A DNA stretch of 64,000 bases, from the NCBI GenBank assembly GCA_019459485.1, contig JAIBEZ010000032.1, forward strand, positions 62,001 through 126,000, read 5' to 3'. The translations under genes and the position numbers were made by a program. Under the pieces are notes generated by a model. That model saw nothing but the letters and a program-made list of their open reading frames with translations, ran no database searches and was not told the DNA's origin. This stretch comes from Prolixibacteraceae bacterium (GTDB taxonomy: Bacteria; Bacteroidota; Bacteroidia; Bacteroidales; Prolixibacteraceae). Below, piece after piece: positions 1 through 64,000 of the stretch; the stretch's first letter is position 1; every line of letters starts with the position of its first letter.

Positions 1-986
1 ATATTGATAATGACAACAAAAATGAACTAATAATTACTTCTGGTACAGATATAAGTGGAAGTACGGATCCTGATGAATGGCAAAATTATATTTACATATT
101 TGATGGAGAAACAGGTGATTTGGAATGGAAAAGTGAGCAACTTGCAGCAATAGGTTCTAAAATTGGTTCTTTAAACGTCGGCAATATTGACGGTGATGAT
201 GCAAAAGAAATTGTTGCCTTAAAGTATCAATCTTCATGGTGGAGTCGGGATACGAGTATAATGATTATAATTGATGGGATATCTCATGAAGTGATTAAAG
301 ATAAATCTCGGAGTTATACAGCATTGGGTTTCGCTGATATTAATTCTGACGGACAACACGAAATAGTGGCTGCGGTTGATACAGGTAAAATTGAAATTAT
401 TAATGGAAGTAGTTTGGAAACTATTGAAAACTACAGTACAACCTGCGGGATTATTAATGGATTAAAGGCATATGATATGAATAATGATGGAAAGCCTGAG
501 TTAGTAATTTCTGATTCGTACACAATTAGCTTATATGACTTACAGAATAACCAACTTAAATGGCAAAGTGACACCTTAAATTCTTTAGTTGGTATATATA
601 ATAGCTTGTTTGTTGGCAACATAGATTCTGATTCTAAAATAGAAATTCTTATTAATGCAAATCATGGTATTTTTAGTTTTGAAGCTGATTATGAATCTAT
701 CTCAAACATTGAATCAGTTGACAAGAAGCACGAAAACAGTGTTATAAGAATATATCCCAATCCGGTAATTGATAAATTTACCTTGGAATTTGTTACTGAA
801 ATCCCCAAATCACTTCATGTTAAGATTTACGATATAAATGGTCGGATGGTAAAAGAGAATCAATATCAAAATATAACCAATGGCGTTGATATAAATATTT
901 CAGAGTTAAAATCAGGCCTGTACAATATTCTGATTATAGGTAATAACAAAATAATTTCAAGTGAAAAAATAATTAAAGCAAAATAG
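1..986 (+). CDS. FG-GAP/VCBS-type repeat protein with T9SS type A sorting domain (5' truncated)
   Basis: The frame is open from the first bases of the window, so the N-terminus and any signal peptide lie outside; an internal ATG-like start near 120 is not the real start. The visible part contains FG-GAP/VCBS-like units recognisable by acidic turn motifs (NIDGDDAKEI, DINSDGQHEI, DMNNDGKPEL, NIDSDSKIEI), which suggest a beta-propeller that binds calcium. The last ~80 residues are a T9SS type A sorting domain: it begins IRIYPNPV and has IYDINGRMV and LKSGLYNILI motifs. By family knowledge such proteins are exported by the type IX system and anchored at or released from the cell surface. Ligand and exact role are unknown. 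It is the first of several rightward genes in an AT-rich accessory stretch. Confidence 0.85.
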   Translation, partial: IDNDNKNELIITSGTDISGSTDPDEWQNYIYIFDGETGDLEWKSEQLAAIGSKIGSLNVGNIDGDDAKEIVALKYQSSWWSRDTSIMIIIDGISHEVIKDKSRSYTALGFADINSDGQHEIVAAVDTGKIEIINGSSLETIENYSTTCGIINGLKAYDMNNDGKPELVISDSYTISLYDLQNNQLKWQSDTLNSLVGIYNSLFVGNIDSDSKIEILINANHGIFSFEADYESISNIESVDKKHENSVIRIYPNPVIDKFTLEFVTEIPKSLHVKIYDINGRMVKENQYQNITNGVDINISELKSGLYNILIIGNNKIISSEKIIKAK

Positions 987-1181
987 CCAACACATAATAT
1001 CAGCCATCCGCAAATGCGGCAGCAATGGTTTTCGGTGTGTATCTTACCGCTCAGTTCCGGGTAACCGGGATTGATCCCGATGCATCGGGACAAGCCGCCT
1101 CTGAGGGGAGCTTCCATACGGTATGGGTAATGTCCGGAGCGCTCATCATCAAGTGTGGAATTTGCATGGAGAGTTGAGTAA
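987..1181 (+). repeat. Intergenic spacer repeat, copy A
   Basis: GC-richer, palindrome-rich spacer between the T9SS protein and the Fic gene. Its left part (987-1060) aligns with 2006-2077: both share CATAATATCAG, a GCAAAT-CG-CAGC core, TGGTTTTCGG and GTATCTT-CCGC, at roughly three in four identical bases. Both copies also end with GTTGAGTAA (1173-1181 and 2134-2142). Copy A carries a perfect 16-bp palindrome TCCCGATGCATCGGGA at 1075-1090. It could be a cassette recombination site or a structured 3' element; neither is shown. Confidence 0.6.
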
Positions 1182-1191
1182 CAGAAAAAGT

Positions 1192-1199
1192 TATCTTTG
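1192..1199 (+). promoter_or_regulatory. Bacteroidota -7 promoter box (TATCTTTG) for fic
   Basis: TATCTTTG matches the Bacteroidota sigma-factor -7 consensus TAnnTTTG. The best upstream TTG is at 1174-1176, closer than the usual 17-19 nt, so the -33 half is weak. The box overlaps the upstream TTG start candidate at 1197, so transcription would begin near 1205 and the Fic start should be the ATG at 1218. Confidence 0.5.
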
Positions 1200-1217
1200 T
1201 ATAAACGACAACTTATT

Positions 1218-2000
1218 ATGGAATTTAAAATATTGACTTTACAACTTCTTGATGACTTCACAAAGAAAGTAAATGAATCTCCTTTAGATAAATTAGCCAG
1301 CGCTGAGAAAATCGAGGTGCCAGTTGACTATTTTCAATTTTATAAATCTGTTTCGTCTGTTTATTCCTCTAAGATTGAGGGGGAAAACATTGACTTCGAT
1401 AGCTATTTCAAGCATAAATTTCTAAACGTAAAATTCAGACCCGACTATACCAGAAAGGCTGACGACTTGTATGCAGCATACGATTTTATCGACAATCACG
1501 AATTGAATCTTAAAAACGTTCAAAAAGCTCATTCCATTTTAAGCTCAAAACTTCTTCCGAAAAGCCAGCAAGGCCTTATCAGGACAAATCCAATGCTTGT
1601 AATTAATAGTGAAGACAAAATTGAATATGTTGCCGCAGAACCTGGAATTGTGAAAAAAGAAATGGACAAATTATTCGAAGATATAGACTTGCTAATTAAG
1701 ACGGATTTAAATCCATTTGAGGTTTTTTATTTTGCCGCATTAATTCATTTGGTGTTTGTTAAAATACATCCGTTTCAAGATGGAAATGGGAGAACAGCAC
1801 GATTAATTGAGAAATGGTTCTTAATTGAAAAGATTGGACAAATAGCCACCTCTGTTCAATTAGAAAAGAACTACTTCAATAATATCAAAAGCTATTATTC
1901 GAACATAAAAAAACTTGGGTTGGAATACGAGGATTTAGATTATAGTAAAAGCTTGGATTTTCTCTTGATGACAGTAAGTTGCATCAATGATGTAAGATAG
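1218..2000 (+). CDS. Fic family protein, class II (autoinhibited AMP-transferase)
   Basis: 260 aa from the ATG at 1218. The Fic signature HPFQDGNGRTAR is complete (about residues 184-195), with the catalytic His and the phosphate-anchoring DGNGR loop. Fic enzymes usually transfer AMP from ATP to a Ser/Thr/Tyr of a target protein. An N-terminal SSKIEG (about residues 50-55) fits the inhibitory motif (S/T)xxxE(G/N), which places it in class II, where the protein holds its own inhibitory helix; no antitoxin gene is therefore needed and none is seen next to it. A TTG start at 1197 is possible but overlaps the promoter box. The target is unknown. The gene stands alone between two homologous spacer repeats, which suggests a mobile cassette. 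Confidence 0.88.
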   Translation: MEFKILTLQLLDDFTKKVNESPLDKLASAEKIEVPVDYFQFYKSVSSVYSSKIEGENIDFDSYFKHKFLNVKFRPDYTRKADDLYAAYDFIDNHELNLKNVQKAHSILSSKLLPKSQQGLIRTNPMLVINSEDKIEYVAAEPGIVKKEMDKLFEDIDLLIKTDLNPFEVFYFAALIHLVFVKIHPFQDGNGRTARLIEKWFLIEKIGQIATSVQLEKNYFNNIKSYYSNIKKLGLEYEDLDYSKSLDFLLMTVSCINDVR

Positions 2001-2346
2001 AAGGCGCTAACCCATAATATCAGTCGTCAGCAAATTCGTCAGCTGGTTTTCGGGAGGTATCTTTCCGCATGGTTCCGATAGCAAAGATATCCTTTGCCGC
2101 CAGCGTCAACGTTAGCTGTATGACGGATTGAATGTTGAGTAAAGTCAATGGATTTGGCCACAGCGTTTAGGGCTAAAGCCCTGAGCCCTCATCTTCATTT
2201 TATCCGTTGGCGTTCGACTGAGCTGACGCCGAAGTCTAAAGCCGAAAACGGCAAGGATATTGCCGCAATATTCAAGTGTTTGGGTAAATAAACGGTTATT
2301 CAATAAAGAAAAGTAACAATGAGGTTCTCACAAAAAATACTGAACA
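2001..2346 (+). repeat. Intergenic spacer repeat, copy B, with further palindromes
   Basis: The spacer starts with a copy (2006-2142) of the element seen at 987-1181. In this copy GCTAAC (2006-2011) and GTTAGC (2111-2116) form an inverted pair about 100 bp apart, which resembles the outer arms of integron attC sites. The remainder holds a small GGGCTAAAGCCC hairpin (about 2170-2181) and a 25-bp motif at 2213-2237 (TTCGACTGAGCT then GACGCCGAAGTCT) that recurs at 55297 and 58977. No gene was recognised in these 346 bp. Confidence 0.6.
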
Positions 2347-2937
2347 ATGCAGACCAACGATTTATTAAAACAAATTAGTTTCATAAAAGAGATTGACAAG
2401 TTAAAATACATTCAGCGCAAGACCAAGTTATTCAATAGCGACCGCCCGAAAAATGACGCTGAACACAGTTGGCATTTGGCAATGATGACACTTGTACTGG
2501 CAGAACATTCGGACAAACCAATAGACATTCTTAAAGTTTTGAAAATGGTTTTAATCCACGACATTGTGGAGATTGATGCAGGCGACATATTTATTTACGA
2601 CGCTGAAAAAAATCACACCAATACAGAAGAAGAACTTATTGCAGCCAAACGAATTTTTGGGCTTTTACCAACAGAACAAGCAGAAGAATTTATTGCAATT
2701 TGGGAAGAATTTGAAGAAGGAATGACTGATGAAGCAAAATTTGCAAAAGCTATGGACCGGTTTGAACCTTTGCTGCAAAACACTTCGAACAATGGTGGAA
2801 CCTGGAAGGAATTTAACGTATCGTATCAGCAAGTTTATGACAAGAAAATAGCTATTAAAAACGGTTCGGCAGCAATTTGGAACTATGCCGAAAATTTAAT
2901 AAACGAAAGTGTGGACAGAGGAATTTTAACAAAATAA
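2347..2937 (+). CDS. HD-domain hydrolase, YfbR-like (5'-deoxynucleotidase family)
   Basis: 196 aa. The metal-binding HD pattern is intact: AEHSWH (His40), the HD pair in LIHDIVE (His71, Asp72, Glu75), AGD (Asp80) and a distal Asp137. The spacing matches E. coli YfbR, a dNMP phosphatase, but the family also contains hydrolases with other substrates, so the substrate is not certain. Soluble and cytoplasmic; no signal peptide. An earlier ATG near 2320 is in another frame. It lies in the accessory array behind a spacer repeat and has no operon partner. A nucleotide-pool or anti-phage role is possible but would be speculation. Confidence 0.85.
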   Translation: MQTNDLLKQISFIKEIDKLKYIQRKTKLFNSDRPKNDAEHSWHLAMMTLVLAEHSDKPIDILKVLKMVLIHDIVEIDAGDIFIYDAEKNHTNTEEELIAAKRIFGLLPTEQAEEFIAIWEEFEEGMTDEAKFAKAMDRFEPLLQNTSNNGGTWKEFNVSYQQVYDKKIAIKNGSAAIWNYAENLINESVDRGILTK

Positions 2938-3040
2938 TTGACAGACGTTTGAGTTTAAGCGTTTAAATTGGCAGACGGGATTTGTTTTATGCCATTGACA
3001 TTTGTTGACTTTTTAGTAACATCCAAAATGATAATGTATT

Positions 3041-4063
3041 ATGAAAAAGATCACAAACTTAGTTTTCACAATTATTGTATTTACTTTAATCTTAATAATT
3101 CTTCAAAATCAGAAATCTAATGGTCAAGTTTGTTTATTAGATAGTATAGGGAATAAAAAAATAGTGTACAATGAATTCAATAAACCTATATTAATCCAAT
3201 ATAGGGATGACCATTATTTCAATACTAAGCAGGTTACTGTTTATAATCGAATAAATTACAATGATGAAAACAATATATCTTCAGTAAGTTCATATATTGT
3301 TGATTTATCAGGTGATACGATAGTTAAACCACAAATAAACAGGAGGTTTGAATTTGTAAATAACAAATTATCTAAAATCATTGATGTATATGCAAATTAC
3401 GATGATATAGTCTGGGAAAATGACAGAATTATTGAATACAAATATTACTATTGGTTGAATGACGTAATCGATTCTTCTCAAACACGAATACTAAAATATA
3501 CATACGCTAATGACAATGTGGATAACGTTGTTTACAAAGAACTTACAGGTTATTTATTTTCCGATCTATACTATTCGTATGATAGTTTTATTAATCCCTA
3601 TTATAAATCTGATTTAGCAATAATTGAAGGATATTTGACTCTTTATTCGTGTAAAAATAACTGGATAAAACATGAAGGGACAGGAAATTTTTCAATAGAT
3701 GTAACTCGAACTATTTCTTATAACAAATACAACTATCCGACCAAAATAATTTCTGATTATATTGACGGTAGAAAATCAACCCAAACGTTTTCATATATCA
3801 TTACAAATTCAATAGTTAACCAATCATCCTCTGACAAAATATTAATTTATCCAAATCCAGCTTGTGATTATATCAGCATTGATAATAAAACTAATGAAAG
3901 GATAAATAATGCATACATCATTGATTTACATGGTCGAATAGTAAGGCAATTCTTAAATCCAGATAAGATAAGTGTTGAAGGAATTGAAAATGGTATTCAT
4001 TTCATTAAGATTGTACTTGAGAAAGAGACAATAGTAAGAAAAGTGTTGATTAAATCCAGTTAA
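3041..4063 (+). CDS. Secreted protein of unknown function with T9SS type A sorting domain
   Basis: 340 aa. It has a hydrophobic N-terminal signal (residues about 5-22) followed by a central region of ~230 aa rich in Tyr, Asn and Asp that I do not recognise; phrases such as YKYYYWLND and YNKYNYPTKI resemble the YD-like repeats of Bacteroidota surface proteins. The C-terminal ~75 residues are a clear T9SS type A sorting domain (ILIYPNPACD, IIDLHGRIV, IENGIHFIKI, ending VRKVLIKSS). By family knowledge it crosses the outer membrane through the type IX system. Base composition is very AT-rich compared with the core genes further right, as in the other members of this array. Confidence 0.8.
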   Translation: MKKITNLVFTIIVFTLILIILQNQKSNGQVCLLDSIGNKKIVYNEFNKPILIQYRDDHYFNTKQVTVYNRINYNDENNISSVSSYIVDLSGDTIVKPQINRRFEFVNNKLSKIIDVYANYDDIVWENDRIIEYKYYYWLNDVIDSSQTRILKYTYANDNVDNVVYKELTGYLFSDLYYSYDSFINPYYKSDLAIIEGYLTLYSCKNNWIKHEGTGNFSIDVTRTISYNKYNYPTKIISDYIDGRKSTQTFSYIITNSIVNQSSSDKILIYPNPACDYISIDNKTNERINNAYIIDLHGRIVRQFLNPDKISVEGIENGIHFIKIVLEKETIVRKVLIKSS

Positions 4064-4224
4064 AAAACTGAGACAACAGTAAAATACCGCAAGTCGGGGT
4101 CGGGTTGCTCATTGACAGGAAATTAGTCCTGATAGCTATCGGGGAGAAACGCTATACTTCGTAGGAATCCCAAACATAGGCGCCACTATTAGGTGCGATA
4201 CGATAATTGTAAAAAGAAAAACAT
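4064..4224. repeat. Intergenic spacer with palindromes
   Basis: A 161-bp spacer between the second T9SS protein and the hydrolase. It contains a near-perfect palindrome CCTGATAGCTATCGGG (about 4129-4144) and a GGCGCC-like inverted segment near 4180-4200. It does not align with the two homologous spacers upstream. No gene seen. Confidence 0.35.
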
Positions 4225-4971
4225 ATGAAAACCAAAATCTTAAAAATCAGTTTCATTGTTCTGCTTATAAGTACTGTAGCCATTTGTTATGCTCAGAATA
4301 TGCCTGACACCTATTCTGAATATACTTCAGGAAAGCTTGAGTACGGTTTATTTGTTCCGGAAAATTACGACCCATCAAAATCGTATCCTCTGGTAATGTT
4401 TTTACATGGAATGGGAAATAATCAAACGGTGTATTTAGACTTTTACAACAAAGACATTCAGCAAAAAAATCCATGTTTTGTATATACACCCAAAACGCCG
4501 ACAGACTGGGGCGATTGGAGTGGCTGGAGTTGGGATGGGAGCGGTTTTTCAAGTTTGTCAATACCCACGCAAACTGCGGTGCATGTGCTCGACAGTTTAA
4601 TTTCCAAATATCCAATCGACACAAATCGCTTGTATGTATATGGTATTTCTATGGGCGGCGAAGGTGTATTTGACTTATTGCACAAAATGCCGCATAAATT
4701 TGCGGCAGGAATATCTATTTGCGGAGGCGGTTTTGCCCATTGGGCCAACAATATATCATCGACACCTTTATGGATGTTTCATGGCAGTGCCGATGAAATA
4801 AACCCGCCTGATTTAACTGAACGTGTGTACAATAAGTTAATGGAAATAGGTGCAACAAAAATGCGTTACACCAATTACCCCGGTTATGGACATGCTATTT
4901 GGGACAAAGCTCAGTCGGAACCTTCGTTTTACGAATGGATGTTTAATTTCAATAAAAGTAAGAATAAGTAG
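4225..4971 (+). CDS. Secreted alpha/beta hydrolase (predicted esterase/peptidase)
   Basis: 248 aa with a signal peptide (residues 1-24, ending CYAQ). Alpha/beta-hydrolase features in order: oxyanion-region HGMGNNQ (61-67), nucleophile elbow GISMGG (Ser142), acid Asp190 in HGSADE, and the catalytic His223 in GYGHAIW. The fold belongs to the phospholipase/carboxylesterase and prolyl-oligopeptidase-like group (COG4099-type predicted peptidases). Acts in the periplasm or outside the cell; substrate unknown, with a carbohydrate ester or short ester the likely choice. Length is normal for a one-domain member. It sits between palindromic spacers and has no operon partner. Confidence 0.85.
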   Translation: MKTKILKISFIVLLISTVAICYAQNMPDTYSEYTSGKLEYGLFVPENYDPSKSYPLVMFLHGMGNNQTVYLDFYNKDIQQKNPCFVYTPKTPTDWGDWSGWSWDGSGFSSLSIPTQTAVHVLDSLISKYPIDTNRLYVYGISMGGEGVFDLLHKMPHKFAAGISICGGGFAHWANNISSTPLWMFHGSADEINPPDLTERVYNKLMEIGATKMRYTNYPGYGHAIWDKAQSEPSFYEWMFNFNKSKNK

Positions 4972-4997
4972 TGTTGTGTTAACTCTATTTTGTCGGG

Positions 4998-5065
4998 TCA
5001 CGGTCACCCTGAACTTGTTTCAGGGTCCCATCAAAGAAGGGATGCCGAAACAAGCCTTCGACATA
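4998..5065. repeat. REP-like palindromic element
   Basis: The segment reads CCCTGAACTTGTTTCAGGG, then CCATC, a short loop, GATGCCGAAACAAGCC and TTCGACATAAC. The outer halves form a long imperfect hairpin (CTTGTTTC against GAAACAAG) and the left half contains its own CCCTGAA/TTCAGGG stem. Elements of this look are widespread between genes in Bacteroidota genomes. It could protect the 3' end of the upstream transcript. Confidence 0.6.
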
Positions 5066-5087
5066 ACGTGTATTTAATTTGTAATCA

Positions 5088-6812
5088 ATGAAAAACTTTG
5101 CTTGCTATTTATTACTCATTCTAATTCCTTTTTCAGCCAATTGTTTGAATGAAGAAAGCATTCATAACCAGCAAATTAAAAATCTTGTTGCTTTTTCTAA
5201 ATCATACGGGTACATCCGATATTTTCACCCTTCAATTGAATCAGGTATAATTAACTGGGATAATTTTTTATTGGCCGGAATACCCGGGATTGTTGGTTGT
5301 AAGAACAATGATGAACTAAAAAAATCACTAACCCAACTCTTTCGACCGGTTTCAGATCGAGTGAGTTTTTTCTCTTATAAACCTGCCAAGAATGAAGGAC
5401 AAAACTATCAGCCAACTGATACATTATCCTTTCATCAATACAGGGGAATAAAAACCTCTGATGTTTCCTATTTGCTATTCAAAGACTATCAGGTTAAAAT
5501 CTCCAACAATTCATTCATCGATAGTTCATTGTTTAATAGTATCCCAAACTACCGGGAGAATTATTGTGAACAATTAATTTCCGGATTATTTTTAAGTTTT
5601 CCTCTGGTGCGGAAATACGATCCACATAAACGGGTTAATGATAATTTTTATCAACCAATAAGCAATGATCCTGATTTGCCGGTTACCAAAGAACAGATAA
5701 AAATTTTGGCAGATATCATTGCGTTTTGGAACATTGTTCAGCATTTCTATCCCTACCACGCCGAATCGGGAATGAATTGGGAGCAAACGCTGGAATCTGT
5801 TGTCGGGAGGGCATTGAATGATCCAAAAGGAAACCATCCGGAAAAGTACATTTTTATGCTTGGAAAGGAAATGAAGGACGGGCATTTTCGGGTTACCAAC
5901 CATTTCAGGCAAGGTTTTTACCTACCCTTCGACGTACGAATACTAAACTCAATTCCTGTTATAACTGAATCATACGACACCACCTTGTTTAAAAAAGGCG
6001 ATGTTTTGCAAACCATCAACCAAAAACCAGTTGCTTTTTTGATTGATAGTTTGAAGTCTTACATAAGTGGTTCAGACGAATCGGTAAACTACCATACTGG
6101 TAATTCGATACCCTGGAACGAAAGCTCTGATGAATCAAAGGTCGAATTGTTAAGAGGAAAGAAAGTTATATCCGTCATTGTAAAAAGGGCATATTTCGAA
6201 AGAAAACCGAAAAGTAAATTCCTTGATAAAGGTATTTATTACTGCAACCTTGCCGATCAAAACTGCAATATGGATACGTTGATAAGCATTGCCGGTAATA
6301 CCGATGCAATTATTTTGGATTGGCGAAATGGGAGTGGCATCAGGTTGCTGGTCCATAAATTGTTTCAACACATGACAGATGATACACTCAAAGCCCCGTT
6401 TAGGTTTATGACTCCTGAAATTGTGTATCCAGATCATAGATTTGAAACGTATTTCGAACCAAAGCAATCTATTCCACCGCTTAAGCCAGGAATAAAAACA
6501 AAAATTGTGATTCTTTCAAGCCCTTCAAATATGTCCTATCAGGAATCCATAATAAAAGATGCCCAACGAAATAATCTGGCAACAATAGTTGGAGAAACCA
6601 CTGCCGGAGCAAGTGGATCAATTAACTATTCTACATTGCCAAGTGGTTTGGAGGTTGGTTGGACAGGAATGAAAGTAATTAATCCGGATGGATCACAACA
6701 TCACCTGAAGGGAATTAAACCGAATATGCTGGTTACACCAACGCTTGTGGGGTTAAAAGCGGGAAAGGATGAGGTTCTGGATAAAGCTTTGGAATATTTG
6801 AAGACAGAATGA
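5088..6812 (+). CDS. S41 family peptidase (C-terminal processing peptidase-like), exported
   Basis: 574 aa. The N-terminal hydrophobic stretch (residues about 5-19) is a signal peptide; the Cys after it (SANC) does not make a good lipobox. The N-terminal ~200 residues (LVAFSKSYGYIRYFHPS and similar) are the domain found before the protease in many Bacteroidota S41 proteins. A PDZ-like stretch lies in the middle (KKGDVLQTINQKPV). The C-terminal S41 domain has the likely nucleophile Ser483 in NMSYQES followed by Glu486, and the GETTAGASGSIN block with the following LPSGLEVGWTGM strand. Periplasmic or cell-surface protease of unknown substrate. It is complete and of normal length. A REP-like hairpin lies just upstream. 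Confidence 0.85.
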   Translation: MKNFACYLLLILIPFSANCLNEESIHNQQIKNLVAFSKSYGYIRYFHPSIESGIINWDNFLLAGIPGIVGCKNNDELKKSLTQLFRPVSDRVSFFSYKPAKNEGQNYQPTDTLSFHQYRGIKTSDVSYLLFKDYQVKISNNSFIDSSLFNSIPNYRENYCEQLISGLFLSFPLVRKYDPHKRVNDNFYQPISNDPDLPVTKEQIKILADIIAFWNIVQHFYPYHAESGMNWEQTLESVVGRALNDPKGNHPEKYIFMLGKEMKDGHFRVTNHFRQGFYLPFDVRILNSIPVITESYDTTLFKKGDVLQTINQKPVAFLIDSLKSYISGSDESVNYHTGNSIPWNESSDESKVELLRGKKVISVIVKRAYFERKPKSKFLDKGIYYCNLADQNCNMDTLISIAGNTDAIILDWRNGSGIRLLVHKLFQHMTDDTLKAPFRFMTPEIVYPDHRFETYFEPKQSIPPLKPGIKTKIVILSSPSNMSYQESIIKDAQRNNLATIVGETTAGASGSINYSTLPSGLEVGWTGMKVINPDGSQHHLKGIKPNMLVTPTLVGLKAGKDEVLDKALEYLKTE

Positions 6813-6964
6813 AACGCGTGTGCTGACAGTTGCTACCCGCTTTTAGCTTCCATCGCTATAGGTCATTTTTGAGAAAAAGAGCGCAAAAGTAAAAAATGCG
6901 AACTTGCAGTTGTTTAAATAATCCCATGAAGAAAATGGTTTTGTAAAAATATTGGAGAAACAAC

Positions 6965-7495
6965 ATGAAAGATAACAATAAACTAAACAAGTTAACTTAT
7001 GCGTTATTTGTAGTCTATTTGATTGCATTGTTTTGGATTTTACTATTTAAGTTAGGTGTACATTTTTCTTATATGGAAAATGAGAGAAGTATAAACTTAA
7101 TTCCATTTAGTGAACCTGTAGTCCTGAATGGTAAAATTGATCGTGGCGAAATGATTATGAATGTGTTGATTTTTGTACCGCTTGGTATATATGCAGGAAT
7201 ATTATTTAGAACTTGGATTGCCTGGAAAAAAATCCTTTTATTTTTCTCAATTAGTTTAATAATTGAAGGATTCCAATTTATTTTGGCAGTTGGGGCTTTT
7301 GATATTACAGATATAATTAATAATACTTCAGGCGGAATAATTGGATTAATGATATACTTAGGAATTGAAAAAGTATTTAAAAATAGTGTTAAGGCACAAA
7401 AATTTGTAATTACAATTGCCACAATTGGAACCGCCTCAATGATTCTGTTTCTTTTTTTACTAAAAACAAACAAACTATGGATAACATACCAGTAA
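6965..7495 (+). CDS. VanZ-like membrane protein
   Basis: 176 aa with four predicted membrane segments (about residues 12-32, 63-83, 88-108 and 147-167). The VanZ-like family signature is clear: INLIPF near residue 43, NVLIFVPLGIYAGILF in the second helix, then EGFQF...FDITDIINNTSGGIIG. The family is named for VanZ, which gives low-level teicoplanin resistance, but most members are uncharacterised; a role in envelope physiology is all that can be said. It is the last gene of the rightward accessory array and is followed by a terminator. Confidence 0.85.
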   Translation: MKDNNKLNKLTYALFVVYLIALFWILLFKLGVHFSYMENERSINLIPFSEPVVLNGKIDRGEMIMNVLIFVPLGIYAGILFRTWIAWKKILLFFSISLIIEGFQFILAVGAFDITDIINNTSGGIIGLMIYLGIEKVFKNSVKAQKFVITIATIGTASMILFLFLLKTNKLWITYQ

Positions 7496-7505
7496 TCCAT
7501 ATAAA

Positions 7506-7537
7506 AATGCCCGTTCATAAAAAGTTGAACGGGCATT
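7506..7537. terminator. Bidirectional terminator between vanZ-like and GH5 genes
   Basis: A 12-bp perfect stem, AATGCCCGTTCA against TGAACGGGCATT, with an 8-nt loop and A/T tracts on both sides, between two convergent genes. A third half-site (TTGAACGGGCAA, about 7548-7559) follows directly before the GH5 stop codon and could pair with the first arm as an alternative. Confidence 0.85.
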
Positions 7538-7560
7538 TATATTTTAGTTGAACGGGCAAT

Positions 7561-8658
7561 TTATTTTTTTGTAACCGCCTGAATCATGGCCTCATTTTTT
7601 GTTCCATTTCCGAGATCCATTCCAAACGAACCGCTTTTGTAGTTCCAGTTGGCCGAAGCGATGCCGTTTTTATTGAAAACCGAAATCATGTCGTTGTACC
7701 AGCGGATTCGGTCTTCTTCAGGAGCACCGGAAATTACACCATATTCGCCGCAATACAACTGAAGTCCAAGCTCTTTTGCTTTCTGAATCGGTAGTTGCAT
7801 CATTTCTTCCAGTTTTTCCAGGTTCCAGGTTTTACCAATAAAATCCTTTGCAATCGCCTGCTGATCCGCTGACAGCGTATCAAATTCTGATTGGCTCAGC
7901 AATTCTCCCGGATAATGCACCGGACCGGTATAGTTGCGCAGATGCGTCCAGCTTGCGTGATAATGGGTAAGCAAAAATGGTTCGTAGAAATGAAAACTCA
8001 GGATAATGTTCTTATCATCCGGAACTTTTAAAACATCAAAAGTTTGCGCCGACTGCCATTTGTTCGATCCAATTACAATGATGCGATCAGGTTCAATGGC
8101 GCGAAGTGTTTTCATCGCATTGGCAACTAAATTATTCCATAGTTCAGGGTCATCGGCTACCGCTTCGTTCATCAGTTCGTATGCCACATCGCCCACCGAA
8201 TATTTTTTGAGTGCTGCCGAAAGATCGACCCAAAGCTGGTAGAATTTTTCCTGCTCTTTTGGGTCAGTCCACAATGGTTTTACTTCGGCGTTAAAATGGT
8301 GCGAGCGCAAAATATGCAAATCTACTATTACTTTTAATTGATGTTTAATACACCAGTCGATGCAATTTGTCATCAGCTTAAACGCATCTTCGTGGCGGGC
8401 ACCTGTTGAATCCCACATTTGTTCTTCGTCAATGGGCAGCCGAATGTGGTCGAAGCCAAGTTCTTTAATTGCTATCACATCTTTTTCCTGAAAGAAACTG
8501 TCGCGTTCGGCACCACGTGCTTCCGACTGCGAAAGCCAATGGGCAATATTGGTTCCTTTAAAGATTTTAAAATCGGCAGGCGATCCGTCGTGAATTTGTT
8601 TTGGCTGGCACGAAGACAGAACTACCAATGCGAAAGCAAAAAGCAAAAGGTTTTTCAT
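7561..8658 (-). CDS. Glycoside hydrolase family 5-type lipoprotein (cellulase-like)
   Basis: 365 aa. Lipoprotein signal with lipobox LSSC (Cys17), so it should be attached to the outer or inner membrane. The (beta/alpha)8 GH5 pattern is complete: GFDHIRLPID after strand 2, VIVDLH (111-115), the acid/base Glu165 in ELMNEA, SFHFYEP (221-227) and the nucleophile Glu305 in CGEYG, with a Trp near the end (ANWNYKSG). GH5 enzymes retain configuration and act on beta-linked glucans, mannans and related chains; the subfamily cannot be read from sequence alone. It is transcribed alone, leftward, with no SusC/SusD pair or other carbohydrate genes nearby. Confidence 0.9.
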   Translation of the reverse strand: MKNLLLFAFALVVLSSCQPKQIHDGSPADFKIFKGTNIAHWLSQSEARGAERDSFFQEKDVIAIKELGFDHIRLPIDEEQMWDSTGARHEDAFKLMTNCIDWCIKHQLKVIVDLHILRSHHFNAEVKPLWTDPKEQEKFYQLWVDLSAALKKYSVGDVAYELMNEAVADDPELWNNLVANAMKTLRAIEPDRIIVIGSNKWQSAQTFDVLKVPDDKNIILSFHFYEPFLLTHYHASWTHLRNYTGPVHYPGELLSQSEFDTLSADQQAIAKDFIGKTWNLEKLEEMMQLPIQKAKELGLQLYCGEYGVISGAPEEDRIRWYNDMISVFNKNGIASANWNYKSGSFGMDLGNGTKNEAMIQAVTKK

Positions 8659-8800
8659 AGTAAATCAGATTAGTTGGTTTTTGTTGAATAAATGAATTGC
8701 CAATTTATTCATTTTTTCTGAATACTTTTTAGAACGAATCTAAATACGGTCAATTTTCATAAAACAAGATTTATATGGGCTTTTTACTGGCAGAATCCGC

Positions 8801-8808
8801 TATTTTTG
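8801..8808 (+). promoter_or_regulatory. -7 promoter box (TATTTTTG) for iorA
   Basis: TATTTTTG fits TAnnTTTG. It is 31 bp before the ATG at 8839 and overlaps a TTG start candidate at 8806, which supports the ATG as the real start. No good -33 TTTG is visible at 19 nt upstream. Confidence 0.5.
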
Positions 8809-8838
8809 CTCCCGATTTTGAAATTTAAAAAACTGACT

Positions 8839-10434
8839 ATGCAAAAGCATTTGTTTTTGGGGGTTGAAGCGATCGGACAGGGAGCCATTGATGGCGGAAT
8901 GTCGGGCGTTTATGCATACCCCGGAACACCTTCTACAGAAATTACGGAATTTATACAGGATCATCCCTTAGCGGAAGAACGAAATATTCACCGTAAATGG
9001 TCGGCCAACGAGAAAACAGCCTTCGAGACTGCCCTCGGAATGTCGTATGCCGGAAAACGTGCCATGTCGTGCATGAAACATGTGGGACTGAACGTGGCAG
9101 CCGATGCCTTTATCAATGCAGCAATGACTGGAGTAAACGGCGGACTGATTTTAACAGTTGCCGACGATCCTTCGATGCATTCGTCGCAAAACGAGCAGGA
9201 TTCGCGTTTCTACGGAAAGTTTGCCATGGTTCCTATTCTTGAACCTTCGTCGCAGCAGGAAGCCTACGACATGGCCCGCGAAGGATTTGCCTTGTCGGAA
9301 CTGACCAAAGTGCCGGTAATGCTCCGGATCACCACCCGCATGGCGCATTCGCGTGCAGGAGTTGTTTGCAGCGAAGTGCTCGACGAAAACCAGCTTTCAA
9401 TGCCAGCCGATCCGCGTCAGTTTATTCTGCTTCCGGCCATTGCCCGACGCAAATACAAGGGATTGCTCCAAAGTCAGGATTTATTTCTGAAACTTTCAGA
9501 AGAATCAAAATACAACCGGTACGAAGAAGGGGAAGATACAAGTCTCGGAATTGTAGCCTGTGGAATTGCCTACAATTACCTGATGGAACATTATCCGAAC
9601 GGAACCTGTCCTTTTCCCGTGGTTAAAATATCGCAGTATCCGCTTCCTGAAAAACTCATCAAAAAGCTCAATCAGGAATGCGATGAGTTATTGGTTTTGG
9701 AAGAAGGCGCCCCAATGGTGGAAGAATCGCTGAAAGGATTTTTTGCCAACGGAAATCCGGTCAAAGGTCGTTTGGACGGAACTTTGCCCCGCGACGGCGA
9801 ATTGAATCCCGATTTGATTGCAAAAGCCCTTGGCAAAGAATTTTTCCAGGGGTACGATATTCCAGAAGTAGTGGCCAACCGTCCGCCGGCATTGTGCCAG
9901 GGTTGCGGTCACCAGGATGCTTATGTGGCGATGAACGAAGCGCTGGCCGATTACACAAAAGGCCGCGTATTTTCCGATATTGGCTGCTATACACTGGGCG
10001 CTTTGCCTCCGTACGAAACTATTTATTCGTGTGTCGATATGGGCGCTTCGATTACAATGGCAAAAGGAGCTGCTGACGCAGGCCTGATTCCATCGGTTGC
10101 AATGATTGGCGATTCAACTTTTGCACATTCAGGAATTACCGGTTTATTGGATGCGGTGAACGAAAAATCAAGCATCACCATTGTTATTTCTGACAACGAA
10201 TCGGTTTCGATGACCGGTGGACAAGATTCTTCGGCAATGGGAAAAATTGAATCAATTTGCATTGGCGTTGGAGTCGATCCGGCACACATTCACACCATCG
10301 TTCCGCTGCGGAAAAACCATGAAGAAATGGTTCGGTTGTTCCGTCAGGAATTTGCGTACGAAGGTGTTTCTGTAATTATTCCACGCCGCGAATGCATTCA
10401 GCGCGCAAGCAGCCGGAAGAGGAATCAAAAGTGA
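8839..10434 (+). CDS. iorA: Indolepyruvate:ferredoxin oxidoreductase, alpha subunit (short form)
   Basis: 531 aa from the ATG at 8839 (MQKHLFLG). Oxidises indolepyruvate and probably other aryl-pyruvates to the acyl-CoA with ferredoxin as acceptor, working with IorB; it serves aromatic amino-acid use or, in reverse, synthesis. The N-terminal pyrimidine-binding domain has YAYPGTPSTEITEF. The C-terminal thiamine-diphosphate domain has the CQGCGH motif (Cys353, Cys356), DIGCYTLGALPP and GDSTFAHSG followed by ISDNESVSMTGGQ. Classical IorA is over 600 aa and ends in a two-[4Fe-4S] ferredoxin domain; this one ends at PRRECIQRASSRKRNQK and lacks it, so electrons must leave by another route or partner. 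iorB follows after 95 bp. Confidence 0.9.
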   Translation: MQKHLFLGVEAIGQGAIDGGMSGVYAYPGTPSTEITEFIQDHPLAEERNIHRKWSANEKTAFETALGMSYAGKRAMSCMKHVGLNVAADAFINAAMTGVNGGLILTVADDPSMHSSQNEQDSRFYGKFAMVPILEPSSQQEAYDMAREGFALSELTKVPVMLRITTRMAHSRAGVVCSEVLDENQLSMPADPRQFILLPAIARRKYKGLLQSQDLFLKLSEESKYNRYEEGEDTSLGIVACGIAYNYLMEHYPNGTCPFPVVKISQYPLPEKLIKKLNQECDELLVLEEGAPMVEESLKGFFANGNPVKGRLDGTLPRDGELNPDLIAKALGKEFFQGYDIPEVVANRPPALCQGCGHQDAYVAMNEALADYTKGRVFSDIGCYTLGALPPYETIYSCVDMGASITMAKGAADAGLIPSVAMIGDSTFAHSGITGLLDAVNEKSSITIVISDNESVSMTGGQDSSAMGKIESICIGVGVDPAHIHTIVPLRKNHEEMVRLFRQEFAYEGVSVIIPRRECIQRASSRKRNQK

Positions 10435-10479
10435 TCAGTGGTCAGTCGCAGTAGGCAGAATGATCCCAGATGCCTGATA

Positions 10480-10528
10480 TTGAACCGACTTTTAACTTTT
10501 AACATTGAACTTTTAACTTGAAACTCAT
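10480..10528 (+). repeat. Degenerate heptad repeat (CTTTTAAC/ACTTGAAAC type)
   Basis: Between iorA and iorB a run of imperfect 7-10 bp units is present (CTTTTAAC, CTTTTAACAT, TGAACTTTTAAC, TTGAAAC). It belongs with similar runs at about 16090, 17905, 20990 and 29460. Confidence 0.5.
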
Positions 10529-10529
10529 T

Positions 10530-11111
10530 ATGAAATCAGACATCATACTTGCAGGAGTTGGCGGACAGGGAATTTTATCGATCGCAACCGCATTGGGCGA
10601 GGCCGCTTTGGCCGACGGACTGCTCATTAAACAAGCCGAAACGCATGGAATGAGCCAACGTGGCGGAGCCGTTTATTCACACATGCGCATTTCCGATCAG
10701 CCCATTTCTTCGGATTTAATTCCCGGCGGAAGTGCGGATCTGATCTTATCGGTTGAACCGATGGAATCGCTGCGTTATCTGCCATATCTTTCAGAAACAG
10801 GCTATCTGGTAACCAACATCACCCCATTTGTCAACATCCCGAACTATCCAGACATTGAACTGGTATTGGCCGAGATCCGGAAATTGCCACGTTTTATTGC
10901 CATCGATGCCGATGCGATTGCCAAAGAAGTGGGCAGTTCGCGTGCTTCAAACATGGTGATGCTGGGCGCTGCATCTCCTTTTATCGACATCGAATTCTCG
11001 AAGATTGAGAATGGCATACGCACCATTTTTGAGCGAAAAGGCGAAGCCGTTGTGAATATGAACCTCGAAGCTTTGCGCCGCGGACGTGCTTTTGCAGAAG
11101 AAAACCGCTAG
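10530..11111 (+). CDS. iorB: Indolepyruvate:ferredoxin oxidoreductase, beta subunit
   Basis: 193 aa from the ATG at 10530 (MKSDIILAG); an upstream TTG at 10518 lies in the heptad repeat and is less likely. This is the 2-oxoacid oxidoreductase gamma-type domain: GVGGQGILSIA near the N-terminus, then QAETHGMSQRGGAVYSHMRI and LILSVEPMESLRYLPYL. It forms the heteromeric IorAB enzyme with the preceding gene. Length is normal for the family. The next gene begins 1 bp after its stop, so the three genes may be one transcript. Confidence 0.92.
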   Translation: MKSDIILAGVGGQGILSIATALGEAALADGLLIKQAETHGMSQRGGAVYSHMRISDQPISSDLIPGGSADLILSVEPMESLRYLPYLSETGYLVTNITPFVNIPNYPDIELVLAEIRKLPRFIAIDADAIAKEVGSSRASNMVMLGAASPFIDIEFSKIENGIRTIFERKGEAVVNMNLEALRRGRAFAEENR

Positions 11112-11112
11112 A

Positions 11113-11580
11113 ATGCAGCTGCTTCAAACATTAAAACCTGCTACGTCCCGCCGGAATCTTCTATTTATTGCCGCATTCGTATGGACATTTGCCGGAGGAA
11201 TGTTGCTTACAAAAGGAATTGTGATGATGGGCTTACAGACTGATTTTATGCTTGTCAGAATTGTAGCAAGCATGATTGGCGGTGCAGTATTTTATGCTGT
11301 TTTGTTCACAAAAATATCAAACAAACACATTGCCAGAATCATTCGCCTGAAGAATGATCGCCCATGCATTTTCTCCTTCTTCAATTTCAGGAGTTATTTA
11401 ATGATGACGGTAATGATTTCAATGGGTGTGTTTCTCCGGAAAACCGGAATCGTTTCTCCTTTTTATCTTTCCGTATTGTATGTCACGATGGGCATTCCAT
11501 TATTCGCTTCTGCTTTCCGGTTTTATTATTCCGGATTTTATTATCAAATGGTTGCGGTGAAAATCAATAAGCTTTATTAA
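11113..11580 (+). CDS. Conserved-looking integral membrane protein, unknown function
   Basis: 155 aa from the ATG at 11113, directly behind iorB. Four hydrophobic segments can be seen: residues about 18-40 (LLFIAAFVWTFAGGMLLTKG), 50-70, 95-115 and 120-140. Between helices 2 and 3 lies a short basic loop (RIIRLKNDRPCIFSF). I do not recognise the family. Tight spacing after iorB suggests co-transcription, but the content gives no hint of a role in indolepyruvate metabolism. No signal peptide or catalytic motif. Confidence 0.65.
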   Translation: MQLLQTLKPATSRRNLLFIAAFVWTFAGGMLLTKGIVMMGLQTDFMLVRIVASMIGGAVFYAVLFTKISNKHIARIIRLKNDRPCIFSFFNFRSYLMMTVMISMGVFLRKTGIVSPFYLSVLYVTMGIPLFASAFRFYYSGFYYQMVAVKINKLY

Positions 11581-11737
11581 TCTGATTTTATTTAATCGAC
11601 GGTAATATTTGTGAATCCTTTTTGAAACATTCTTCGAGAATTAATGTAAAATTTCATTCAAGACTTCGGGTTGCTTTTTTTGAATTTCTTCAATAGTGAA
11701 TTTTCATTTTGCTGTTTTAACCTTAAAAAAAACGATT

Positions 11738-12259
11738 ATGCCAGTAAAAAAGCTAAAAGCCTTTCTTGATGAAACCAATGTCAGGTATCTGACAATCAGA
11801 CATTCAAGCGCCTATACATCTCAGGAGATTGCGGCATCGGCTCACGTTTCAGGAAAAGAGTTTGCAAAAACGGTCATGATTAAAATCGATGGTGAGATGG
11901 CAATGGCAGTATTACCAGCTTCTTACCATATTGATTTTGATAGTCTTAAGGAAATCTTCGGAACAAAAAGTGTTACACTGGCCAGTGAGGCCGAATTTAA
12001 AGATAGGTTTCCTGATTGTGAAATAGGTGCAATGCCACCTTTTGGAAATCTGTACGGTATGGTTGTTTATGTTGCCGATTCGCTGGCAGAACACAAGGAA
12101 ATTGCATTCAACGCAGGCACTCATACCGAATTGATTAAATTAAGTTATGCAGATTATAAACGTTTAGTGAAACCACGAGTTTTTAAGTTCTCTTGGAAAA
12201 CAGTTTCTTTTCCGGGTGATCCCATGGAAAGATGGGACGAAGATTACAGGGGTAATTAA
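11738..12259 (+). CDS. YbaK/ProX-type aminoacyl-tRNA deacylase domain protein
   Basis: 173 aa from the ATG at 11738; a GTG at 11696 is in frame but gives an unlikely N-terminus. It is a single YbaK domain: [23 protein letters not shown] with the invariant-type Lys, then [12 protein letters not shown], a GAMPPFG block (about residues 104-110) and [14 protein letters not shown]. Family members hydrolyse mischarged tRNAs (Cys-tRNA(Pro), Ala-tRNA(Pro) and others) in trans. Which amino acid is removed here cannot be told. Monocistronic, convergent with fabI; a strong terminator separates them. Confidence 0.85.
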
Positions 12260-12272
12260 TGGAAAAGAATAA

Positions 12273-12414
12273 GATTGTCCGTTTACATACCTATTTGGCA
12301 TTTTGCTTCAGTCAGTTTTGGTCATTTATTGTCATTCTGTTGTTATTTTCTGGCAACTTAATGACTACCAAATGACAATTGAATGACTTTTATGACATTG
12401 GATAATATTACGGA
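12273..12414 (+). repeat. Dispersed ~140-bp repeat, copy 1 (MITE-like)
   Basis: It aligns in inverted orientation with 45132-45259 at close to nine in ten identical positions, apart from one 13-bp indel near the right end. Shared blocks include CCGTTTACATACCTATTTG and CTGGCAACTTAATGACTACC. Both ends carry TCCGT in inverted orientation (TCCGTTTACATA and TCCGTAATATTA), like short imperfect terminal repeats. The right half holds AATGAC at 12360, 12371 and 12382, exactly 11 bp apart. No open frame covers it. It lies between two convergent genes. Confidence 0.7.
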
Positions 12415-12421
12415 TATTCAT

Positions 12422-12460
12422 AAAAAACAAAAACCGGTAACTTACCGGTTTTTGTTTTTT
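12422..12460. terminator. Strong bidirectional terminator between ybaK-like and fabI
   Basis: Perfect 19-bp inverted repeat: AAAAAACAAAAACCGGTAA, one central base, then its exact complement ending in TTTGTTTTTT. It serves both convergent genes. Confidence 0.92.
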
Positions 12461-12473
12461 ATTATAGGAAAAA

Positions 12474-13346
12474 TTAGTCAAATGGGTGATCATCGCAGGG
12501 TTCTGCTTTTCCGCACTCGCATTCGCAGCCAAGACCTTTTTCATACTGGGTCAAGGCACGCAGGCTCATTCCCATTGAAGAGAAGCCTCCATCGTGGAAA
12601 AGGTTTTGCATGGTTACTTTCTTTGTCAGGTCGGAGAAAAGCGTGATGCAATAGTCGGCACATTCGTCTCCGGTTGCATTGCCAAGTGGCGACATTCTTT
12701 CGGAGAAATCAAGCAACTGTCCGATACCTTTTACGCCTGCTCCGGCAGTTGTCAGGGTTGGCGACTGCGAAATTGTGTTGATGCGCACATTGCGTTCGCG
12801 TCCGTAAATATATCCGAAACTGCGGGCAATCGACTCAAGTAGCGCTTTGGCGTCGGCCATATCGTTGTATCCGTAGAAAGTACGTTGTGCAGCTACATAC
12901 GACAAGGCAACCACCGAACCCCATTGGTTGATGGCATCCAGTTTACGGGCAACCTGCAATACTTTGTGAAACGAAACCGCTGAAATGTCAAGCGTTTTTG
13001 TCAGGTAATTATAGTCCAGATCGCTGTAATGACGGCCTTTGCGTACATTTGGCGACATCCCGATCGAATGCAGTACAAAGTCGATTTTGCCTCCCAGCAC
13101 TTCCATGGATTGTTTGAAAAGGTTTTCCAAGTCTTCAACGCTGGTTGCATCGGCTTCAATCGCAACTGTGTTGCATGCTTCAGCCAGCTTGGCTGTATCG
13201 CCCATACGCATTGCTACTCCGGTGTTTGACAAGGTAAACGATGCACCTTCTTCGAATGCTCTCTGAGCAACTTTCCACGCAATTGAATCGGCATTCAGGG
13301 CTCCAAAAATAATCCCTCGTTTGCCTTTCAGTAAATTATAAGCCAT
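12474..13346 (-). CDS. fabI: Enoyl-[acyl-carrier-protein] reductase (NADH), FabI type
   Basis: 290 aa from the ATG at 13346 (MAYNLLKG). Catalyses the last reduction of each fatty-acid elongation cycle in the cytoplasm. The SDR fold is complete: GIIFGALNADSIAWKVA cofactor region, HSIGMSP, and the FabI active site Tyr160-x6-Lys167 in YNDMADAK, then NTISQSPTLTTAG. The C-terminus runs past the usual end with a cysteine-rich tail GLGCECECGKAEPC (Cys274, 276, 278, 284) plus an acidic end, which may bind a metal. It follows batE by 62 bp and may be read from the bat operon or its own start. Confidence 0.93.
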   Translation of the reverse strand: MAYNLLKGKRGIIFGALNADSIAWKVAQRAFEEGASFTLSNTGVAMRMGDTAKLAEACNTVAIEADATSVEDLENLFKQSMEVLGGKIDFVLHSIGMSPNVRKGRHYSDLDYNYLTKTLDISAVSFHKVLQVARKLDAINQWGSVVALSYVAAQRTFYGYNDMADAKALLESIARSFGYIYGRERNVRINTISQSPTLTTAGAGVKGIGQLLDFSERMSPLGNATGDECADYCITLFSDLTKKVTMQNLFHDGGFSSMGMSLRALTQYEKGLGCECECGKAEPCDDHPFD

Positions 13347-13408
13347 AGTTCTAAATTTTAAGGTTATTAACAACCGTTAAAGAAAATGGTTGTCAATGAT
13401 TCCATTAA

Positions 13409-14158
13409 TTATATTCTTTCAATAGATTCGGTTAGAAGCCACCCCTTGTTGCCATCGGCCAGCCTGACTTCGAGCCAGTCGCCCAGTTTGTCGGTAATTT
13501 TAACTTTTAATCCTTCGTGAATCACAAACAAGTTGGTTCCTTTTTCGGAAGGAGAACTTTTTACCGTTACAGTTGGCTGAATGACGATGGCGTAAGTGTG
13601 GTTGACCATCCAGCTTTTTTGTTTGGCGGCAAACGACCAGCTAAAAATTGAAATAAAGATCAAAAAGCAGGCGGTCCAAAATGCTATTCGCCGCACATCG
13701 CCCGATCTGGCAAAAAAGTACAATCCTGCCAAACTTAAAAATAACAGAAAGCTTACAATACTGATGAAAGCCCAGGTGTCGGTAGTTTGACTGTTGATGA
13801 TCGAATTCCACCACCTGATGATAAATATTCCGGGCAGTTCCTGAATGGAGTCAACTACGTATTGATTCGCGACCTGAAGGTTAAAGTCGATGTCCTCGTC
13901 GTCAGGAGAAAGTAGTTTTGCCCGTTCGTAATTCAGGATGGCCTGAGTATATTGGGCTGTTTTGTAATAGGCATTGCCAAGGTTGAAATAAACTTCTTTC
14001 GATTCGAGGCCTGACATTAATATTTGATTGTAAACCTCAATCGCCTCGTTGAATTCATCTTTCACATAGTGGTCGTTTGCCTTTTGAAGCAAGTCTGCCT
14101 GTGCAAAAAGTGTGGCGGTAAAAAGGATTGCCAGTATGGTATTGAATAGTCGTTTCAT
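13409..14158 (-). CDS. batE: BatE: TPR and SH3-domain membrane protein
   Basis: 249 aa. Signal peptide (1-20), TPR units at about residues 22-95 (EVYFNLGNAYYKTAQYTQAI, KLLSPDDEDIDFNLQ), two membrane helices (about 130-150 and 160-180), and a C-terminal bacterial SH3 domain (VTVKSSPSEKGTNLFVIHEG...WLEVRLADGNKGWL). This order is the usual BatE layout. The Bat proteins were first linked to aerotolerance in Bacteroides fragilis; a complex at the inner membrane that works with the MoxR ATPase is likely. Last bat gene of the leftward operon. Confidence 0.88.
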   Translation of the reverse strand: MKRLFNTILAILFTATLFAQADLLQKANDHYVKDEFNEAIEVYNQILMSGLESKEVYFNLGNAYYKTAQYTQAILNYERAKLLSPDDEDIDFNLQVANQYVVDSIQELPGIFIIRWWNSIINSQTTDTWAFISIVSFLLFLSLAGLYFFARSGDVRRIAFWTACFLIFISIFSWSFAAKQKSWMVNHTYAIVIQPTVTVKSSPSEKGTNLFVIHEGLKVKITDKLGDWLEVRLADGNKGWLLTESIERI

Positions 14159-14176
14159 CTGTAATTGTTTCTGTTG

Positions 14177-16000
14177 TTACTTGATTTGCTTTTCAAAAAT
14201 ACCCATCACTTTGGCTGCACCATCGTAAATTTCTTTCATGGTTCCCGAAAATGCTGCAGGTGCATATCGTGCAAATTCGCAGTCGTCAATAATTTTCATC
14301 AGTTCATTTATCACTTCCTGATCAATGCCTTTGGCCGACAGGGTGGACGAAGCTCTTTCACGGTTGAGTTCAGCAACCGGAATCGAAAGCTTGTCGCTCA
14401 GATATCCCCAAAGCGCTTTAATCACTGATTCATAGAATTTTTCGGCCTGATTGTTTTTCAGAAATCCGGCTGCTGCTTTCAGGCGTTTCAGCGCAACTTT
14501 GTTAGCTTGTTTGTTTCGGACCAGTGCAATGTTCGCGCTTTCTTTTATCTTTTTCCGGTTCAGCACAAAAACAATTGCAAAGGCAATTAAACTCAGCAGG
14601 TAAATGGCGTAAAATTCAAGGGTTCCGTAAAATGAACTTCCCTTTGGTTTCAGTTTCGACTTGTTTTGTTTGATAAACCGGATATCTTTCCCGATCATTT
14701 TAACATCTTGTTTCGAGTACGAACTTACAACTGAAGCATTCGGGTCGTCGGTTCCTTTTTCAACGCTTATTTTAAAGGCTTCGGTCGAACGGGTTTCGTA
14801 TTGTCGGGTTGCCGGGTTGAAAAAGACAAACTTAACAGGTTCAATAGTAAAATTACCTGCAAATCTTGGAATGAAAAGATATTCAAATGTAATGGATCCG
14901 CTTAGTCCGTTGTCATTTGCAGTAATTTGGTTGCTGGTTTTGGGTTCATAGGTTTCAAAATCTTCGGGTAACTCAATCTTTGGCGGATTGATGAGCGTGA
15001 GGTTTCCGCTTCCTTTAACGGTTAGTTTCAGGGTTACAGCTTCGTTTGATTTAATATTGTTTTTATCCAATTCTCCGGAAAAGCTAAATGAACCGACAGC
15101 TCCGGAGAAATTGGCCGGTTGGTTGGGCAAATCCTTCACATTGACAGTAATAGGATCACTCACAACTTTCGCTTTTACAACGCGGTAGTTGTCGAAAAAA
15201 TCGTCAAAGAATCCCCGCTGCTGACCAACACGCTGGCGAACCAGACAAGTAATTTCGAATGGATCGATGCGGATAGCGCCTGTTTGCTGAGGAAACAGAA
15301 TTGTTTTTTTCAGTACTCCAATCTGATAAATTTTGCCGTTATAAACTTCGCGGGTGAAATTAACTTGTTGGGGTACATCAATTTCTTTGGTCCAGAAACC
15401 TTCGTAAGAGGGTAATTTCACTTCGTCGAAACCGCTAAGTGGAACATTCTGGCTAAGATATAATTTAACGGTTGCAATTATTTGCTCGCCTTTAGAAACG
15501 TTGGTTTTGTCAAGGTTCAATTTCACAAACAGGTTGTCCTTGCTGATGTTTCCGGTGGGAGAAGCTTCCGCTTCTGCCTGATTTTGCTGATTCTGCTGAC
15601 TTGCTGACTGTTGTGGCTGTCCTTTTGCAACCTGTATCTCAAGGCTGTTCGATTCGTATATTTTACCGTCAACTTTTATGGAGGCCGGACGAATAGTAAA
15701 TTTTCCTTCTTTTTTGGCGCGAAGTACAAAAATGTATGAGAAGCTGGTTGATTGGGTCGTTTTTCCGTTTATAATTTGAATGCTTGAGCTTTGCGATGTT
15801 GACGGGCCCATCAGTACATCAAAATTTGAAAGATCGGGCAATTGCAAATCAGTACCCTTTTCGTTCAGCGTAAAACCTAGCCTGAACTGGTCACCAATGC
15901 CAACGATTTCAGGCCCTTCCATAATAAACCGAACATTGTCGGCCATTGCTGAAAATCCAACAAATAACGCTATCAGTAGAATATTTATTTTTTTGATCAT
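14177..16000 (-). CDS. batD: BatD: large periplasmic Bat protein
   Basis: 607 aa. Signal peptide (1-20), then several beta-rich domains of BatD type (IGDQFRLGFTLNEKGTDLQLPDLSNFDVLMGPSTSQSSS; SKGEQIIATVKLYLSQ; FSFSGELDKNNIKSNEAVTLKLTVKGSGNL; FEYLFIPRFAGNFTIEP), a single membrane helix near residue 455-475 and a cytoplasmic C-terminal helical region. A Gln/Asn-rich linker (QQSASQQNQQNQAEAE) sits near residue 135. Normal length for the family. Thought to be the periplasmic arm of the Bat complex. batE starts 18 bp downstream. Confidence 0.9.
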   Translation of the reverse strand: MIKKINILLIALFVGFSAMADNVRFIMEGPEIVGIGDQFRLGFTLNEKGTDLQLPDLSNFDVLMGPSTSQSSSIQIINGKTTQSTSFSYIFVLRAKKEGKFTIRPASIKVDGKIYESNSLEIQVAKGQPQQSASQQNQQNQAEAEASPTGNISKDNLFVKLNLDKTNVSKGEQIIATVKLYLSQNVPLSGFDEVKLPSYEGFWTKEIDVPQQVNFTREVYNGKIYQIGVLKKTILFPQQTGAIRIDPFEITCLVRQRVGQQRGFFDDFFDNYRVVKAKVVSDPITVNVKDLPNQPANFSGAVGSFSFSGELDKNNIKSNEAVTLKLTVKGSGNLTLINPPKIELPEDFETYEPKTSNQITANDNGLSGSITFEYLFIPRFAGNFTIEPVKFVFFNPATRQYETRSTEAFKISVEKGTDDPNASVVSSYSKQDVKMIGKDIRFIKQNKSKLKPKGSSFYGTLEFYAIYLLSLIAFAIVFVLNRKKIKESANIALVRNKQANKVALKRLKAAAGFLKNNQAEKFYESVIKALWGYLSDKLSIPVAELNRERASSTLSAKGIDQEVINELMKIIDDCEFARYAPAAFSGTMKEIYDGAAKVMGIFEKQIK

Positions 16001-16082
16001 AGTATCTTCAAGGTTTCTTTTTTCAAGGCTTCAAAAATAGCGAAAAGTTTAACGTATCCAGTTTAACGTTTAAAGTTCCTAT

Positions 16083-16129
16083 CACGTGACTAACTTGAAA
16101 CTTGAAACTTTGAACCTGGAACTTTTTTG
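16083..16129. repeat. Degenerate heptad repeat (AACTTGAAACTTGAAAC type)
   Basis: Run of imperfect 7-bp units between batC and batD: AACTTGAAACTTGAAACTT then TGAACCTGGAAC. The same pattern, almost base for base, occurs at 29459-29490 where it is part of a gene. Confidence 0.6.
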
Positions 16130-16861
16130 TTACCAGTCCTTCTCCACTTGCTTCGATTTGGCTCTCAAAGCTTGCACTTTTTTAACTTTTTCCTGGGTTT
16201 TCTTTTCGCTGTTTTCAAGTGCCTGCAACATTTGTTCTGCATTTTGCTTTGATATTTTGTTTTGTGGTTGTTGTTGCTGGTCCTGCTTTTGCTGATCCTG
16301 ATCTTTTTTATCCTGATCCTTGTTCTGGTCTTTATCTTTGTCTTTATCCTGATCTTTATTTTTGTCCTTGTCCTTATCCTGTTTCTTCTGCTCTTCTTCC
16401 TGTTTTTTCTTCAGGTTCATGGCATACAGTAAATTGTATTTTGTCTCAAGATCTTTTGGATTGTTTCTCAGCGCCTGTTTGTATGCTTCAATACTTTCAT
16501 CCAGCTTGTTGTTCATGAGCAGTGAGTTGCCCATATTGTGAAGCGCATGGCTCTTTTCAACTTTATCGGTGGTCAGCTCAGATATTTCCTTGAATTTCTC
16601 AGCCGATTCTTCAAACTTCATCTGTTTGTACAAAGAATTCGACAGATTAAAATTCCATTTCGGGTCGGTTGGTTTTTTATCAAGGGCTTTACGGTATTCA
16701 ATTTCGGCTTTATTGAACAATGTCGAGTCGATTTTTGTAGTGTCCTTTAAGGCTGCACCGTAATATTTATTTCCCTGTCTTACAAATTTCCGTTCGTTTT
16801 GAGCATGGGTTAAAATTGCCAAAGCAAACAGAAAAATGATCATTAAACTTAATTGTTTCAT
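16130..16861 (-). CDS. batC: BatC: TPR protein with charged low-complexity linker
   Basis: 243 aa. Signal peptide (1-20), then TPR units (AEIEYRKALDKKPTDPKWNF; KSHALHNMGNSLLMNNKLDE; AIEAYKQALRNNPKDLETKYN). Residues about 152-205 are almost only K, D, N and Q in KDKD/KDQD-type repeats, followed by a Gln-rich part and a helical end (NAEQMLQALENSEKKTQEKV). The linker is coded by an imperfect short tandem repeat (16275-16385) that could vary in length by slippage. It is 5 bp from batB and part of the same transcript. Likely a protein-protein adaptor in the Bat complex. Confidence 0.88.
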   Translation of the reverse strand: MKQLSLMIIFLFALAILTHAQNERKFVRQGNKYYGAALKDTTKIDSTLFNKAEIEYRKALDKKPTDPKWNFNLSNSLYKQMKFEESAEKFKEISELTTDKVEKSHALHNMGNSLLMNNKLDESIEAYKQALRNNPKDLETKYNLLYAMNLKKKQEEEQKKQDKDKDKNKDQDKDKDKDQNKDQDKKDQDQQKQDQQQQPQNKISKQNAEQMLQALENSEKKTQEKVKKVQALRAKSKQVEKDW

Positions 16862-16866
16862 ATCGT

Positions 16867-17901
16867 TTATTTCCTTTCGCTAAACAGTTTAAAATTCTTC
16901 AGATATTTATTCTTTCGCTCAAGTATCAGGAAGTCCAACAAAATCAGAAACAGCCCCAATGCCAGAAAATATTGGAACCTATCATCGTAATCGGCATAAA
17001 CCTGCGATTCCATTTCGGTTTTTTCCATTTTGTTAACTTCGTTGAAAAGCGTATTCAGGCCGTCCTGTGTGTTGTTAGCCCTGATGTATATTCCTTTTCC
17101 TGCCTGTGCAATTTTTTGCAACATCGGTTCGTCCAGCTTCGTTACAATGGTGTTACCCTGATTGTCTTTCCTGTAACCTTGCTGTCCGTTCGAAGAGACA
17201 GGAATAAGTCCTCCCTGAGGCAATCCCATCCCAATGGTGTGCACCACAATTCCTAACTCGTTTGCATTTGTTGCAGAGCCAACAGCATCATCTTCATGGT
17301 TTTCTCCGTCAGTAATCACTATTATTGTTTTACTTCCTTCAAATTGAGGGCTGAACGACTTGATGCCAAGATCGATTGCTGCTCCAATGGCAGTACCTTG
17401 TGTCGGAACTATTTGCGGGCTGATAGAATTCAGGAATAATTTTGCCGATACATAGTCAGCAGTAATTGGCAACTGCGTGAAAGCTTCGCCTGCAAAAACA
17501 ATCAATCCGATTTTATCGTTGCTCAGTTTGTCAACCAGCTGCGAAATGGCTCTTTTCGAACGTTCCAGCCGGTTGGGCTGAATGTCTTCGGCAAGCATGC
17601 TGTTCGAAACATCGAGTGCAATTATCAGCTCAATTCCTTCGCGTTTTACTGTTTTCAGTTTCGAACCAAATTGTGGTCGTGCAATGCCAATGATGATGCT
17701 GGCAAGTGCCAGTAGCAGCACAATAAATTTAATTGCCGGGCGACCTGCGCTAACGTTGGGCATCAAAACAGAAAGTATTTCTTTCTGACCGAACCGGTTA
17801 AGCGCCTTTCTCCGCTGTATTCTGGAATACCAGAAAAAGACAATCAATGCCGGAATCAGCAGCAATGCATATAAATATTCTGGGTTTGCTATTCTAAACA
17901 T
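16867..17901 (-). CDS. batB: BatB: von Willebrand factor A membrane protein
   Basis: 344 aa. Two N-terminal membrane helices (about 9-27 and 57-75), a VWA domain and a C-terminal helix (about 313-332). The MIDAS is intact: Asp97-x-Ser99-x-Ser101 in DVSNSM, the Thr region in QGTAIGAA, and TDGENHEDD. It is a paralogue of the next upstream gene (batA). VWA proteins of this set are thought to bind partners metal-dependently, with MoxR as chaperone. A small periplasmic loop near NSNGQQGYRKDNQGN separates it from BatA. Confidence 0.9.
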   Translation of the reverse strand: MFRIANPEYLYALLLIPALIVFFWYSRIQRRKALNRFGQKEILSVLMPNVSAGRPAIKFIVLLLALASIIIGIARPQFGSKLKTVKREGIELIIALDVSNSMLAEDIQPNRLERSKRAISQLVDKLSNDKIGLIVFAGEAFTQLPITADYVSAKLFLNSISPQIVPTQGTAIGAAIDLGIKSFSPQFEGSKTIIVITDGENHEDDAVGSATNANELGIVVHTIGMGLPQGGLIPVSSNGQQGYRKDNQGNTIVTKLDEPMLQKIAQAGKGIYIRANNTQDGLNTLFNEVNKMEKTEMESQVYADYDDRFQYFLALGLFLILLDFLILERKNKYLKNFKLFSERK

Positions 17902-18087
17902 TTCTCAAAGTTTCAAGTTTCACGTTCAAAGTTCCAAGTTCGCTTTTATCTTGGTTATTGGTTATTCAATCTTGGTTATTCAAAATTTCATTTTTTAGGT
18001 TTTATGTTACCATTGACAAGGGGCAATACCTAAAATTTTTCGGTCTGCTCAGTCTTGCGACTGAAAACTGAGACTGCATACTTTCTC
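17902..18087. repeat. batA-batB gap with degenerate heptad and nonamer repeats
   Basis: 186-bp gap inside the operon. It holds an AAGTTTCAAGTTTCACGTTC run (about 17905-17940, opposite orientation to that at 16090), a CTTGGTTATTGGTTATTC run, and a GACTGAAAACTGAGACTG segment. No gene. Confidence 0.5.
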
Positions 18088-19086
18088 TCAGGGTATATTC
18101 CTGAAAATAGTAGTCTTCAGAAACATGGCCAACATGAGCAGCAATGCCGCGGCAATGGCGAACTTCAGGTATTCTTCCTCTCTTTTGCTGAATTCCTTGA
18201 CGTCTATTTTCGATTTCTCCAGTTTGTCGATTTCCTCGTATATTTCAGTTAGTTTATTGTTGTTGGTGGCCCTGAAATATTTTCCATCGGTGGTTGCTGC
18301 AATTTTCTCCAGCGTGACTTCGTCAATTTTCACTTCCACATCCTGAACCTGCACCCCAAAAGGCGTTTGAACAGGGTAGGGCGCCATGCCGATTGTTCCA
18401 ACCCCAACGGTATAAACACGGATTCCGAAAGTTTTTGCGAGTTCAGCAGCAGTTACCGGTGCAATTTCACCCCGGTTGTTTTCGCCGTCGGTTAGTAAAA
18501 TCACTACTTTACTAATCGCATCGCTGTCTTTCAACCTCGAAACAGCTGTTGCCAAACCATTTCCGATGGCGGTTCCATCCTCAATCATACCGCTTTCGAT
18601 TCCCTTAAACAGGTTGATTACCGTTGCACGATCGGTGGTTAGCGGACATTGGGTGAAACTTTCTCCCGAAAATACAACCAGCCCGATCCGGTCATTGGTT
18701 CGTCCTGAAATAAATTGGGTAGCGACATCTTTGGCGGCTTCAATTCTGTTTGGCCTGAAATCCATTGCCAGCATCGAACTCGAAATGTCGAGGGCAATCA
18801 CAATATCAATTCCCTGTGTGGTCACATTCGACCAGCTATTTGACGACTGTGGCCGTGCAAGCGCTACAATCAGCAACGATAAACTAAGTATTTGAAGCAC
18901 AAATACACTGTGCCTGAAATAATATTTCCAGCTTTTCGGAATCCGGGCAAGACCCATATCCGAAGAAAACTGAATGCTGGCTCCTGCTTTTTTCTGCTTC
19001 CAGATGTACCACGCAATCATGGGCAGTAGAAGAAGAAGCAGGTAAAAAAACTCTGGATTGTTATAACTTATTCCGTTCATTTTCAT
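18088..19086 (-). CDS. batA: BatA: von Willebrand factor A membrane protein
   Basis: 332 aa (a start two codons later, at MNGISYNN, is equally possible). N-terminal helices (about 13-29 and 60-78), VWA domain with MIDAS Asp100-x-Ser102-x-Ser104 (DISSSM), DGTAIGNGLA and TDGENNRGE, and a C-terminal helix. Close relative of BatB. It starts 4 bp after the stop of the upstream gene, so the two are probably translationally coupled. Confidence 0.9.
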   Translation of the reverse strand: MKMNGISYNNPEFFYLLLLLLPMIAWYIWKQKKAGASIQFSSDMGLARIPKSWKYYFRHSVFVLQILSLSLLIVALARPQSSNSWSNVTTQGIDIVIALDISSSMLAMDFRPNRIEAAKDVATQFISGRTNDRIGLVVFSGESFTQCPLTTDRATVINLFKGIESGMIEDGTAIGNGLATAVSRLKDSDAISKVVILLTDGENNRGEIAPVTAAELAKTFGIRVYTVGVGTIGMAPYPVQTPFGVQVQDVEVKIDEVTLEKIAATTDGKYFRATNNNKLTEIYEEIDKLEKSKIDVKEFSKREEEYLKFAIAAALLLMLAMFLKTTIFRNIP

Positions 19087-19090
19087 TCTA

Positions 19091-20095
19091 TTATTGTACA
19101 GCTACTTCTTCCTCAACTGCTCCGTCAGACTCACCAACAGATTTTTCAGGAGCTTTAACTTCTGCTTTTTTCGTTTGGTTGACAAAGAAATATGCATTCA
19201 TCAATGTCAGGTTATTATCATCGGGCAAAGGTGCATATTTGGCAAACTTAACCAAATCGGCCAGACTTAAAATATGCTGTATCTGATCGAGTGAAGTGCC
19301 ATCGATCAATTCTTTGTTTTGCTTGAAGACCCCGATGGTTTCAGCCGAAGTTTGTTCCATTGCCGGAATGTCGAACCGGTTTTCAATATAGGCGCGCACT
19401 GTGTCGGCAACTTCACTGTAATATTGTTTGATTTTTTCCGATTGCCACAATTTCTGTGCTTTTATCCGGTCGAGTTCGCGCAACGCAATGATGTGCGCGG
19501 GCTCCAAAGGTTTTTCAGGTTTACGGAACAACGGTACGTTCTTTTTCTTCCACTTGATGTAATAAAAAATGAAAAACAGAATGGCCGCAATCAGAATAAT
19601 TCCCAGAATGTAGGGAGTTACTTCTTTTAAACTTACAGGAGCGCTGTAAGGTGGTTTGATATCGACCGGCCCTTTTGTGGTGTCGATTTTCATTGTAAAT
19701 ACCTGAAATGAAAGTGCTTTTGTTGCAACTGAATCCAGCATCCTGTCAAATTTGAGTTTGAAGTAGAAGGATGGGATCTGATGGACACCACTGTCAAATG
19801 AGGTAATGAAATAACTTTGCGACAGGGTTTCCCGTTCTTTATTTTCAAGTTTTAATGTATCAACAGGAAGGCGCTGAACTACCTCTATGCCGGCGCCTAA
19901 GGTGTCGGGAATCAGTGGGAACTGAACGTCCATATTTTTGGGCTTTTCAATTTCCAGTACAAGCTTTATCTGATCACCGATGAGAATATTTGTTGAGTCG
20001 ATACTGGCCTTAACAGTAACTTGCTGTGCTTTAAGTTGCTGTAAGCTCCCTGAAAGCAAAACAATCAGTACGACATATAAAATTCCTGACTTCAT
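19091..20095 (-). CDS. BatD-like/DUF4381-type membrane protein of the bat operon
   Basis: 334 aa. Signal peptide (1-23, ending LKAQ), a BatD-like beta domain (VKASIDSTNILIGDQIKLVLEIEK; QSYFITSFDSGVHQIPSFYF), one membrane helix (about 163-185) and a cytoplasmic helical part typical of DUF4381 proteins (AHIIALRELDRIKAQKLWQ; YYSEVADTVRAYIENRF; FAKYAPL). The cytoplasmic part resembles the C-terminal region of BatD in this operon (RERASSTLSAKG...FARYAP), which suggests shared ancestry. The tail is acidic. It sits between the DUF58 gene and batA, as in other Bacteroidota. Function beyond the complex is unknown. Confidence 0.82.
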   Translation of the reverse strand: MKSGILYVVLIVLLSGSLQQLKAQQVTVKASIDSTNILIGDQIKLVLEIEKPKNMDVQFPLIPDTLGAGIEVVQRLPVDTLKLENKERETLSQSYFITSFDSGVHQIPSFYFKLKFDRMLDSVATKALSFQVFTMKIDTTKGPVDIKPPYSAPVSLKEVTPYILGIILIAAILFFIFYYIKWKKKNVPLFRKPEKPLEPAHIIALRELDRIKAQKLWQSEKIKQYYSEVADTVRAYIENRFDIPAMEQTSAETIGVFKQNKELIDGTSLDQIQHILSLADLVKFAKYAPLPDDNNLTLMNAYFFVNQTKKAEVKAPEKSVGESDGAVEEEVAVQ

Positions 20096-20108
20096 TTGAA
20101 AAATGTTT

Positions 20109-20981
20109 TTATCCTCTTTTTTTAAATAAGCTAATCAACGATCTTACATAGTCGTGGTTGGTGCAGATGTTCACATAATCGACACGGCTCCTTTTGAAAT
20201 TATTATCGAGTTGTGCCGATAAATCATTCCACCATTTGCCGTATATCATTCTGGCCCTTCTGTCCGAACTGTCAACCCAGCTGTAATTGCCGGTTTCGGC
20301 ATCTTTCATTTTGATCATCCCGATATCGGGCAGCAAGGTTTCGCGTTCGTCGTAAATTCTCAGAGCTACCACGTCATGGCGGTTATTGGCTATCGACAGC
20401 GCGTTTTCCAGTGTACTTTCCTTCTGGATAAAATCAGAAATAATGAAAGCGGTACATCGTTTTTTTATCGCGTTGGTCATGTATCTTATAGCCCCCGAAA
20501 TGTCGGTTCCACGCGATTGAGGCTCGAAATTAATCAGTTCGCTAATGATCCTGAGAATATGACTGCGACCTTTTTTGGGCGGAATGAACTTTTCAATCTT
20601 ATCGGAAAAGAAAATTACACCGATTTTATCGTTGTTTTCAATGGCTGAAAATGCAAGGATAGCAGCTATCTCGGTGATAATGTTCTTTTTTAGCTTATCA
20701 GCCGACCCAAACATGCGCGATCCGCTGACGTCGATCAGCAACATCACTGTCAATTCGCGTTCTTCCTCGTAAATTTTCACGAACGGCTTGTTGTACCGCG
20801 CTGTCACATTCCAGTCGATGTTCCTGATGTCATCGCCAAACTGATATTCACGAACCTCGCTGAAAGCCATCCCCCTTCCTTTGAAAGCACTGTGGTACTC
20901 TCCGGCAAAAATATTGCGGCTCAGTCCACGTGTTTTTATCTCAATTTTCCGGACACGTTTTATTAGTTCGCTTGTTTCCAA
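20109..20981 (-). CDS. DUF58 domain protein (VWA-like) of the MoxR/Bat system
   Basis: 290 aa. Begins with the DUF58 signature region (GLSRNIFAGEYHSAFKGRGM then FSEVREYQFGDDIRNIDWN) and continues into a VWA-like fold with Asp84-x-Ser86-x-Ser88 in LLIDVSGSRM. Soluble and cytoplasmic. DUF58 proteins nearly always sit beside a MoxR ATPase and are thought to link it to the membrane VWA proteins. It follows moxR by 90 bp, which hold another heptad-repeat run. Confidence 0.9.
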   Translation of the reverse strand: METSELIKRVRKIEIKTRGLSRNIFAGEYHSAFKGRGMAFSEVREYQFGDDIRNIDWNVTARYNKPFVKIYEEERELTVMLLIDVSGSRMFGSADKLKKNIITEIAAILAFSAIENNDKIGVIFFSDKIEKFIPPKKGRSHILRIISELINFEPQSRGTDISGAIRYMTNAIKKRCTAFIISDFIQKESTLENALSIANNRHDVVALRIYDERETLLPDIGMIKMKDAETGNYSWVDSSDRRARMIYGKWWNDLSAQLDNNFKRSRVDYVNICTNHDYVRSLISLFKKRG

Positions 20982-21071
20982 AACAATTCAGTTTAAAGTT
21001 CAATGTTTAAAGTTTTGCACAGAAGTCCTATTTCAGACAAGACACTTCGGTCTTCCGTCTCCTGTCTTCTT
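20982..21071. repeat. moxR-DUF58 gap with heptad repeat
   Basis: 90-bp gap; TTTAAAGTTCAATGTTTAAAG-like units at about 20990-21017 belong to the same degenerate heptad class. A CTTCGGTCTTCCGTCTCCTG stretch follows. Confidence 0.4.
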
Positions 21072-22067
21072 TTAAGGAACTTCAACCGTATTTAAAATAT
21101 CTGCAATAATTTCTTCTGAAGTAATGTTGTTTGCTTCGGCTTCGTAGCTTAACCCGATACGGTGGCGCATCACATCGAGGCAAACGGCACGCACATCTTC
21201 AGGAATTACATATCCGCGACGCTTGATAAAGGCGAATGCTTTTGCTGCCTGTGCCAGACTGATACTTGCACGGGGCGAACCTCCGTAAGAAATCATTTCT
21301 GCATATTTATCCAGTTTATAAGCTTTCGGATCACGGGTGGCAAATACAATGTCAACGATGTACTTCTGAATTTTTTCGTCCATATACACATCTTTAACCA
21401 CGTCGCGGGCCCTGAGAATATCTTCGGGGCGCATTACCTTCGCAGCAGTTGGGAACTGTTTCAGCATATTTTGCTGAATGATCAATTTCTCTTCTTCTTT
21501 GGTTGGGTAGTTGATCACCACTTTCAGCATAAAACGGTCAACCTGTGCTTCCGGCAACGGGTAGGTTCCTTCCTGTTCAATAGGGTTTTGGGTTGCCATT
21601 ACCAAAAATGGCTCCTGAAGTTTGTAAGTGTTTTCGCCAATCGTAATCTGGCGTTCCTGCATGGCTTCGAGCAGTGCCGATTGCACTTTCGCAGGAGCGC
21701 GGTTAATTTCATCGGCCAGAATGAAATTGGTGAAAATCGGCCCTTTTTTAACGATGAATTCCTCTTTTTTCTGACTGTAAATCATGGTGCCCAAAAGGTC
21801 GGCGGGCAAAAGGTCGGGCGTAAACTGGATGCGCGAAAATTTGGCGTCTATACTTGTTGCAAGTGTGTTGATCGCCAGTGTTTTTGCCAATCCTGGAACC
21901 CCTTCGAGCAAAATGTGGCCACCCGAAAGAAGTCCTACCAAAAGGCTTTCAATAAGATGTTTTTGCCCAACAATTACTTTGTTCATCTCCATGCTGATGA
22001 TGTCAACAAAGGAACTCTCCCTTTGAATTCTTTCGTTCAATTCGCGAATATCAACTTCCTGATTCAT
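21072..22067 (-). CDS. MoxR family AAA+ ATPase
   Basis: 331 aa. Walker A GVPGLAKT (56-63), Walker B FILADEINRAP, sensor-type MATQNPIEQEGTYPLPEAQ and the arginine-containing RFMLKV segment are all present; the lid domain ends with PRASISLAQAAKAFA. MoxR ATPases act as chaperones that mature or activate protein complexes, here most likely the Bat VWA proteins. First gene of the nine-gene leftward run moxR-DUF58-BatD-like-batA-B-C-D-E-(fabI). Confidence 0.93.
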   Translation of the reverse strand: MNQEVDIRELNERIQRESSFVDIISMEMNKVIVGQKHLIESLLVGLLSGGHILLEGVPGLAKTLAINTLATSIDAKFSRIQFTPDLLPADLLGTMIYSQKKEEFIVKKGPIFTNFILADEINRAPAKVQSALLEAMQERQITIGENTYKLQEPFLVMATQNPIEQEGTYPLPEAQVDRFMLKVVINYPTKEEEKLIIQQNMLKQFPTAAKVMRPEDILRARDVVKDVYMDEKIQKYIVDIVFATRDPKAYKLDKYAEMISYGGSPRASISLAQAAKAFAFIKRRGYVIPEDVRAVCLDVMRHRIGLSYEAEANNITSEEIIADILNTVEVP

Positions 22068-22242
22068 ATTTTTTAAGATAAGTAATTTTAATTGTTTGTT
22101 TTTTTTTTGAGAACACGAAAATAAGCTATCCGTCGATGAAAAAGGATAAATTTTCGTTAAATTTTGTTAAGCTATTCAGGCCTAAAATAGCCGTGAAATT
22201 AATAAAAACGGCGATCTTTAACAGAATATGCCTGTACTTTTT

Positions 22243-22250
22243 TATTTTTG
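22243..22250 (+). promoter_or_regulatory. -7 promoter box (TATTTTTG) for truA
   Basis: TATTTTTG fits TAnnTTTG and lies 16 bp before the TTG at 22266. It overlaps the TTG at 22248, which argues for the later start and a leader of only about 10 nt. Confidence 0.45.
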
Positions 22251-22265
22251 CAAAAAATCAATCCA

Positions 22266-23027
22266 TTGACACAAAGGTATTTTATAGAACTGGCCTACAA
22301 AGGCACTCATTTTCACGGTTGGCAGGTTCAGCCAAACGCAGTAACCGTTCAGGAATGTCTGGAAAAAGCGCTGAGCACCATTACCCGCGAAACCATTGCG
22401 GTAACCGGGGCGGGCAGGACTGATACCGGCGTACATGCCAATTATTTTGTTGCGCATTTCAATTCTTCAAAATTCAATTTAGATCATCCCGATTTTACAC
22501 ACAAGCTGAACAGCTTTCTGAACGAAGATGTGTCAGTTTTTAGTGTCAGCAAAGTTGGAGCAGAAGCACACGCCCGTTTTGACGCGCGTTCAAGAACTTA
22601 TCAATACCATTTGAATTTGCTGAAAGATCCTTTTTCTATCGAGACTTCCTGGTATTTCTTTAAGCAACCTGATTTGGAAAAAATGAATAAGGCTTGTGAG
22701 ATTCTGTTTGATTACATTGATTTTACCAGCTTCAGTAAACTGCACACCGACGTAAAAACCAACAATTGTAAAATCATTCAGGCTGAATGGACACAACTAG
22801 GCAGCCGTATGGTTTTTACAGTGAAAGCCGATCGCTTTTTACGTAACATGGTACGTGCCATGGTTGGTACTTTGCTCGAAGTTGGGATTGGTAAAATGGA
22901 CCTTGACACCTTCCGTTCAGTGATTGAGCAAAAAAATCGCGGTGCGGCCGGATTGTCTGTTCCTGCTCATGGTTTGTTTCTCACTGATATTGAATACCCG
23001 GAAACTTTGTTTAAACGAACTGTTTAA
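22266..23027 (+). CDS. truA: tRNA pseudouridine(38-40) synthase
   Basis: 253 aa from the TTG at 22266 (MTQRYFIELAYKG); a TTG six codons earlier overlaps the promoter box. TruA isomerises U38, U39 and U40 of the tRNA anticodon arm. Family motifs: YKGTHFHGWQ, catalytic Asp53 in GAGRTDTGVHA, FDARSRTYQYHL and FLRNMVRAMVGTLLEVG. Normal length and complete. No ATG is available near the expected N-terminus, so a TTG start is needed. It is divergent from moxR. Confidence 0.93.
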   Translation: MTQRYFIELAYKGTHFHGWQVQPNAVTVQECLEKALSTITRETIAVTGAGRTDTGVHANYFVAHFNSSKFNLDHPDFTHKLNSFLNEDVSVFSVSKVGAEAHARFDARSRTYQYHLNLLKDPFSIETSWYFFKQPDLEKMNKACEILFDYIDFTSFSKLHTDVKTNNCKIIQAEWTQLGSRMVFTVKADRFLRNMVRAMVGTLLEVGIGKMDLDTFRSVIEQKNRGAAGLSVPAHGLFLTDIEYPETLFKRTV

Positions 23028-23536
23028 TTTTTCATTGAAAGCTGTGATGTTGCCGGATTGTACTTTAGCTTACCAAAGTTAAAGGTGCGCCGGGCTAATT
23101 CGTCGGAAATGAATGAATTAAATTAAGATTGTTTTTAGGTTCAACGATACATCGATCAATCAAATCACCTAAACGATTAATCAAATCACCTAATTGATCA
23201 ATCAAATTACCTAAATGATCCATTAAAAGACCTAAACGATTAGGTGATTTGATTCATATATAAGTCAAACAACCGGAATTTTTAGGTCTTTTATATCATC
23301 GTTTGGCAAAACAACCTAAAATATCCTGTAAAATACCTAAACAATCCACTTCGTCGGGTGAACAAAGTTTCGGCACACATAGATAAATGATTTACAAAAA
23401 AGAGTTCTATAACATAAATAAATTCAGGTATTATAAAACATTTAGCTTTTTTGCTTGTGATTTGATTTGTAGTTTTAACAAATAATAATAATAGCAACAA
23501 CCCATAAATAATAATCCCGAATTTATAATCACTCTT
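23028..23536. other. 509-bp intergenic region between truA and the kinase-like gene
   Basis: No gene is seen. It contains the 21-bp tandem array described separately (23153-23254) and a later pair of CCTAAA units 21 bp apart (23315 and 23336). The last ~150 bp before the next gene are very AT-rich and probably hold its promoter, though no clean TAnnTTTG box was found. Confidence 0.6.
23153..23254. repeat. 21-bp tandem repeat array with inverted end copy
   Basis: Four direct units of exactly 21 bp start at 23153, 23174, 23195 and 23216. Each is close to CGATCAATCAAATCACCTAA plus one base. They are followed by CGATTAGGTGATTTGATT (23237-23254), the reverse complement of a unit, so the array can fold back on itself. 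The unit length equals two helical turns. Confidence 0.85.
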
Positions 23537-24259
23537 ATGAAAGACTTTTTAAGCAATTACCTAACACAGACAGGACAGAAAGATAAAGGGAAACTTTATC
23601 GTCCCGGCCCTGTCGTCACAATTTCCAGAGAATGCGGCTGTTCTGCCAACCGAATTGCCACCAAACTATCAAAGATTCTGACCGGCTACAATTATCTTTC
23701 GGAAACAAAAACAGATGTTGAATGGCAATGGGTGAGCAAAGAAGTGATTGAACTGGCTGCCGGGGAATTGAAAATTCACCCCGAAAAAGTTAAAAATGTT
23801 TTTTTAGGTGACGTAAAACAAAGCATCAACGACGTTTCCTTCGCTTTCTCCACTTCGAAAGTTTATGATTCGGAGGACCAGAAGGTGATTGACACTGTAA
23901 AAACCATTATTCGCAGTATTGCCGAAGAAGGTCATTATATTATTGTTGGCCGGGCAGCCAGCGCCATCGCTCAGGATATTCCCAAGCGATTAAGCATCAA
24001 ATTACAGGCTCCGCTTGAATGGAGAATCAACCGGATTATGCAAATCAGTAACTTATCGTGGGCCGATGCGCAGGAATATGTACTCGAAGTTGACCGTCAG
24101 CGTGATTTGTTTGTGGAACATGTGGCCGGCCGCAAATTGGACAACAACGACTTCGACCTGATTTTTAACTACTCAACCATGATTGACGACCATATTGTTG
24201 ATGCGATCGTGAATGTGCTTAAAAACAAAAAGATCATCGCGAATTCGGAAGACGATTAG
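23537..24259 (+). CDS. Cytidylate kinase-like family protein
   Basis: 240 aa. It belongs to the cytidylate-kinase-like family common in Bacteroidota: VVTISRECGCSANRIATKLSKIL at the N-terminus in place of a classical GxxGxGK loop, then WVSKEVIELAAGELKI, IIRSIAEEGHYIIVGRAASAIAQD and LQAPLEWRINRIM. Classical Cmk phosphorylates CMP; this branch is related but its substrate is not established and the altered P-loop leaves activity open. Cytoplasmic, transcribed alone, with its own terminator. Confidence 0.8.
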   Translation: MKDFLSNYLTQTGQKDKGKLYRPGPVVTISRECGCSANRIATKLSKILTGYNYLSETKTDVEWQWVSKEVIELAAGELKIHPEKVKNVFLGDVKQSINDVSFAFSTSKVYDSEDQKVIDTVKTIIRSIAEEGHYIIVGRAASAIAQDIPKRLSIKLQAPLEWRINRIMQISNLSWADAQEYVLEVDRQRDLFVEHVAGRKLDNNDFDLIFNYSTMIDDHIVDAIVNVLKNKKIIANSEDD

Positions 24260-24281
24260 AGTTGAAACTATCATGATGAGA

Positions 24282-24325
24282 AAAGCCATTGTTGTTGCAC
24301 AAATGCAGTAACAATGGCTTTTTTT
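24282..24325 (+). terminator. Terminator of the cytidylate-kinase-like gene
   Basis: Stem AAAGCCATTGTT / AACAATGGCTTT with a 16-nt loop, followed by a run of T residues. Confidence 0.9.
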
Positions 24326-24380
24326 GTGATCAAATTCTGGTTGCCTTTGTTATAAGGTTAAACATTTAATTCAGAACGTT

Positions 24381-24962
24381 ATGGCTTACACATTACAAAT
24401 TGCCAGTCTGGCTCCCGAGTTTAATCTGAAGGCTACCGATGGAAGATTTTACAAACTCAGTGATTTTTCGGATTCCAGGATTCTTGTGGTGTTTTTTACC
24501 TGCAATCATTGTCCGTATGTTTTGGGTAGCGATGAGGTGACCAGAAAAACTGCCGATCGTTTTCAATCTGAAGGAGTCCGGTTTGTCGCAATCAATTCCA
24601 ATAGTCCAAATACTTATGCGGAAGACAGTTTTGAAAATATGGTTGCTCGTATGAGTGAAAACAGGTTTCCGTGGATTTATCTCCACGACGAAACGCAACA
24701 GGTTGCATTGGCATACGGGGCGCTGAAAACACCTCATTTTTACGTATTTGATCAGGAACGAAAATTGGTTTATACCGGTCGTGGAGTCGATCAGCCCCGG
24801 GATGTCTCGAAAATGACAGTTAACAATCTGGAACTGGCGCTGTCGGAATTAATTTCAGGGAAAACTGTTTCAATTCCGGTAACCAACCCGATTGGCTGCA
24901 ACATTAAGTGGGATGGTAAAGAAAGGCATTGGATGCCAGCAGAAGCATGTGATTTGGTTTGA
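24381..24962 (+). CDS. Thioredoxin-like/peroxiredoxin-like (AhpC/TSA) protein
   Basis: 193 aa, no signal peptide. Thioredoxin fold of the AhpC-TSA/PRX-like1 type: [21 protein letters not shown], then the active-site region [10 protein letters not shown] (CxxC), [20 protein letters not shown], and [12 protein letters not shown] with the cis-Pro. The C-terminus has NPIGCNIKW with an additional Cys. Expected to be a cytoplasmic thiol oxidoreductase; the natural substrate is unknown. Convergent with the MATE gene, with only 6 bp between the stops and a small TTTGAA/TTCAAA hairpin across them. Confidence 0.85.
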
Positions 24963-24968
24963 ATTTAT

Positions 24969-26318
24969 TCAAACAATCCCAGTATCCAGTTTTTTCCATT
25001 GATGGACCAGGAAAAATACCACGATAATTGCTGAAAAGAAATCGGATATCGGCATTGATATCCAAATTCCGTTGAGGCCGAAATGATTGGGAAGTATAAA
25101 CAAGAGCGGAATCAGGATAATTACCTGTCGGAGCAAAGTGAGCAATACTGCAATTTTTGCGTTTCCCATCGACTGGAAGAAGTTTCCTGCTACCACCTGA
25201 AATCCAACAAATGGCAGGGCAAGCAACGCCAGGCGCAGTCCATCGCGGCCAAAATCCAGTAGTCCGGGATCTGTTGAGTTAAAAAGTTTCACTATTGAAT
25301 CAGGAATTGTTTCGACCATTATAAAAGCAAGAATTGAAATGACCGTTGCCGAAATTATTGCAATGCGCAAGGTTTCCTTCACTCTTGAAAATGATTTTGC
25401 TCCGTAGTTGAAACTGATAATTGGCTGGGTTGCCATGTTTATTGCCACAATCGCCATGACGATCATTGTTGCAACGCTGTTCACAATTCCCATTGCACCC
25501 ACAGCCAGATCGCCTCCAAAAGCTATCAGTTTGGTGTTGAGCAGACCCTGAACAAAGCTATTGGCAATTTGCATAACAAATGGAGCCATCCCGATGGCCA
25601 TAATCTCAAACAAAATTTTGGAATCAAACCGGATGTTTTCAGCTTTCAGTTTCACCACCGATTTTGAACTCAGGAAATGAATTAAAACCCAAACGGTAAG
25701 TACCATCATTGAAATAACTGTTGCGTATGCCGCACCTTTTACACCCATTCCAAAACCAAAAATGAATATCGGGTCAAGAATCAGGTTGGTACCTGCGCTG
25801 ATTAGCATTGAATACATGGCGATGCGTGCATTTCCTTCGGCTCTGATTATATTGTTCAGCGAGAAGCCAACAACCTGAAAAACAACTCCTGCAAGTATAA
25901 TATCCAGGTAATCGTTTGCATATTGTATTGTTTCGGCTGTTGCACCAAACGAGCGCAGCATCGGGCCTTTTACTGAAAATCCAATAATTGTGATCACGAC
26001 AGAAACCACCAACATCAGCAAAAAACTGCTTCCAAGCACTTTTTCGGCCCTGTCCATGTCGCGTTTCCCCATGTTGATCGAAACCAATACTCCGGCGCCA
26101 ATACCGATCAGCATTCCGAATCCCATCACGATGAGCATCACCGGAAAGATTACAGAGATGCCGCTAAGCGCCATTGAACCAACACCTTGCCCGATGAAAA
26201 CACGGTCAACAATATTGTATAAGGCATTCACAAACACACCGATGAATGCCGGTATAAAAAACTTGAGCATCAACCTGGCAATATTCAGTTCGGCAAGTTC
26301 CTTCGTTTTTTCGATCAT
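24969..26318 (-). CDS. MATE family efflux transporter
   Basis: 449 aa, twelve hydrophobic segments in two similar halves. MATE features: NALYNIVDRVFIGQGVG near residue 28, MGFGMLIGIGAGVLVSINMG, NNIIRAEGNARIAMY in the first half and GNFFQSMGNAKIAVLLTLLRQ in the second. Cation-driven export of organic cations or drugs; substrate unknown. Last gene of the nusB-to-MATE leftward run, starting 1 bp after the dnaJ/terB gene. Confidence 0.92.
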   Translation of the reverse strand: MIEKTKELAELNIARLMLKFFIPAFIGVFVNALYNIVDRVFIGQGVGSMALSGISVIFPVMLIVMGFGMLIGIGAGVLVSINMGKRDMDRAEKVLGSSFLLMLVVSVVITIIGFSVKGPMLRSFGATAETIQYANDYLDIILAGVVFQVVGFSLNNIIRAEGNARIAMYSMLISAGTNLILDPIFIFGFGMGVKGAAYATVISMMVLTVWVLIHFLSSKSVVKLKAENIRFDSKILFEIMAIGMAPFVMQIANSFVQGLLNTKLIAFGGDLAVGAMGIVNSVATMIVMAIVAINMATQPIISFNYGAKSFSRVKETLRIAIISATVISILAFIMVETIPDSIVKLFNSTDPGLLDFGRDGLRLALLALPFVGFQVVAGNFFQSMGNAKIAVLLTLLRQVIILIPLLFILPNHFGLNGIWISMPISDFFSAIIVVFFLVHQWKKLDTGIV

Positions 26319-26319
26319 T

Positions 26320-27051
26320 TTATGCTATTCCACGCTGTTTTTTTACTGTTTCCCAGGCTTCGTTCACTTTCTGGAATTTTTCGTGGGCAGCTTTCTGGAT
26401 GTCTTCGCCCAGGTAATGAACTTTATCGGGATGATATTTTACTGCCATTTTACGGTAAGCTTTTTTCAATTCATCGTCGGTTGCAGTGGCTTCAACTTCC
26501 AGAATTTTGTAGGCTGCATCGGTGTTGGCTATAAACATTGCCTCAATCGACTGGTAATCTTTTTCGCTGATTCCCATTTGCTGGGCAATGTGGGCAATCA
26601 GTTTATGCTCCGATTCGTGAACCTGACCGTCGGCATTGGCAATTCCGAAGAGAAAATGCACCAATTGAAGGCGCGACGGATGATCCATGTTTTTGCGGAT
26701 CTGATGGCAAACTTCAGTAACAGGTATGTTTTGGTTCAGTAAATCGCGCAGAATCTTGATGGCTTCGCTAGCCGAAGCAGCTCCAAATGAGCGTACGAAA
26801 AATTGCTTTGTGTATTCAAGTTCCGACTTTAATATTTTGGTGTCAGCTTTCATTACAGCTGCAACAAGCACCAAAAGGCTCATCACATAACCGCCTTGTG
26901 TGGTTTGATATCTTTGCTGATTTCCGCTGCCGACCTGCAACTGCTGACTTTTATCAAATAACGATCCTACTACAAAACCTACAATTCCACCAATTGGTCC
27001 GAACAAAGCCCAACCCAATCCACCTGTAATCCATTTTCCAAACTTATCCAT
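26320..27051 (-). CDS. DnaJ-domain protein with TerB-like region (DjlA-like)
   Basis: 243 aa. A glycine-rich N-terminal hydrophobic segment (WALFGPIGGIVGFVVG), a TerB-like helical domain (about residues 52-155, with NADGQVHESEHKLIAHIA) and a C-terminal J domain (about 175-240) with the HPD motif in KYHPDKV. It should stimulate DnaK at or near the membrane. The start codon overlaps the coaE stop by 8 bp, so translation is probably coupled. Confidence 0.88.
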   Translation of the reverse strand: MDKFGKWITGGLGWALFGPIGGIVGFVVGSLFDKSQQLQVGSGNQQRYQTTQGGYVMSLLVLVAAVMKADTKILKSELEYTKQFFVRSFGAASASEAIKILRDLLNQNIPVTEVCHQIRKNMDHPSRLQLVHFLFGIANADGQVHESEHKLIAHIAQQMGISEKDYQSIEAMFIANTDAAYKILEVEATATDDELKKAYRKMAVKYHPDKVHYLGEDIQKAAHEKFQKVNEAWETVKKQRGIA

Positions 27052-27631
27052 TTGCTCTTATTTTTTTGTCTATTTCCACGATTTGCGGAATGATTAGTTC
27101 ATCATCGTTATTTCCGATTACAAAATCGGCCAATTTAATTTTGTCTTCATCGTTTAGCTGGTTTTTTATTCGTTGTTTAACCAGTTCATGCGGTATTTTG
27201 TCGCGTTTCATTACCCGTTCAATTCTTTGGCTTTCGCTTGCTACCACTGCAATAGATTTATCCATCAATTTGTAAAAACCAGTCTCGAAAAGAATAGCCG
27301 ATTCATGCAAAATGTATGGCGACTGTTGGTTTCGGCACCAATTATCAAATGATTTATGTACTTCAGGATGCACAATTTCACTAAGTTGAGCCAGCAAAGA
27401 TGCATTGTTGAAAACAATTCCGGCGAGATATTTTCTGTCAATGGTGTGATCGGGAAGGTAAACGGAGGTTCCGAACAAGTTAACGAGTTTGGAACGAATT
27501 TCCGGATCGGTATTCATGAGTTGTTTGGCAACAATGTCAGCCTCAAAAACAGGTATTCCTAAAAATGAAAAGACTTTACAAGCAGTGCTTTTCCCGCTTC
27601 CTATTCCTCCGGTAATTCCAACTCTAATCAT
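27044..27631 (-). CDS. coaE: Dephospho-CoA kinase
   Basis: 195 aa from the ATG at 27631 (MIRVGITGG); a TTG five codons upstream overlaps ybbR. Phosphorylates the 3'-OH of dephospho-CoA, the last step of CoA synthesis. P-loop GITGGIGSGKS (5-15), then VFEADIVAKQL (DxD-like), LVNLFG and the lid region ESQRIERVMKRDK. Complete and of normal length. Confidence 0.95.
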   Translation of the reverse strand: MIRVGITGGIGSGKSTACKVFSFLGIPVFEADIVAKQLMNTDPEIRSKLVNLFGTSVYLPDHTIDRKYLAGIVFNNASLLAQLSEIVHPEVHKSFDNWCRNQQSPYILHESAILFETGFYKLMDKSIAVVASESQRIERVMKRDKIPHELVKQRIKNQLNDEDKIKLADFVIGNNDDELIIPQIVEIDKKIRANG

Positions 27632-27635
27632 TTGC

Positions 27636-28661
27636 TTAGTTTTCAATCAGGTATTCAATTTCTTCCGGGGTAATTTTTATATCGTATAAAAAGTCAGGAG
27701 TTGATTCGCTGATTACTTTTAATCGTTGTTTGCCATCAACGATGTCGGAATAGGAAACGTAAAGCTTAAAATCGTCGGTTTTTATTTCCTGAAAACGACT
27801 TAATCCAACCAGGAAAGCAACTTTTACTTTTGATGGGAAGAGCTTTATATTCATGTTTTCGGGTTGATTCGTGAGCTGAACCGGTATTGAAAGTTGCGCC
27901 TCTGTGTATTCTTCAACCGGGATTTTCACAGTCACCTTTTGAGGTTCGAAATAAACATCTTTGATTTTTCCCAACGCGACTTCCGTATTCACAAGTTTTT
28001 CAACCGCGTTGAACTTCTGTAATTCAGTTATGACAAATTTCAGGGTATCTATCATTGGTTGCGGGCCATTGACATCCACCGAATCGGGACTTATTTGAAT
28101 TTCTCCGGAAATTTGATATTGTTTTTTCAGGTTCACCGTTATCATCGGTTTCACTTTTACCCGTTTTCGATCCATTTTGTCATATTGAAAATGGAGTGTG
28201 TCGGGGGCGATACTGAGTATTTCAATTTCATTCGACAACTGATTCGATAAATCGGACACGAATTGTTTGGTTGGAAAATCGAAGCTTGTTTTTCTTGATT
28301 CCATCATCCTATTGTCGGTCATGTCATTCACACTAAAATCAAAAGGAATAAACAAGAAGTTTACCCTATTTCGGATGATGGTGAAGCCATGTGCCTTTAC
28401 TCTTAAATTAAACTGTTCGGGAAGCTTGCTTGTCAGCGTTTTATTGTTTGGCAGGTTGCTGTAAGTGACAGGGATATTCATATCAACTATATAGCTTTTG
28501 CCCAGGGCATTCAGAAACCAGAAACCACTTGCAATTGCCACACAAACAACAAATGCGGCAACACGCTTGTCGTTCCTGAAATATACCTTTTTGAGGTATC
28601 TCACCACTTTATAAACCCAGTTTGTTTTCACGGCATCAAATATAAATAAAAGGGCCGACAT
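27636..28661 (-). CDS. YbbR-like domain protein (CdaR-like)
   Basis: 341 aa as drawn from the ATG at 28661. One membrane helix (about residues 33-52: VAAFVVCVAIASGFWFLNAL) and an extracytoplasmic part with YbbR-like repeats (PVTYSNLPNN, SPDSVDVNGPQPMIDTLKF, QPKVTVKIPVEEY-type). In Gram-positives YbbR/CdaR regulates a diadenylate cyclase; in Bacteroidota the role is open. The ATG lies in the loop of a terminator-like hairpin (28652-28672); a GTG at codon 11 (about 28631) is an alternative start just past it. Operon order nusB-DUF1573-yajC-ybbR-coaE is typical of the phylum. Confidence 0.85.
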   Translation of the reverse strand: MSALLFIFDAVKTNWVYKVVRYLKKVYFRNDKRVAAFVVCVAIASGFWFLNALGKSYIVDMNIPVTYSNLPNNKTLTSKLPEQFNLRVKAHGFTIIRNRVNFLFIPFDFSVNDMTDNRMMESRKTSFDFPTKQFVSDLSNQLSNEIEILSIAPDTLHFQYDKMDRKRVKVKPMITVNLKKQYQISGEIQISPDSVDVNGPQPMIDTLKFVITELQKFNAVEKLVNTEVALGKIKDVYFEPQKVTVKIPVEEYTEAQLSIPVQLTNQPENMNIKLFPSKVKVAFLVGLSRFQEIKTDDFKLYVSYSDIVDGKQRLKVISESTPDFLYDIKITPEEIEYLIEN

Positions 28662-28672
28662 AGTGCCGGCCC
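28652..28672 (-). terminator. Terminator-like hairpin over the ybbR start codon
   Basis: On the minus strand GGGCCG, a 9-nt loop containing the ATG, then CGGCCC and TTTTATTTATATTTG. It has the form of a rho-independent terminator for yajC, yet the start of ybbR as drawn is in its loop. It could limit read-through, or hide or expose the start codon. Confidence 0.6.
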
Positions 28673-28698
28673 TAATTTAAATCATCAAGTTGGTTCAA

Positions 28699-29016
28699 TT
28701 ATTTCTGAACCGGCACATCACTCATGTCTTTTACTATCGCGGCTTTATCAACCCTCAGTTTTACATTGTCGTCAACCTGAAGCAATACTGTAGTATCTTT
28801 CATTTCAATAATTTTTCCGTAGATACCGCCGGTTGTTACAACTTTATCACCTTTTGCCAGGCTATTGCGGAAAGCTGCAACTTCTTTTTGTTTTTTCATC
28901 TGTGGTCTGATCATGAAGAAATAGAAAACTACGATGATCAAAACCAAAGGCAAAAAGGTCATGATCGGATTTGGTTCAGCACCTGGTGCCGGTTGTCCCA
29001 TTAATAAGTAATTCAT
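28699..29016 (-). CDS. yajC: Preprotein translocase accessory subunit YajC
   Basis: 105 aa. One membrane helix (about residues 19-36, PLVLIIVVFYFFMIRPQMKKQKE with the characteristic FMIRPQ end) and a small cytoplasmic domain (LAKGDKVVTTGGIYGKIIE). Associates with SecDF and the Sec translocon. Normal length. Between DUF1573 and ybbR. Confidence 0.95.
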   Translation of the reverse strand: MNYLLMGQPAPGAEPNPIMTFLPLVLIIVVFYFFMIRPQMKKQKEVAAFRNSLAKGDKVVTTGGIYGKIIEMKDTTVLLQVDDNVKLRVDKAAIVKDMSDVPVQK

Positions 29017-29034
29017 GTGTAAAATTTATTTAAT

Positions 29035-29493
29035 TTAACTGTGTATCTCGATTAACTCGTTGGTTACGTTTGCTCTTATAAATAACTGTTTTTTAGGTTG
29101 GTCAGCATTCGAAAACAAGGTAATTGTTTTTAATTGCTTTCCAACTTCTCCCGCCGAATTGTATATAACTTCAATTTTTTCTTCCTGTCCCGGAGCGATG
29201 GTTTTATTCGAAATTTTCACTTCCGTGCATCCGCATCCTGAATCGACTTCGGTAATAATCAATGTTTTTGTTCCTTCGTTTTTGAAAACAAAGGTGAAAG
29301 ATACTACTTCTCCAGCCTTCAGCGGACCAAAATTATGCATTTCTTCTGAAAAGGCAAATTTTGCAACTCCGGTTTCATTTTCCGGTTTAGTTGGTGCCGC
29401 CTTTTTTGTTCCTGAATTACACGAACCAATCAGAAGCAAAACCAATGCTACAAAGCACAACTTGAAACTTGAAACCTGAAACCTGGAACCCAT
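29035..29493 (-). CDS. DUF1573 lipoprotein
   Basis: 152 aa from the ATG at 29493, which follows the nusB stop by 1 bp; an upstream in-frame start at 29517 overlaps nusB and is less likely. Lipobox LIGSC, then a DUF1573 domain (FAFSEEMHNFGPLKAGEVVS; FVFKNEGTKTLIITEVDSGCGCTEV; GKQLKTITLFSNADQPKKQL) with an immunoglobulin-like fold and a CxC pair. The N-terminal residues MGSRFQVSSFKL are encoded by a degenerate heptad repeat of the kind otherwise found between genes in this window. Function unknown; periplasmic. Confidence 0.88.
   Translation of the reverse strand: MGSRFQVSSFKLCFVALVLLLIGSCNSGTKKAAPTKPENETGVAKFAFSEEMHNFGPLKAGEVVSFTFVFKNEGTKTLIITEVDSGCGCTEVKISNKTIAPGQEEKIEVIYNSAGEVGKQLKTITLFSNADQPKKQLFIRANVTNELIEIHS
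29459..29490. repeat. Heptad repeat inside the 5' end of the DUF1573 gene
   Basis: AACTTGAAACTTGAAACCTG followed by AAACCTGGAACCC. Nearly the same as the intergenic run at 16090. Here it is coding and contributes the start of the lipoprotein signal region. Confidence 0.7.
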
Positions 29494-29494
29494 C

Positions 29495-30454
29495 TTATTC
29501 GCTTTCTTCTTCACCAATCAAACCGCGTCCGGCCTTTAACACTTTGTTCGCTTTCTTTAAATCTCTCAAAGCTTTGTCAAGGATTCCGTTGATAAAATTC
29601 CGGCTTTTTTCGGTGCTGTAATATTTCGACAATTCGATGTATTCATTCATGGTAACTTTGGTCGGGATAGACGGAAAATACAGGAATTCGCTCAGTGCCA
29701 GTTCCAATATAAGGTTGTCGATAAATGCAATACGTTCGATGTCCCAGTTTTCTGTATGCTGTTTAATCAGCACTACATTATCGGCGTGGTTTAGCACCAC
29801 TTTCCGGTAAAGGTCTTTGGCAAACTGACGGTCTTCTTCGTCCTTAAACATTGGGAGTAAAGCCTGTCGTTCGTCACTGTCTTCCCTGAACTTTTTAAAA
29901 GTTTTCAGGATCATACTAACCACGAAATCAAGGTCGTCGTTCCAGTAAATACTCTGCTCTTCCAGCAACGATTCAATGTCTTCGTTGTCAAGTATCAGGT
30001 ATTTGAAAATATCCTCAAGCAGTTTCCGGTCGTCGGCAAACGATTGCTGTGGCGCTTGCATGTATTCTTTGTAAAAGTCCTGATCGATCAGTGCCACATA
30101 AAGTTTGCGGATCAAATCTTCGTCATTGATCCATGTGAGTTTAGAAGCTTCGAGGTACTTGTTTAGCGGGATGTTAACCTTCAGTTTACTTAGCAGCAGG
30201 TTGTTTACAAACCGGGTATTTGGTGCAAGATCTTCAGTAGTTGGCCGGTGTTTCTTTAAGCCAAGGTCGATGCGTTCTTCAGCAAACTTCTGAATATCAA
30301 GAGCAAGCGCCATCAGATAATGATAAAGATCGAATGTTTTCTGTAAGCTGAAAAAAAGTTCCTTTTCAGTATTATTAATCGAGGTGTCGGGTGAAGTAAA
30401 GAATGCGTAAAGTATCTGCAATACTTTGATTCGAATTATTCTTCTGCTAATCAT
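29495..30454 (-). CDS. nusB: Transcription antitermination factor NusB
   Basis: 319 aa, the long Bacteroidota form: an N-terminal extension of ~170 residues precedes the NusB RNA-binding fold. Motifs: MISRRIIRIKVLQILYAFF at the N-terminus and, in the C-terminal half, WDIERIAFIDNLILELALSEF and PSIPTKVTMNEYIELSKYYS then SRNFINGILDKA. Binds boxA RNA with NusE for rRNA antitermination. First gene of the leftward run to MATE. Confidence 0.93.
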   Translation of the reverse strand: MISRRIIRIKVLQILYAFFTSPDTSINNTEKELFFSLQKTFDLYHYLMALALDIQKFAEERIDLGLKKHRPTTEDLAPNTRFVNNLLLSKLKVNIPLNKYLEASKLTWINDEDLIRKLYVALIDQDFYKEYMQAPQQSFADDRKLLEDIFKYLILDNEDIESLLEEQSIYWNDDLDFVVSMILKTFKKFREDSDERQALLPMFKDEEDRQFAKDLYRKVVLNHADNVVLIKQHTENWDIERIAFIDNLILELALSEFLYFPSIPTKVTMNEYIELSKYYSTEKSRNFINGILDKALRDLKKANKVLKAGRGLIGEEESE

Positions 30455-30484
30455 TGTCTTAGAACCTGTTTAAATATGGGAGGG

Positions 30485-30492
30485 CAAAGTTA
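30485..30492 (-). promoter_or_regulatory. -7 promoter box (TAACTTTG, minus strand) for nusB
   Basis: The plus strand reads CAAAGTTA, so the minus strand has TAACTTTG, a full match to TAnnTTTG, 31 bp before the nusB start. No clear -33 TTTG. Confidence 0.5.
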
Positions 30493-30588
30493 GGATTTTT
30501 TCTTATAACAGTTGAAAGCAGGATCGTTTTATTGAAAGTGAACATGTTTTTTAACTACTTGGATACATTGACCGGATTAGGAAAAAAA

Positions 30589-30628
30589 ATATCCAATATC
30601 CAATATAGAATATCCAATAACCAAAATT
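30589..30628. repeat. ATATCCAAT-type degenerate short tandem repeat
   Basis: Run of ATATCCAAT-like 9-bp units between nusB and the rhomboid gene; a related GGTTATTC run is in the batA-batB gap. Confidence 0.5.
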
Positions 30629-30679
30629 TAAGCCCGACGGATAATAGCAGCGTTTAATAATTTGGATATTGTACATTCA

Positions 30680-31396
30680 TTATTGTACATTTTCTTCTTT
30701 TTTTTGTTCTTCAGTTTCTTCCGGTTGGTTCCAGTACGCTTCCTCCGTATCTTCATCTTCCGGTTCATCTTCCCAGCTTGCTTCAGGTCGGGCAGGTCCC
30801 TGATGGCGGTAATATAAAGCCATCATTAAGCCACTTGCAGACCCCCATAGATGGCTTTCCCACGAAATTCCGGGTTTGATCGGAAAAATTCCCCAGAACA
30901 TACTTCCGTAGAGAAAAATAACAATGATGCCGATGGTGAGCAGGTTGGCATCTTTCCGGAAAACCCCGCTGAAAAACAGGAAGGAAGCCAGTCCGTAAAC
31001 AATCCCGCTTGCACCAATGTGCCACGATTCGCGTCCTCCAAGCCACACACAAATTCCTGAAAGGATGTAAATTAAAAAAAGGATGCGGTAAGCTAAGTTG
31101 CGGTAAAAATAAAGCAAGGCAAACGACAGAATCAGGAACGGAATGGAATTGGACATCAGATGATCGTAGCTGCTGTGTATAAAAGGGGAAAAGATGATTC
31201 CGGGCAATCCTTCAATTCGTAAAGGCAAAATGCCGAATTCTACCAGACTAATATCCATTACATTTTCAGTCAGCTTGACCAACCAGAACAATCCAACGAT
31301 CAGAACGGGTATTAGGAGACTGTATTTGAAAATCTTTTTTTCAGTTTCCTTATCGAAAGGAGCTTGTTTGCGGGGGTAATAGTGGAATAAAGGCAT
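30680..31396 (-). CDS. Rhomboid family intramembrane serine protease
   Basis: 238 aa with about six membrane helices. Catalytic dyad visible: Ser in GASGIVYG (after WHIG) and His in SHLWGSASG. HSSYDHLMSNSIPFLILS gives the HxxxxHxxxN-type motif of helix 2, here with Asp-His-Leu-x-x-Asn. The last ~40 residues are a strongly acidic cytoplasmic tail (EDEPEDEDTEEAYW). Its ATG follows the ltaE stop with no gap, so translation is coupled. Substrates unknown. Confidence 0.9.
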   Translation of the reverse strand: MPLFHYYPRKQAPFDKETEKKIFKYSLLIPVLIVGLFWLVKLTENVMDISLVEFGILPLRIEGLPGIIFSPFIHSSYDHLMSNSIPFLILSFALLYFYRNLAYRILFLIYILSGICVWLGGRESWHIGASGIVYGLASFLFFSGVFRKDANLLTIGIIVIFLYGSMFWGIFPIKPGISWESHLWGSASGLMMALYYRHQGPARPEASWEDEPEDEDTEEAYWNQPEETEEQKKEENVQ

Positions 31397-32419
31397 CTAA
31401 ACCAGCGATTTAATTAATGCTGCAAACTGATATATATCTTCTTCTTCGGTATCAAACGAAGTCATCCAGCGAACTTCAGAGCGGTGTTCATCCCACATGT
31501 AAAAGAAATATTTTTCCTGAAGCAAAGGGATAATTTCCGGAGGAACAATGGCGAAAACCCCATTGGCTTCAACGTCCTGGGTTAGTTTGATCGCTGGTAT
31601 TTTAAGAACTTCCTGTTCAAGCAGTTTTGCCATTTTATTTGAATGTGTGGCATTTCTTTTCCAGAGTTCATTTTGAAAGTATGCAAGGAATTGCGCACTC
31701 ACAAAACGCATTTTCGAGAATAACTGCATACTTTGTTTCCGGATGTATTTCGAGTTTTTCGACAATTCAGGATTAAAGAACAATACAGCTTCGCCCAGCA
31801 TCATTCCGTTTTTGGTGCCGCCGAACGACAGCACATCAATTCCGGCGTCAACAGTAAAAGCGCGGAAGGGCAGGTTGAGCGCAACAGCAGCATTGGCAAT
31901 GCGGGCGCCGTCCATGTGAACAAAAAGGCCATATTCGTGTGCCAAAGAGGTGATTGCTTTGATTTCATCAACCGAATAAACAGTTCCCAGCTCGGTAACC
32001 TGCGAAATGGAGATGATTTTGGGCTGCGAATGATGTTCAAAATCGAAGCCGTGCAGATATTTGGAGATTCCTTCCGGAGTTATTTTGCCTTTTACAACTG
32101 GTACCGGAAGCAATTTGCAGCCTGTAAATTTTTCGGGAGCCCCACATTCGTCCACCTGAATGTGGGCGGTTTCGGCACAAATAACCGAATGGAACGAGTG
32201 CGTCAACGTTGACAGGCTCAGTACATTGGCGCCGGTTCCGTTAAAAACAAAATAAACATCTGTTTGCTCACCGAATTCCTGTTTGAACCGATGAACGGCC
32301 ATTTCAGTAATTTTATCGCCACCATATCCAACAGCATGTCCTTCATTGGCAGCATAAATTGCACTTAAGATTTCAGGGTGGATTCCCGAATTATTGTCGC
32401 TTGCAAAACCTCGTTTCAT
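31397..32419 (-). CDS. ltaE: Low-specificity L-threonine aldolase family enzyme
   Basis: 340 aa, fold-type I PLP enzyme. Features: FASDNNSGIHPEILSAI at the N-terminus, GTGANVLSL, ETAHIQVDECGAPE, HMDGARIANA with the PLP-nitrogen Asp, and SFGGTKNGMM with the Schiff-base Lys. Cleaves L-threonine/allo-threonine to glycine and acetaldehyde; amino-acid beta-eliminating lyases of the same fold are the alternative. Complete. Divergent from the GPP34 gene. Confidence 0.9.
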   Translation of the reverse strand: MKRGFASDNNSGIHPEILSAIYAANEGHAVGYGGDKITEMAVHRFKQEFGEQTDVYFVFNGTGANVLSLSTLTHSFHSVICAETAHIQVDECGAPEKFTGCKLLPVPVVKGKITPEGISKYLHGFDFEHHSQPKIISISQVTELGTVYSVDEIKAITSLAHEYGLFVHMDGARIANAAVALNLPFRAFTVDAGIDVLSFGGTKNGMMLGEAVLFFNPELSKNSKYIRKQSMQLFSKMRFVSAQFLAYFQNELWKRNATHSNKMAKLLEQEVLKIPAIKLTQDVEANGVFAIVPPEIIPLLQEKYFFYMWDEHRSEVRWMTSFDTEEEDIYQFAALIKSLV

Positions 32420-32490
32420 ACTTTTTAATTGTAATTTTATGTGGTAATAATTACCGGCATAAAAGAACTCAAAATTTCAACTTTAACAAA

Positions 32491-33138
32491 ATGACTCAAG
32501 ACCTGAAACTTAGTGAAAAGCTATTTTGCTTGTCGGTGAACCCGAAAAATGGTGGTATTTTGATGAATGCCTCTGCCGCATTGAGCATGACGATTGCCGG
32601 ATCTGTATTTGTAGAGCTGATAAAAAAGGAACTGGTTTCGATTGAAAACGGAGTCGTTCATCTGGAAAAACCAACTTTACAGAATGACGAAATTCACGAG
32701 TTTTTCCTGAAACCAATCAGGTTAAGGGAAAAAGACCGAAAAATCAGGACCTGGATTTCTTGGTTTAATGCACGTGGACGTAAAATCCGGAAGCTGTTCC
32801 TTCGCGATCTGGTTCGGAAAAATGTTCTCCGGATTGAAGAGAAACGGTTTCTCTTTATTCCTTACGACAAGATTTATCTCAGAGACCGGGAACTGGTTGA
32901 AAACATCCGAAAGGAAGTAGAAACCACTTTGCTCGGAAAATCCAGTCCGACAGATGACTCAATCATTTTAGCGGTGATGGCTGGTAAAACCAACTTACTT
33001 CAACGTGTTTTTCCGGAAAGGGCTCAGCGAAAGGAAGCAGCCCGCAACCTGAAAAAACTTCCGGAAACACAAGTGTCAAAAGCAGTTCAGGAAGCGATTC
33101 AGATGATGCATGCTGCTGTTGTCGCGGCTGCAACCTGA
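32491..33138 (+). CDS. GPP34 (Golgi phosphoprotein 3-like) family protein
   Basis: 215 aa from the ATG at 32491 (MTQDLKLSEK). Matches the bacterial GPP34 pattern: LSEKLFCLSVNPKNGGIL, SMTIAGSVFVELIKKELVS, a middle IRTWISWFNARGRKI, LVRKNVLRIEEKRFLFIPYDKIYLRD and DSIILAVMAGKTNLLQRVF. Eukaryotic GOLPH3 binds PI4P at the Golgi; the bacterial role is unknown, with membrane or glycan-related functions suggested. Soluble, basic. Stands alone. Confidence 0.85.
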   Translation: MTQDLKLSEKLFCLSVNPKNGGILMNASAALSMTIAGSVFVELIKKELVSIENGVVHLEKPTLQNDEIHEFFLKPIRLREKDRKIRTWISWFNARGRKIRKLFLRDLVRKNVLRIEEKRFLFIPYDKIYLRDRELVENIRKEVETTLLGKSSPTDDSIILAVMAGKTNLLQRVFPERAQRKEAARNLKKLPETQVSKAVQEAIQMMHAAVVAAAT

Positions 33139-33161
33139 GGAAAAGTGTTCAGTCTCAGGAT

Positions 33162-33839
33162 TCAATCTTTCAACAAATCCGGTCTCAGTAGCTTTGTTCT
33201 TTCGTAAGCTTGCTTTTCCTGCCATTCATTGATTTTTTTATCGTTTCCTGAAAGAAGTATTTCCGGGACTTTCCAACCATTGTAGTCGGCAGGCCGGGTA
33301 TAAACCGGCGGACTCAACAGGTTGTCCTGAAATGAATCAGTTAGCGCTGAAGTTTCGTCGGATAAAACGCCGGGAATCAGGCGAACAACGCTGTCAACAA
33401 TTACGGCGGCAGCTAATTCTCCGCCGGTCAGAACGTAATCGCCAATCGAAATTTCCATTGTAACCAGATGTTCACGAATACGCTGGTCGATCCCTTTGTA
33501 ATGTCCGCAAAGAATGATAATGTTATTCAGGAGTGAAAGTTTGTTGGCTATTTTTTGCGTCAGTATATTCCCATCAGGACTGGTATAAATCACTTCATAA
33601 TACTCCCGTTGCAATTTCAGAAAATTGATCGCGCTTTCGATGGGCTGAATGGTCATTACCATTCCGGCGCCTCCGCTAAATGCATAATCATCTGTTTTGC
33701 GGTGTCTGTCCTGCGAAAAGTCACGTATGTTGTGTACAAAAATTTCAACCAGTCCTTTGTCCTGACCTCTTTTGATAATGGAATGTCGGAAGGGGCTTTC
33801 AAGCAATTCGGGAACAACAGTAAGAATATCGATACGCAT
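33162..33839 (-). CDS. trmD: tRNA (guanine(37)-N1)-methyltransferase
   Basis: 225 aa from the ATG at 33839 ([17 protein letters not shown]). SPOUT methyltransferase; makes m1G37 in tRNAs reading CNN-type codons. Trefoil-knot motifs: [25 protein letters not shown] and [30 protein letters not shown]. Complete. A rhoindependent terminator is not obvious downstream; it is convergent with the GPP34 gene. Confidence 0.95.
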
Positions 33840-33857
33840 ATCACTTTTTATTTTTGG

Positions 33858-33865
33858 CAAAAGTA
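33858..33865 (-). promoter_or_regulatory. -7 promoter box (TACTTTTG, minus strand) for trmD
   Basis: Minus strand TACTTTTG, full match to TAnnTTTG, 19 bp before the ATG at 33839. Confidence 0.5.
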
Positions 33866-33977
33866 ACAACCTGAGTTAAAAATTTTCCGGTTCGCTGAAT
33901 TATTAGCCGAAATAATCGTGTAAAAGTTATCTTTTCTCCATTAAACCAAATGATTTGCACTTTTATTAACGAAAATC

Positions 33978-34008
33978 TTTGAGTATTAGCTTGTAATATA
34001 TATTTTCG
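33978..34008 (+). promoter_or_regulatory. Promoter of the DUF349 gene (TTTG-N19-TATTTTCG)
   Basis: -33 TTTG at 33978-33981, exactly 19 nt, then TATTTTCG at 34001-34008 (one mismatch to TAnnTTTG). The start codon follows 56 bp later. The best two-part Bacteroidota promoter in the window. Confidence 0.7.
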
Positions 34009-34063
34009 TAGGCTGAAAGAAACCTTATTCTCTGTTAATTACATTGTAATTTAAAATTTTGTT

Positions 34064-36283
34064 ATGGAACCCAAAGATCTAAAAAACTCAAAAGTAGAGT
34101 TAAGTGGTGCACAAGTTGAACCAGAAACTATTAATGATCAGGATGTTGCTGAAGTGGCTGAAAAACAAATTGAAGTGGCTGAAGTGACCGAATCTGAAGA
34201 AACTGTTGCAGAAACAGTGTCTGAACCCGTTGAAGTGGTTGTTGAGGAAAATGCTGCCGGGGTAGAAGAATCAATTGTAGCCGAAGAGCCGGCAATACTT
34301 GAAGACGCGGTTGAAGCGGAGGAAACTGTTGTAGAGGAAGTAATTGAATCTGCAGAAACTGTTCCTGAAGAAGTCGCTGCTGTTGTTGATGAATCTGAAG
34401 TTGCCAAAGAGCAAACTGAAGTTGAAGAAGTGGTTGATGCTGAGGAAATTGTTGAAGAGTCAGTAACTGAACCTGAAGTTGAATCCGTGGTTGCGGTTAC
34501 TGAAGAAGAAGTTGCCGAAGTAGAAGAATCTGATGAAGACAACAGTCGGGAAGAGGAGCGTACAGATTATGCAGCTTTAAATGAAGTTGAGCTCATCAGT
34601 GCACTTCGTGTTTTACTTGAAGGTGATGATGACCGCATTAAAGATGATGTGGAGGCTATTAAAGTTCATTTTTTCCGTCTTTACCGTGCAAATATTGAAG
34701 CGCAGAAAGCTGCTTTTGTTGAAGCCGGTGGCGATATTGCCGAATTTAAAGCTGAACCTGATCCCAACGAATTGGATCTTCGTGAATTGCTAAAACAATA
34801 TCAGGATGAAAGAAATGACCGGAACAAAAAAATAGATGAACTGAAAGATGAAAATCTTCAGAAGAAATATGATATTATTGAAGAGATTAAAGCTCTCATA
34901 AACAATAAGGAATCGATTAACAGAACTTTCCACGAATTTCGTGAATTGCAGAATCGTTGGAGAGAAATAGGCCTGGTTCCTCAGGCAAAATTGAAAGATC
35001 TTTGGGAAACTTACCATCATCACGTAGAAAATTTTTACGATTTTATCAAAATCAACAAAGAACTTCGTGATCTGGATCTGAAGAAGAATCTGGAAATAAA
35101 GATGGAGATTTGCGAAAAATCAGAAGAACTTCTGGTTGAGCCATCTATTATCAAGGCATTTAATATTCTGCAAAAATACCACGAACAATGGCGCGAAGTG
35201 GGTCCTGTTCCCCGCGATAAAAAAGATGAACTTTGGGAACGTTTTAAATCTGCCACTTCCATTATTAATAAAAAACATCAGGATTATTTTGAAGGACGGA
35301 AATCGGACCAGAAAAAGAACCTCGATGCAAAGATTGCTTTGTGCGAGAAAGTGGAAGAAATTTCGAACAGCGAAATTGAATCGCACCGCGACTGGGACGA
35401 GAGGTCGAGAGATCTCATTGAATTGCAAAAAATATGGAGAACGGTTGGTTTTGCGCCCAAAAAGGACAACAACAAAATCTATGAACGTTTCAGAGTTGCA
35501 TCCGACAAATTTTTCGACCGCAAGCGGGAGTTTTACAATCAGAATAAAGAAGATCAAACCAATAACCTTCAGCTAAAAACTGACTTGTGTGTTCAGGCAG
35601 AAGCATTGAAAGACAGCACTGACTGGAAGAAAACGGCCGACGAATTTATTAACATTCAGAAAGCCTGGAAAGAAATCGGACCGGTACCGCGTAAATATTC
35701 TGATATTATATGGAAACGTTTTCGGGCTGCCTGCGATCATTTCTTCGAAAATAAATCGAAACATTTTTCTTCGATTGATGGAGAACAAGCAGACAATCTC
35801 AAAAGGAAAAAAGCGCTTCTGGAAGAAGTAAAAAGTTTTGTGCTGAGCGGCGATGACAGCGCTGATTTGGATAAACTGAAAGAATTCCAACGCACGTTTA
35901 CCGAAATTGGCCATGTTCCGTTCAGAGACAAAGATGCCATTCAAAATGAGTTCCGTGATGTGATCAACCATCATTTCGATTCATTGCGCATTGACGAAAA
36001 GCGCCGCAACCTGATGAAATTCAAGAACAAAGTGGCAGGTAATACTTCTTCAGGAAAAGGCCAGAACAAAAACCGGTTTGAACGCGAAAAATATATGACA
36101 AGGCTGAAACAAATGGAAACCGACCTGGCATTGCTCGACAACAACATCGGTTTCTTTGCAAATACCAAAAATGCAGAAGCCCTGATTGGTGATGTAAACC
36201 TAAAAATTGCCAACACAAAAGAAAAAATCGAATTCCTTAAAGAGAAAATCCGAATCATGGATTCGATGGAAGATGATGAGTAG
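34064..36283 (+). CDS. DUF349 repeat protein with acidic N-terminal region
   Basis: 739 aa. Residues 1-170 are low-complexity, almost only E, V, A, S and T. Then five DUF349 units follow, each with a core like WREIGxVP: LQNRWREIGLVPQAKLKDLW, YHEQWREVGPVPRDKKDELW, LQKIWRTVGFAPKKDNNKIY, IQKAWKEIGPVPRKYSDIIW and FQRTFTEIGHVPFRDKDAIQ. A coiled-coil end follows (about 675-735). DUF349 proteins are three-helix repeat scaffolds, commonly near or co-occurring with translation genes; the function is unknown. Cytoplasmic, own promoter and terminator. Confidence 0.9.
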   Translation: MEPKDLKNSKVELSGAQVEPETINDQDVAEVAEKQIEVAEVTESEETVAETVSEPVEVVVEENAAGVEESIVAEEPAILEDAVEAEETVVEEVIESAETVPEEVAAVVDESEVAKEQTEVEEVVDAEEIVEESVTEPEVESVVAVTEEEVAEVEESDEDNSREEERTDYAALNEVELISALRVLLEGDDDRIKDDVEAIKVHFFRLYRANIEAQKAAFVEAGGDIAEFKAEPDPNELDLRELLKQYQDERNDRNKKIDELKDENLQKKYDIIEEIKALINNKESINRTFHEFRELQNRWREIGLVPQAKLKDLWETYHHHVENFYDFIKINKELRDLDLKKNLEIKMEICEKSEELLVEPSIIKAFNILQKYHEQWREVGPVPRDKKDELWERFKSATSIINKKHQDYFEGRKSDQKKNLDAKIALCEKVEEISNSEIESHRDWDERSRDLIELQKIWRTVGFAPKKDNNKIYERFRVASDKFFDRKREFYNQNKEDQTNNLQLKTDLCVQAEALKDSTDWKKTADEFINIQKAWKEIGPVPRKYSDIIWKRFRAACDHFFENKSKHFSSIDGEQADNLKRKKALLEEVKSFVLSGDDSADLDKLKEFQRTFTEIGHVPFRDKDAIQNEFRDVINHHFDSLRIDEKRRNLMKFKNKVAGNTSSGKGQNKNRFEREKYMTRLKQMETDLALLDNNIGFFANTKNAEALIGDVNLKIANTKEKIEFLKEKIRIMDSMEDDE

Positions 36284-36290
36284 CATCATG

Positions 36291-36319
36291 AAAAACCCGC
36301 TCGAAGAAAGCGGGTTTTT
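36291..36319 (+). terminator. Terminator of the DUF349 gene
   Basis: AAAAACCCGCT, 7-nt loop, AGCGGGTTTTT. Confidence 0.92.
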
Positions 36320-36375
36320 CATTGTTACAGCAGCATTAAATTCACATACATTTTTTAGCGGTAAGTTTTATTAAT

Positions 36376-36383
36376 TAACTTTG
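36376..36383 (+). promoter_or_regulatory. -7 promoter box (TAACTTTG) for pyrG
   Basis: TAACTTTG matches TAnnTTTG; TTTT lies at the -33 position with 19-nt spacing (36353-36356). The TTG start is 33 bp downstream. Confidence 0.6.
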
Positions 36384-36394
36384 CACGCTTTTAA

Positions 36395-38020
<1,626 letters not shown>

Positions 38021-38031
38021 TTTAATTTTAT

Positions 38032-39960
38032 ATGGATAGGAATACGGTTATAGGTGTAGCCCTCATTTTTACGATACTTATAGGGTTCAGCTATTTTAAC
38101 AAACCCTCTGAAGAGCAGCTGGCAGCTGCAAAACGTACCCGCGATTCGATTGAAGTGGTGCGCGCTGAACAGCAAAGGGAAATAGCAACTGCAGCAAAAC
38201 TCGAAGAAATACAGGCTTCAGCAGCAGTAACTTTACAGAGCGATAGCTTGACTTCGGATCAGGACATTGCACTAAAAGAAAAATTTGGTGTCTTTGCTGC
38301 AGCGTCTGTCGGTGACGAACAGTTTTATGTGATCGAAAATAACCTGATGAAGGTTACTTTGTCGAACAAAGGTGGTCGCATTTATTCTGTAGAACTGAAA
38401 GATTTCAAAACCCATGATCAAAAGCCTTTGATTCTGTTTCAAGGAACCAGCAGTAAATTCGGGATGAATTTCTTTGCTCAGAACCGCAGTATCGAGACCG
38501 AATCGTTCTATTTCACACCTTCCGATTCAGTTGCTAATCAGGTGGTATCCGGTCCTGTTGTAAAAAAAGGAAAAGAAGGAAACGAGAAGTTTAATTCAGA
38601 AAACAAAGGTGATTCAACGATTTTTTCGATGAAACTTTTTGCCGGAGAAGGCAAGTATCTTGAATATAAATACAAACTCAATCACAACTCATATCTTGTT
38701 GGTTTCGATGTGAATACAAGCGGACTGAGTAATGTGATTACTACCAATTCAAATTACCTGAATTTTAACTGGAATATCAACGTTCCGCGTCAGGAAAGAA
38801 AGTCGCAATACGGCGAAGACAGCTACACCACCATTCACTATAAATATCTGGACGATGCTGCTGATAATCTTTCAACCGGAGATTCAGAAGAAGAAAGCCT
38901 TCGCACCAAAACTAAATGGATCAGTTTTAAGCAGTTGTTCTTTTCATCAACCTTAATTGCCGATGAATCATTTCCAACTGCCGATATCAAGACCGAACTT
39001 ACAAAAGAAGACCCGCTTTACCTTGGAAATTTTAATGCCGACATTGCTTTACCTTATGACGGAAAAGATTCGGAAAGCATTAAAATGAAGTTCTACTTCG
39101 GTCCAAACCATTACAATACGTTGAAACAATACGATCAATCGCTGGAGAGCCTGATCAATCTGGGTTATGTTGTTATCCGTCAGGTAAATCAGTGGCTCAT
39201 CATTCCAACGTTTAATTTTTTACGAAATTACATTGATAACTTTGGAATTATCATTCTGTTACTGACCATCTTTATTAAATTGTTGATTTTTCCGTTTACC
39301 TATAAATCGTACCATTCTCAGGCTAAAATGAAAGCGCTGAAACCGGAGATCGATGAGATTAACGAGAAATTCAGCAAGGACAAAGCACTGGAGAAACAGC
39401 AGGCAACAATGGCGTTGTACAAAAAAGCAGGTGTGAACCCGATGGGCGGATGTTTGCCAATGTTGTTCCAATTTCCGGTTCTGATTGCAATGTTCTTCTT
39501 TTTCCCAACATCAATAGAATTGCGTCAGGAAAGTTTCCTTTGGGCAACCGACTTGTCAACTTACGATTCAATTTTGAACCTGCCTTTCACGATACCTTTT
39601 TATGGCGATCATGTGAGTTTGTTTTGTTTGCTGATGACTGTCACTACCATCCTTTCGACCTACCTTAATTCAGAGTCGCAGAATACAGCGGCGATGCCGG
39701 GTATGAAAACCATGATGTATATTATGCCGGTTATGTTCCTGTTTATCCTGAACAGTTATGCATCAGGTCTTAGTTATTACTATTTCCTTGCAAACGTAAT
39801 CACCATCGGTCAAATGTATGTTTTCAGATTTATGGTCGATGAAGATAAAATACGGGCACAGATCCAGATTAACAAGAAAAAGCCGCAGGCACCGAAATCG
39901 GGCTTCCAAAAGAAACTGGAAGATATGGCGAAACAAAAAGGTGTACAACCACGAAAATAA
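38032..39960 (+). CDS. yidC: Membrane protein insertase YidC
   Basis: 642 aa, long Gram-negative-type YidC. First helix at residues 5-21, a large periplasmic domain (about 60-350; NNLMKVTLSNKGGRIYSVELKDF) and the conserved five-helix insertase core (YKSYHSQAKMKALKPEIDEI; NPMGGCLPMLFQFPVLIAMF; YYFLANVITIGQM). Basic C-terminal tail. Works alone or with SecYEG. In an operon with pyrG. Confidence 0.95.
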   Translation: MDRNTVIGVALIFTILIGFSYFNKPSEEQLAAAKRTRDSIEVVRAEQQREIATAAKLEEIQASAAVTLQSDSLTSDQDIALKEKFGVFAAASVGDEQFYVIENNLMKVTLSNKGGRIYSVELKDFKTHDQKPLILFQGTSSKFGMNFFAQNRSIETESFYFTPSDSVANQVVSGPVVKKGKEGNEKFNSENKGDSTIFSMKLFAGEGKYLEYKYKLNHNSYLVGFDVNTSGLSNVITTNSNYLNFNWNINVPRQERKSQYGEDSYTTIHYKYLDDAADNLSTGDSEEESLRTKTKWISFKQLFFSSTLIADESFPTADIKTELTKEDPLYLGNFNADIALPYDGKDSESIKMKFYFGPNHYNTLKQYDQSLESLINLGYVVIRQVNQWLIIPTFNFLRNYIDNFGIIILLLTIFIKLLIFPFTYKSYHSQAKMKALKPEIDEINEKFSKDKALEKQQATMALYKKAGVNPMGGCLPMLFQFPVLIAMFFFFPTSIELRQESFLWATDLSTYDSILNLPFTIPFYGDHVSLFCLLMTVTTILSTYLNSESQNTAAMPGMKTMMYIMPVMFLFILNSYASGLSYYYFLANVITIGQMYVFRFMVDEDKIRAQIQINKKKPQAPKSGFQKKLEDMAKQKGVQPRK

Positions 39961-39962
39961 TC

Positions 39963-39998
39963 AAAAAAAAAGCTGCCAACTGGCAGCTTTTTTTTTTC
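39963..39998 (+). terminator. Terminator of pyrG-yidC
   Basis: AAAAGCTGCCA, short loop, TGGCAGCTTTT with a long T run. Confidence 0.93.
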
Positions 39999-40031
39999 TA
40001 ACTTGGTTTCCGTAAACAAAAACTTAAACTT

Positions 40032-40430
40032 ATGTATCAATATTCGGCAATTGTCAGAAAAGTAATCGATGGGGACACCCTTGAGATTAATATTGATTTA
40101 GGGCTCTCAGTCTGGGTTCACAATGAAAAAGTGCGCCTTTACGGCATAAATACTCCCGAAGTATATGGAGTAAAAAAGGATTCTCCTGAATGGGTCGCAG
40201 GAAACGATGCCTCTGAATTTGTTAAATCGGTTTTAAAGGAAAATGATGAAATTCGTATTGACACGATTAAAGACAAAAAAGAAAAATACGGTCGGTATTT
40301 GGCCATTGTTTATGTCAGAATAGACTTGAACATCATCGCAGGATTATCAGGAATTAGAAATATTGGTGACTTTTATTGCGTGAATGATATATTAATTGGC
40401 AAAGGACTGGCTGCACCATATATGATTTAA
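40032..40430 (+). CDS. Small nuclease of the staphylococcal nuclease (SNase) family
   Basis: 132 aa, no signal peptide. The SNase catalytic pattern is present at almost the original spacing: VIDGDTLEI (Asp13, Asp15), RLYGINTPE (Arg35, Asn40 where the classical Asp40 stands, Glu43) and KYGRYLA (Arg88). A Ca2+-dependent DNA/RNA phosphodiesterase is expected; the Asp-to-Asn change may alter metal binding. The C-terminal 30 residues (NDILIGKGLAAPYMI) close the fold. Lack of a secretion signal makes an intracellular role or a mobile origin likely. Stands alone, convergent with the response-regulator gene. Confidence 0.85.
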   Translation: MYQYSAIVRKVIDGDTLEINIDLGLSVWVHNEKVRLYGINTPEVYGVKKDSPEWVAGNDASEFVKSVLKENDEIRIDTIKDKKEKYGRYLAIVYVRIDLNIIAGLSGIRNIGDFYCVNDILIGKGLAAPYMI

Positions 40431-40462
40431 TTGTTCGTTATCCGATTGAGGGTAAATTATCG

Positions 40463-41908
40463 TTATTCGTCCTCGGTGGTGCTTGAGCTTTTTAAAACTT
40501 TGATGTTGTATTTCTTCATCCTGCGGATCAATGCATCGCGTGTAATTCCAAGCAATTCAGCGGTTTTGTTTTGATTGTAGTTCATTTCCTTCAAAGCCAG
40601 ATGAACCAGTTTAAGCTCATTTTCTTCCAGATTGAAATTTATTTTTTCATTTTCTTTTTCAGAATCATGGCCTTCGTATGTTTGAAAATCACTGGCCTTT
40701 AATGATTCTGTTTTGCAGAGTATCATTGCACGCTCGATCATATTTCTCAATTCACGGACATTTCCAGGGAACGAATAATTCAATAAAGCGTTGATAGCCT
40801 CTCTTTCAATGACCGGAACTGGTTTGTTCAGCTTTCGGGCAAAATCATTGGTGTAATGCGTTAAAAGTGGCTCAATATCATCAATACGTTCGCGTAATGG
40901 TGGAATATGAATGTGAATTGTATTTAAACGATGAAGCAAATCAAGGCGAAATTTTTTCTCTTCGATTAGTTTGGCAATATCATGATTTGTTGCTGCAATT
41001 ATTCTGAAATCAGTTGCGATTGGATCTGTTTCGCCAACGCGTGTAATTGTCTTTTCTTCAATGGCCCTTAATATTTTAGCCTGAAGATTAAGAGGCATAT
41101 CGGCAATTTCATCCAAAAATAAAGTTCCCTGATCACTCACTTCAAAAAAGCCTTTCTTATCATTGATAGCTCCTGTAAATGAACCTTTTTTGTGCCCGAA
41201 GAATTCACTTTCGAGAAGCGAATCGGTTATTGCACTGCTGTTAACAGCACAAAACAGATTTTCGTTCCGGGCACTTTCATAATGAATAATCCTGGCAATG
41301 TTTTCCTTGCCGGTACCGCTTTCACCTGTGATTAAAACGCTGGTATCCTTGTATTTTGCAGCGGTTACTGCAAGTTCCAGAATTTGTTTGATCTGCTTGC
41401 TTTCTCCAATGAAATCGCGTTTGATTTTCTCCTGAAGGCTTTGAGAAATTAAGGAGCTTTTAGCCTCCATGCTTGTGATTACACGTTGAAGATCAAGAAA
41501 TTTACGTGTCCTCTGTATCGCTATTTGAATGTCGGTGTGACGGAAAGGTTTTTTCAAATAGTCAATCGCACCATTTCTCAATGCTGTTATTACCGAATCC
41601 ATGTCACCATGAGCGGAAACAATTATTACCTCTAATTTCGGATAAGTTTGTTTTACCTCTTTTAAAACATCCAAACCATTGATCCCTTTTAAACGAATAT
41701 CAAGTATGAGAAGATCAATGTTTTGGTTTTTTAGTATCGATCTTCCTTTGTGTACGTTGTTTGCAGTATAGGATATAAAGCCTTGATTTTGAAGGAATTC
41801 TTCAATCTCTTCAGTGAAGTTTATTTCATCATCGATGACCAGCACTTTCAATTGCGAATTCAATTGATAGTTTTCGGGTCTTCCTGAGGTATTATATTGA
41901 ATTGGCAT
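40463..41908 (-). CDS. NtrC-type sigma-54-dependent response regulator
   Basis: 481 aa from the ATG at 41908 (MPIQYNTSG), which overlaps the upstream kinase gene by 17 bp. Receiver domain with phospho-acceptor Asp70 (LLILDIRLKG), AAA+ domain with Walker A GESGTGKE (195-202), sigma-54 contact loop GSFTGA (242-247; the usual form is GAFTGA), Walker B TLFLDEIAD, and a Fis-type helix-turn-helix at the end (NQNKTAELLGITRDALIRRM). Should activate sigma-54 promoters when phosphorylated by one or both of the kinases encoded just upstream. Targets are not visible in the window. Confidence 0.93.
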   Translation of the reverse strand: MPIQYNTSGRPENYQLNSQLKVLVIDDEINFTEEIEEFLQNQGFISYTANNVHKGRSILKNQNIDLLILDIRLKGINGLDVLKEVKQTYPKLEVIIVSAHGDMDSVITALRNGAIDYLKKPFRHTDIQIAIQRTRKFLDLQRVITSMEAKSSLISQSLQEKIKRDFIGESKQIKQILELAVTAAKYKDTSVLITGESGTGKENIARIIHYESARNENLFCAVNSSAITDSLLESEFFGHKKGSFTGAINDKKGFFEVSDQGTLFLDEIADMPLNLQAKILRAIEEKTITRVGETDPIATDFRIIAATNHDIAKLIEEKKFRLDLLHRLNTIHIHIPPLRERIDDIEPLLTHYTNDFARKLNKPVPVIEREAINALLNYSFPGNVRELRNMIERAMILCKTESLKASDFQTYEGHDSEKENEKINFNLEENELKLVHLALKEMNYNQNKTAELLGITRDALIRRMKKYNIKVLKSSSTTEDE

Positions 41909-43472
41909 AGTTATTAATTTTTTGTACCGGAATTTTAATAAATATCGATGTTCCAATTTTTGGGGTGCTTTTAATTTCAAGATCGCCTCCCAATTCCTTT
42001 ATAATTCCATACGAAATTGACAAGCCCAATCCTGTGCCTTTGCCAGGGGCTTTTGTAGTGAAAAAAGGCAGAATTACTTTTTCAATGTTTTCTGAATTAA
42101 TGCCAGTACCATTGTCTTTGATCTCAACAATTATTTGCTCGTCAATTTTTCTGGTCGATACTTCTATACGTTTTTTAGCGTTTTTAATGTCTATTTTCTT
42201 CTTTTCTTCAATCGCATCTTTGGCATTTATAAGCATATTTAGTATCACTTGTTCAAACCGGTAGGCATTTCCAATTATTGTTGGAATAGAGTCTTCAGGT
42301 TTGAATCTAAGTTCAATGGTTTTATTAATGAATTGATCTTCAACCATAGAGATGCTATTCCTGATGCTTTTATTGATATCAAATTCTTCCTGAACAAAAT
42401 CATCCTGATCTCTTGAAAAAGTTCTGACATGATCGATTATTTTTTTCACCCGGTTAATACTGTCGAAAACCTTATTAATCTTGGCTTTAAGGTAAGTATC
42501 TGTGAGATTTTGATTTTCCAGTGAAAAAAGAATATTGTCAATTGCCAATGAAATTGTATTAAGTGGTTGATTTATTTCATGTGCCATTCCGGTGGCCAAC
42601 TCACCAATACCGGCCATTCTTTCAGAATGTCTTAACTGCTTTTCAAAGAACTTTCTTTCAGAGATATCTCTGATCACAGCCATAAATGCCTTTAATTCGT
42701 TGTTATTCCCTTTTATTTGTGATACGCTTATTTCACCGGTAAACATAGTTTTATCAACTCGGTTCATCTTCATTTCAAGATTCTGCACCAATCCATCCTG
42801 AAGTGTCTTTTTGTAGATTATTAAATATTTTTTCAAGGATTCTTTCGGAATAAAATCCCTGAAATTCATTCCTTCTATTTCGAATTGTTTGTTCCCAAGT
42901 AAAGCCAATGCGATGTCTGACGCTTCTGTAATTTTGCCATCCATGTCAATTAGCACAATTCCATCGGGAGATGTTTTGAGTAACGAATGATAAAGTTCTT
43001 CAGATTCTTTTAGCTCATTCTGTTTGATTTCAAGATCTAACTTCGATTCCTGAAGTGATTGTTTACTCTGAATCAGGCTTCTTTTCTGCTGATCAAGTTC
43101 AAGGAATATTTTTACCTTACTAACAAATATTAATTTATTGACAGGTTTGGTTAAATAATCAATAGCACCATGATCATATCCTTTAAATATTTGTAATTCA
43201 TCAGTTGCGTATGCTGTCAGGAATATTATTGGCACCAAATCACGGTTATCCATCGTTCTGATGTGACCAGCCAATTCAAAACCATCCATTTCCGGCATTT
43301 GAATATCGAGAATTGCCAAAGCAAAATCATTCTTCTTTACCAATTCCAATGCTTCTTTTCCTGAACCAGCCATAAATACTTCGGCTTCAACATCTTTTAA
43401 TATGGTTTTTAGAAGTTTAAGATAAAACGTATTGTCATCAACAACCAATATTTTTGATAAGGAAATTTCCAT
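41892..43472 (-). CDS. REC-PAS hybrid sensor histidine kinase
   Basis: 526 aa, no membrane helices. N-terminal receiver domain (Asp56 in AILDIQMPEMDG), coiled-coil linker (about 125-160), PAS domain (about 155-275), HisKA with His298 in GMAHEINQPLN and an HATPase domain (NAKDAIEE, DNGTGI, GKGTGLGLS). NtrB-like in its catalytic half; it probably phosphorylates the NtrC-type regulator that follows. The N-terminal receiver suggests input by phosphotransfer from the kinase encoded before it. Confidence 0.92.
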   Translation of the reverse strand: MEISLSKILVVDDNTFYLKLLKTILKDVEAEVFMAGSGKEALELVKKNDFALAILDIQMPEMDGFELAGHIRTMDNRDLVPIIFLTAYATDELQIFKGYDHGAIDYLTKPVNKLIFVSKVKIFLELDQQKRSLIQSKQSLQESKLDLEIKQNELKESEELYHSLLKTSPDGIVLIDMDGKITEASDIALALLGNKQFEIEGMNFRDFIPKESLKKYLIIYKKTLQDGLVQNLEMKMNRVDKTMFTGEISVSQIKGNNNELKAFMAVIRDISERKFFEKQLRHSERMAGIGELATGMAHEINQPLNTISLAIDNILFSLENQNLTDTYLKAKINKVFDSINRVKKIIDHVRTFSRDQDDFVQEEFDINKSIRNSISMVEDQFINKTIELRFKPEDSIPTIIGNAYRFEQVILNMLINAKDAIEEKKKIDIKNAKKRIEVSTRKIDEQIIVEIKDNGTGINSENIEKVILPFFTTKAPGKGTGLGLSISYGIIKELGGDLEIKSTPKIGTSIFIKIPVQKINNYANSI

Positions 43473-43487
43473 CTGGAGGTCAATGTT

Positions 43488-45065
43488 TTAATTCATATCC
43501 GGGATTGTGAAAATAAACTGACTTCCTTTCCCTAATTCACTTTTTACTTCAATTGTACCATTGTGTTTTTCAATAAAATCTTTACAAAGGATCAATCCTA
43601 ACCCACTGCCTTTTTCATTTGCAGTACCAGGAATTGAAACTTCTTTTTCGAGACTGAAAAGTTTATTTAGAGTCGATTCATTCATTCCGGTTCCCGAATC
43701 CGAAACGATTACTTTTACCGAATTATTCAGGCGTTCAGCATTAATAGAAATTATTCCACCCTGAAGCGAATATTTAATCGCATTGCTTATAAGATTCTGC
43801 AATACTGTATTCAGCATATTTGTATCAGCAAAAATTTCCAGGTCATCCGATACCAAGACATTAAGTGTAATCCCTTTGAGGTTTAATCCTGATTTGAAAT
43901 TACTGGTTACGGATTCCAGCAATGCAGATAGTTTTTGCCTGACAGGCTGATATTCAATTCTCCCTCTTTGTGAATTTGCCCAAACCAACAGATTTTCAAG
44001 CAGATTTAAAGTTGTGCCCGTATTTTCTGCTATCAACCTGATGTAATCTTTCCTTTCAGTATCATTGAAAGAATCATACTGAACATACAAAAGATCCAGA
44101 AATCCAAGAATGCTGTTGAAAGGGCTGCGTAAATCATGGGCAATAATCGAGAAAAATTTGTCTTTGGTTGCAATAAGCTCATTTAGTTTAAGTTGGTTAT
44201 CGTGCAATATCTGATCTGCTTTTTTTCTTTGCGTAATATCGTTAACGATTAGCTGAAAGACTGTCGATCCTTTGTAAATTGCCTGAATAGTTGTGATTTC
44301 TGCATCAAATACAGAACCGTCAAGCCGGATACACTTTTCTTCAAATGTGTCCATTAATTCTCCTTTGGAGATCAAATTCATTTTCTTCCGGAAATCATTT
44401 TTCGAATTCGGATGAATAAACTGAATAACTGATTTTCCCAGTAATTCTTCTGTAGTAGTTGCACCAAAGATTTTAACTCCTGCTGGGTTGATAAAAATGA
44501 TTTTATTATTTTGATAAATGGCAATTCCGGTTGGAATTGAATCTATCAGTACTTTGTATTGTTCCTCGCGATGCCTGAATTGATCTTCGGTTAGTTTATA
44601 CCTTGTAATATCCTGTATTACACCGTAAAATCTAATCGGATTTCCAAGTTTATCATAGTCGGTATTGCAAATTTCATTGATCCATTTAATTCGGCCATCT
44701 TTCATTTTCAACCGATAGCTGATCTCGATTGGTTTTTTAGTTTCCGGCAGTTCTTTCTGAACAGCATCCCTTAATTCGCGATCGTCAGGATGCACCACAT
44801 CAAGAAAAGTGAAATAATTTGCGCCTGATTTTCTTGAATCAACCTCTAAAAGATCAAAAACTCCGTCAGACCAAAGCAGTTGGTTGTACTCGGGATCGAG
44901 GAACCAACGCGACATGTGTGCATTTAGCTGGGCATTTTTCAGAATTCGTAAATGAATTTCTTCATCACGCGGGTCTGCGTAGATAATTTCGAAAGGTTCC
45001 TGATTTTCTTCCGTCCCAAAAATTGGTTCTGTTAATTTTGAGGTTTCCTGTTTAGTCTTTTTCAT
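43488..45065 (-). CDS. PAS-domain sensor histidine kinase
   Basis: 525 aa, soluble. Two or three PAS units: about residues 40-155 (PAS fold with PAC end YGVIQDITRYK) and 165-285 (PAC end LIVNDITQRKK). HisKA with His310 in FSIIAHDLRSPFNS, and HATPase motifs NLISNAIKYS, SDSGTGM and EKGSGLGLILCK. First gene of the leftward three-gene signalling locus; a dispersed repeat with 11-bp-phased motifs lies 66-195 bp upstream. Confidence 0.92.
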   Translation of the reverse strand: MKKTKQETSKLTEPIFGTEENQEPFEIIYADPRDEEIHLRILKNAQLNAHMSRWFLDPEYNQLLWSDGVFDLLEVDSRKSGANYFTFLDVVHPDDRELRDAVQKELPETKKPIEISYRLKMKDGRIKWINEICNTDYDKLGNPIRFYGVIQDITRYKLTEDQFRHREEQYKVLIDSIPTGIAIYQNNKIIFINPAGVKIFGATTTEELLGKSVIQFIHPNSKNDFRKKMNLISKGELMDTFEEKCIRLDGSVFDAEITTIQAIYKGSTVFQLIVNDITQRKKADQILHDNQLKLNELIATKDKFFSIIAHDLRSPFNSILGFLDLLYVQYDSFNDTERKDYIRLIAENTGTTLNLLENLLVWANSQRGRIEYQPVRQKLSALLESVTSNFKSGLNLKGITLNVLVSDDLEIFADTNMLNTVLQNLISNAIKYSLQGGIISINAERLNNSVKVIVSDSGTGMNESTLNKLFSLEKEVSIPGTANEKGSGLGLILCKDFIEKHNGTIEVKSELGKGSQFIFTIPDMN

Positions 45066-45131
45066 CTGTATATGGTGTTATATGGCTCTGTTAAATTGTG
45101 AAAAAAGTATAGAGATAAAATTCAAATAGAT

Positions 45132-45259
45132 GTCCGTAATATAAAAGTCATTTAATTGTCATTTGGTAGTCATTAAGTTGCCAGGAAATTACAACAGAGA
45201 CAATAAATGGCTACAATTGACTGATGCAAAATGTCAAATAGGTATGTAAACGGTCAATC
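45132..45259 (-). repeat. Dispersed ~130-bp repeat, copy 2 (MITE-like)
   Basis: Inverted relative to the copy at 12273-12414. GTCATT at 45147, 45158 and 45169 are exactly 11 bp apart, the mirror of the AATGAC series in copy 1. A 13-bp block of copy 1 is missing here. It lies 66 bp upstream of the PAS-kinase start, in the orientation of that gene. Confidence 0.7.
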
Positions 45260-45318
45260 AAAAAATTAAAGTACAATTATCCCCAAACTTCAAAAGTAAT
45301 TTGAAATAGATGGAACGT

Positions 45319-45335
45319 CAATACGTAATTTCCGA
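45319..45335 (-). promoter_or_regulatory. Possible operator, copy 1 (TCGGAAATTACGTATTG)
   Basis: Matches 46852-46868 at 16 of 17 positions on the same strand. Both are upstream of leftward genes (kinase locus; lipoprotein). No factor can be named. Confidence 0.3.
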
Positions 45336-45598
45336 AACGATTATCTTTTATTATTGAATGCAGAAATTTAGTTTGAAAGGATTTAGAACCATAAATGGAT
45401 GGACGAAATTATGCCCAATTTTGTAATAATTTGATTTTATGGAAAATTGCAGCCAGTTAAATGAACCTGGAGTATGGCTTTGTTTTTTTTTGAAAATGTT
45501 GTGGTGCAAGTTCGTATGAATAGAAAATAGAAATTAATTGTCTGGTTTGTGATGAAAAAAGATAATAATCTGCCAAAATTTTCCGAAAATAATTATAT

Positions 45599-45634
45599 AA
45601 AACAAGGATAAGAAATTACTCTTATCCTTGTTTT
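45599..45634 (-). terminator. Terminator of the duplicated-domain lipoprotein gene
   Basis: Stem AAAACAAGGATAAG / CTTATCCTTGTTTT with an 8-nt loop. Confidence 0.88.
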
Positions 45635-45692
45635 GTGTATTACATGAAATATTTTTAATACGAAATTATTAAATGTACACTAAAACGTAGAA

Positions 45693-46688
45693 TTAAAAAT
45701 TGTAGTAACTATACCACCCCCAGCGGCTTGAATTAAGCGGTGCTGATTGAAATGAAACAAAGTTCGGCAGGGGCATAGCAGGAATTGGAATAACAAAGCT
45801 ATGAGTTGGAGTTACTTCAGAATTTTTATATGGAAATAACTTATAATCAGGACATCCTCCCGTGTACTGGCCTAATTCTACAAGTTCTTCCATCGTTCCG
45901 ACAAATAAATGTGTGGTTTGCAGTGTTAACCCTTCTTTAGGAGTAACTAGTACGTTGATGTTGATGCCATTATCACTTATATTGACTTTTCCTGCTCCCC
46001 CTGTCGAAACTGGAAACTCCCAATTTTGGAGCATATATTCCATATTTTTTCCATTTTCAAAAATATTGACTCCTAACCAAGGACCTATCCATCCTTTATC
46101 ATTGAAATAATAAATCCCTTCAGTTGCAGCCCATTTATTAGATTCAAATGTTACTTTAACAGTTATCAATAATGGGTAAGTACATTTTGCAAATGCGGTT
46201 TCTTCTTGTATTGTTCCGTCTTCATTAACTTTCTTAACTACAGCATGAGCAACCACCATATAACCACCTTCTGGAGCGGGAATTGCTAATGTTATAGGAT
46301 CTAAACTATGTGTAGTACTGTTAAGATCAACTGCAGAATAAGGAAATTTGCCAATCTGTATGGCATTCTTGTTCATGCAAGTTTTTTGAAATTCATCCAA
46401 AGTGCCAACATAGAAATGAACTTCAGATAAGATCCACCCACCAGTAGTTACAAATTCCACCAGAAATTGATTTCCATCATGAGAATAAACAACCTTTCCA
46501 ACATCTATAGTTTGCCCGGCAATAAGGTCACATACCATATCGCCAGCTTGTGGAATTGTTGCACTTTTAAGTGTTAAGTCAGATTCAGAAATGTCTGTTG
46601 TTACCTCCTTGCTACACGAACTGATAAAAATGCCAAAAAAAAGAGCAATTATCCATCCTGATTGTTTTAAACTCAATTTTGTTTTCAT
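45693..46688 (-). CDS. Lipoprotein with internally duplicated domain, unknown function
   Basis: 331 aa. Lipobox ISSC (Cys25). Two related units can be seen: residues about 75-150 (WILSEVHFYVGTLDEF, IGKFPYSAVDLNSTTHSLD, IPAPEGGYMVVAHAVV) and about 240-325 (LTLQTTHLFVGTMEEL, YKLFPYKNSEVTPTHSFV, IPAMPLPNFVSFQSA). The H(F/L)(Y/F)VGT, FPY and THS motifs recur in surface lipoproteins of Bacteroidota, but I cannot name a family with a known role. Monocistronic with its own terminator. Confidence 0.75.
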   Translation of the reverse strand: MKTKLSLKQSGWIIALFFGIFISSCSKEVTTDISESDLTLKSATIPQAGDMVCDLIAGQTIDVGKVVYSHDGNQFLVEFVTTGGWILSEVHFYVGTLDEFQKTCMNKNAIQIGKFPYSAVDLNSTTHSLDPITLAIPAPEGGYMVVAHAVVKKVNEDGTIQEETAFAKCTYPLLITVKVTFESNKWAATEGIYYFNDKGWIGPWLGVNIFENGKNMEYMLQNWEFPVSTGGAGKVNISDNGININVLVTPKEGLTLQTTHLFVGTMEELVELGQYTGGCPDYKLFPYKNSEVTPTHSFVIPIPAMPLPNFVSFQSAPLNSSRWGWYSYYNF

Positions 46689-46851
46689 AGTAGTAAATTT
46701 AAAATTTTAAAAAAAAGATAATTCTAAATAAATGTGAATGATGAACTCAATTTTTACTTTTTTTCCATAAGATACAGCTATATTTATGCCGTTTGTATAT
46801 AAGCTCAGACATCAATTATCTAATAAAATTAGTCTGAAAACCCTTAAAAGA

Positions 46852-46868
46852 CAATACGTATTTTCCGA
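46852..46868 (-). promoter_or_regulatory. Possible operator, copy 2 (TCGGAAAATACGTATTG)
   Basis: Second copy of the motif at 45319. It is 164 bp upstream of the lipoprotein start and just past the asnB stop. Confidence 0.3.
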
Positions 46869-46882
46869 CATCTACCTCTTTT

Positions 46883-48856
46883 TTATTTTTCAATAACTCT
46901 ATAATTCATTAATCGATCAGGTTGAGCAATTATCGGTTCCTGAATAAACATTTTATAGAGTAATTGTGTCGAAAGAATTCCAACCAAAGCCATTTGGTCA
47001 ATTTCTGATGATGTTTCCTGCCGTTCTATTTTTGCCAGCAATGTCTCTACTTTTTCAGGATTAAAAATTCCGTATGACCTTATGGACGTATCCGAAAGAA
47101 TGTCGAAAATATAAGCAGGAGTATTTTTCGAATAAAGGCTGCCTGAAATAGGAGCCCGATAGGCTTGTTTCGGTCTTTGAGTTATTGAGGATGGGATTCT
47201 TCCTGCACTCAGCCTTTTTAGAATGAATTTTTCATTCAATGAATTCAGTTTTTGATTGTCAGGCAGATTGTTGCAGAATTCGATTACCCGATAATCTAAA
47301 AAGGGATAGCGACCCTCAACGGAATTGCCCATTGCCATCCGATCGCCTTGCGAGGATAACAAATATCCTGACATGAATATGGTAGCTTCGAGGTATTGAG
47401 ATTTTGAAAGATCACTCCAGTTTGCATAATCTTTCGGAAGGGTTTTGTAAACCTCATTGATTGACCTGCTTCCATTTTGAGACGATAGAATATCATCTGA
47501 AAAGAATGATTTTAAGCGGCCTGTATTGTTCCAGCGAAGCAGGTGCGAATATGCAGGATCTTCTGTTTCTTTTAGTTTGTATCCAAAAAACATTTTCAGA
47601 GCCAGATCGGGCGATTCCTTCATCATCGGAATATAGGGATAAAGTTTTGCCAATAACCTGGGACGTGCTTTCGAATTCGGTTCGTTGGCCCAAAATCTTC
47701 TGATTTTTGCTTCTTTGAAGATATTGTACCCTGCTAAAAACTCATCGGCACCTTCACCAGTAATAACCACCTTTATGTTGCTTTCCCTAACCTTTTTTGA
47801 CAACAAAAACATTGGGGTGGGAGAGGTTCTAAGAATCGGAAATTCCGTATGCCAGATTGTTTCAGCAAAATTCTCAGCCAATTCTTCCGCCGTGCATGAA
47901 AATGCAGTGTGGTTTGTGTTGAAAAACTTCGCAGCTTCGATTTGATAGGCTGTTTCGTCATATACCTTGTCTGTAAATCCGATTGAAAATGTATTTAATA
48001 CCTGCGGATTTATGGCATTGATGTAGGAAGTTGTTACACTTGAATCAAGTCCGCCGCTCAAATATGCACCAACCGGAACATCAGCCCTTAAACGAATTTT
48101 CACTGCATCGTGAAGTAAATTATCCAACTCTTCAATTGAGTCAGTCAAATTGCGGTTGTGGTTTTCTTTTTCTGAAGTGAAATTCATGCTCCAGTACTTT
48201 TTTGTTTGGATACCATTTGAATTCACGTGCATGTAATGTCCGGGCTGTAATTCAAAGATATTTTTGAAAGGAGTATTTGGAGTCAATGTAGTCCAGTAGG
48301 TGAATATTTGTGAAAGACTATCCTTGGCCAAAACTCTTTCAATCTGGTCAAGTGAAAAGAGTCCCTTAATTTCGGAACAAAAGGCAAAAGCTTCCTTTTG
48401 AGCCCAATAAAAAAGCGGACGAATTCCTACGCGGTCGCGGGCCAGAAACAGCTCTTTTTTGTTTCTATCCCAAATGCAAAAAGCAAACTGACCGTTAAAC
48501 TGTGTTAAACAATCATGACCATAGAGCGCGTACATTTGAACTACGACTTCGGTGTCACAGTTGGTTTTAAACTGAATGCCTTTATTGATCAAATCAGCTC
48601 TTAATTCTTTGTAATTGAAAATCTCGCCATTGTACACAATCCAATACCTTCCGGTTGTATCCGACATGGGTTGCTGGCCTGATGACAGATCAATGATACT
48701 AAGGCGTACGCTGCCGATTCCGATATTGCTGTCGAGAAGAACGCCGCTTTCATCCGGTCCCCGATGATTGATCAGGGAGAGCATTTTTTTTACGTTTTGT
48801 TCTGTCGAAGGTTCCTGGGCTGAATGATAATTGTATATTCCGGCGATTCCGCACAT
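46883..48856 (-). CDS. asnB: Asparagine synthetase B-type amidotransferase
   Basis: 657 aa. N-terminal glutaminase with the nucleophile Cys2 (MCGIAGIYNYHS), SDTTGRYWIVYNGEIFNYKELR and NGQFAFCIWD. C-terminal synthetase domain with the PP-loop SGGLDSSVTTSY and GEGADEFLAGY. Forms an amide from a carboxylate with glutamine and ATP. Members of this length are common in surface-polysaccharide and acyl-carrier clusters, where the acceptor is often not aspartate. Here it closes a cluster with an ACP, a ligase, two methyltransferases and an NadE-like enzyme, so a tailoring role is likely; free asparagine synthesis is the alternative. Confidence 0.88.
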   Translation of the reverse strand: MCGIAGIYNYHSAQEPSTEQNVKKMLSLINHRGPDESGVLLDSNIGIGSVRLSIIDLSSGQQPMSDTTGRYWIVYNGEIFNYKELRADLINKGIQFKTNCDTEVVVQMYALYGHDCLTQFNGQFAFCIWDRNKKELFLARDRVGIRPLFYWAQKEAFAFCSEIKGLFSLDQIERVLAKDSLSQIFTYWTTLTPNTPFKNIFELQPGHYMHVNSNGIQTKKYWSMNFTSEKENHNRNLTDSIEELDNLLHDAVKIRLRADVPVGAYLSGGLDSSVTTSYINAINPQVLNTFSIGFTDKVYDETAYQIEAAKFFNTNHTAFSCTAEELAENFAETIWHTEFPILRTSPTPMFLLSKKVRESNIKVVITGEGADEFLAGYNIFKEAKIRRFWANEPNSKARPRLLAKLYPYIPMMKESPDLALKMFFGYKLKETEDPAYSHLLRWNNTGRLKSFFSDDILSSQNGSRSINEVYKTLPKDYANWSDLSKSQYLEATIFMSGYLLSSQGDRMAMGNSVEGRYPFLDYRVIEFCNNLPDNQKLNSLNEKFILKRLSAGRIPSSITQRPKQAYRAPISGSLYSKNTPAYIFDILSDTSIRSYGIFNPEKVETLLAKIERQETSSEIDQMALVGILSTQLLYKMFIQEPIIAQPDRLMNYRVIEK

Positions 48857-48948
48857 AAAAATTAAGTTAATTTATTATTGATAGATATTTTCCGGGTTCA
48901 ATTTCAGTCCTTTTAATCTGTTGATGGTTTTTCCGGTTGATGTTTAAA

Positions 48949-49863
48949 TCAATGATTTCCTTTGTTGACCATTCTTGCTTTTAAAACGCGTATGTTACCA
49001 TGTTTGTCAAAAATTTCAGTTATTTCTCCATAATTTGCATTTGAGTTAAGCCTTTTCGACAGAAATTCTCCCTGCCCCAAGCCACATTCAAAAATCAGGT
49101 ATCCATTTTTACGCAGGTAATCCGGTGAGATTGAAATGAGTTTATTGAAAATTGATAATCCTAATGGTCCTGCATCAAAAGCTTTAGAAGGTTCGTGATC
49201 GGCAATTTCCCTTGCCATTTGTTTCACTTTTACTGATGAAATGTATGGCGGTGCACTCACAATGATGTCTGTTTTATTCTTCAGATTTAGCATTTCAAAT
49301 GGATCAAACATATCGGAATTGTAAAAAGTGACCAGTTTTTCCAGACCAAAATGCTTCGCATTAATCTTTGCCGCATCTATCGCAGGCTGGTAGATATCTG
49401 ACCCTAAAACAACTGTATTTTTGCAGTAATGGGCGATGGCCAGTGCAATTGTTCCGATGCCAGTGCATAAATCAATCACTGTAACTTTTTCTTCGCGTTG
49501 ATAATTAGTCAATAACAAATCAATGGTTGTTCCGGCCAGAAGTTCTGTTTCCTTGCGTGGAATGTACAGTCCTTTGTTCAAAATGTAATCCAATCCCATG
49601 AAATTCTGCCTTTCGGTGAGGTGAGCCAAAGGCACTCCCATAAGCCTGTCTTTTATTAATTCATCAAGTATTTCAAAATGGGCAGACTCCAGAAAAGGTA
49701 GGTCAATTTGATTTGCGGATATTGCAGAAACCCGGTTTCCTGCTGCGGTATGCCATAAGGCGCTCAGGGTATTGTGCGCGTTTTCTTCACTTTTGTCGGT
49801 AAGTACGGTTAACTGTTTTTCAATTCTTTCCAGGATATTCCCAAATACAACTTTTTGTGGCAT
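48949..49863 (-). CDS. PrmC/HemK-like methyltransferase 1, altered catalytic motif
   Basis: 304 aa. Two-part layout of PrmC: N-terminal helical domain (HLTERQNFMGLDY) and a Rossmann SAM domain (VIDLCTGIGTIALAIA, residues 129-144). The NPPY motif that holds the target amide in N5-glutamine methyltransferases reads SAPPYIS (Ala204), so the substrate Asn is lost. It shares the unusual opening and order with the second copy at 50662, so the two are paralogues. With the key residue changed, glutamine methylation of release factors is doubtful; another small-molecule or carrier-bound substrate, or loss of activity, is possible. Confidence 0.82.
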   Translation of the reverse strand: MPQKVVFGNILERIEKQLTVLTDKSEENAHNTLSALWHTAAGNRVSAISANQIDLPFLESAHFEILDELIKDRLMGVPLAHLTERQNFMGLDYILNKGLYIPRKETELLAGTTIDLLLTNYQREEKVTVIDLCTGIGTIALAIAHYCKNTVVLGSDIYQPAIDAAKINAKHFGLEKLVTFYNSDMFDPFEMLNLKNKTDIIVSAPPYISSVKVKQMAREIADHEPSKAFDAGPLGLSIFNKLISISPDYLRKNGYLIFECGLGQGEFLSKRLNSNANYGEITEIFDKHGNIRVLKARMVNKGNH

Positions 49864-49893
49864 GCGCTGCTTCCTTATTTTATTGTGTTTTTT

Positions 49894-50304
49894 TTATACT
49901 ACTATTTGTGATTCATCTATTTGAACGGTCGTTTTTGAATAGGTAAGTTTTTGACTGATTTTCCCATCAATAAAATATAAAATATCAGCACCACGCCTTA
50001 TTTCTTGTTTACCTATAAATGGTTTTAATGCTGATGGCCATTCAAGCCGCCACGTAAAAAGCATCTTTTGTTCATCTTCATCAAAAAAGAGATCTTCCTG
50101 AATAAATTTAAAATTGCCATGATTTAGGAACCAGGGAGTCCATGATCTCCTCAATGTGTTTTTCCCTTCAATCTTTGTATCTGTCCAGTTTTCGAAAACA
50201 ATGTCTTCATGCATTAATTTCATGACTTCATCCAAATCATGTTCATTCCATGCCATGAGCCAATCATTAAATAAAACAAGTATTTCGCTCTTTGAAAGAT
50301 TCAT
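49894..50304 (-). CDS. NTF2/SnoaL-like protein
   Basis: 136 aa from the ATG at 50304 (MNLSKSEILV); a GTG ten codons earlier is less likely. Cone-shaped NTF2-like fold: FNDWLMAWNEHDLDEVMKLM, HEDIVFENWTDTKIEGKNTL, LFTWRLEWPS and RRGADILYFIDGKISQKLTY. Family members include SnoaL-type cyclases, isomerases and dehydratases as well as non-catalytic proteins. Its place between two methyltransferases, near a ligase and a carrier protein, points to a small-molecule step. Confidence 0.82.
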   Translation of the reverse strand: MNLSKSEILVLFNDWLMAWNEHDLDEVMKLMHEDIVFENWTDTKIEGKNTLRRSWTPWFLNHGNFKFIQEDLFFDEDEQKMLFTWRLEWPSALKPFIGKQEIRRGADILYFIDGKISQKLTYSKTTVQIDESQIVV

Positions 50305-50661
50305 TTTGTCATTTTTTTTAAATTGTATAGTCACTGAAAATACTATTAACGCTAAAATTCCGGCTCAACAACGGATCGTATGGGTTTTATCTTTTATTCA
50401 CAAATTTAACGTCTTCATATTATTTTGAATAAGGTAATAAGGTTGTGTTTGTATGGTACTATTGTACTAAGGTTAAATTTTCAAAATAAGGTTTTAAATA
50501 TTTATGTGTTTACACATAGGGCTCGTTACTCCGAAAAGAACATTATTCCTGGTTTATAAGCCTCAGCAGAATATTTTCACCTAACCAACCTTAACCTTAT
50601 TAATCAACAATTAATTTGAGGCAAACGTTACAGGCATACTTTTAATCCTTTTGCAACTGAT
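50305..50661. other. 357-bp gap within the tailoring cluster
   Basis: No gene. Repeated AAGGTT units (AATAAGGTAATAAGGTTG about 50429-50446, TAAGGTTAAA, AATAAGGTTT) on the left and the complement CCTTAACCTTATTAATC near 50590, so the region could form a long-range hairpin. Confidence 0.5.
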
Positions 50662-51561
50662 TTAAGTACTTGTTTTTGAAGCTGCTATCACCCTAATGTG
50701 GCCGTCATTGTCAGTAAATGATTTTATTTGCTGATACTGATTTGATTTTTCGCACAACTGAATTACAAAAGGACCCTGACCAAGACCGACCTCAAAAATG
50801 AGCCAGCCATTTCCGGATAAAAACCGGGGCGAATCCTGAATGAGTTTTTGAATTACTTTCAGTCCAATCATTCCTCCATCAAAAGCCATTGACGGTTCGT
50901 TGACCGCTATTTCTGAATTCATTTTTAAAACTTTCGACGATGAGATATAAGGAGGATTGCAAACAATCAGGTCGATTTCACCCCAAAATTCGTCGGATTC
51001 AAATTGTGAGAATAAATCACTTTGGACAACTTCTACTCTTTTATTTAGGTTTAAAAATGAAATATTGTCCTTTGTCAACGCTACAGCGTCCGGCGAAAGA
51101 TCTGAAGAATAAACGATTGTGTCGGGTTGCAGGAATGCCAGGGCTAAACCAAGATTTCCGGAACCACAGCAGACATCCATCAAATTGAGGATAGTTTTCT
51201 TTTCGGCTATTTTTTTACAAAGTTCAAGTGCCGATTGTCCTAAAATTTCTGTTTCTTTTCTTGGAATCAGCGCCCTTTTGTCGCACCTAAATTCGATCCC
51301 CATAAAGTTTTGACGACCTGTCAGGTGAGCCAGCGGAGTGCCGCTGATCCGCTTTTCAGCCAGTTGGAGCAAAGTGATTTTTTGCTGTTCCGAAAGTTGA
51401 GGAAGCGGAAGTTGTGCTGCTTTTGTAGCCGATAATGAAATTCCAAAGGCCTTGTTCCAGAGTGCTTTTATCGTTGAATCGACCGTTTCTTCCGGTTTAT
51501 CTTCCAGAATAGAAAGGTTGCGCTCAAAATCCTGCCTTATTTTTTGGTACAATTCTTCCAT
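50662..51561 (-). CDS. PrmC/HemK-like methyltransferase 2
   Basis: 299 aa. Same layout as the gene at 48949: HLTGRQNFMGIEFRCDKRAL, IPRKETEILGQ, SAM site LMDVCCGSGNLGLALA (127-142) and an intact NPPYIS (Asn202), followed by SSSKVLKMNSEIAVNEPS and AFDGGMIGLKVIQKLI. By family it methylates a glutamine side-chain amide, classically GGQ of release factors. Its place in a carrier-protein cluster with a diverged twin makes a dedicated role more likely than the housekeeping PrmC. It starts 1 bp downstream of the ligase stop. Confidence 0.85.
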   Translation of the reverse strand: MEELYQKIRQDFERNLSILEDKPEETVDSTIKALWNKAFGISLSATKAAQLPLPQLSEQQKITLLQLAEKRISGTPLAHLTGRQNFMGIEFRCDKRALIPRKETEILGQSALELCKKIAEKKTILNLMDVCCGSGNLGLALAFLQPDTIVYSSDLSPDAVALTKDNISFLNLNKRVEVVQSDLFSQFESDEFWGEIDLIVCNPPYISSSKVLKMNSEIAVNEPSMAFDGGMIGLKVIQKLIQDSPRFLSGNGWLIFEVGLGQGPFVIQLCEKSNQYQQIKSFTDNDGHIRVIAASKTST

Positions 51562-51562
51562 C

Positions 51563-53119
51563 CTATTTATTCAGAAGCTTTTTCAATTCTGCCTTGTCAA
51601 TTTTTCCATTGCTGCTTTTGGGCATTTCAGTCACAAAGATGATTCTTTGTGGTACCATAAACGGTTCCAGATTGGCCATACATTCCCGCTGGATTTCCTT
51701 TTCAATAAATGGCTCCTGATTATAGGTGGTTGCAAAAGCGATTATTGATTCACCTAAAATGACATCTGGAATACCCAGTACCGCCACTTCTTTGATTCCT
51801 TCAATTTTATAGATTGTATTTTCAACTTCAACCGGACTTACCTTTTCACCGCGCGTTTTGATGATGTCATCATTTCTTCCCAGAAAATAAAGGAATCCGT
51901 CTTCATCCATTTTAAACAAATCGTGCGCACACAGGATTTTTTCGCTCGGAATAAGCCCGGGTTTGAGCATCTTAGCACTCAATTCTTCGTTGTTCCAATA
52001 ACCAGCCATCACGTGAGGTCCGCGTACATGCAGTGTGCCGGGTTCTCCCGGGTCAACCGGAATCCCTTCCGAAGAAAGTAGAAAGACCTCTGTTCCCGGT
52101 ATTGCTTTACCAACTGAATCTTTTTTTAAGTCGATTAACTCCGGTTCGAGGTAACAAACCCTTTTACACTCGGTTAAACCATACATTTTGAAAATCAATG
52201 CATTTGGGAATATTTTCTGCAAATCGCCAATGAATTCAGCCGGAAGTGCTGCGGCTGTATTTGTAATTTTTTTTACACAATCAAATGTGATTCCCGTTTT
52301 TTTGTGCATCGTGATCATCATTGCATAAATGGACGGGACACCTGGGAAAACGGTCGGTTTTTGCAGTTCAATCTGGCGGAATATGGCAGGCGGAAAATTG
52401 AACGATTGCTCAATGATGAGTGTCCCGCCAATTGTTACGGACATAATCAATTGATAAAGACCATAATCGAAAGCCAATGGCAAAACCAGCATAATCCGTT
52501 CTTCATCGGTCAAACGCAAATATTCAATGAGACTCCACGAAGTAAAAACCATCGATTGATGGGTCATCATCACCCCTTTGGGAAAGCCGGTGCTTCCTGA
52601 AGTATAAATTAAAGCCGCTAAATCATTGGGAATAGTCTTGGGTAGTTGGGCTTCATCGTTATTGGTTTGAATAATATCTTCAAAATTTTTAAATGAATTG
52701 TCTGAAGTCGTTAATTCAGAAATGATTACCTGCATCACTTCGCTGAGACCGACCAATGAAGAAGAAAGTTCGTTTATAAGCTGATTTTCTGAAATAACGA
52801 TTTTCGCCCCGCAATCATTTAGAATGTAATTTAATTTATTTGCCTTTGTTTGTGGGTTGATCACCAAAAAAACTCCGCCCGCAAGCGTGATTCCATAAAT
52901 TGAAACGATGCATTGCCATGAGTTATTCATGTATATCGCAATCCGGTCACCTTTTCTGATTCCTTTGTTTACAAGATGAAACGCCAGGCTTTCCGAACAT
53001 TCTTTCAATTTTTGATAGGAATACGTTTCGCCTTTGTATATGGCAGCTGTTTTGTCAGGATGCCTGGCGGCAGAAAACAAGAGTGCTTCGCCAAGTATAC
53101 GTTGTGGTCTCGAAATCAT
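51563..53119 (-). CDS. AMP-forming acyl-CoA/acyl-ACP ligase
   Basis: 518 aa, ANL superfamily. AMP-binding P-loop YTSGSTGFPKG (172-182), MYGLTE motif (A5), YFLGRNDDIIKTRGEKVSP hinge (A8) and the C-terminal SSNGKIDKAELKK with the catalytic Lys (A10). Activates a carboxylic acid as acyl-AMP and loads it to a thiol, here most likely the carrier protein encoded next to it. The substrate cannot be read from sequence. Closely linked to the methyltransferase 2 gene (1-bp gap). Confidence 0.9.
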   Translation of the reverse strand: MISRPQRILGEALLFSAARHPDKTAAIYKGETYSYQKLKECSESLAFHLVNKGIRKGDRIAIYMNNSWQCIVSIYGITLAGGVFLVINPQTKANKLNYILNDCGAKIVISENQLINELSSSLVGLSEVMQVIISELTTSDNSFKNFEDIIQTNNDEAQLPKTIPNDLAALIYTSGSTGFPKGVMMTHQSMVFTSWSLIEYLRLTDEERIMLVLPLAFDYGLYQLIMSVTIGGTLIIEQSFNFPPAIFRQIELQKPTVFPGVPSIYAMMITMHKKTGITFDCVKKITNTAAALPAEFIGDLQKIFPNALIFKMYGLTECKRVCYLEPELIDLKKDSVGKAIPGTEVFLLSSEGIPVDPGEPGTLHVRGPHVMAGYWNNEELSAKMLKPGLIPSEKILCAHDLFKMDEDGFLYFLGRNDDIIKTRGEKVSPVEVENTIYKIEGIKEVAVLGIPDVILGESIIAFATTYNQEPFIEKEIQRECMANLEPFMVPQRIIFVTEMPKSSNGKIDKAELKKLLNK

Positions 53120-53443
53120 AGAAATGAGTTTATTTATGAAAGTCTGAGTCCACTACAAAAAGTCGATTAGTTATCCCGAAGGGATAAAATTTGAATAACC
53201 ACCGGTAAAACCGGTGGAAAAAATGAAATAAAAATGGCAACCCTGAAAGGGTTGAACTTTTACTGTGTTTATATTCAACCCCTTCAGGGTTGCTTGTTCG
53301 TCTTTCATTCTTCCGTCCCGATTTACTATCGGGACGGTTATTCATATTCAGTCCTTTCAGGACTATTTTTTACTTTCTGACTTTTCGGAGAGGATTCGAG
53401 TCTATTTCTTATTTGCGTAACTTCTTTTTTCAATGCCTATTTG
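53120..53443. repeat. Stacked palindromes between the ligase and ACP genes
   Basis: 324-bp gap inside the operon with at least four hairpins in a row: ATCCCGAAGGGAT (about 53174-53186), ACCACCGGTAAAACCGGTGG (about 53199-53218), an AACCCTGAAAGGGTT / AACCCCTTCAGGGTT pair (about 53237-53298) and CCGTCCCGAT...ATCGGGACGG (53313-53337). A further CCTTTCAGG follows. No gene. Such stacks are common between genes in Bacteroidota. Confidence 0.75.
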
Positions 53444-53701
53444 CTAACCAACGGTGCCAACCTTAAGTTTTCGTGATATAAAATTTGTAATGGCATCAAC
53501 GGATTCAAAATTTGATTCTACCAACTCATTGTCGGCAACTTCAACTGAGAATTCATCTTCAATGAACCCGATGATTGATATAAAGCCCATGGAATCCATG
53601 ATTCCCTCAGCAAAAATGAGGGTGTCGTTGTTGACCTGATCGCCTGATACATAAGAAGTCCGAAGTATGAACTCTTTAATTTTTTCCTGAATGTGCTGCA
53701 T
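53444..53701 (-). CDS. Acyl carrier protein (stand-alone)
   Basis: 85 aa, acidic. Phosphopantetheine site Ser37 in GIMDSMGF (canonical DSL changed to DSM), with helix 2 after it (GFISIIGFIEDEFSVEV) and DNELVESNFESVDAITNFI. It is not the fatty-acid ACP and is probably loaded by the ligase encoded downstream. It follows the NadE-like gene by 34 bp. Confidence 0.9.
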   Translation of the reverse strand: MQHIQEKIKEFILRTSYVSGDQVNNDTLIFAEGIMDSMGFISIIGFIEDEFSVEVADNELVESNFESVDAITNFISRKLKVGTVG

Positions 53702-53735
53702 GATTTATTGCTATTTATTGAATTTTTAATTTATA

Positions 53736-54725
53736 TTATTTGTATGTAATAGGCGCCATTCGTAAATATTCTGTTGTTTTTTTCTTTCTGCTCAGGTTAT
53801 TGTAGATATGCATGATTTCATCGGATGTCTTGTTTAGCACTTTACCAACCTCTTCTGGATCGATTTCATTCTCTAACCCATACCATATTAAATCCATCTC
53901 GTGGTAGGGCATCTGGAAGAAAAATTCTTCCTGAGTTTGCTCAGCCGTATAAGTGTCAGAGGTTGGTGTCCTCTTTATAATATCTTCCGGAATCCCGAGG
54001 TATTCAGCTAATTGATAGACCTGTGATTTGTAAAGATGCGCGATCGGCATAATGTCCGCTCCTCCATCGCCGTTTTTTACAAAAAAACCTTGCTGAACTT
54101 CATGTTTGTTTGGTGTTCCAATCATGGCATAATGCAACCTTTCTGCATGATAATAAAGCATTGACATACGGGAGCGTTGTTTGAAATTGGAAGCTGCAAC
54201 TATCTGTAAATATTCTTTTATGGGTAGTTTTTTACTTTTTTCTATTCCCTCATTGCTGATAATCGTAATTGAAAATACCGGAGGCAAGAATTGGTTTAAA
54301 CCACTTTGGTTAATGCCGATTTTCATTTTGTAATCAGTAGGGTTGTATTCCGGAAAAACCGCTGCAACAGCTTCATCCCTTCTTTTATAACAGCCAAATC
54401 CTTCTAGCGCACCCGTAATGTCTTCTTCGATGGTTTGGACTTTAAATTTTTGCGCCAATTCAAGGGCCTTTTTTTTGCTGTCGGGGCTTGAATCTTTTTC
54501 GGGCAGCAGAATGCCGATTACATTTTCCGGGCCAATTGCCTTTACTGTCAATCCCAATGTCACTGAAGAATCAATGCCGCCGCTGATGCCAATAATCGCT
54601 CCTTTTCGTTTCAACACGCTGTAAATATCATCTTTGATCTTACCGGAGATTTGGTTTGCGATGTCTTCAATGTTTTCAAATTGAAGTATGTCTTTTGAAA
54701 ATGGTTTTATATGTTTTGAATCCAT
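53736..54725 (-). CDS. NadE-like, ammonia-dependent amidating synthetase
   Basis: 329 aa. N-type ATP pyrophosphatase: PP-loop SGGIDSS (48-54), IGTPNKHEVQQGFFVKNGDG, DIMPIAHLYKSQVYQLAEYLGIPE and RTPTSDTYTAEQTQ are the NAD synthetase blocks. It lacks the glutaminase domain, so ammonia must come from solution or a partner. It may be the cell's NAD synthetase, but it is the first gene of a cluster with an ACP, a ligase, methyltransferases and AsnB, so amidation of an adenylated acyl group is a plausible alternative. Confidence 0.85.
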   Translation of the reverse strand: MDSKHIKPFSKDILQFENIEDIANQISGKIKDDIYSVLKRKGAIIGISGGIDSSVTLGLTVKAIGPENVIGILLPEKDSSPDSKKKALELAQKFKVQTIEEDITGALEGFGCYKRRDEAVAAVFPEYNPTDYKMKIGINQSGLNQFLPPVFSITIISNEGIEKSKKLPIKEYLQIVAASNFKQRSRMSMLYYHAERLHYAMIGTPNKHEVQQGFFVKNGDGGADIMPIAHLYKSQVYQLAEYLGIPEDIIKRTPTSDTYTAEQTQEEFFFQMPYHEMDLIWYGLENEIDPEEVGKVLNKTSDEIMHIYNNLSRKKKTTEYLRMAPITYK

Positions 54726-55202
54726 TTTATTGTTTCTGGTAATTGATTTTCACTTTAATGGTCATCGTATTTTATAAATATAATGTCTGGCTTGGAAACG
54801 TAATTGTATTTACAAAGAAAGGATTTATTTCGACAAAGTTCCTCCTTACCCCAGGCGATTAATATGATTCACCTCCGGTGTAAAAACACAAGAGTTAGAC
54901 AAATTGCGGATTTTTCATTGTCTCTTTCAACGGTTTCCTGTTTGATCCATAGTCAGGTCGAAAATTCGGATCGCTTCTCCTGAAATTATACCCCGGGATA
55001 GATTATTTTGACCTTCCATACCGGGGAAAATTTGTGTTCAATTTGTGTATATAGTGTACAGGCAAAGCGAAGGCACTGCACAGGCATGACGGTCAGATTT
55101 TAATTCCCTATCAGCCTTAGCTACCGTGTACCCGCATCTATTACGGGTTATTAACATCCAATGATATTCCGTTCCCACGGAACTCTTTAACGATCAATCC
55201 AT

Positions 55203-55260
55203 GCCCCCGGATTAAAATCCGGGGCTACATAATGGATCATCCCTTTGGGATTAACATGTA
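55203..55260. repeat. CCCCGGATTAAAATCCGGGG element, copy 1
   Basis: CCCCGGATTAAAATCCGGGG palindrome followed by CTAC-TAATG-ATCATCCCTT and a GGGATTAA end. About nine in ten bases match 62886-62943. Confidence 0.75.
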
Positions 55261-55296
55261 GAAGCCGTAGGCTTGATTCATTATGTAAGAATGAAC

Positions 55297-55321
55297 TTCG
55301 ACTGAGCTCACGCCGAAGTCT
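55297..55321. repeat. 25-bp repeat TTCGACTGAGCT-n-ACGCCGAAGTCT
   Basis: Copies at 2213-2237, 55297-55321 and 58977-59001 agree at all but one position. Core TTCGACT / AGTCT halves are partly self-complementary; in this copy the reverse complement AGTCGAA continues just after it. Confidence 0.75.
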
Positions 55322-55429
55322 CAGTCGAACGTATTTATTCCGTCCAAAGCAATAATCACCGTTACCCCTTTGAGAGTAATAGGCTCGGGACATTTGAATT
55401 TGTGGGTACACGGTAGAAGCTGCAGGCAG

Positions 55430-55525
55430 GTGTCCGAAATATGGATTTTGGGCTGAAAAAGGCTTTTGCTTGGACGATTTTCGTTTGTTCATTCTTACCA
55501 AGAGCGACACTCCCTGGATCACATG
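55430..55525. repeat. CGTCCG-type interspersed element, copy a
   Basis: TGTCCGAAAT...TTGGACGATTTTCGTTTGTT, with ATTCTTACCAAG and GACACTCCC following. It aligns across about 95 bp with 62060-62150. Confidence 0.65.
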
Positions 55526-56625
55526 ACATTCTTGTAGGGAAAGCAACGCAAGTTAACGATAAATTTTTTTTACCTTACTTTTTTGTCGATACCTTAGTAA
55601 CTGGGTAATAACCCCAAAATCCCTACCTTATCTACCTTATAACTATCCTGATAATACTTTCCCGAGGAATTGGGACAGACCAGGAAGTGGTCGTATTCTT
55701 GAACAAAACATATTCTTTTATGGTGTTCAGGCTAGTTCAAAATGTATTTACATACATTGTCAATGCCTGACTTTGAAACAGAAAATGCTGCTGCTCCCGA
55801 TCCATCGGGATTGCCAGTTGAAGCTGCCCTTTACAAGTTTATTTTCATTGATGGACTTTTCTGAACTATCGGAAATAATTGCCGCCAATTCTACATCTGA
55901 AAGAGTTGATGCATTTGACACAAGAAATAAGGTAAATAAGGTTAAGGTTTTGGGGCTGATCTATGTTACTAAGGTTTTTTACAAAAAAAATATCCATGAA
56001 AAGGTAATAAGGTTGGTCTTTCACCCGCATCCTAATTCTACTGAGGTGGCCTTGATAAATAAGGTGTAAAGAATCTGAATATTCCAATACCCATTGCTAA
56101 GGAGGTTACTTCGGACAAAATTCAAATACCCACAGCATCCGACTTAGAGTCCTAATTTATTTGATTTTTTAACAAATGTTTGTTCGCAGTCGGAATTCAG
56201 ATAAAATTTTCTTCTTTGAGACTAAAATTACATCTCATTTTTAATGAGGGATTGTGAAAAATTAAAGTTTCAAAAATTGAGCGTTGTAATTCTTAGCACT
56301 ATGATATTCAGATTGTTGGTTGATGTTGGAGTAGAACTAACACTATTGACGATGTTTAATCTAAGCGGTTGACAAAGGTATAAATTCTGATTTTAATTAT
56401 AACAATAAAAATGGCAAAAAAACAGCCAGTTTTAAACAAGTTACTGTTGTATTATATGTTGATAACTATTGTGTCAGAGCATGTTATATGGAATTTTTTA
56501 TTTATAGATTTGTAAACCAACAAGCATAAAACAGTTTCAATATTATTGTTTGCATTATGGAAACACATTTAAGGAGTTCTAAATCCACGCCTTCGCAGTA
56601 TTGTTGCAGAGGGATATTGGTATTA

Positions 56626-56650
56626 TTTTTTAATTTTTTAATTTTTTAAT
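56626..56650 (+). repeat. (TTTTTTAAT)x3 leader repeat
   Basis: Three 9-bp units TTTTTTAAT/ATTTTTTAA run directly up to the ATG of the next gene. They replace any Shine-Dalgarno sequence and could change in number by slippage. Confidence 0.6.
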
Positions 56651-56651
56651 T

Positions 56652-57218
56652 ATGGCTAAAACAAAAAGTCTTTTGACCGCAGGCCTTAGAGGCACTGTTG
56701 GCGGAACTTTGGTGTTCCGCAGGTTGAATGGAGAAACCGTTGTTTCGGCTGCTCCGGAAATGAGTTCAAAAGAACCAAGTGACAAACAAAAAGAACAACG
56801 TGAGCGGTTTAGGCACGCTTCGTTGTATGCGCAACGTGTTGCAGTTGATCCGGATTTATTTGTGGAGTATCGCGCTGCAGCAGTTAAAAAGGGTTTTTCG
56901 AATGTGAGAAGCCTTATCATTGCTGATTATTTCCGGATTCCGGAATTTTTGAGTACCAAAGTAAATACCAAGCCAGAAGGATCGGTATTGGAAACTATTG
57001 TTGTCGATTACATGCGTGTAAAGTCAGTGACAGTTTCGCTCAGAGATCCAGATGGCTTGGTATTTGAAACCGGAAATGGTGACTTGGGCACCGACAGACA
57101 AACCTGGACTTATCTTGTTCAGGATTCGGCTAAATTGGTTGCTGGCGTAAGTTTTGAGATTACTGCAACTGATTTACCAGGAAACGAGAGCACCATAAGT
57201 TTTGATTATCAGGCTTAG
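56652..57218 (+). CDS. DUF6266-like small protein of unknown function
   Basis: 188 aa, no signal peptide. N-terminal half: GLRGTVGGTLVFRRLNGETV, then Q-x2-QRERFRHASLYAQRV and a following helical region (NVRSLIIADYF). This resembles the DUF6266-like Bacteroidota family that opens with a Gly-rich GxxGxVG-type motif and a T/S-x-x-Q-x-x-x-R-x-F block; the match is from memory and not certain. C-terminal half is beta-rich (VKSVTVSLRDPDGLVFETGNG). It is the only rightward gene in the polysaccharide locus and is flanked by repeat-rich DNA. Confidence 0.6.
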   Translation: MAKTKSLLTAGLRGTVGGTLVFRRLNGETVVSAAPEMSSKEPSDKQKEQRERFRHASLYAQRVAVDPDLFVEYRAAAVKKGFSNVRSLIIADYFRIPEFLSTKVNTKPEGSVLETIVVDYMRVKSVTVSLRDPDGLVFETGNGDLGTDRQTWTYLVQDSAKLVAGVSFEITATDLPGNESTISFDYQA

Positions 57219-57463
57219 GTGATTGATTTCCAGATCGGAGAGGGGGGTAGCACTAACTACTTCCCTCTTTTTTTGGATGTCGTCAGCGCTTCAATGAACA
57301 TTTCCTGACCGAAACTAAGTAATCGGTTCAATGTAAGCAAATTTTAGAGAGACTATTTTCTGTTATTGATCATTTTTGTGGAGCGGGTGGGTAACTTAAC
57401 CTTGATCAGAAAAAAAATGGTTCTAATACGAATGGTGTGGATAGAAGTAGAAATCTTATGATA

Positions 57464-57477
57464 TTCCGTCCGAAAGC
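57464..57477. repeat. CGTCCG-type element, partial copy e
   Basis: TTCCGTCCGAAAGC only, ending at the DUF4910 stop; the GCGGACGG half is absent. Confidence 0.45.
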
Positions 57478-57478
57478 T

Positions 57479-58750
57479 TTATTTTTCTTCTCTTAGTAGA
57501 CCGGCCTTCAATAATTTGTTGGTGGCCTGGGTTAATATTTCAAAATCAATTCCTGATTTCTTGGCAATATCAAGCAAGGAATGATTTCCATCCGATAAAT
57601 TTAAGATCCACAATAATGCCATTTGGTAATCTCTTTGTTGAATTTGACCTCCAATTGAGTTGTATAAGCCACGTTTGCCAAGTTGAGGCTCTCCTTTAGG
57701 GTTTGTATTTATCCATTTTTTATTGCCTTCGATTACGGAAATAACTTTAAACAACAATGCAAGTGATTCGTTTAAGTTGTCGGAGTTGATAAAATCCAAG
57801 TTGTCTGCCGATGTATGATATTCAGGAAACTCTCCAAATGGTGTTCGAGTTAAACAGCCCACCGGAAGATTAAACCCAGGTGAACAAAACTGCCTTTCGT
57901 CATACCCATAGGGAGAAAAATCAAGTATTTTTGCACTTTGTTCATCTTTAAGCAAATATTCAACTATGAGGTCAATATCGGTATTTCCCCGACGTGACCT
58001 TTTGTAATGAAATGGAGATGAGTCTCCTAATAGAGAAAGCACTAATCCGTGCTTTATATTTTTAACCTTATCCTCATTTCTGCTTAACCAGGTAATTGAT
58101 CCAATGGTTCCGGGAATAAACAAGAATCTATAGGTATAGTGCGGCTCCAACTTTTGCAGTTCAGATGCCAAATTTACTGCCAGTACGATACCTGATAAAT
58201 TATCGTTGCACAACGAAGGGTGACAAATGTGGCAACTGAAAAGTACCTCCTCCTTCGTTTTGCCAGGTATCAGGTACTCGCCATAAGTCAGAGAGCCTGG
58301 CTTTAAGTCAGAATCAATAAGAACCTGATAGTCATTTTCATCTAAGTTTTCAAATTGTTTGTGAGAAATACAGAATCCCCACTGCCTGTTATAATAGGAG
58401 GTACGGTAGGGCACCAAATCCGGATAATCAGGTAAAGTATATAAATGCTCTTTTAATTCCTTTAAGTTGATCCGCTTTTGAACAGGCTCACTGTAATTAA
58501 GGATGTGCAAATTTAGGTTTTTGAAATCTACAATTTTTTCACCGTTCGATTTTTTTATCCAGGCTTCCCGTATGTTCCATTCATCAGGTATTTCCCAATC
58601 AAGTACTTTTGTTCCAGACGGTACTTCGACAATATCAATGGCAATAAATTCCTTTAAGACTGAAAGTGTTTTGCGCACACCATCTCCTGTAATACTGCGA
58701 CATATAGGGAAAAGGCGGACGGCTAATTGGTACATTTCTTCTCCTTGCAT
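57479..58750 (-). CDS. DUF4910 aminopeptidase-like protein
   Basis: 423 aa. N-terminal part (FPICRSITGDGVRKTLSVLKEF; VPSGTKVLDWEIPDEWNIREA) and a Zn-peptidase-like core with HICHPSLCNDNLSGI as putative metal-binding segment, then FLFIPGTIGSITWLSRNED. The last ~70 residues form a small winged-helix-like domain (GQIQQRDYQMALLWILNLSDG). The family is related to M28-type aminopeptidases; no member's role in sugar clusters is known to me. It follows the PIG-L gene and probably belongs to the same locus. Confidence 0.82.
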   Translation of the reverse strand: MQGEEMYQLAVRLFPICRSITGDGVRKTLSVLKEFIAIDIVEVPSGTKVLDWEIPDEWNIREAWIKKSNGEKIVDFKNLNLHILNYSEPVQKRINLKELKEHLYTLPDYPDLVPYRTSYYNRQWGFCISHKQFENLDENDYQVLIDSDLKPGSLTYGEYLIPGKTKEEVLFSCHICHPSLCNDNLSGIVLAVNLASELQKLEPHYTYRFLFIPGTIGSITWLSRNEDKVKNIKHGLVLSLLGDSSPFHYKRSRRGNTDIDLIVEYLLKDEQSAKILDFSPYGYDERQFCSPGFNLPVGCLTRTPFGEFPEYHTSADNLDFINSDNLNESLALLFKVISVIEGNKKWINTNPKGEPQLGKRGLYNSIGGQIQQRDYQMALLWILNLSDGNHSLLDIAKKSGIDFEILTQATNKLLKAGLLREEK

Positions 58751-59163
58751 TTGAAAATGATGGTATTAATTAATTGATTATTAATAAGGTTTAGGTCGGT
58801 GAGGCTTGATATGTTCCCTTATGAAACTACTTTTTTGAAGCCAGATTCTATTCCGTCCGAAAATTGGGTATTGCCCTGATAAAGGCTTTCGCGCGGACGG
58901 TTCTCAATATCGCTTTTATGTCCGTTGCCTAAAGGCAAACGGCAAATGTCTGCGGTCATCAATTTAACCGGCAGCGTTCGACTGAGCTCACGCCGAAGTC
59001 TGAAGCAGACGGCAATTGATATTTGGGTCTACAACCGGATATTCAAAAAACAAAATTAAGGTTTGTTTGAATTAAACCATCTGTTAAACAAGTAATATTT
59101 ACAATTATCTTAAAATACCCACACTATCCTTTATAGAACCAAAAAAATCTATCAAACTGTTTT
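58751..59163. repeat. 413-bp repeat-bearing gap between DUF4910 and PIG-L genes
   Basis: Contains CGTCCG element copy b (58851-58900: TTCCGTCCGAAA ... GCGCGGACGG) and the 25-bp repeat at 58977-59001. A TAATAAGGTTTAGG motif is at about 58781. No gene. Confidence 0.65.
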
Positions 59164-59802
59164 TTAAAGAATAAGTTTTCTGGCATAAAATGCTTCTGCA
59201 AATAATGTGGCCGATTCCATTCCCCTTAATCTTGGCAATGCACTAAACGTTGCATCGTCGAACCAATGTTTTTCGCGTTGAGAAACAAAAGAGTTGAGCA
59301 GGATATGGTTTTTTGCCCTTATAAAATCTTCACTTAGTTCTACAAAAAAGTTTGGTGAGCCTAAATCACCATCGTATTTTGGTATTTCATATTCCAGGAT
59401 CAGTTGGCTTCTCCAGGTATTCCAGGTCAAGTCGCTTATTATCCGATGATCCTGATGCCGATCGTTCCGATAGTGGGTAAAGATTAAATCCGGTGAAATC
59501 TCCTTTTTAATTTCTTCAAAATATTCTTTAATTTCTGAGCCATAAAAAGGTAGAAAACCATCGCGAAATGAGTTGATTATAATTTTTTTGTTTGCCACAT
59601 TGTCTAAGAAACTTTCAGCACTTGTGACGGCCTCCTTTTTTCTGATTTCGTTGGAGGCAAAAACTATCCAGGTAACTTGTTCAATGTTATATTCCTGAAT
59701 TAGTTTTAGTATTGTTCCCCCCAGCCCAATTTCAATATCGTCGCAATGTGCTCCCAAGCAGAGAATCTTTAGCGGAGTACTTTTATCTAAATGAATATTC
59801 AT
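59164..59802 (-). CDS. PIG-L family deacetylase
   Basis: 212 aa. Zinc-site motifs of the LmbE/PIG-L family: AHCDD (18-22) and HYRNDRHQDHRII. Removes N-acetyl groups from amino sugars or related molecules. In this locus a nucleotide sugar or glycan intermediate is the likely substrate. It begins 37 bp after the rfbF stop. Normal length. Confidence 0.9.
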   Translation of the reverse strand: MNIHLDKSTPLKILCLGAHCDDIEIGLGGTILKLIQEYNIEQVTWIVFASNEIRKKEAVTSAESFLDNVANKKIIINSFRDGFLPFYGSEIKEYFEEIKKEISPDLIFTHYRNDRHQDHRIISDLTWNTWRSQLILEYEIPKYDGDLGSPNFFVELSEDFIRAKNHILLNSFVSQREKHWFDDATFSALPRLRGMESATLFAEAFYARKLIL

Positions 59803-59839
59803 TCAAACTAATTAATAAGTTTTTATACCGGATCATCTA

Positions 59840-60634
59840 TCATTCTGTTTTTATCTTGTCTTTCCATACTTCCCATGTAGGATAACCTTGATCGTAGATT
59901 TCGTCTATCGCTTTTTTATCTTTAAATGTATCCATGCTCATCCAAAAGCCTTTGTGTTCCCATGAAACCAGTCTCTTATTACTAATCAATTTTTTAAACG
60001 GCCCATCAACAATTTCATCTCCATACTCCATGTAGTCAAAAATATCCTTCCGGAAAATAAAGTAACCGGTATTAATGAGCAATGAGGTGGAGCCTGTTTG
60101 ACTAATTTGATTCACTGTACCATCATCTTCCTTATCAACAAAGTGGAAACTCTGAAATGATTGATAGGACATAAATGCAGCTGTTTTATCTTGTTTCTCA
60201 TTAAACCAATTTATCATGGTTGGAAGATGAAGATCAGTTAGTCCGTCGCTATAGTTTGCTAAAAACATTTCTTCACCTTTTAAGTATTCTTTTACCTGCA
60301 TCAGGCGCATCCCAATATTTGAATTTATTCCAGTATCCACAAACGTAATTTTCCAATCATGAATATCCGAATTTTGAAGCTCAATATCTTTTCCACCATT
60401 TTTAAATACAAAATCGTTTGAAATTGTTTCATCATAATTCATGAAATAATTCTTAATAATATCTGCTTTGTATCCAAGGCAAAGGATAAAATCCTTGTGG
60501 CCATAGTGCGCATAGTATTTCATAATGTTCCAAAGAATAGGCCGATAGCCTATGTTTACCATTGGTTTGGGAATCTGATCAGAATAATCTCTTAATCGTA
60601 TGCCTTGGCCACCGCAAAATAGAACTACTTTCAT
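59840..60634 (-). CDS. rfbF: Glucose-1-phosphate cytidylyltransferase
   Basis: 264 aa. Nucleotidyltransferase with GGQGIRLRDYSDQIPKPMVNIG (signature GxGxRLx...PKPM), NDFVFKNGGKDIELQ, VDTGINSNIGMRL and FWMSMDTFKDK, as in RfbF. CTP + glucose 1-phosphate gives CDP-glucose, the substrate of the dehydratase encoded at 63102. 33 bp from the methyltransferase gene. Confidence 0.94.
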   Translation of the reverse strand: MKVVLFCGGQGIRLRDYSDQIPKPMVNIGYRPILWNIMKYYAHYGHKDFILCLGYKADIIKNYFMNYDETISNDFVFKNGGKDIELQNSDIHDWKITFVDTGINSNIGMRLMQVKEYLKGEEMFLANYSDGLTDLHLPTMINWFNEKQDKTAAFMSYQSFQSFHFVDKEDDGTVNQISQTGSTSLLINTGYFIFRKDIFDYMEYGDEIVDGPFKKLISNKRLVSWEHKGFWMSMDTFKDKKAIDEIYDQGYPTWEVWKDKIKTE

Positions 60635-60667
60635 TGTTGTTGTTTTAATGATTGATAAAAGAGCCGA

Positions 60668-61918
60668 TTAGTCTATAATTGTTAACTCAGGAATTGGAAT
60701 GACAAACTTCCCACCCCAATCATGCACATAGTTGTGCTGTTTCATTATTTCGTCCTTCAAATTCCAGGGTAGAATGAACACATAATCTGGTTTCGTTTCC
60801 TTAATCCTGTCAGGATGTGAGATTGGAATGTGTGTGCCGGGCAAAAAATTCCCCTGTTTATGTGGACTTAAATCTACTGTGTAATCCATAAAATCAGTTC
60901 TTATGCCACAATAGTTAAGCAATGTATTTCCTTTTCCGGGAGCGCCATAACCTACAACTGACTTTCCATCCCGCTTGACGTGGATTAAAAAATCAAGAAT
61001 TTTTCTTTTGGTTTCCTTTACTTTTTCTTCGAATAAGGAATAGTACTCCCGGGTTTCAAAACCAAGATCACATTCCCGCTGCAACAGATTTTTCACATTT
61101 GGACTTACTTCTTTTTTTTCATCCTCTGCATGTTTCCCGTAAATTCTCAAAGAACCTCCGTGAGTTGGTAATTCCTCCACATCAAATAAGGTAATTCCAT
61201 GGTGGGCAAATATTCGGTTTACTGCCAAGAATGAAAAATAGGAAAAATGCTCATGGTAAATGGTATCAAACTGATTTCTTTCGATTAATCGCTGCAAATG
61301 CGGAAATTCCATGGTTATCACCCCTTCTGTACCCAGCATTATTTTCATTCCTGCCACAAAGTCATTAATATCAGGTACATGAGCCAATACATTGTTCCCT
61401 AGTAGTAAATCTGCTTTCCCATACTTCTCTGCAAATTTCAATGCTGTGTTTTCACCGAAAAATTCAACTTCGGTTCTAATACCTTTTTTTGTGGCAGCTT
61501 CAGCTACGTTTGCAGCAGGTTCAATTCCTAATATCGGAATACCTTTTTGCATAAACCATTGTAAAAGATATCCATCATTGCTGGCAATTTCAACAACTAA
61601 ATTTTTAGCGCTGAGCGCAAAACGCTTAATCATTGATTCAGTGTATCTTCGGGTATGGTCCAGCCAACTTTCGGAATAGGATGAAAAATAGGCATATTCA
61701 TCTGCAAAGATCTCGTCAGGAGTTGCAAATTGTTCCAACTGCATTAACCAGCAATGCTCACACACAAAAGCGTGTAACGGATAAAATTTTTCCATATCGT
61801 TGGCATTTTCCGGTTTTATGTGTTTTTGACAGAGCGGAGACATTCCTAAATCTATCACACTGTATTTTAGGTTGTTATTACAAAATCTACATTTACTGTC
61901 AGTTGTTAGGTTTCTCAT
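60668..61918 (-). CDS. Sugar C-methyltransferase (TylC3-like)
   Basis: 416 aa. N-terminal zinc-binding module with CRFC (Cys10, Cys13) and a second pair in FVCEHC, the SAM domain with VVEIASNDGYLLQWF, and a C-terminal domain (VVGYGAPGKGNTLLNYCGI). Members of this three-part family put a methyl group on carbon 3 of 4-keto-6-deoxysugar nucleotides. With RfbF and RfbG nearby, the likely product is a CDP-linked 3-C-methyl-6-deoxyhexose. Confidence 0.9.
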   Translation of the reverse strand: MRNLTTDSKCRFCNNNLKYSVIDLGMSPLCQKHIKPENANDMEKFYPLHAFVCEHCWLMQLEQFATPDEIFADEYAYFSSYSESWLDHTRRYTESMIKRFALSAKNLVVEIASNDGYLLQWFMQKGIPILGIEPAANVAEAATKKGIRTEVEFFGENTALKFAEKYGKADLLLGNNVLAHVPDINDFVAGMKIMLGTEGVITMEFPHLQRLIERNQFDTIYHEHFSYFSFLAVNRIFAHHGITLFDVEELPTHGGSLRIYGKHAEDEKKEVSPNVKNLLQRECDLGFETREYYSLFEEKVKETKRKILDFLIHVKRDGKSVVGYGAPGKGNTLLNYCGIRTDFMDYTVDLSPHKQGNFLPGTHIPISHPDRIKETKPDYVFILPWNLKDEIMKQHNYVHDWGGKFVIPIPELTIID

Positions 61919-62202
61919 TGATTAACATTGTTCGTTTATAAATTGCGATAAAATGTTTCGGGCTCAATAGCATTTGGTATTATGAGGTATTAAGGTCAAA
62001 TTCACGTTCACGAACCACTACTCTCTCTTATGTAGCTAGATTTCTGGACGTAATTTCAATTCCGTCCGAAAGAAGGTTAATCCCTTAAAAATCATTTTGC
62101 GCGGACGGTTTTCTTTTGTTTATTCTCACCCAAGGTGACACTTCCCGTTTCACGGGATCGTTTGCCTATGCTACAAATATTTTGCCCATGAATGATTACA
62201 AA
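61919..62202. repeat. 284-bp gap with CGTCCG element copy c
   Basis: 62060-62150: ATTCCGTCCGAAAG...TTGCGCGGACGGTTTTC, then TTTATTCTCACCCAAGGTGA and CCCGTTTCACGGG. It aligns with copy a at 55430. No gene. Confidence 0.65.
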
Positions 62203-62736
62203 CTATTTGATTTCAAAATCAGGTTGTGATTTGTCTTTTTCTGATAAGATCTTAGGTTCCAATGGCCATTTAATATTGAATAAAGGATCGTTCCAACGAA
62301 TGGTTGCTCCTGCATCCGGAACATATATCTCCGACATCAGGTAACTAATTTCTGAATCATTGTCCAAAGTTATAAATCCATGTGCAAAATCTTCCGGTAT
62401 GTATAACATCTTATAATTTTCCTGTGTAAGCTCTACGCCAATCCAATTTTTAAAAGTTTGCGAATCCTTTCTAAGGTCAATAATTACATCGAAAATGCTT
62501 CCTCTCGAACACCTTACCAACTTTGCTTCCTGATGCGGGGCAAGCTGATAGTGCATTCCACGCAAGGTTCCTTTTCTTTTATTTAAGGATATATTCGCCT
62601 GAAGTATATTCATATTGATTCCGTGATCTTTCATTTCATTTACACACCACGAACGGCCAAAGAATCCGCGTTCATCTTCATGTTTTTCAATTTCTATTAT
62701 AAATGAGCCTTTAAGTTTTGTTTCAGTAAATATCAT
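62203..62736 (-). CDS. rfbC: dTDP-4-dehydrorhamnose 3,5-epimerase-like protein
   Basis: 177 aa, cupin fold. Motifs: ERGFFGRSW, LRGMHYQLAPHQEAKLVRC with the catalytic His, SIFDVIIDLRKDS and the C-terminal Tyr region ISYLMSEIYVPDAGATIRWNDP. In this CDP-sugar context it probably epimerises CDP-4-keto-6-deoxyglucose or its methylated product at C3 and/or C5. Complete. Confidence 0.88.
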   Translation of the reverse strand: MIFTETKLKGSFIIEIEKHEDERGFFGRSWCVNEMKDHGINMNILQANISLNKRKGTLRGMHYQLAPHQEAKLVRCSRGSIFDVIIDLRKDSQTFKNWIGVELTQENYKMLYIPEDFAHGFITLDNDSEISYLMSEIYVPDAGATIRWNDPLFNIKWPLEPKILSEKDKSQPDFEIK

Positions 62737-63101
62737 GATAGCTCTAAATTAATATTTAATTTTCTATTGTCACTTCTTTCTTTGAAGGCCGATGCTGTTT
62801 TCAACCTACGCCTGGCAGGCGTCCGAAAGTTGGCCAAAACCTTGTTTTGCGATGTTCCGCGGACGACTGTCATCTTCTATTCATTTCCCCCGGATTAAAA
62901 TCCGGGGCTACCTAATGAATCATCCCTTCGGGATTAAGCTGTAAAATCCTCTGTTGATATTCAAATGTGTAACTTTTTTACTAAGGTTAATAAATTGGAA
63001 ATAAGGTTTTTTGGATTACAAAAGAAAAACCTTGTTTGGCTCCGTCAAAACTTAGTACAAAGACGAAATGGGAAAAAACAACCTTATTCCCTTATTTTTT
63101 T
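62737..63101. repeat. 365-bp gap with two repeat families
   Basis: CGTCCG element copy d (62818-62867), the CCCCGGATTAAAATCCGGGG element copy 2 (62886-62943), then ACTAAGGTTAATAAATTGG and AATAAGGTTT (62980-63012) with complements CAACCTTATTCCCTTATT near 63078. No gene. Confidence 0.65.
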
Positions 63102-64000
63102 CTAATCATTTAAATCGCAAAATCTAAATTCAGCCGAATACTGGTTTATCTGATTGTTCGTCAACTCAACTATTTTATCAGGATTGTTTGCCATCTCTTT
63201 GTACCACAAAACCGTATTTTTTATGGTTTCTTTAAATTCCCAAACTGGTTGCCATTTAAGCAAACTATAAGCCTTGTCAATGCTGATACTTAATAAAATG
63301 GCTTCATGTACGGCGTTTTCTTTCAAATACGTCAATTCACCTTTTCCCCAGTTTTTAATAATTTCTTTTACCAATACTTCTACCGTTTTATTAGAAGAAA
63401 TTGCAGGTCCAAAATTAAAAGCGCTACAATATTTGTCAAGTTCACTCACATCGCAGGTGATCAATTTAGCACCTAAAATAAGGTACCCCCCCAATGGTTC
63501 AAGGACATGTTGCCATGGTCTGGTTGCCAGTGGATTGCGTACTTTTATCGGAGTGTTTTCCTGTATAAACCGGATACAATCCGGAACAATTCGGTCCAAT
63601 GACCAATCACCTCCTCCGATAACATTGCCAGCCCGGGCAGAACTTACATTTACTCCATGCTTTTCGTAATCATTCGGATTAAAAAATGACCGTCTAAAGC
63701 TTGAAACAATAATTTCCACCGCTCCTTTACTGGCAGAATAAGGATCATATCCTCCCAACGGATCATTTTCACGGTATCCATATAACCATTCTTGATTTTC
63801 GTAACATTTATCTGACGTAACCACAATAATATTGGTTGATATATTCGTTTGTCGAATTGCTTCAAATAAATTAACCGTTCCCATGACGTTGGTGTCAAAT
63901 GTTTCAAGGGGGATGTCGTATGAAACACGAATCAAAGACTGAGCAGCGAGATGAAAAATTATTTCCGGTTTAACTTCTTCAATAACTTTCCTGACATTGT
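63102..64000 (-). CDS. rfbG: CDP-glucose 4,6-dehydratase (5' end outside the window)
   Basis: The frame continues past the window edge, so about 299 codons of the C-terminal part are visible. Extended SDR enzyme: FHLAAQSLIRVSYDIP, TNVMGTVNLFEAIRQ, VVTSDKCYENQEW and the catalytic Tyr-x3-Lys in DPYSASKGAVE; SARAGNVIGGGDWSLDRIVPD is the RfbG signature. Turns CDP-glucose into CDP-4-keto-6-deoxyglucose. Upstream member of the sugar set at 59-64 kb. Confidence 0.93.
   Translation of the reverse strand, partial: NVRKVIEEVKPEIIFHLAAQSLIRVSYDIPLETFDTNVMGTVNLFEAIRQTNISTNIIVVTSDKCYENQEWLYGYRENDPLGGYDPYSASKGAVEIIVSSFRRSFFNPNDYEKHGVNVSSARAGNVIGGGDWSLDRIVPDCIRFIQENTPIKVRNPLATRPWQHVLEPLGGYLILGAKLITCDVSELDKYCSAFNFGPAISSNKTVEVLVKEIIKNWGKGELTYLKENAVHEAILLSISIDKAYSLLKWQPVWEFKETIKNTVLWYKEMANNPDKIVELTNNQINQYSAEFRFCDLND

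Follow-up and report, generated by a model that had tools for sequence, protein, structure and literature searches.

Gene run and protein families

Seven open reading frames, all on the minus strand, occupy positions 46883-54725 of the window (the whole stretch of 64,000 nucleotides that was analysed). The sequence-only reading had described seven leftward genes of the families given below, and this is confirmed by the positions and strand of the reading frames as well as by the Pfam and NCBIfam profile matches on which family assignment was based; the coordinates are those first given. The run is formed by a NadE-like ammonia-type PP-loop synthetase (53736-54725), a stand-alone acyl carrier protein, ACP (53444-53701; PF00550), carrying the DSM site within GIMDSMGF, an AMP-forming ligase, P0005 (51563-53119), a PrmC/HemK-like methyltransferase, MTb (50662-51561), a SnoaL/NTF2-like protein recognised by profile match (49894-50334), a diverged second PrmC/HemK-like methyltransferase, MTa (48949-49863), and an AsnB-like glutamine amidotransferase (46883-48856). 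No condensing, reductase, thioesterase, decarboxylase or polyketide synthase gene was recognised by Pfam and NCBIfam among the seven. The start of the SnoaL-like gene may more likely be the ATG at 50304 than the GTG. Palindromic repeats lie between the ACP and ligase genes; the reading frame at 53130-53345 is located inside them, has no Pfam match and was taken as non-coding. Terminator-like signals are in excess over shuffled sequence (18 vs 8.2), these repeats being part of the excess, whereas the promoter scan did not rise above it (24 vs 29.4). Rfam gave no match at the gathering score in 45000-58000.

The NadE-like protein scores 435.5 bits with NF002048 (cut-off 313) and is predicted to adopt the NAD-synthetase fold (pLDDT 92). 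AsnB begins with MCGIAG and has the PP-loop SGGLDSS; its best profile by bits is TIGR01536 (513), followed by the XrtA-type TIGR03108 (414.1, below the cut-off of 816.9). Both methyltransferases lie above the HemK-family cut-off. With the PrmC profile TIGR03534 (cut-off 199.1) MTb reaches 204.7 and MTa 192.0. The NPPY motif is present in MTb, the solved-structure relatives of which are HemK/PrmC proteins, and is replaced by APPY in MTa.

The best single-domain match of the ligase among solved structures is VinN (104 bits for the centre piece, the next protein giving 70). The key residues of VinN listed in an excerpt of a review (PMC11253843), D230, F231, S299, K330 and R331, align with D218, Y219, T288, K319 and R320 of P0005, i.e. 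with two conservative changes. According to an excerpt of PMC11284099, VinN puts 3-methylaspartate on a stand-alone ACP, and VinO then decarboxylates the ACP-bound residue. Ligases of the same type as P0005 (type 1) retain the key residues of this 3-methylaspartate:ACP ligase. The VinN-like code leads to a predicted cargo with a spare carboxylate. A decarboxylase of the VinO/TIGR03099 type was considered as a part of the system and rejected: the genome has four matches, the best of 136.5 bits vs the cut-off of 478.45. The best NCBIfam match of the ligase is TIGR03098 of the XrtA set (438 bits, below the cut-off of 592.35).

Conserved core and accessory genes

The genes of the set do occur together in other genomes, the point on which the sequence-only reading had proposed to be checked. 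The genes for the NadE-like protein, AsnB, ACP and ligase constitute a conserved core: in 42 of the 49 loci that extend 7 kb or more to either side of the NadE-like gene (30/34, 4/5 and 8/10; one genome is entered twice, as L024 and L041), all three partners lie no further than 7 kb from that gene. The core is found in Bacteroidota, Acidobacteria, cyanobacteria and Sinorhizobium; on Sinorhizobium meliloti pSymB it forms an asnB-ACP-ligase-nadE operon, and this species also has a gene pair for a 373-aa protein and a methyltransferase. For comparison, six further stretches of the own genome, two of which overlap, gave no match to AsnB, ligase or ACP, and neither did the locus around a NadE paralogue of 36% identity. 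The clustering is thus beyond chance. On one 4.8 kb contig (genome G452), AsnB, ACP, ligase and a methyltransferase occur without a NadE-like gene; G452 is absent from the 13 NadE-positive genomes, its inclusion in that search being uncertain. No account of this gene set was found among the papers listed by literature searches, as judged by titles and the openings of abstracts.

The methyltransferases are accessory to the core and tied to the ligase type. A methyltransferase gene is located in the same stretch for 16/26 type-1 ligases, 0/52 type-2 ligases and 0/4 others. At the level of whole genomes (n = 22), a methyltransferase of the cluster type is present in all four with a type-1 ligase (413-503 bits), while in the remaining 18, where the ligase is of type 2 or another type or none was found, matches do not exceed 166.5 bits. 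The methyltransferases are therefore tied to the predicted cargo. Amide methylation would nevertheless not be obligatory even with a type-1 ligase, since ten of the 26 type-1 stretches have no methyltransferase; two of these represent one genome with a methyltransferase elsewhere, L072, L077, L088 and L093 stop shortly beyond the core, and L083, L085, L086 and L089 are longer stretches. In genome G119 the methyltransferase gene lies away from the core, among glycan genes. SnoaL-like relatives were found in 3/101 loci, all three with a methyltransferase; this gene is rarer than the core and the methyltransferases, and the proposed pathway assigns it no step. The seven genes, taken together in the sequence-only reading, are consequently one set as regards the four-gene core, but not as regards the methyltransferases, tied to one ligase type, and the rarer SnoaL-like gene.

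In the tree, 18 cluster methyltransferases are separated from the own and the E. coli PrmC with support 100/99, these two PrmC rows being the only outgroup and the own PrmC a long branch. NPPY is kept in 17 of the 18. An origin of MTa by recent tandem duplication of MTb was also considered, but its long, deep branch does not support this.

The NadE-like gene is not a housekeeping gene, as each of the 8 genomes checked that carry it has another NAD synthetase. In the own genome this is a protein of glutamine-dependent size (547 aa) encoded at a separate place, and the genome encodes a further PrmC-like protein (292 aa) outside the cluster. The concern that the cluster genes could be the only NAD synthetase and the only PrmC of the genome is thereby removed, and a housekeeping role of the NadE-like gene and of the methyltransferases is ruled out there by these separate genes. 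Each of the four methyltransferase-bearing genomes also has a separate PrmC-type match.

Polysaccharide export and Wzz genes begin just beyond the end of the window. In 79 loci of relatives, a chain-length/kinase-type family was found in 17, polysaccharide export in 11, a sugar transferase in 8 and MBOAT in 11; at least one of these four glycan families is present in 28 and none in 51, many of the stretches being short. Eleven loci contain an SGNH-fold lipoprotein-like family, and nine contain a distant relative. The own genome has neither an MBOAT (PF03062) nor an Acetyltransf_6 match, so that the picture lacks a transferase. Transfer to the neighbouring polysaccharide stays a proposal: MBOAT or SGNH-fold proteins and glycan neighbours occur in some relatives, but no transferase was recognised in the own genome.

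Proposed pathway and its alternatives

The idea of carrier-protein tailoring with amidating enzymes is supported by the conservation of the core, by ligase residues pointing to an ACP-loading enzyme for an amino diacid and by the non-housekeeping nature of the NadE-like and PrmC-like genes; its part that did not stand is the equal membership of all seven genes. Tailoring of aminoacyl groups on carrier proteins is of a general kind already known. Our reading, to which we give somewhat less than an even chance, is a pathway on a carrier protein whose product is an amino-acid building block, amidated and in this genome probably also N-methylated, and probably destined for a cell-surface glycan. 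What the analysis shows is gene content, conservation, the linkage of methyltransferases to ligase type, predicted folds and motifs; the substrate, its loading, amidation and methylation, the methylated atom, the order of steps and the acceptor we infer. P0005 would adenylate aspartate, its 3-methyl derivative or a closely related amino diacid at the beta-carboxylate and load it onto the ACP, the loaded residue keeping its amino group and alpha-carboxylate free, as suggested by the VinN-like ligase code. The NadE-like protein and AsnB would convert a carboxylate, in the simplest case the free alpha-carboxylate of the residue loaded on the ACP, into an amide; their respective roles are inseparable by sequence. 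MTb, an NPPY-containing relative of PrmC, may then methylate the amide nitrogen, and MTa, in which this motif no longer has its Asn, may be the partner of MTb or a second, altered methyltransferase. The final product would be passed on, probably to a cell-surface glycan. A more specific version is possible but rather doubtful, namely a widespread undescribed pathway in which NAD-synthetase and Asn-synthetase paralogues amidate an ACP-bound beta-aspartyl residue and an unequal pair of PrmC-derived enzymes (MTb with NPPY, MTa with APPY), taken over from the methylation of glutamine in release factors, N-methylates the small-molecule amide so formed, giving surface-glycan donors of the N-methyl-isoasparagine type.

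The alternatives overlap in part, and their probabilities need not add up to one. The product may be a free small molecule (an amidated peptide, an osmolyte or a natural product) released from the ACP with no glycan decoration. AsnB resembles the N-acetylglutaminylglutamine amidotransferase TIGR03104 (365 bits, below the cut-off), ligases of the VinN type work in natural product pathways according to the excerpted sources, the Sinorhizobium core is flanked by a sugar ABC transporter and minCDE and does not lie in an obvious glycan locus, and MBOAT and Acetyltransf_6 are absent from the own genome. The lack of condensing, reductase and thioesterase genes among the seven, the glycan families in 28/79 relatives' loci and the SGNH-fold proteins in some of them argue against such a product, and we consider it unlikely. 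The substrate of NAD synthetase is a dinucleotide carboxylate, which is not unlike a nucleotide sugar, and AsnB and/or the NadE-like protein could amidate sugar uronic acids or the nucleotide precursors of these, the ligase and ACP separately providing an acyl group. A floc-forming exopolysaccharide cluster does have two asparagine synthetase genes, as described in an excerpt of PMC9012009. However, both amidating enzymes accompany the ligase and ACP in different phyla, and the cargo expected from the ligase code has a spare carboxylate; separate amidation is therefore distinctly improbable.

Methylation of a protein glutamine (in the ACP, the ligase, or a ribosomal or release factor) instead of the cargo would agree with the score of MTb above the NCBI release-factor methyltransferase cut-off and with its solved HemK/PrmC relatives. 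It is hard to reconcile with a clade apart from the two PrmC rows used, with the housekeeping PrmC-like gene in the own genome and with the presence of the methyltransferases following ligase type, i.e. predicted cargo; we judge its chance to be equally small. The database names of the genes would suit chance neighbours serving NAD synthesis, asparagine synthesis and release-factor methylation, but the separate NAD synthetases in 8/8 genomes, the separate PrmC-type matches in the four methyltransferase-bearing genomes and the recurrence of the set across phyla leave this explanation hardly credible.

If the carrier-protein reading is correct, genes named NAD(+) synthase (NF002048), asparagine synthase and PrmC-like methyltransferase, among them genes on Sinorhizobium meliloti pSymB, belong to one carrier-protein pathway, and an amide methyltransferase of the PrmC type would have a small-molecule role. 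An amidated, sometimes N-methylated amino-acid decoration would be predicted that can be searched for directly, and the link of ligase type to methyltransferase makes the cargo prediction testable.

Comparison with known systems

The XrtA/PEP-CTERM-associated exopolysaccharide set, with the ligase TIGR03098, the amidotransferase TIGR03108 and the decarboxylase TIGR03099, contains the NCBIfam profile that fits the ligase best and the one that comes second for AsnB; here both stay below their cut-offs, the genome has no decarboxylase above the cut-off of its profile, and a NadE-like gene is added. Dlt-type cell-surface aminoacylation employs the ligase DltA, the carrier DltC, the MBOAT protein DltB and DltD. 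The features in common are a ligase and a carrier protein, with MBOAT and SGNH-fold proteins added in some relatives; the present system differs in its extra amidating and methylating enzymes and in that a search of the own genome gave no match to MBOAT. The VinN/VinL(/VinO) system of vicenistatin, as far as the excerpted sources describe it, likewise has a stand-alone ACP loaded by a ligase, with key residues aligning with those of P0005, and an ACP-bound residue altered after loading. VinO decarboxylates it there, whereas here the NadE-like protein and AsnB accompany the ACP, and the seven genes include neither a decarboxylase nor a polyketide synthase.

The NadE-like protein shares the PP-loop, the fold and the GDG/D..P..LYK core with the NH3-dependent NAD synthetase NadE, and differs from it in that about 60 additional residues separate the two conserved halves. 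The cluster methyltransferases belong to the same sequence family as the PrmC/HemK N5-glutamine methyltransferases and mostly share their NPPY motif, but they form a separate clade tied to ligase type, the housekeeping PrmC-like gene being located elsewhere.

The cluster and its four-gene core

The seven leftward genes (window 54725 to 46883) are ordered as NadE-like gene, ACP, AMP-forming ligase, PrmC-like methyltransferase MTb (50662-51561), SnoaL-like gene, diverged PrmC-like methyltransferase MTa (48949-49863) and AsnB, with gaps, calculated from the coordinates, of 34, 324, 1, 327, 30 and 92 bases. The family of each was confirmed by Pfam and NCBIfam. The NadE-like protein retains SGGIDSS and the ligase PKSSNGKID, the ACP site reads GIMDSM, and AsnB keeps both its N-terminal Cys (MCGIAG) and the PP-loop. 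The ACP-ligase gap contains clear palindromes and the MTb-SnoaL gap short, weak repeat matches only.

Among the repeats recorded at 53174-53364, 50400-50640 and 55560-56070, those of the ACP-ligase gap are palindromes of the CAACCC..GGGTTG type, and AAGGTTAAGG-type stretches were spotted by eye in other gaps. A 331-aa lipoprotein-like protein is encoded immediately downstream of AsnB (45693-46688) and a small protein starting MAKTKSLLTAGLRGTVGGTLVFRRLNGETVV near the cluster (56652-57218). By eye, the locus of the closest relative has a protein resembling the former upstream of its cluster (L031:6670-7662) and a counterpart of the latter (L031:8342-8914). Pfam gave no match for the 331-aa protein, its L031 counterpart or the window copy of the small protein.

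The NadE-like and PrmC-like genes, which the sequence-only reading allowed might be the sole NAD synthetase and PrmC of the genome, are neither, since the genome (completeness 99.88%, the tool's figure) encodes a 547-aa NAD synthetase elsewhere, with the size of the glutamine-dependent kind, and a separate 292-aa PrmC-like protein. A second NAD synthetase above the family cut-off is present in all eight genomes of the order with a cluster-type NadE, own genome included.

These eight, out of 149 genomes of the order, carry a close NadE-like relative; the ligase adjoins it in 8/8, and the expected recurrence of the gene set in related genomes holds for the core of NadE-like protein, AsnB, ACP and ligase, complete in six (the ACP of L022 came from a separate search). 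Of the two incomplete loci, L025 is without AsnB and ACP, and L026 has no complete AsnB. Scanning the collection with the NadE-like profile gave at least 79 loci, a sample. According to tblastn, all three partners (AsnB, ligase and ACP) are found no more than 7 kb from NadE at 30 of the 34 listed collection loci with 7 kb on both sides, at 4/5 such loci of the order set and at 8/10 of the phylum set, one genome being counted twice (L024 and L041); each of the seven exceptions (L057, L084, L087, L109, L026, L136, L144) is without one to three partners. Record titles of the listed loci, as written, name Bacteroidota, Chlorobiota, Ignavibacterium, Chloroflexota, Acidobacteria, cyanobacteria, Caldithrix, Alphaproteobacteria and Microbacterium. 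The same tblastn gave no match to AsnB, ligase or ACP in the controls, namely six stretches elsewhere in the own genome (of which L018 and L113 overlap) and the surroundings of a NadE paralogue with 36% identity (L028). At L079 (titled Aminicenantes) the ACP is flanked by two NadE-like genes, 44% and 55% identical to the NadE-like protein of the window.

With a Sinorhizobium NadE-like protein as query, 116 of 72,556 plasmid-collection records match. On pSymB of S. meliloti R14 asnB, ACP, adenylate-forming enzyme and nadE are consecutive, and a 373-aa protein with an adjoining PrmC-like methyltransferase lies ~10 kb beyond the core. The 373-aa protein is annotated hypothetical in R14 and GNAT in another strain; it has no NCBIfam match at 1e-20, and its Sinorhizobium psoraleae relative no Pfam match. 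In S. meliloti 1021 the NadE-like gene is also on pSymB. The Ak57 pSymB record has unannotated ligase matches in two frames, where R14 has one annotated gene. Positions recorded for these pSymB observations are L152 25426-27371 and L150 10458-12001.

Ligase types and predicted cargo

The best single-domain match of the cluster ligase among solved structures is VinN, the 3-methylaspartate:ACP ligase of vicenistatin biosynthesis (260 bits in one stretch); LgrA entries rank above it, but their scores add up two domains. Aligned with VinN, the central part of the ligase scores 104 bits. The VinN residues named in the review PMC11253843, D230 (assigned to the amino group), F231, S299 and the K330/R331 pair of a shortened loop, correspond to D218, Y219, T288, K319 and R320. 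According to another review, PMC11284099, VinN loads 3-methylaspartate onto the stand-alone ACP VinL, VinO subsequently decarboxylates the ACP-bound product, and FlvN accepts Asp. From these residue matches and the substrates of VinN and FlvN, the cargo is predicted to be an amino diacid that enters as a beta-amino acid and keeps one carboxylate free for the amidating enzymes.

Two main ligase types are found among the relatives. Type 1, that of the window, has FDYGL and TE.KR; in type 2 the amine-binding Asp is replaced mostly by Cys (some Ile/Val) and TEA[TS]AR is found, so that, judging from sequence, a different acid is likely used. In some phylum relatives (L142-L145) the NadE-like gene is paired with ligases outside both types; the L143 motif is YGLTEAFRS, and the best NCBIfam match of the L142 ligase, below cut-off, is the XrtA ligase model.

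Methyltransferases and ligase type

Known targets of NPPY enzymes are planar nitrogens of amides or of ring amino groups, that of PrmC being a glutamine amide. Support of 100/99 separates the 18 cluster methyltransferases from the PrmC of the own genome and of E. coli (two outgroup rows, one long-branched), and 17 of the 18 keep NPPY. MTa has APPY instead, with the glycine-rich DLCTGIG stretch kept; it sits on a long branch (1.29) and is not sister to MTb. In a cluster predicted to make amides, this would point to the amide nitrogen of the cargo as the probable methylated atom.

Among 82 ligases, a methyltransferase occurs in the same stretch in 16/26 of type 1, 0/52 of type 2 and 0/4 others; on the ligase tree (quick method) the type changes twice and methyltransferase presence six times. 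Of the ten type-1 rows without it, two (L041, L024) are one genome, G119, whose methyltransferase sits elsewhere, surrounded by glycosyltransferase and epimerase genes; four stretches (L072, L077, L088, L093) stop shortly past the core, and four (L083, L085, L086, L089) are longer. Within 22 whole genomes a cluster-type methyltransferase was found in four, all with a type-1 ligase (own, G119, G747, G452; 413-503 bits); all other matches reach at most 166.5 bits. The remaining 18 comprise 13 with the type-2 motif, four others and one genome, G280, whose stretch gave no ligase match. In G747 ligase-methyltransferase faces SnoaL-NadE-AsnB in opposite orientation, and in G452 one short contig carries AsnB-ACP and ligase-methyltransferase. 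The SnoaL-like gene occurs at 3/101 loci, each with a methyltransferase. Of the full set proposed from sequence the four-gene core recurs, the methyltransferase is tied to one ligase type and the SnoaL-like gene is rarer.

NadE-like enzyme and possible glycan destination

The AlphaFold2 model of the NadE-like protein (36 sequences, pLDDT 92) has NAD synthetases as first structural matches (2e18, TM 0.84 by target length). Its profile matches them as two halves, with ~60 more residues between than in 2e18; this segment, modelled as helices and strands (residues ~112-166), is a candidate site for binding a new substrate or the ACP.

Past the cluster the own genome has sugar-nucleotide genes (~59000-64000) and, immediately past the window end, polysaccharide export and Wzz genes; searches of it for MBOAT and Acetyltransf_6 gave no match. 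Of the 79 loci listed, 17 have a Wzc-like, 11 a polysaccharide export, 8 a sugar-transferase (Bac_transf) and 11 an MBOAT family protein, families assigned by Pfam from one member of each of the first three and from three MBOATs of one locus; 28 have at least one and 51 none, many of these being short. Among the matches listed, a lipoprotein-like HHSTG family recurs beside the core at 11 loci and its distant relative, the GHQSVG family (E 3.8e-4), at nine; members of this group lie at L069:6861-7724 and L083:6579-7472. One member of this group, without a Pfam match, gave an SGNH/GDSL-like model (pLDDT 83; TM by query only 0.40-0.46), whose first seven structural hits include acetyl xylan esterase and the peptidoglycan O-acetyltransferase PatB.

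No description of the gene combination was found in titles and abstract starts of the open-licence literature, nor, as far as this was searched, of amidation by a NadE-type enzyme or of a PrmC-derived methyltransferase whose presence follows the type of ligase. Tailoring of carrier-protein-bound amino acids is itself already known, and a floc exopolysaccharide cluster has two asparagine synthetase genes, according to PMC9012009. The MBOAT and modelled SGNH-fold proteins of the relatives' loci recall MBOAT+SGNH acylation systems.
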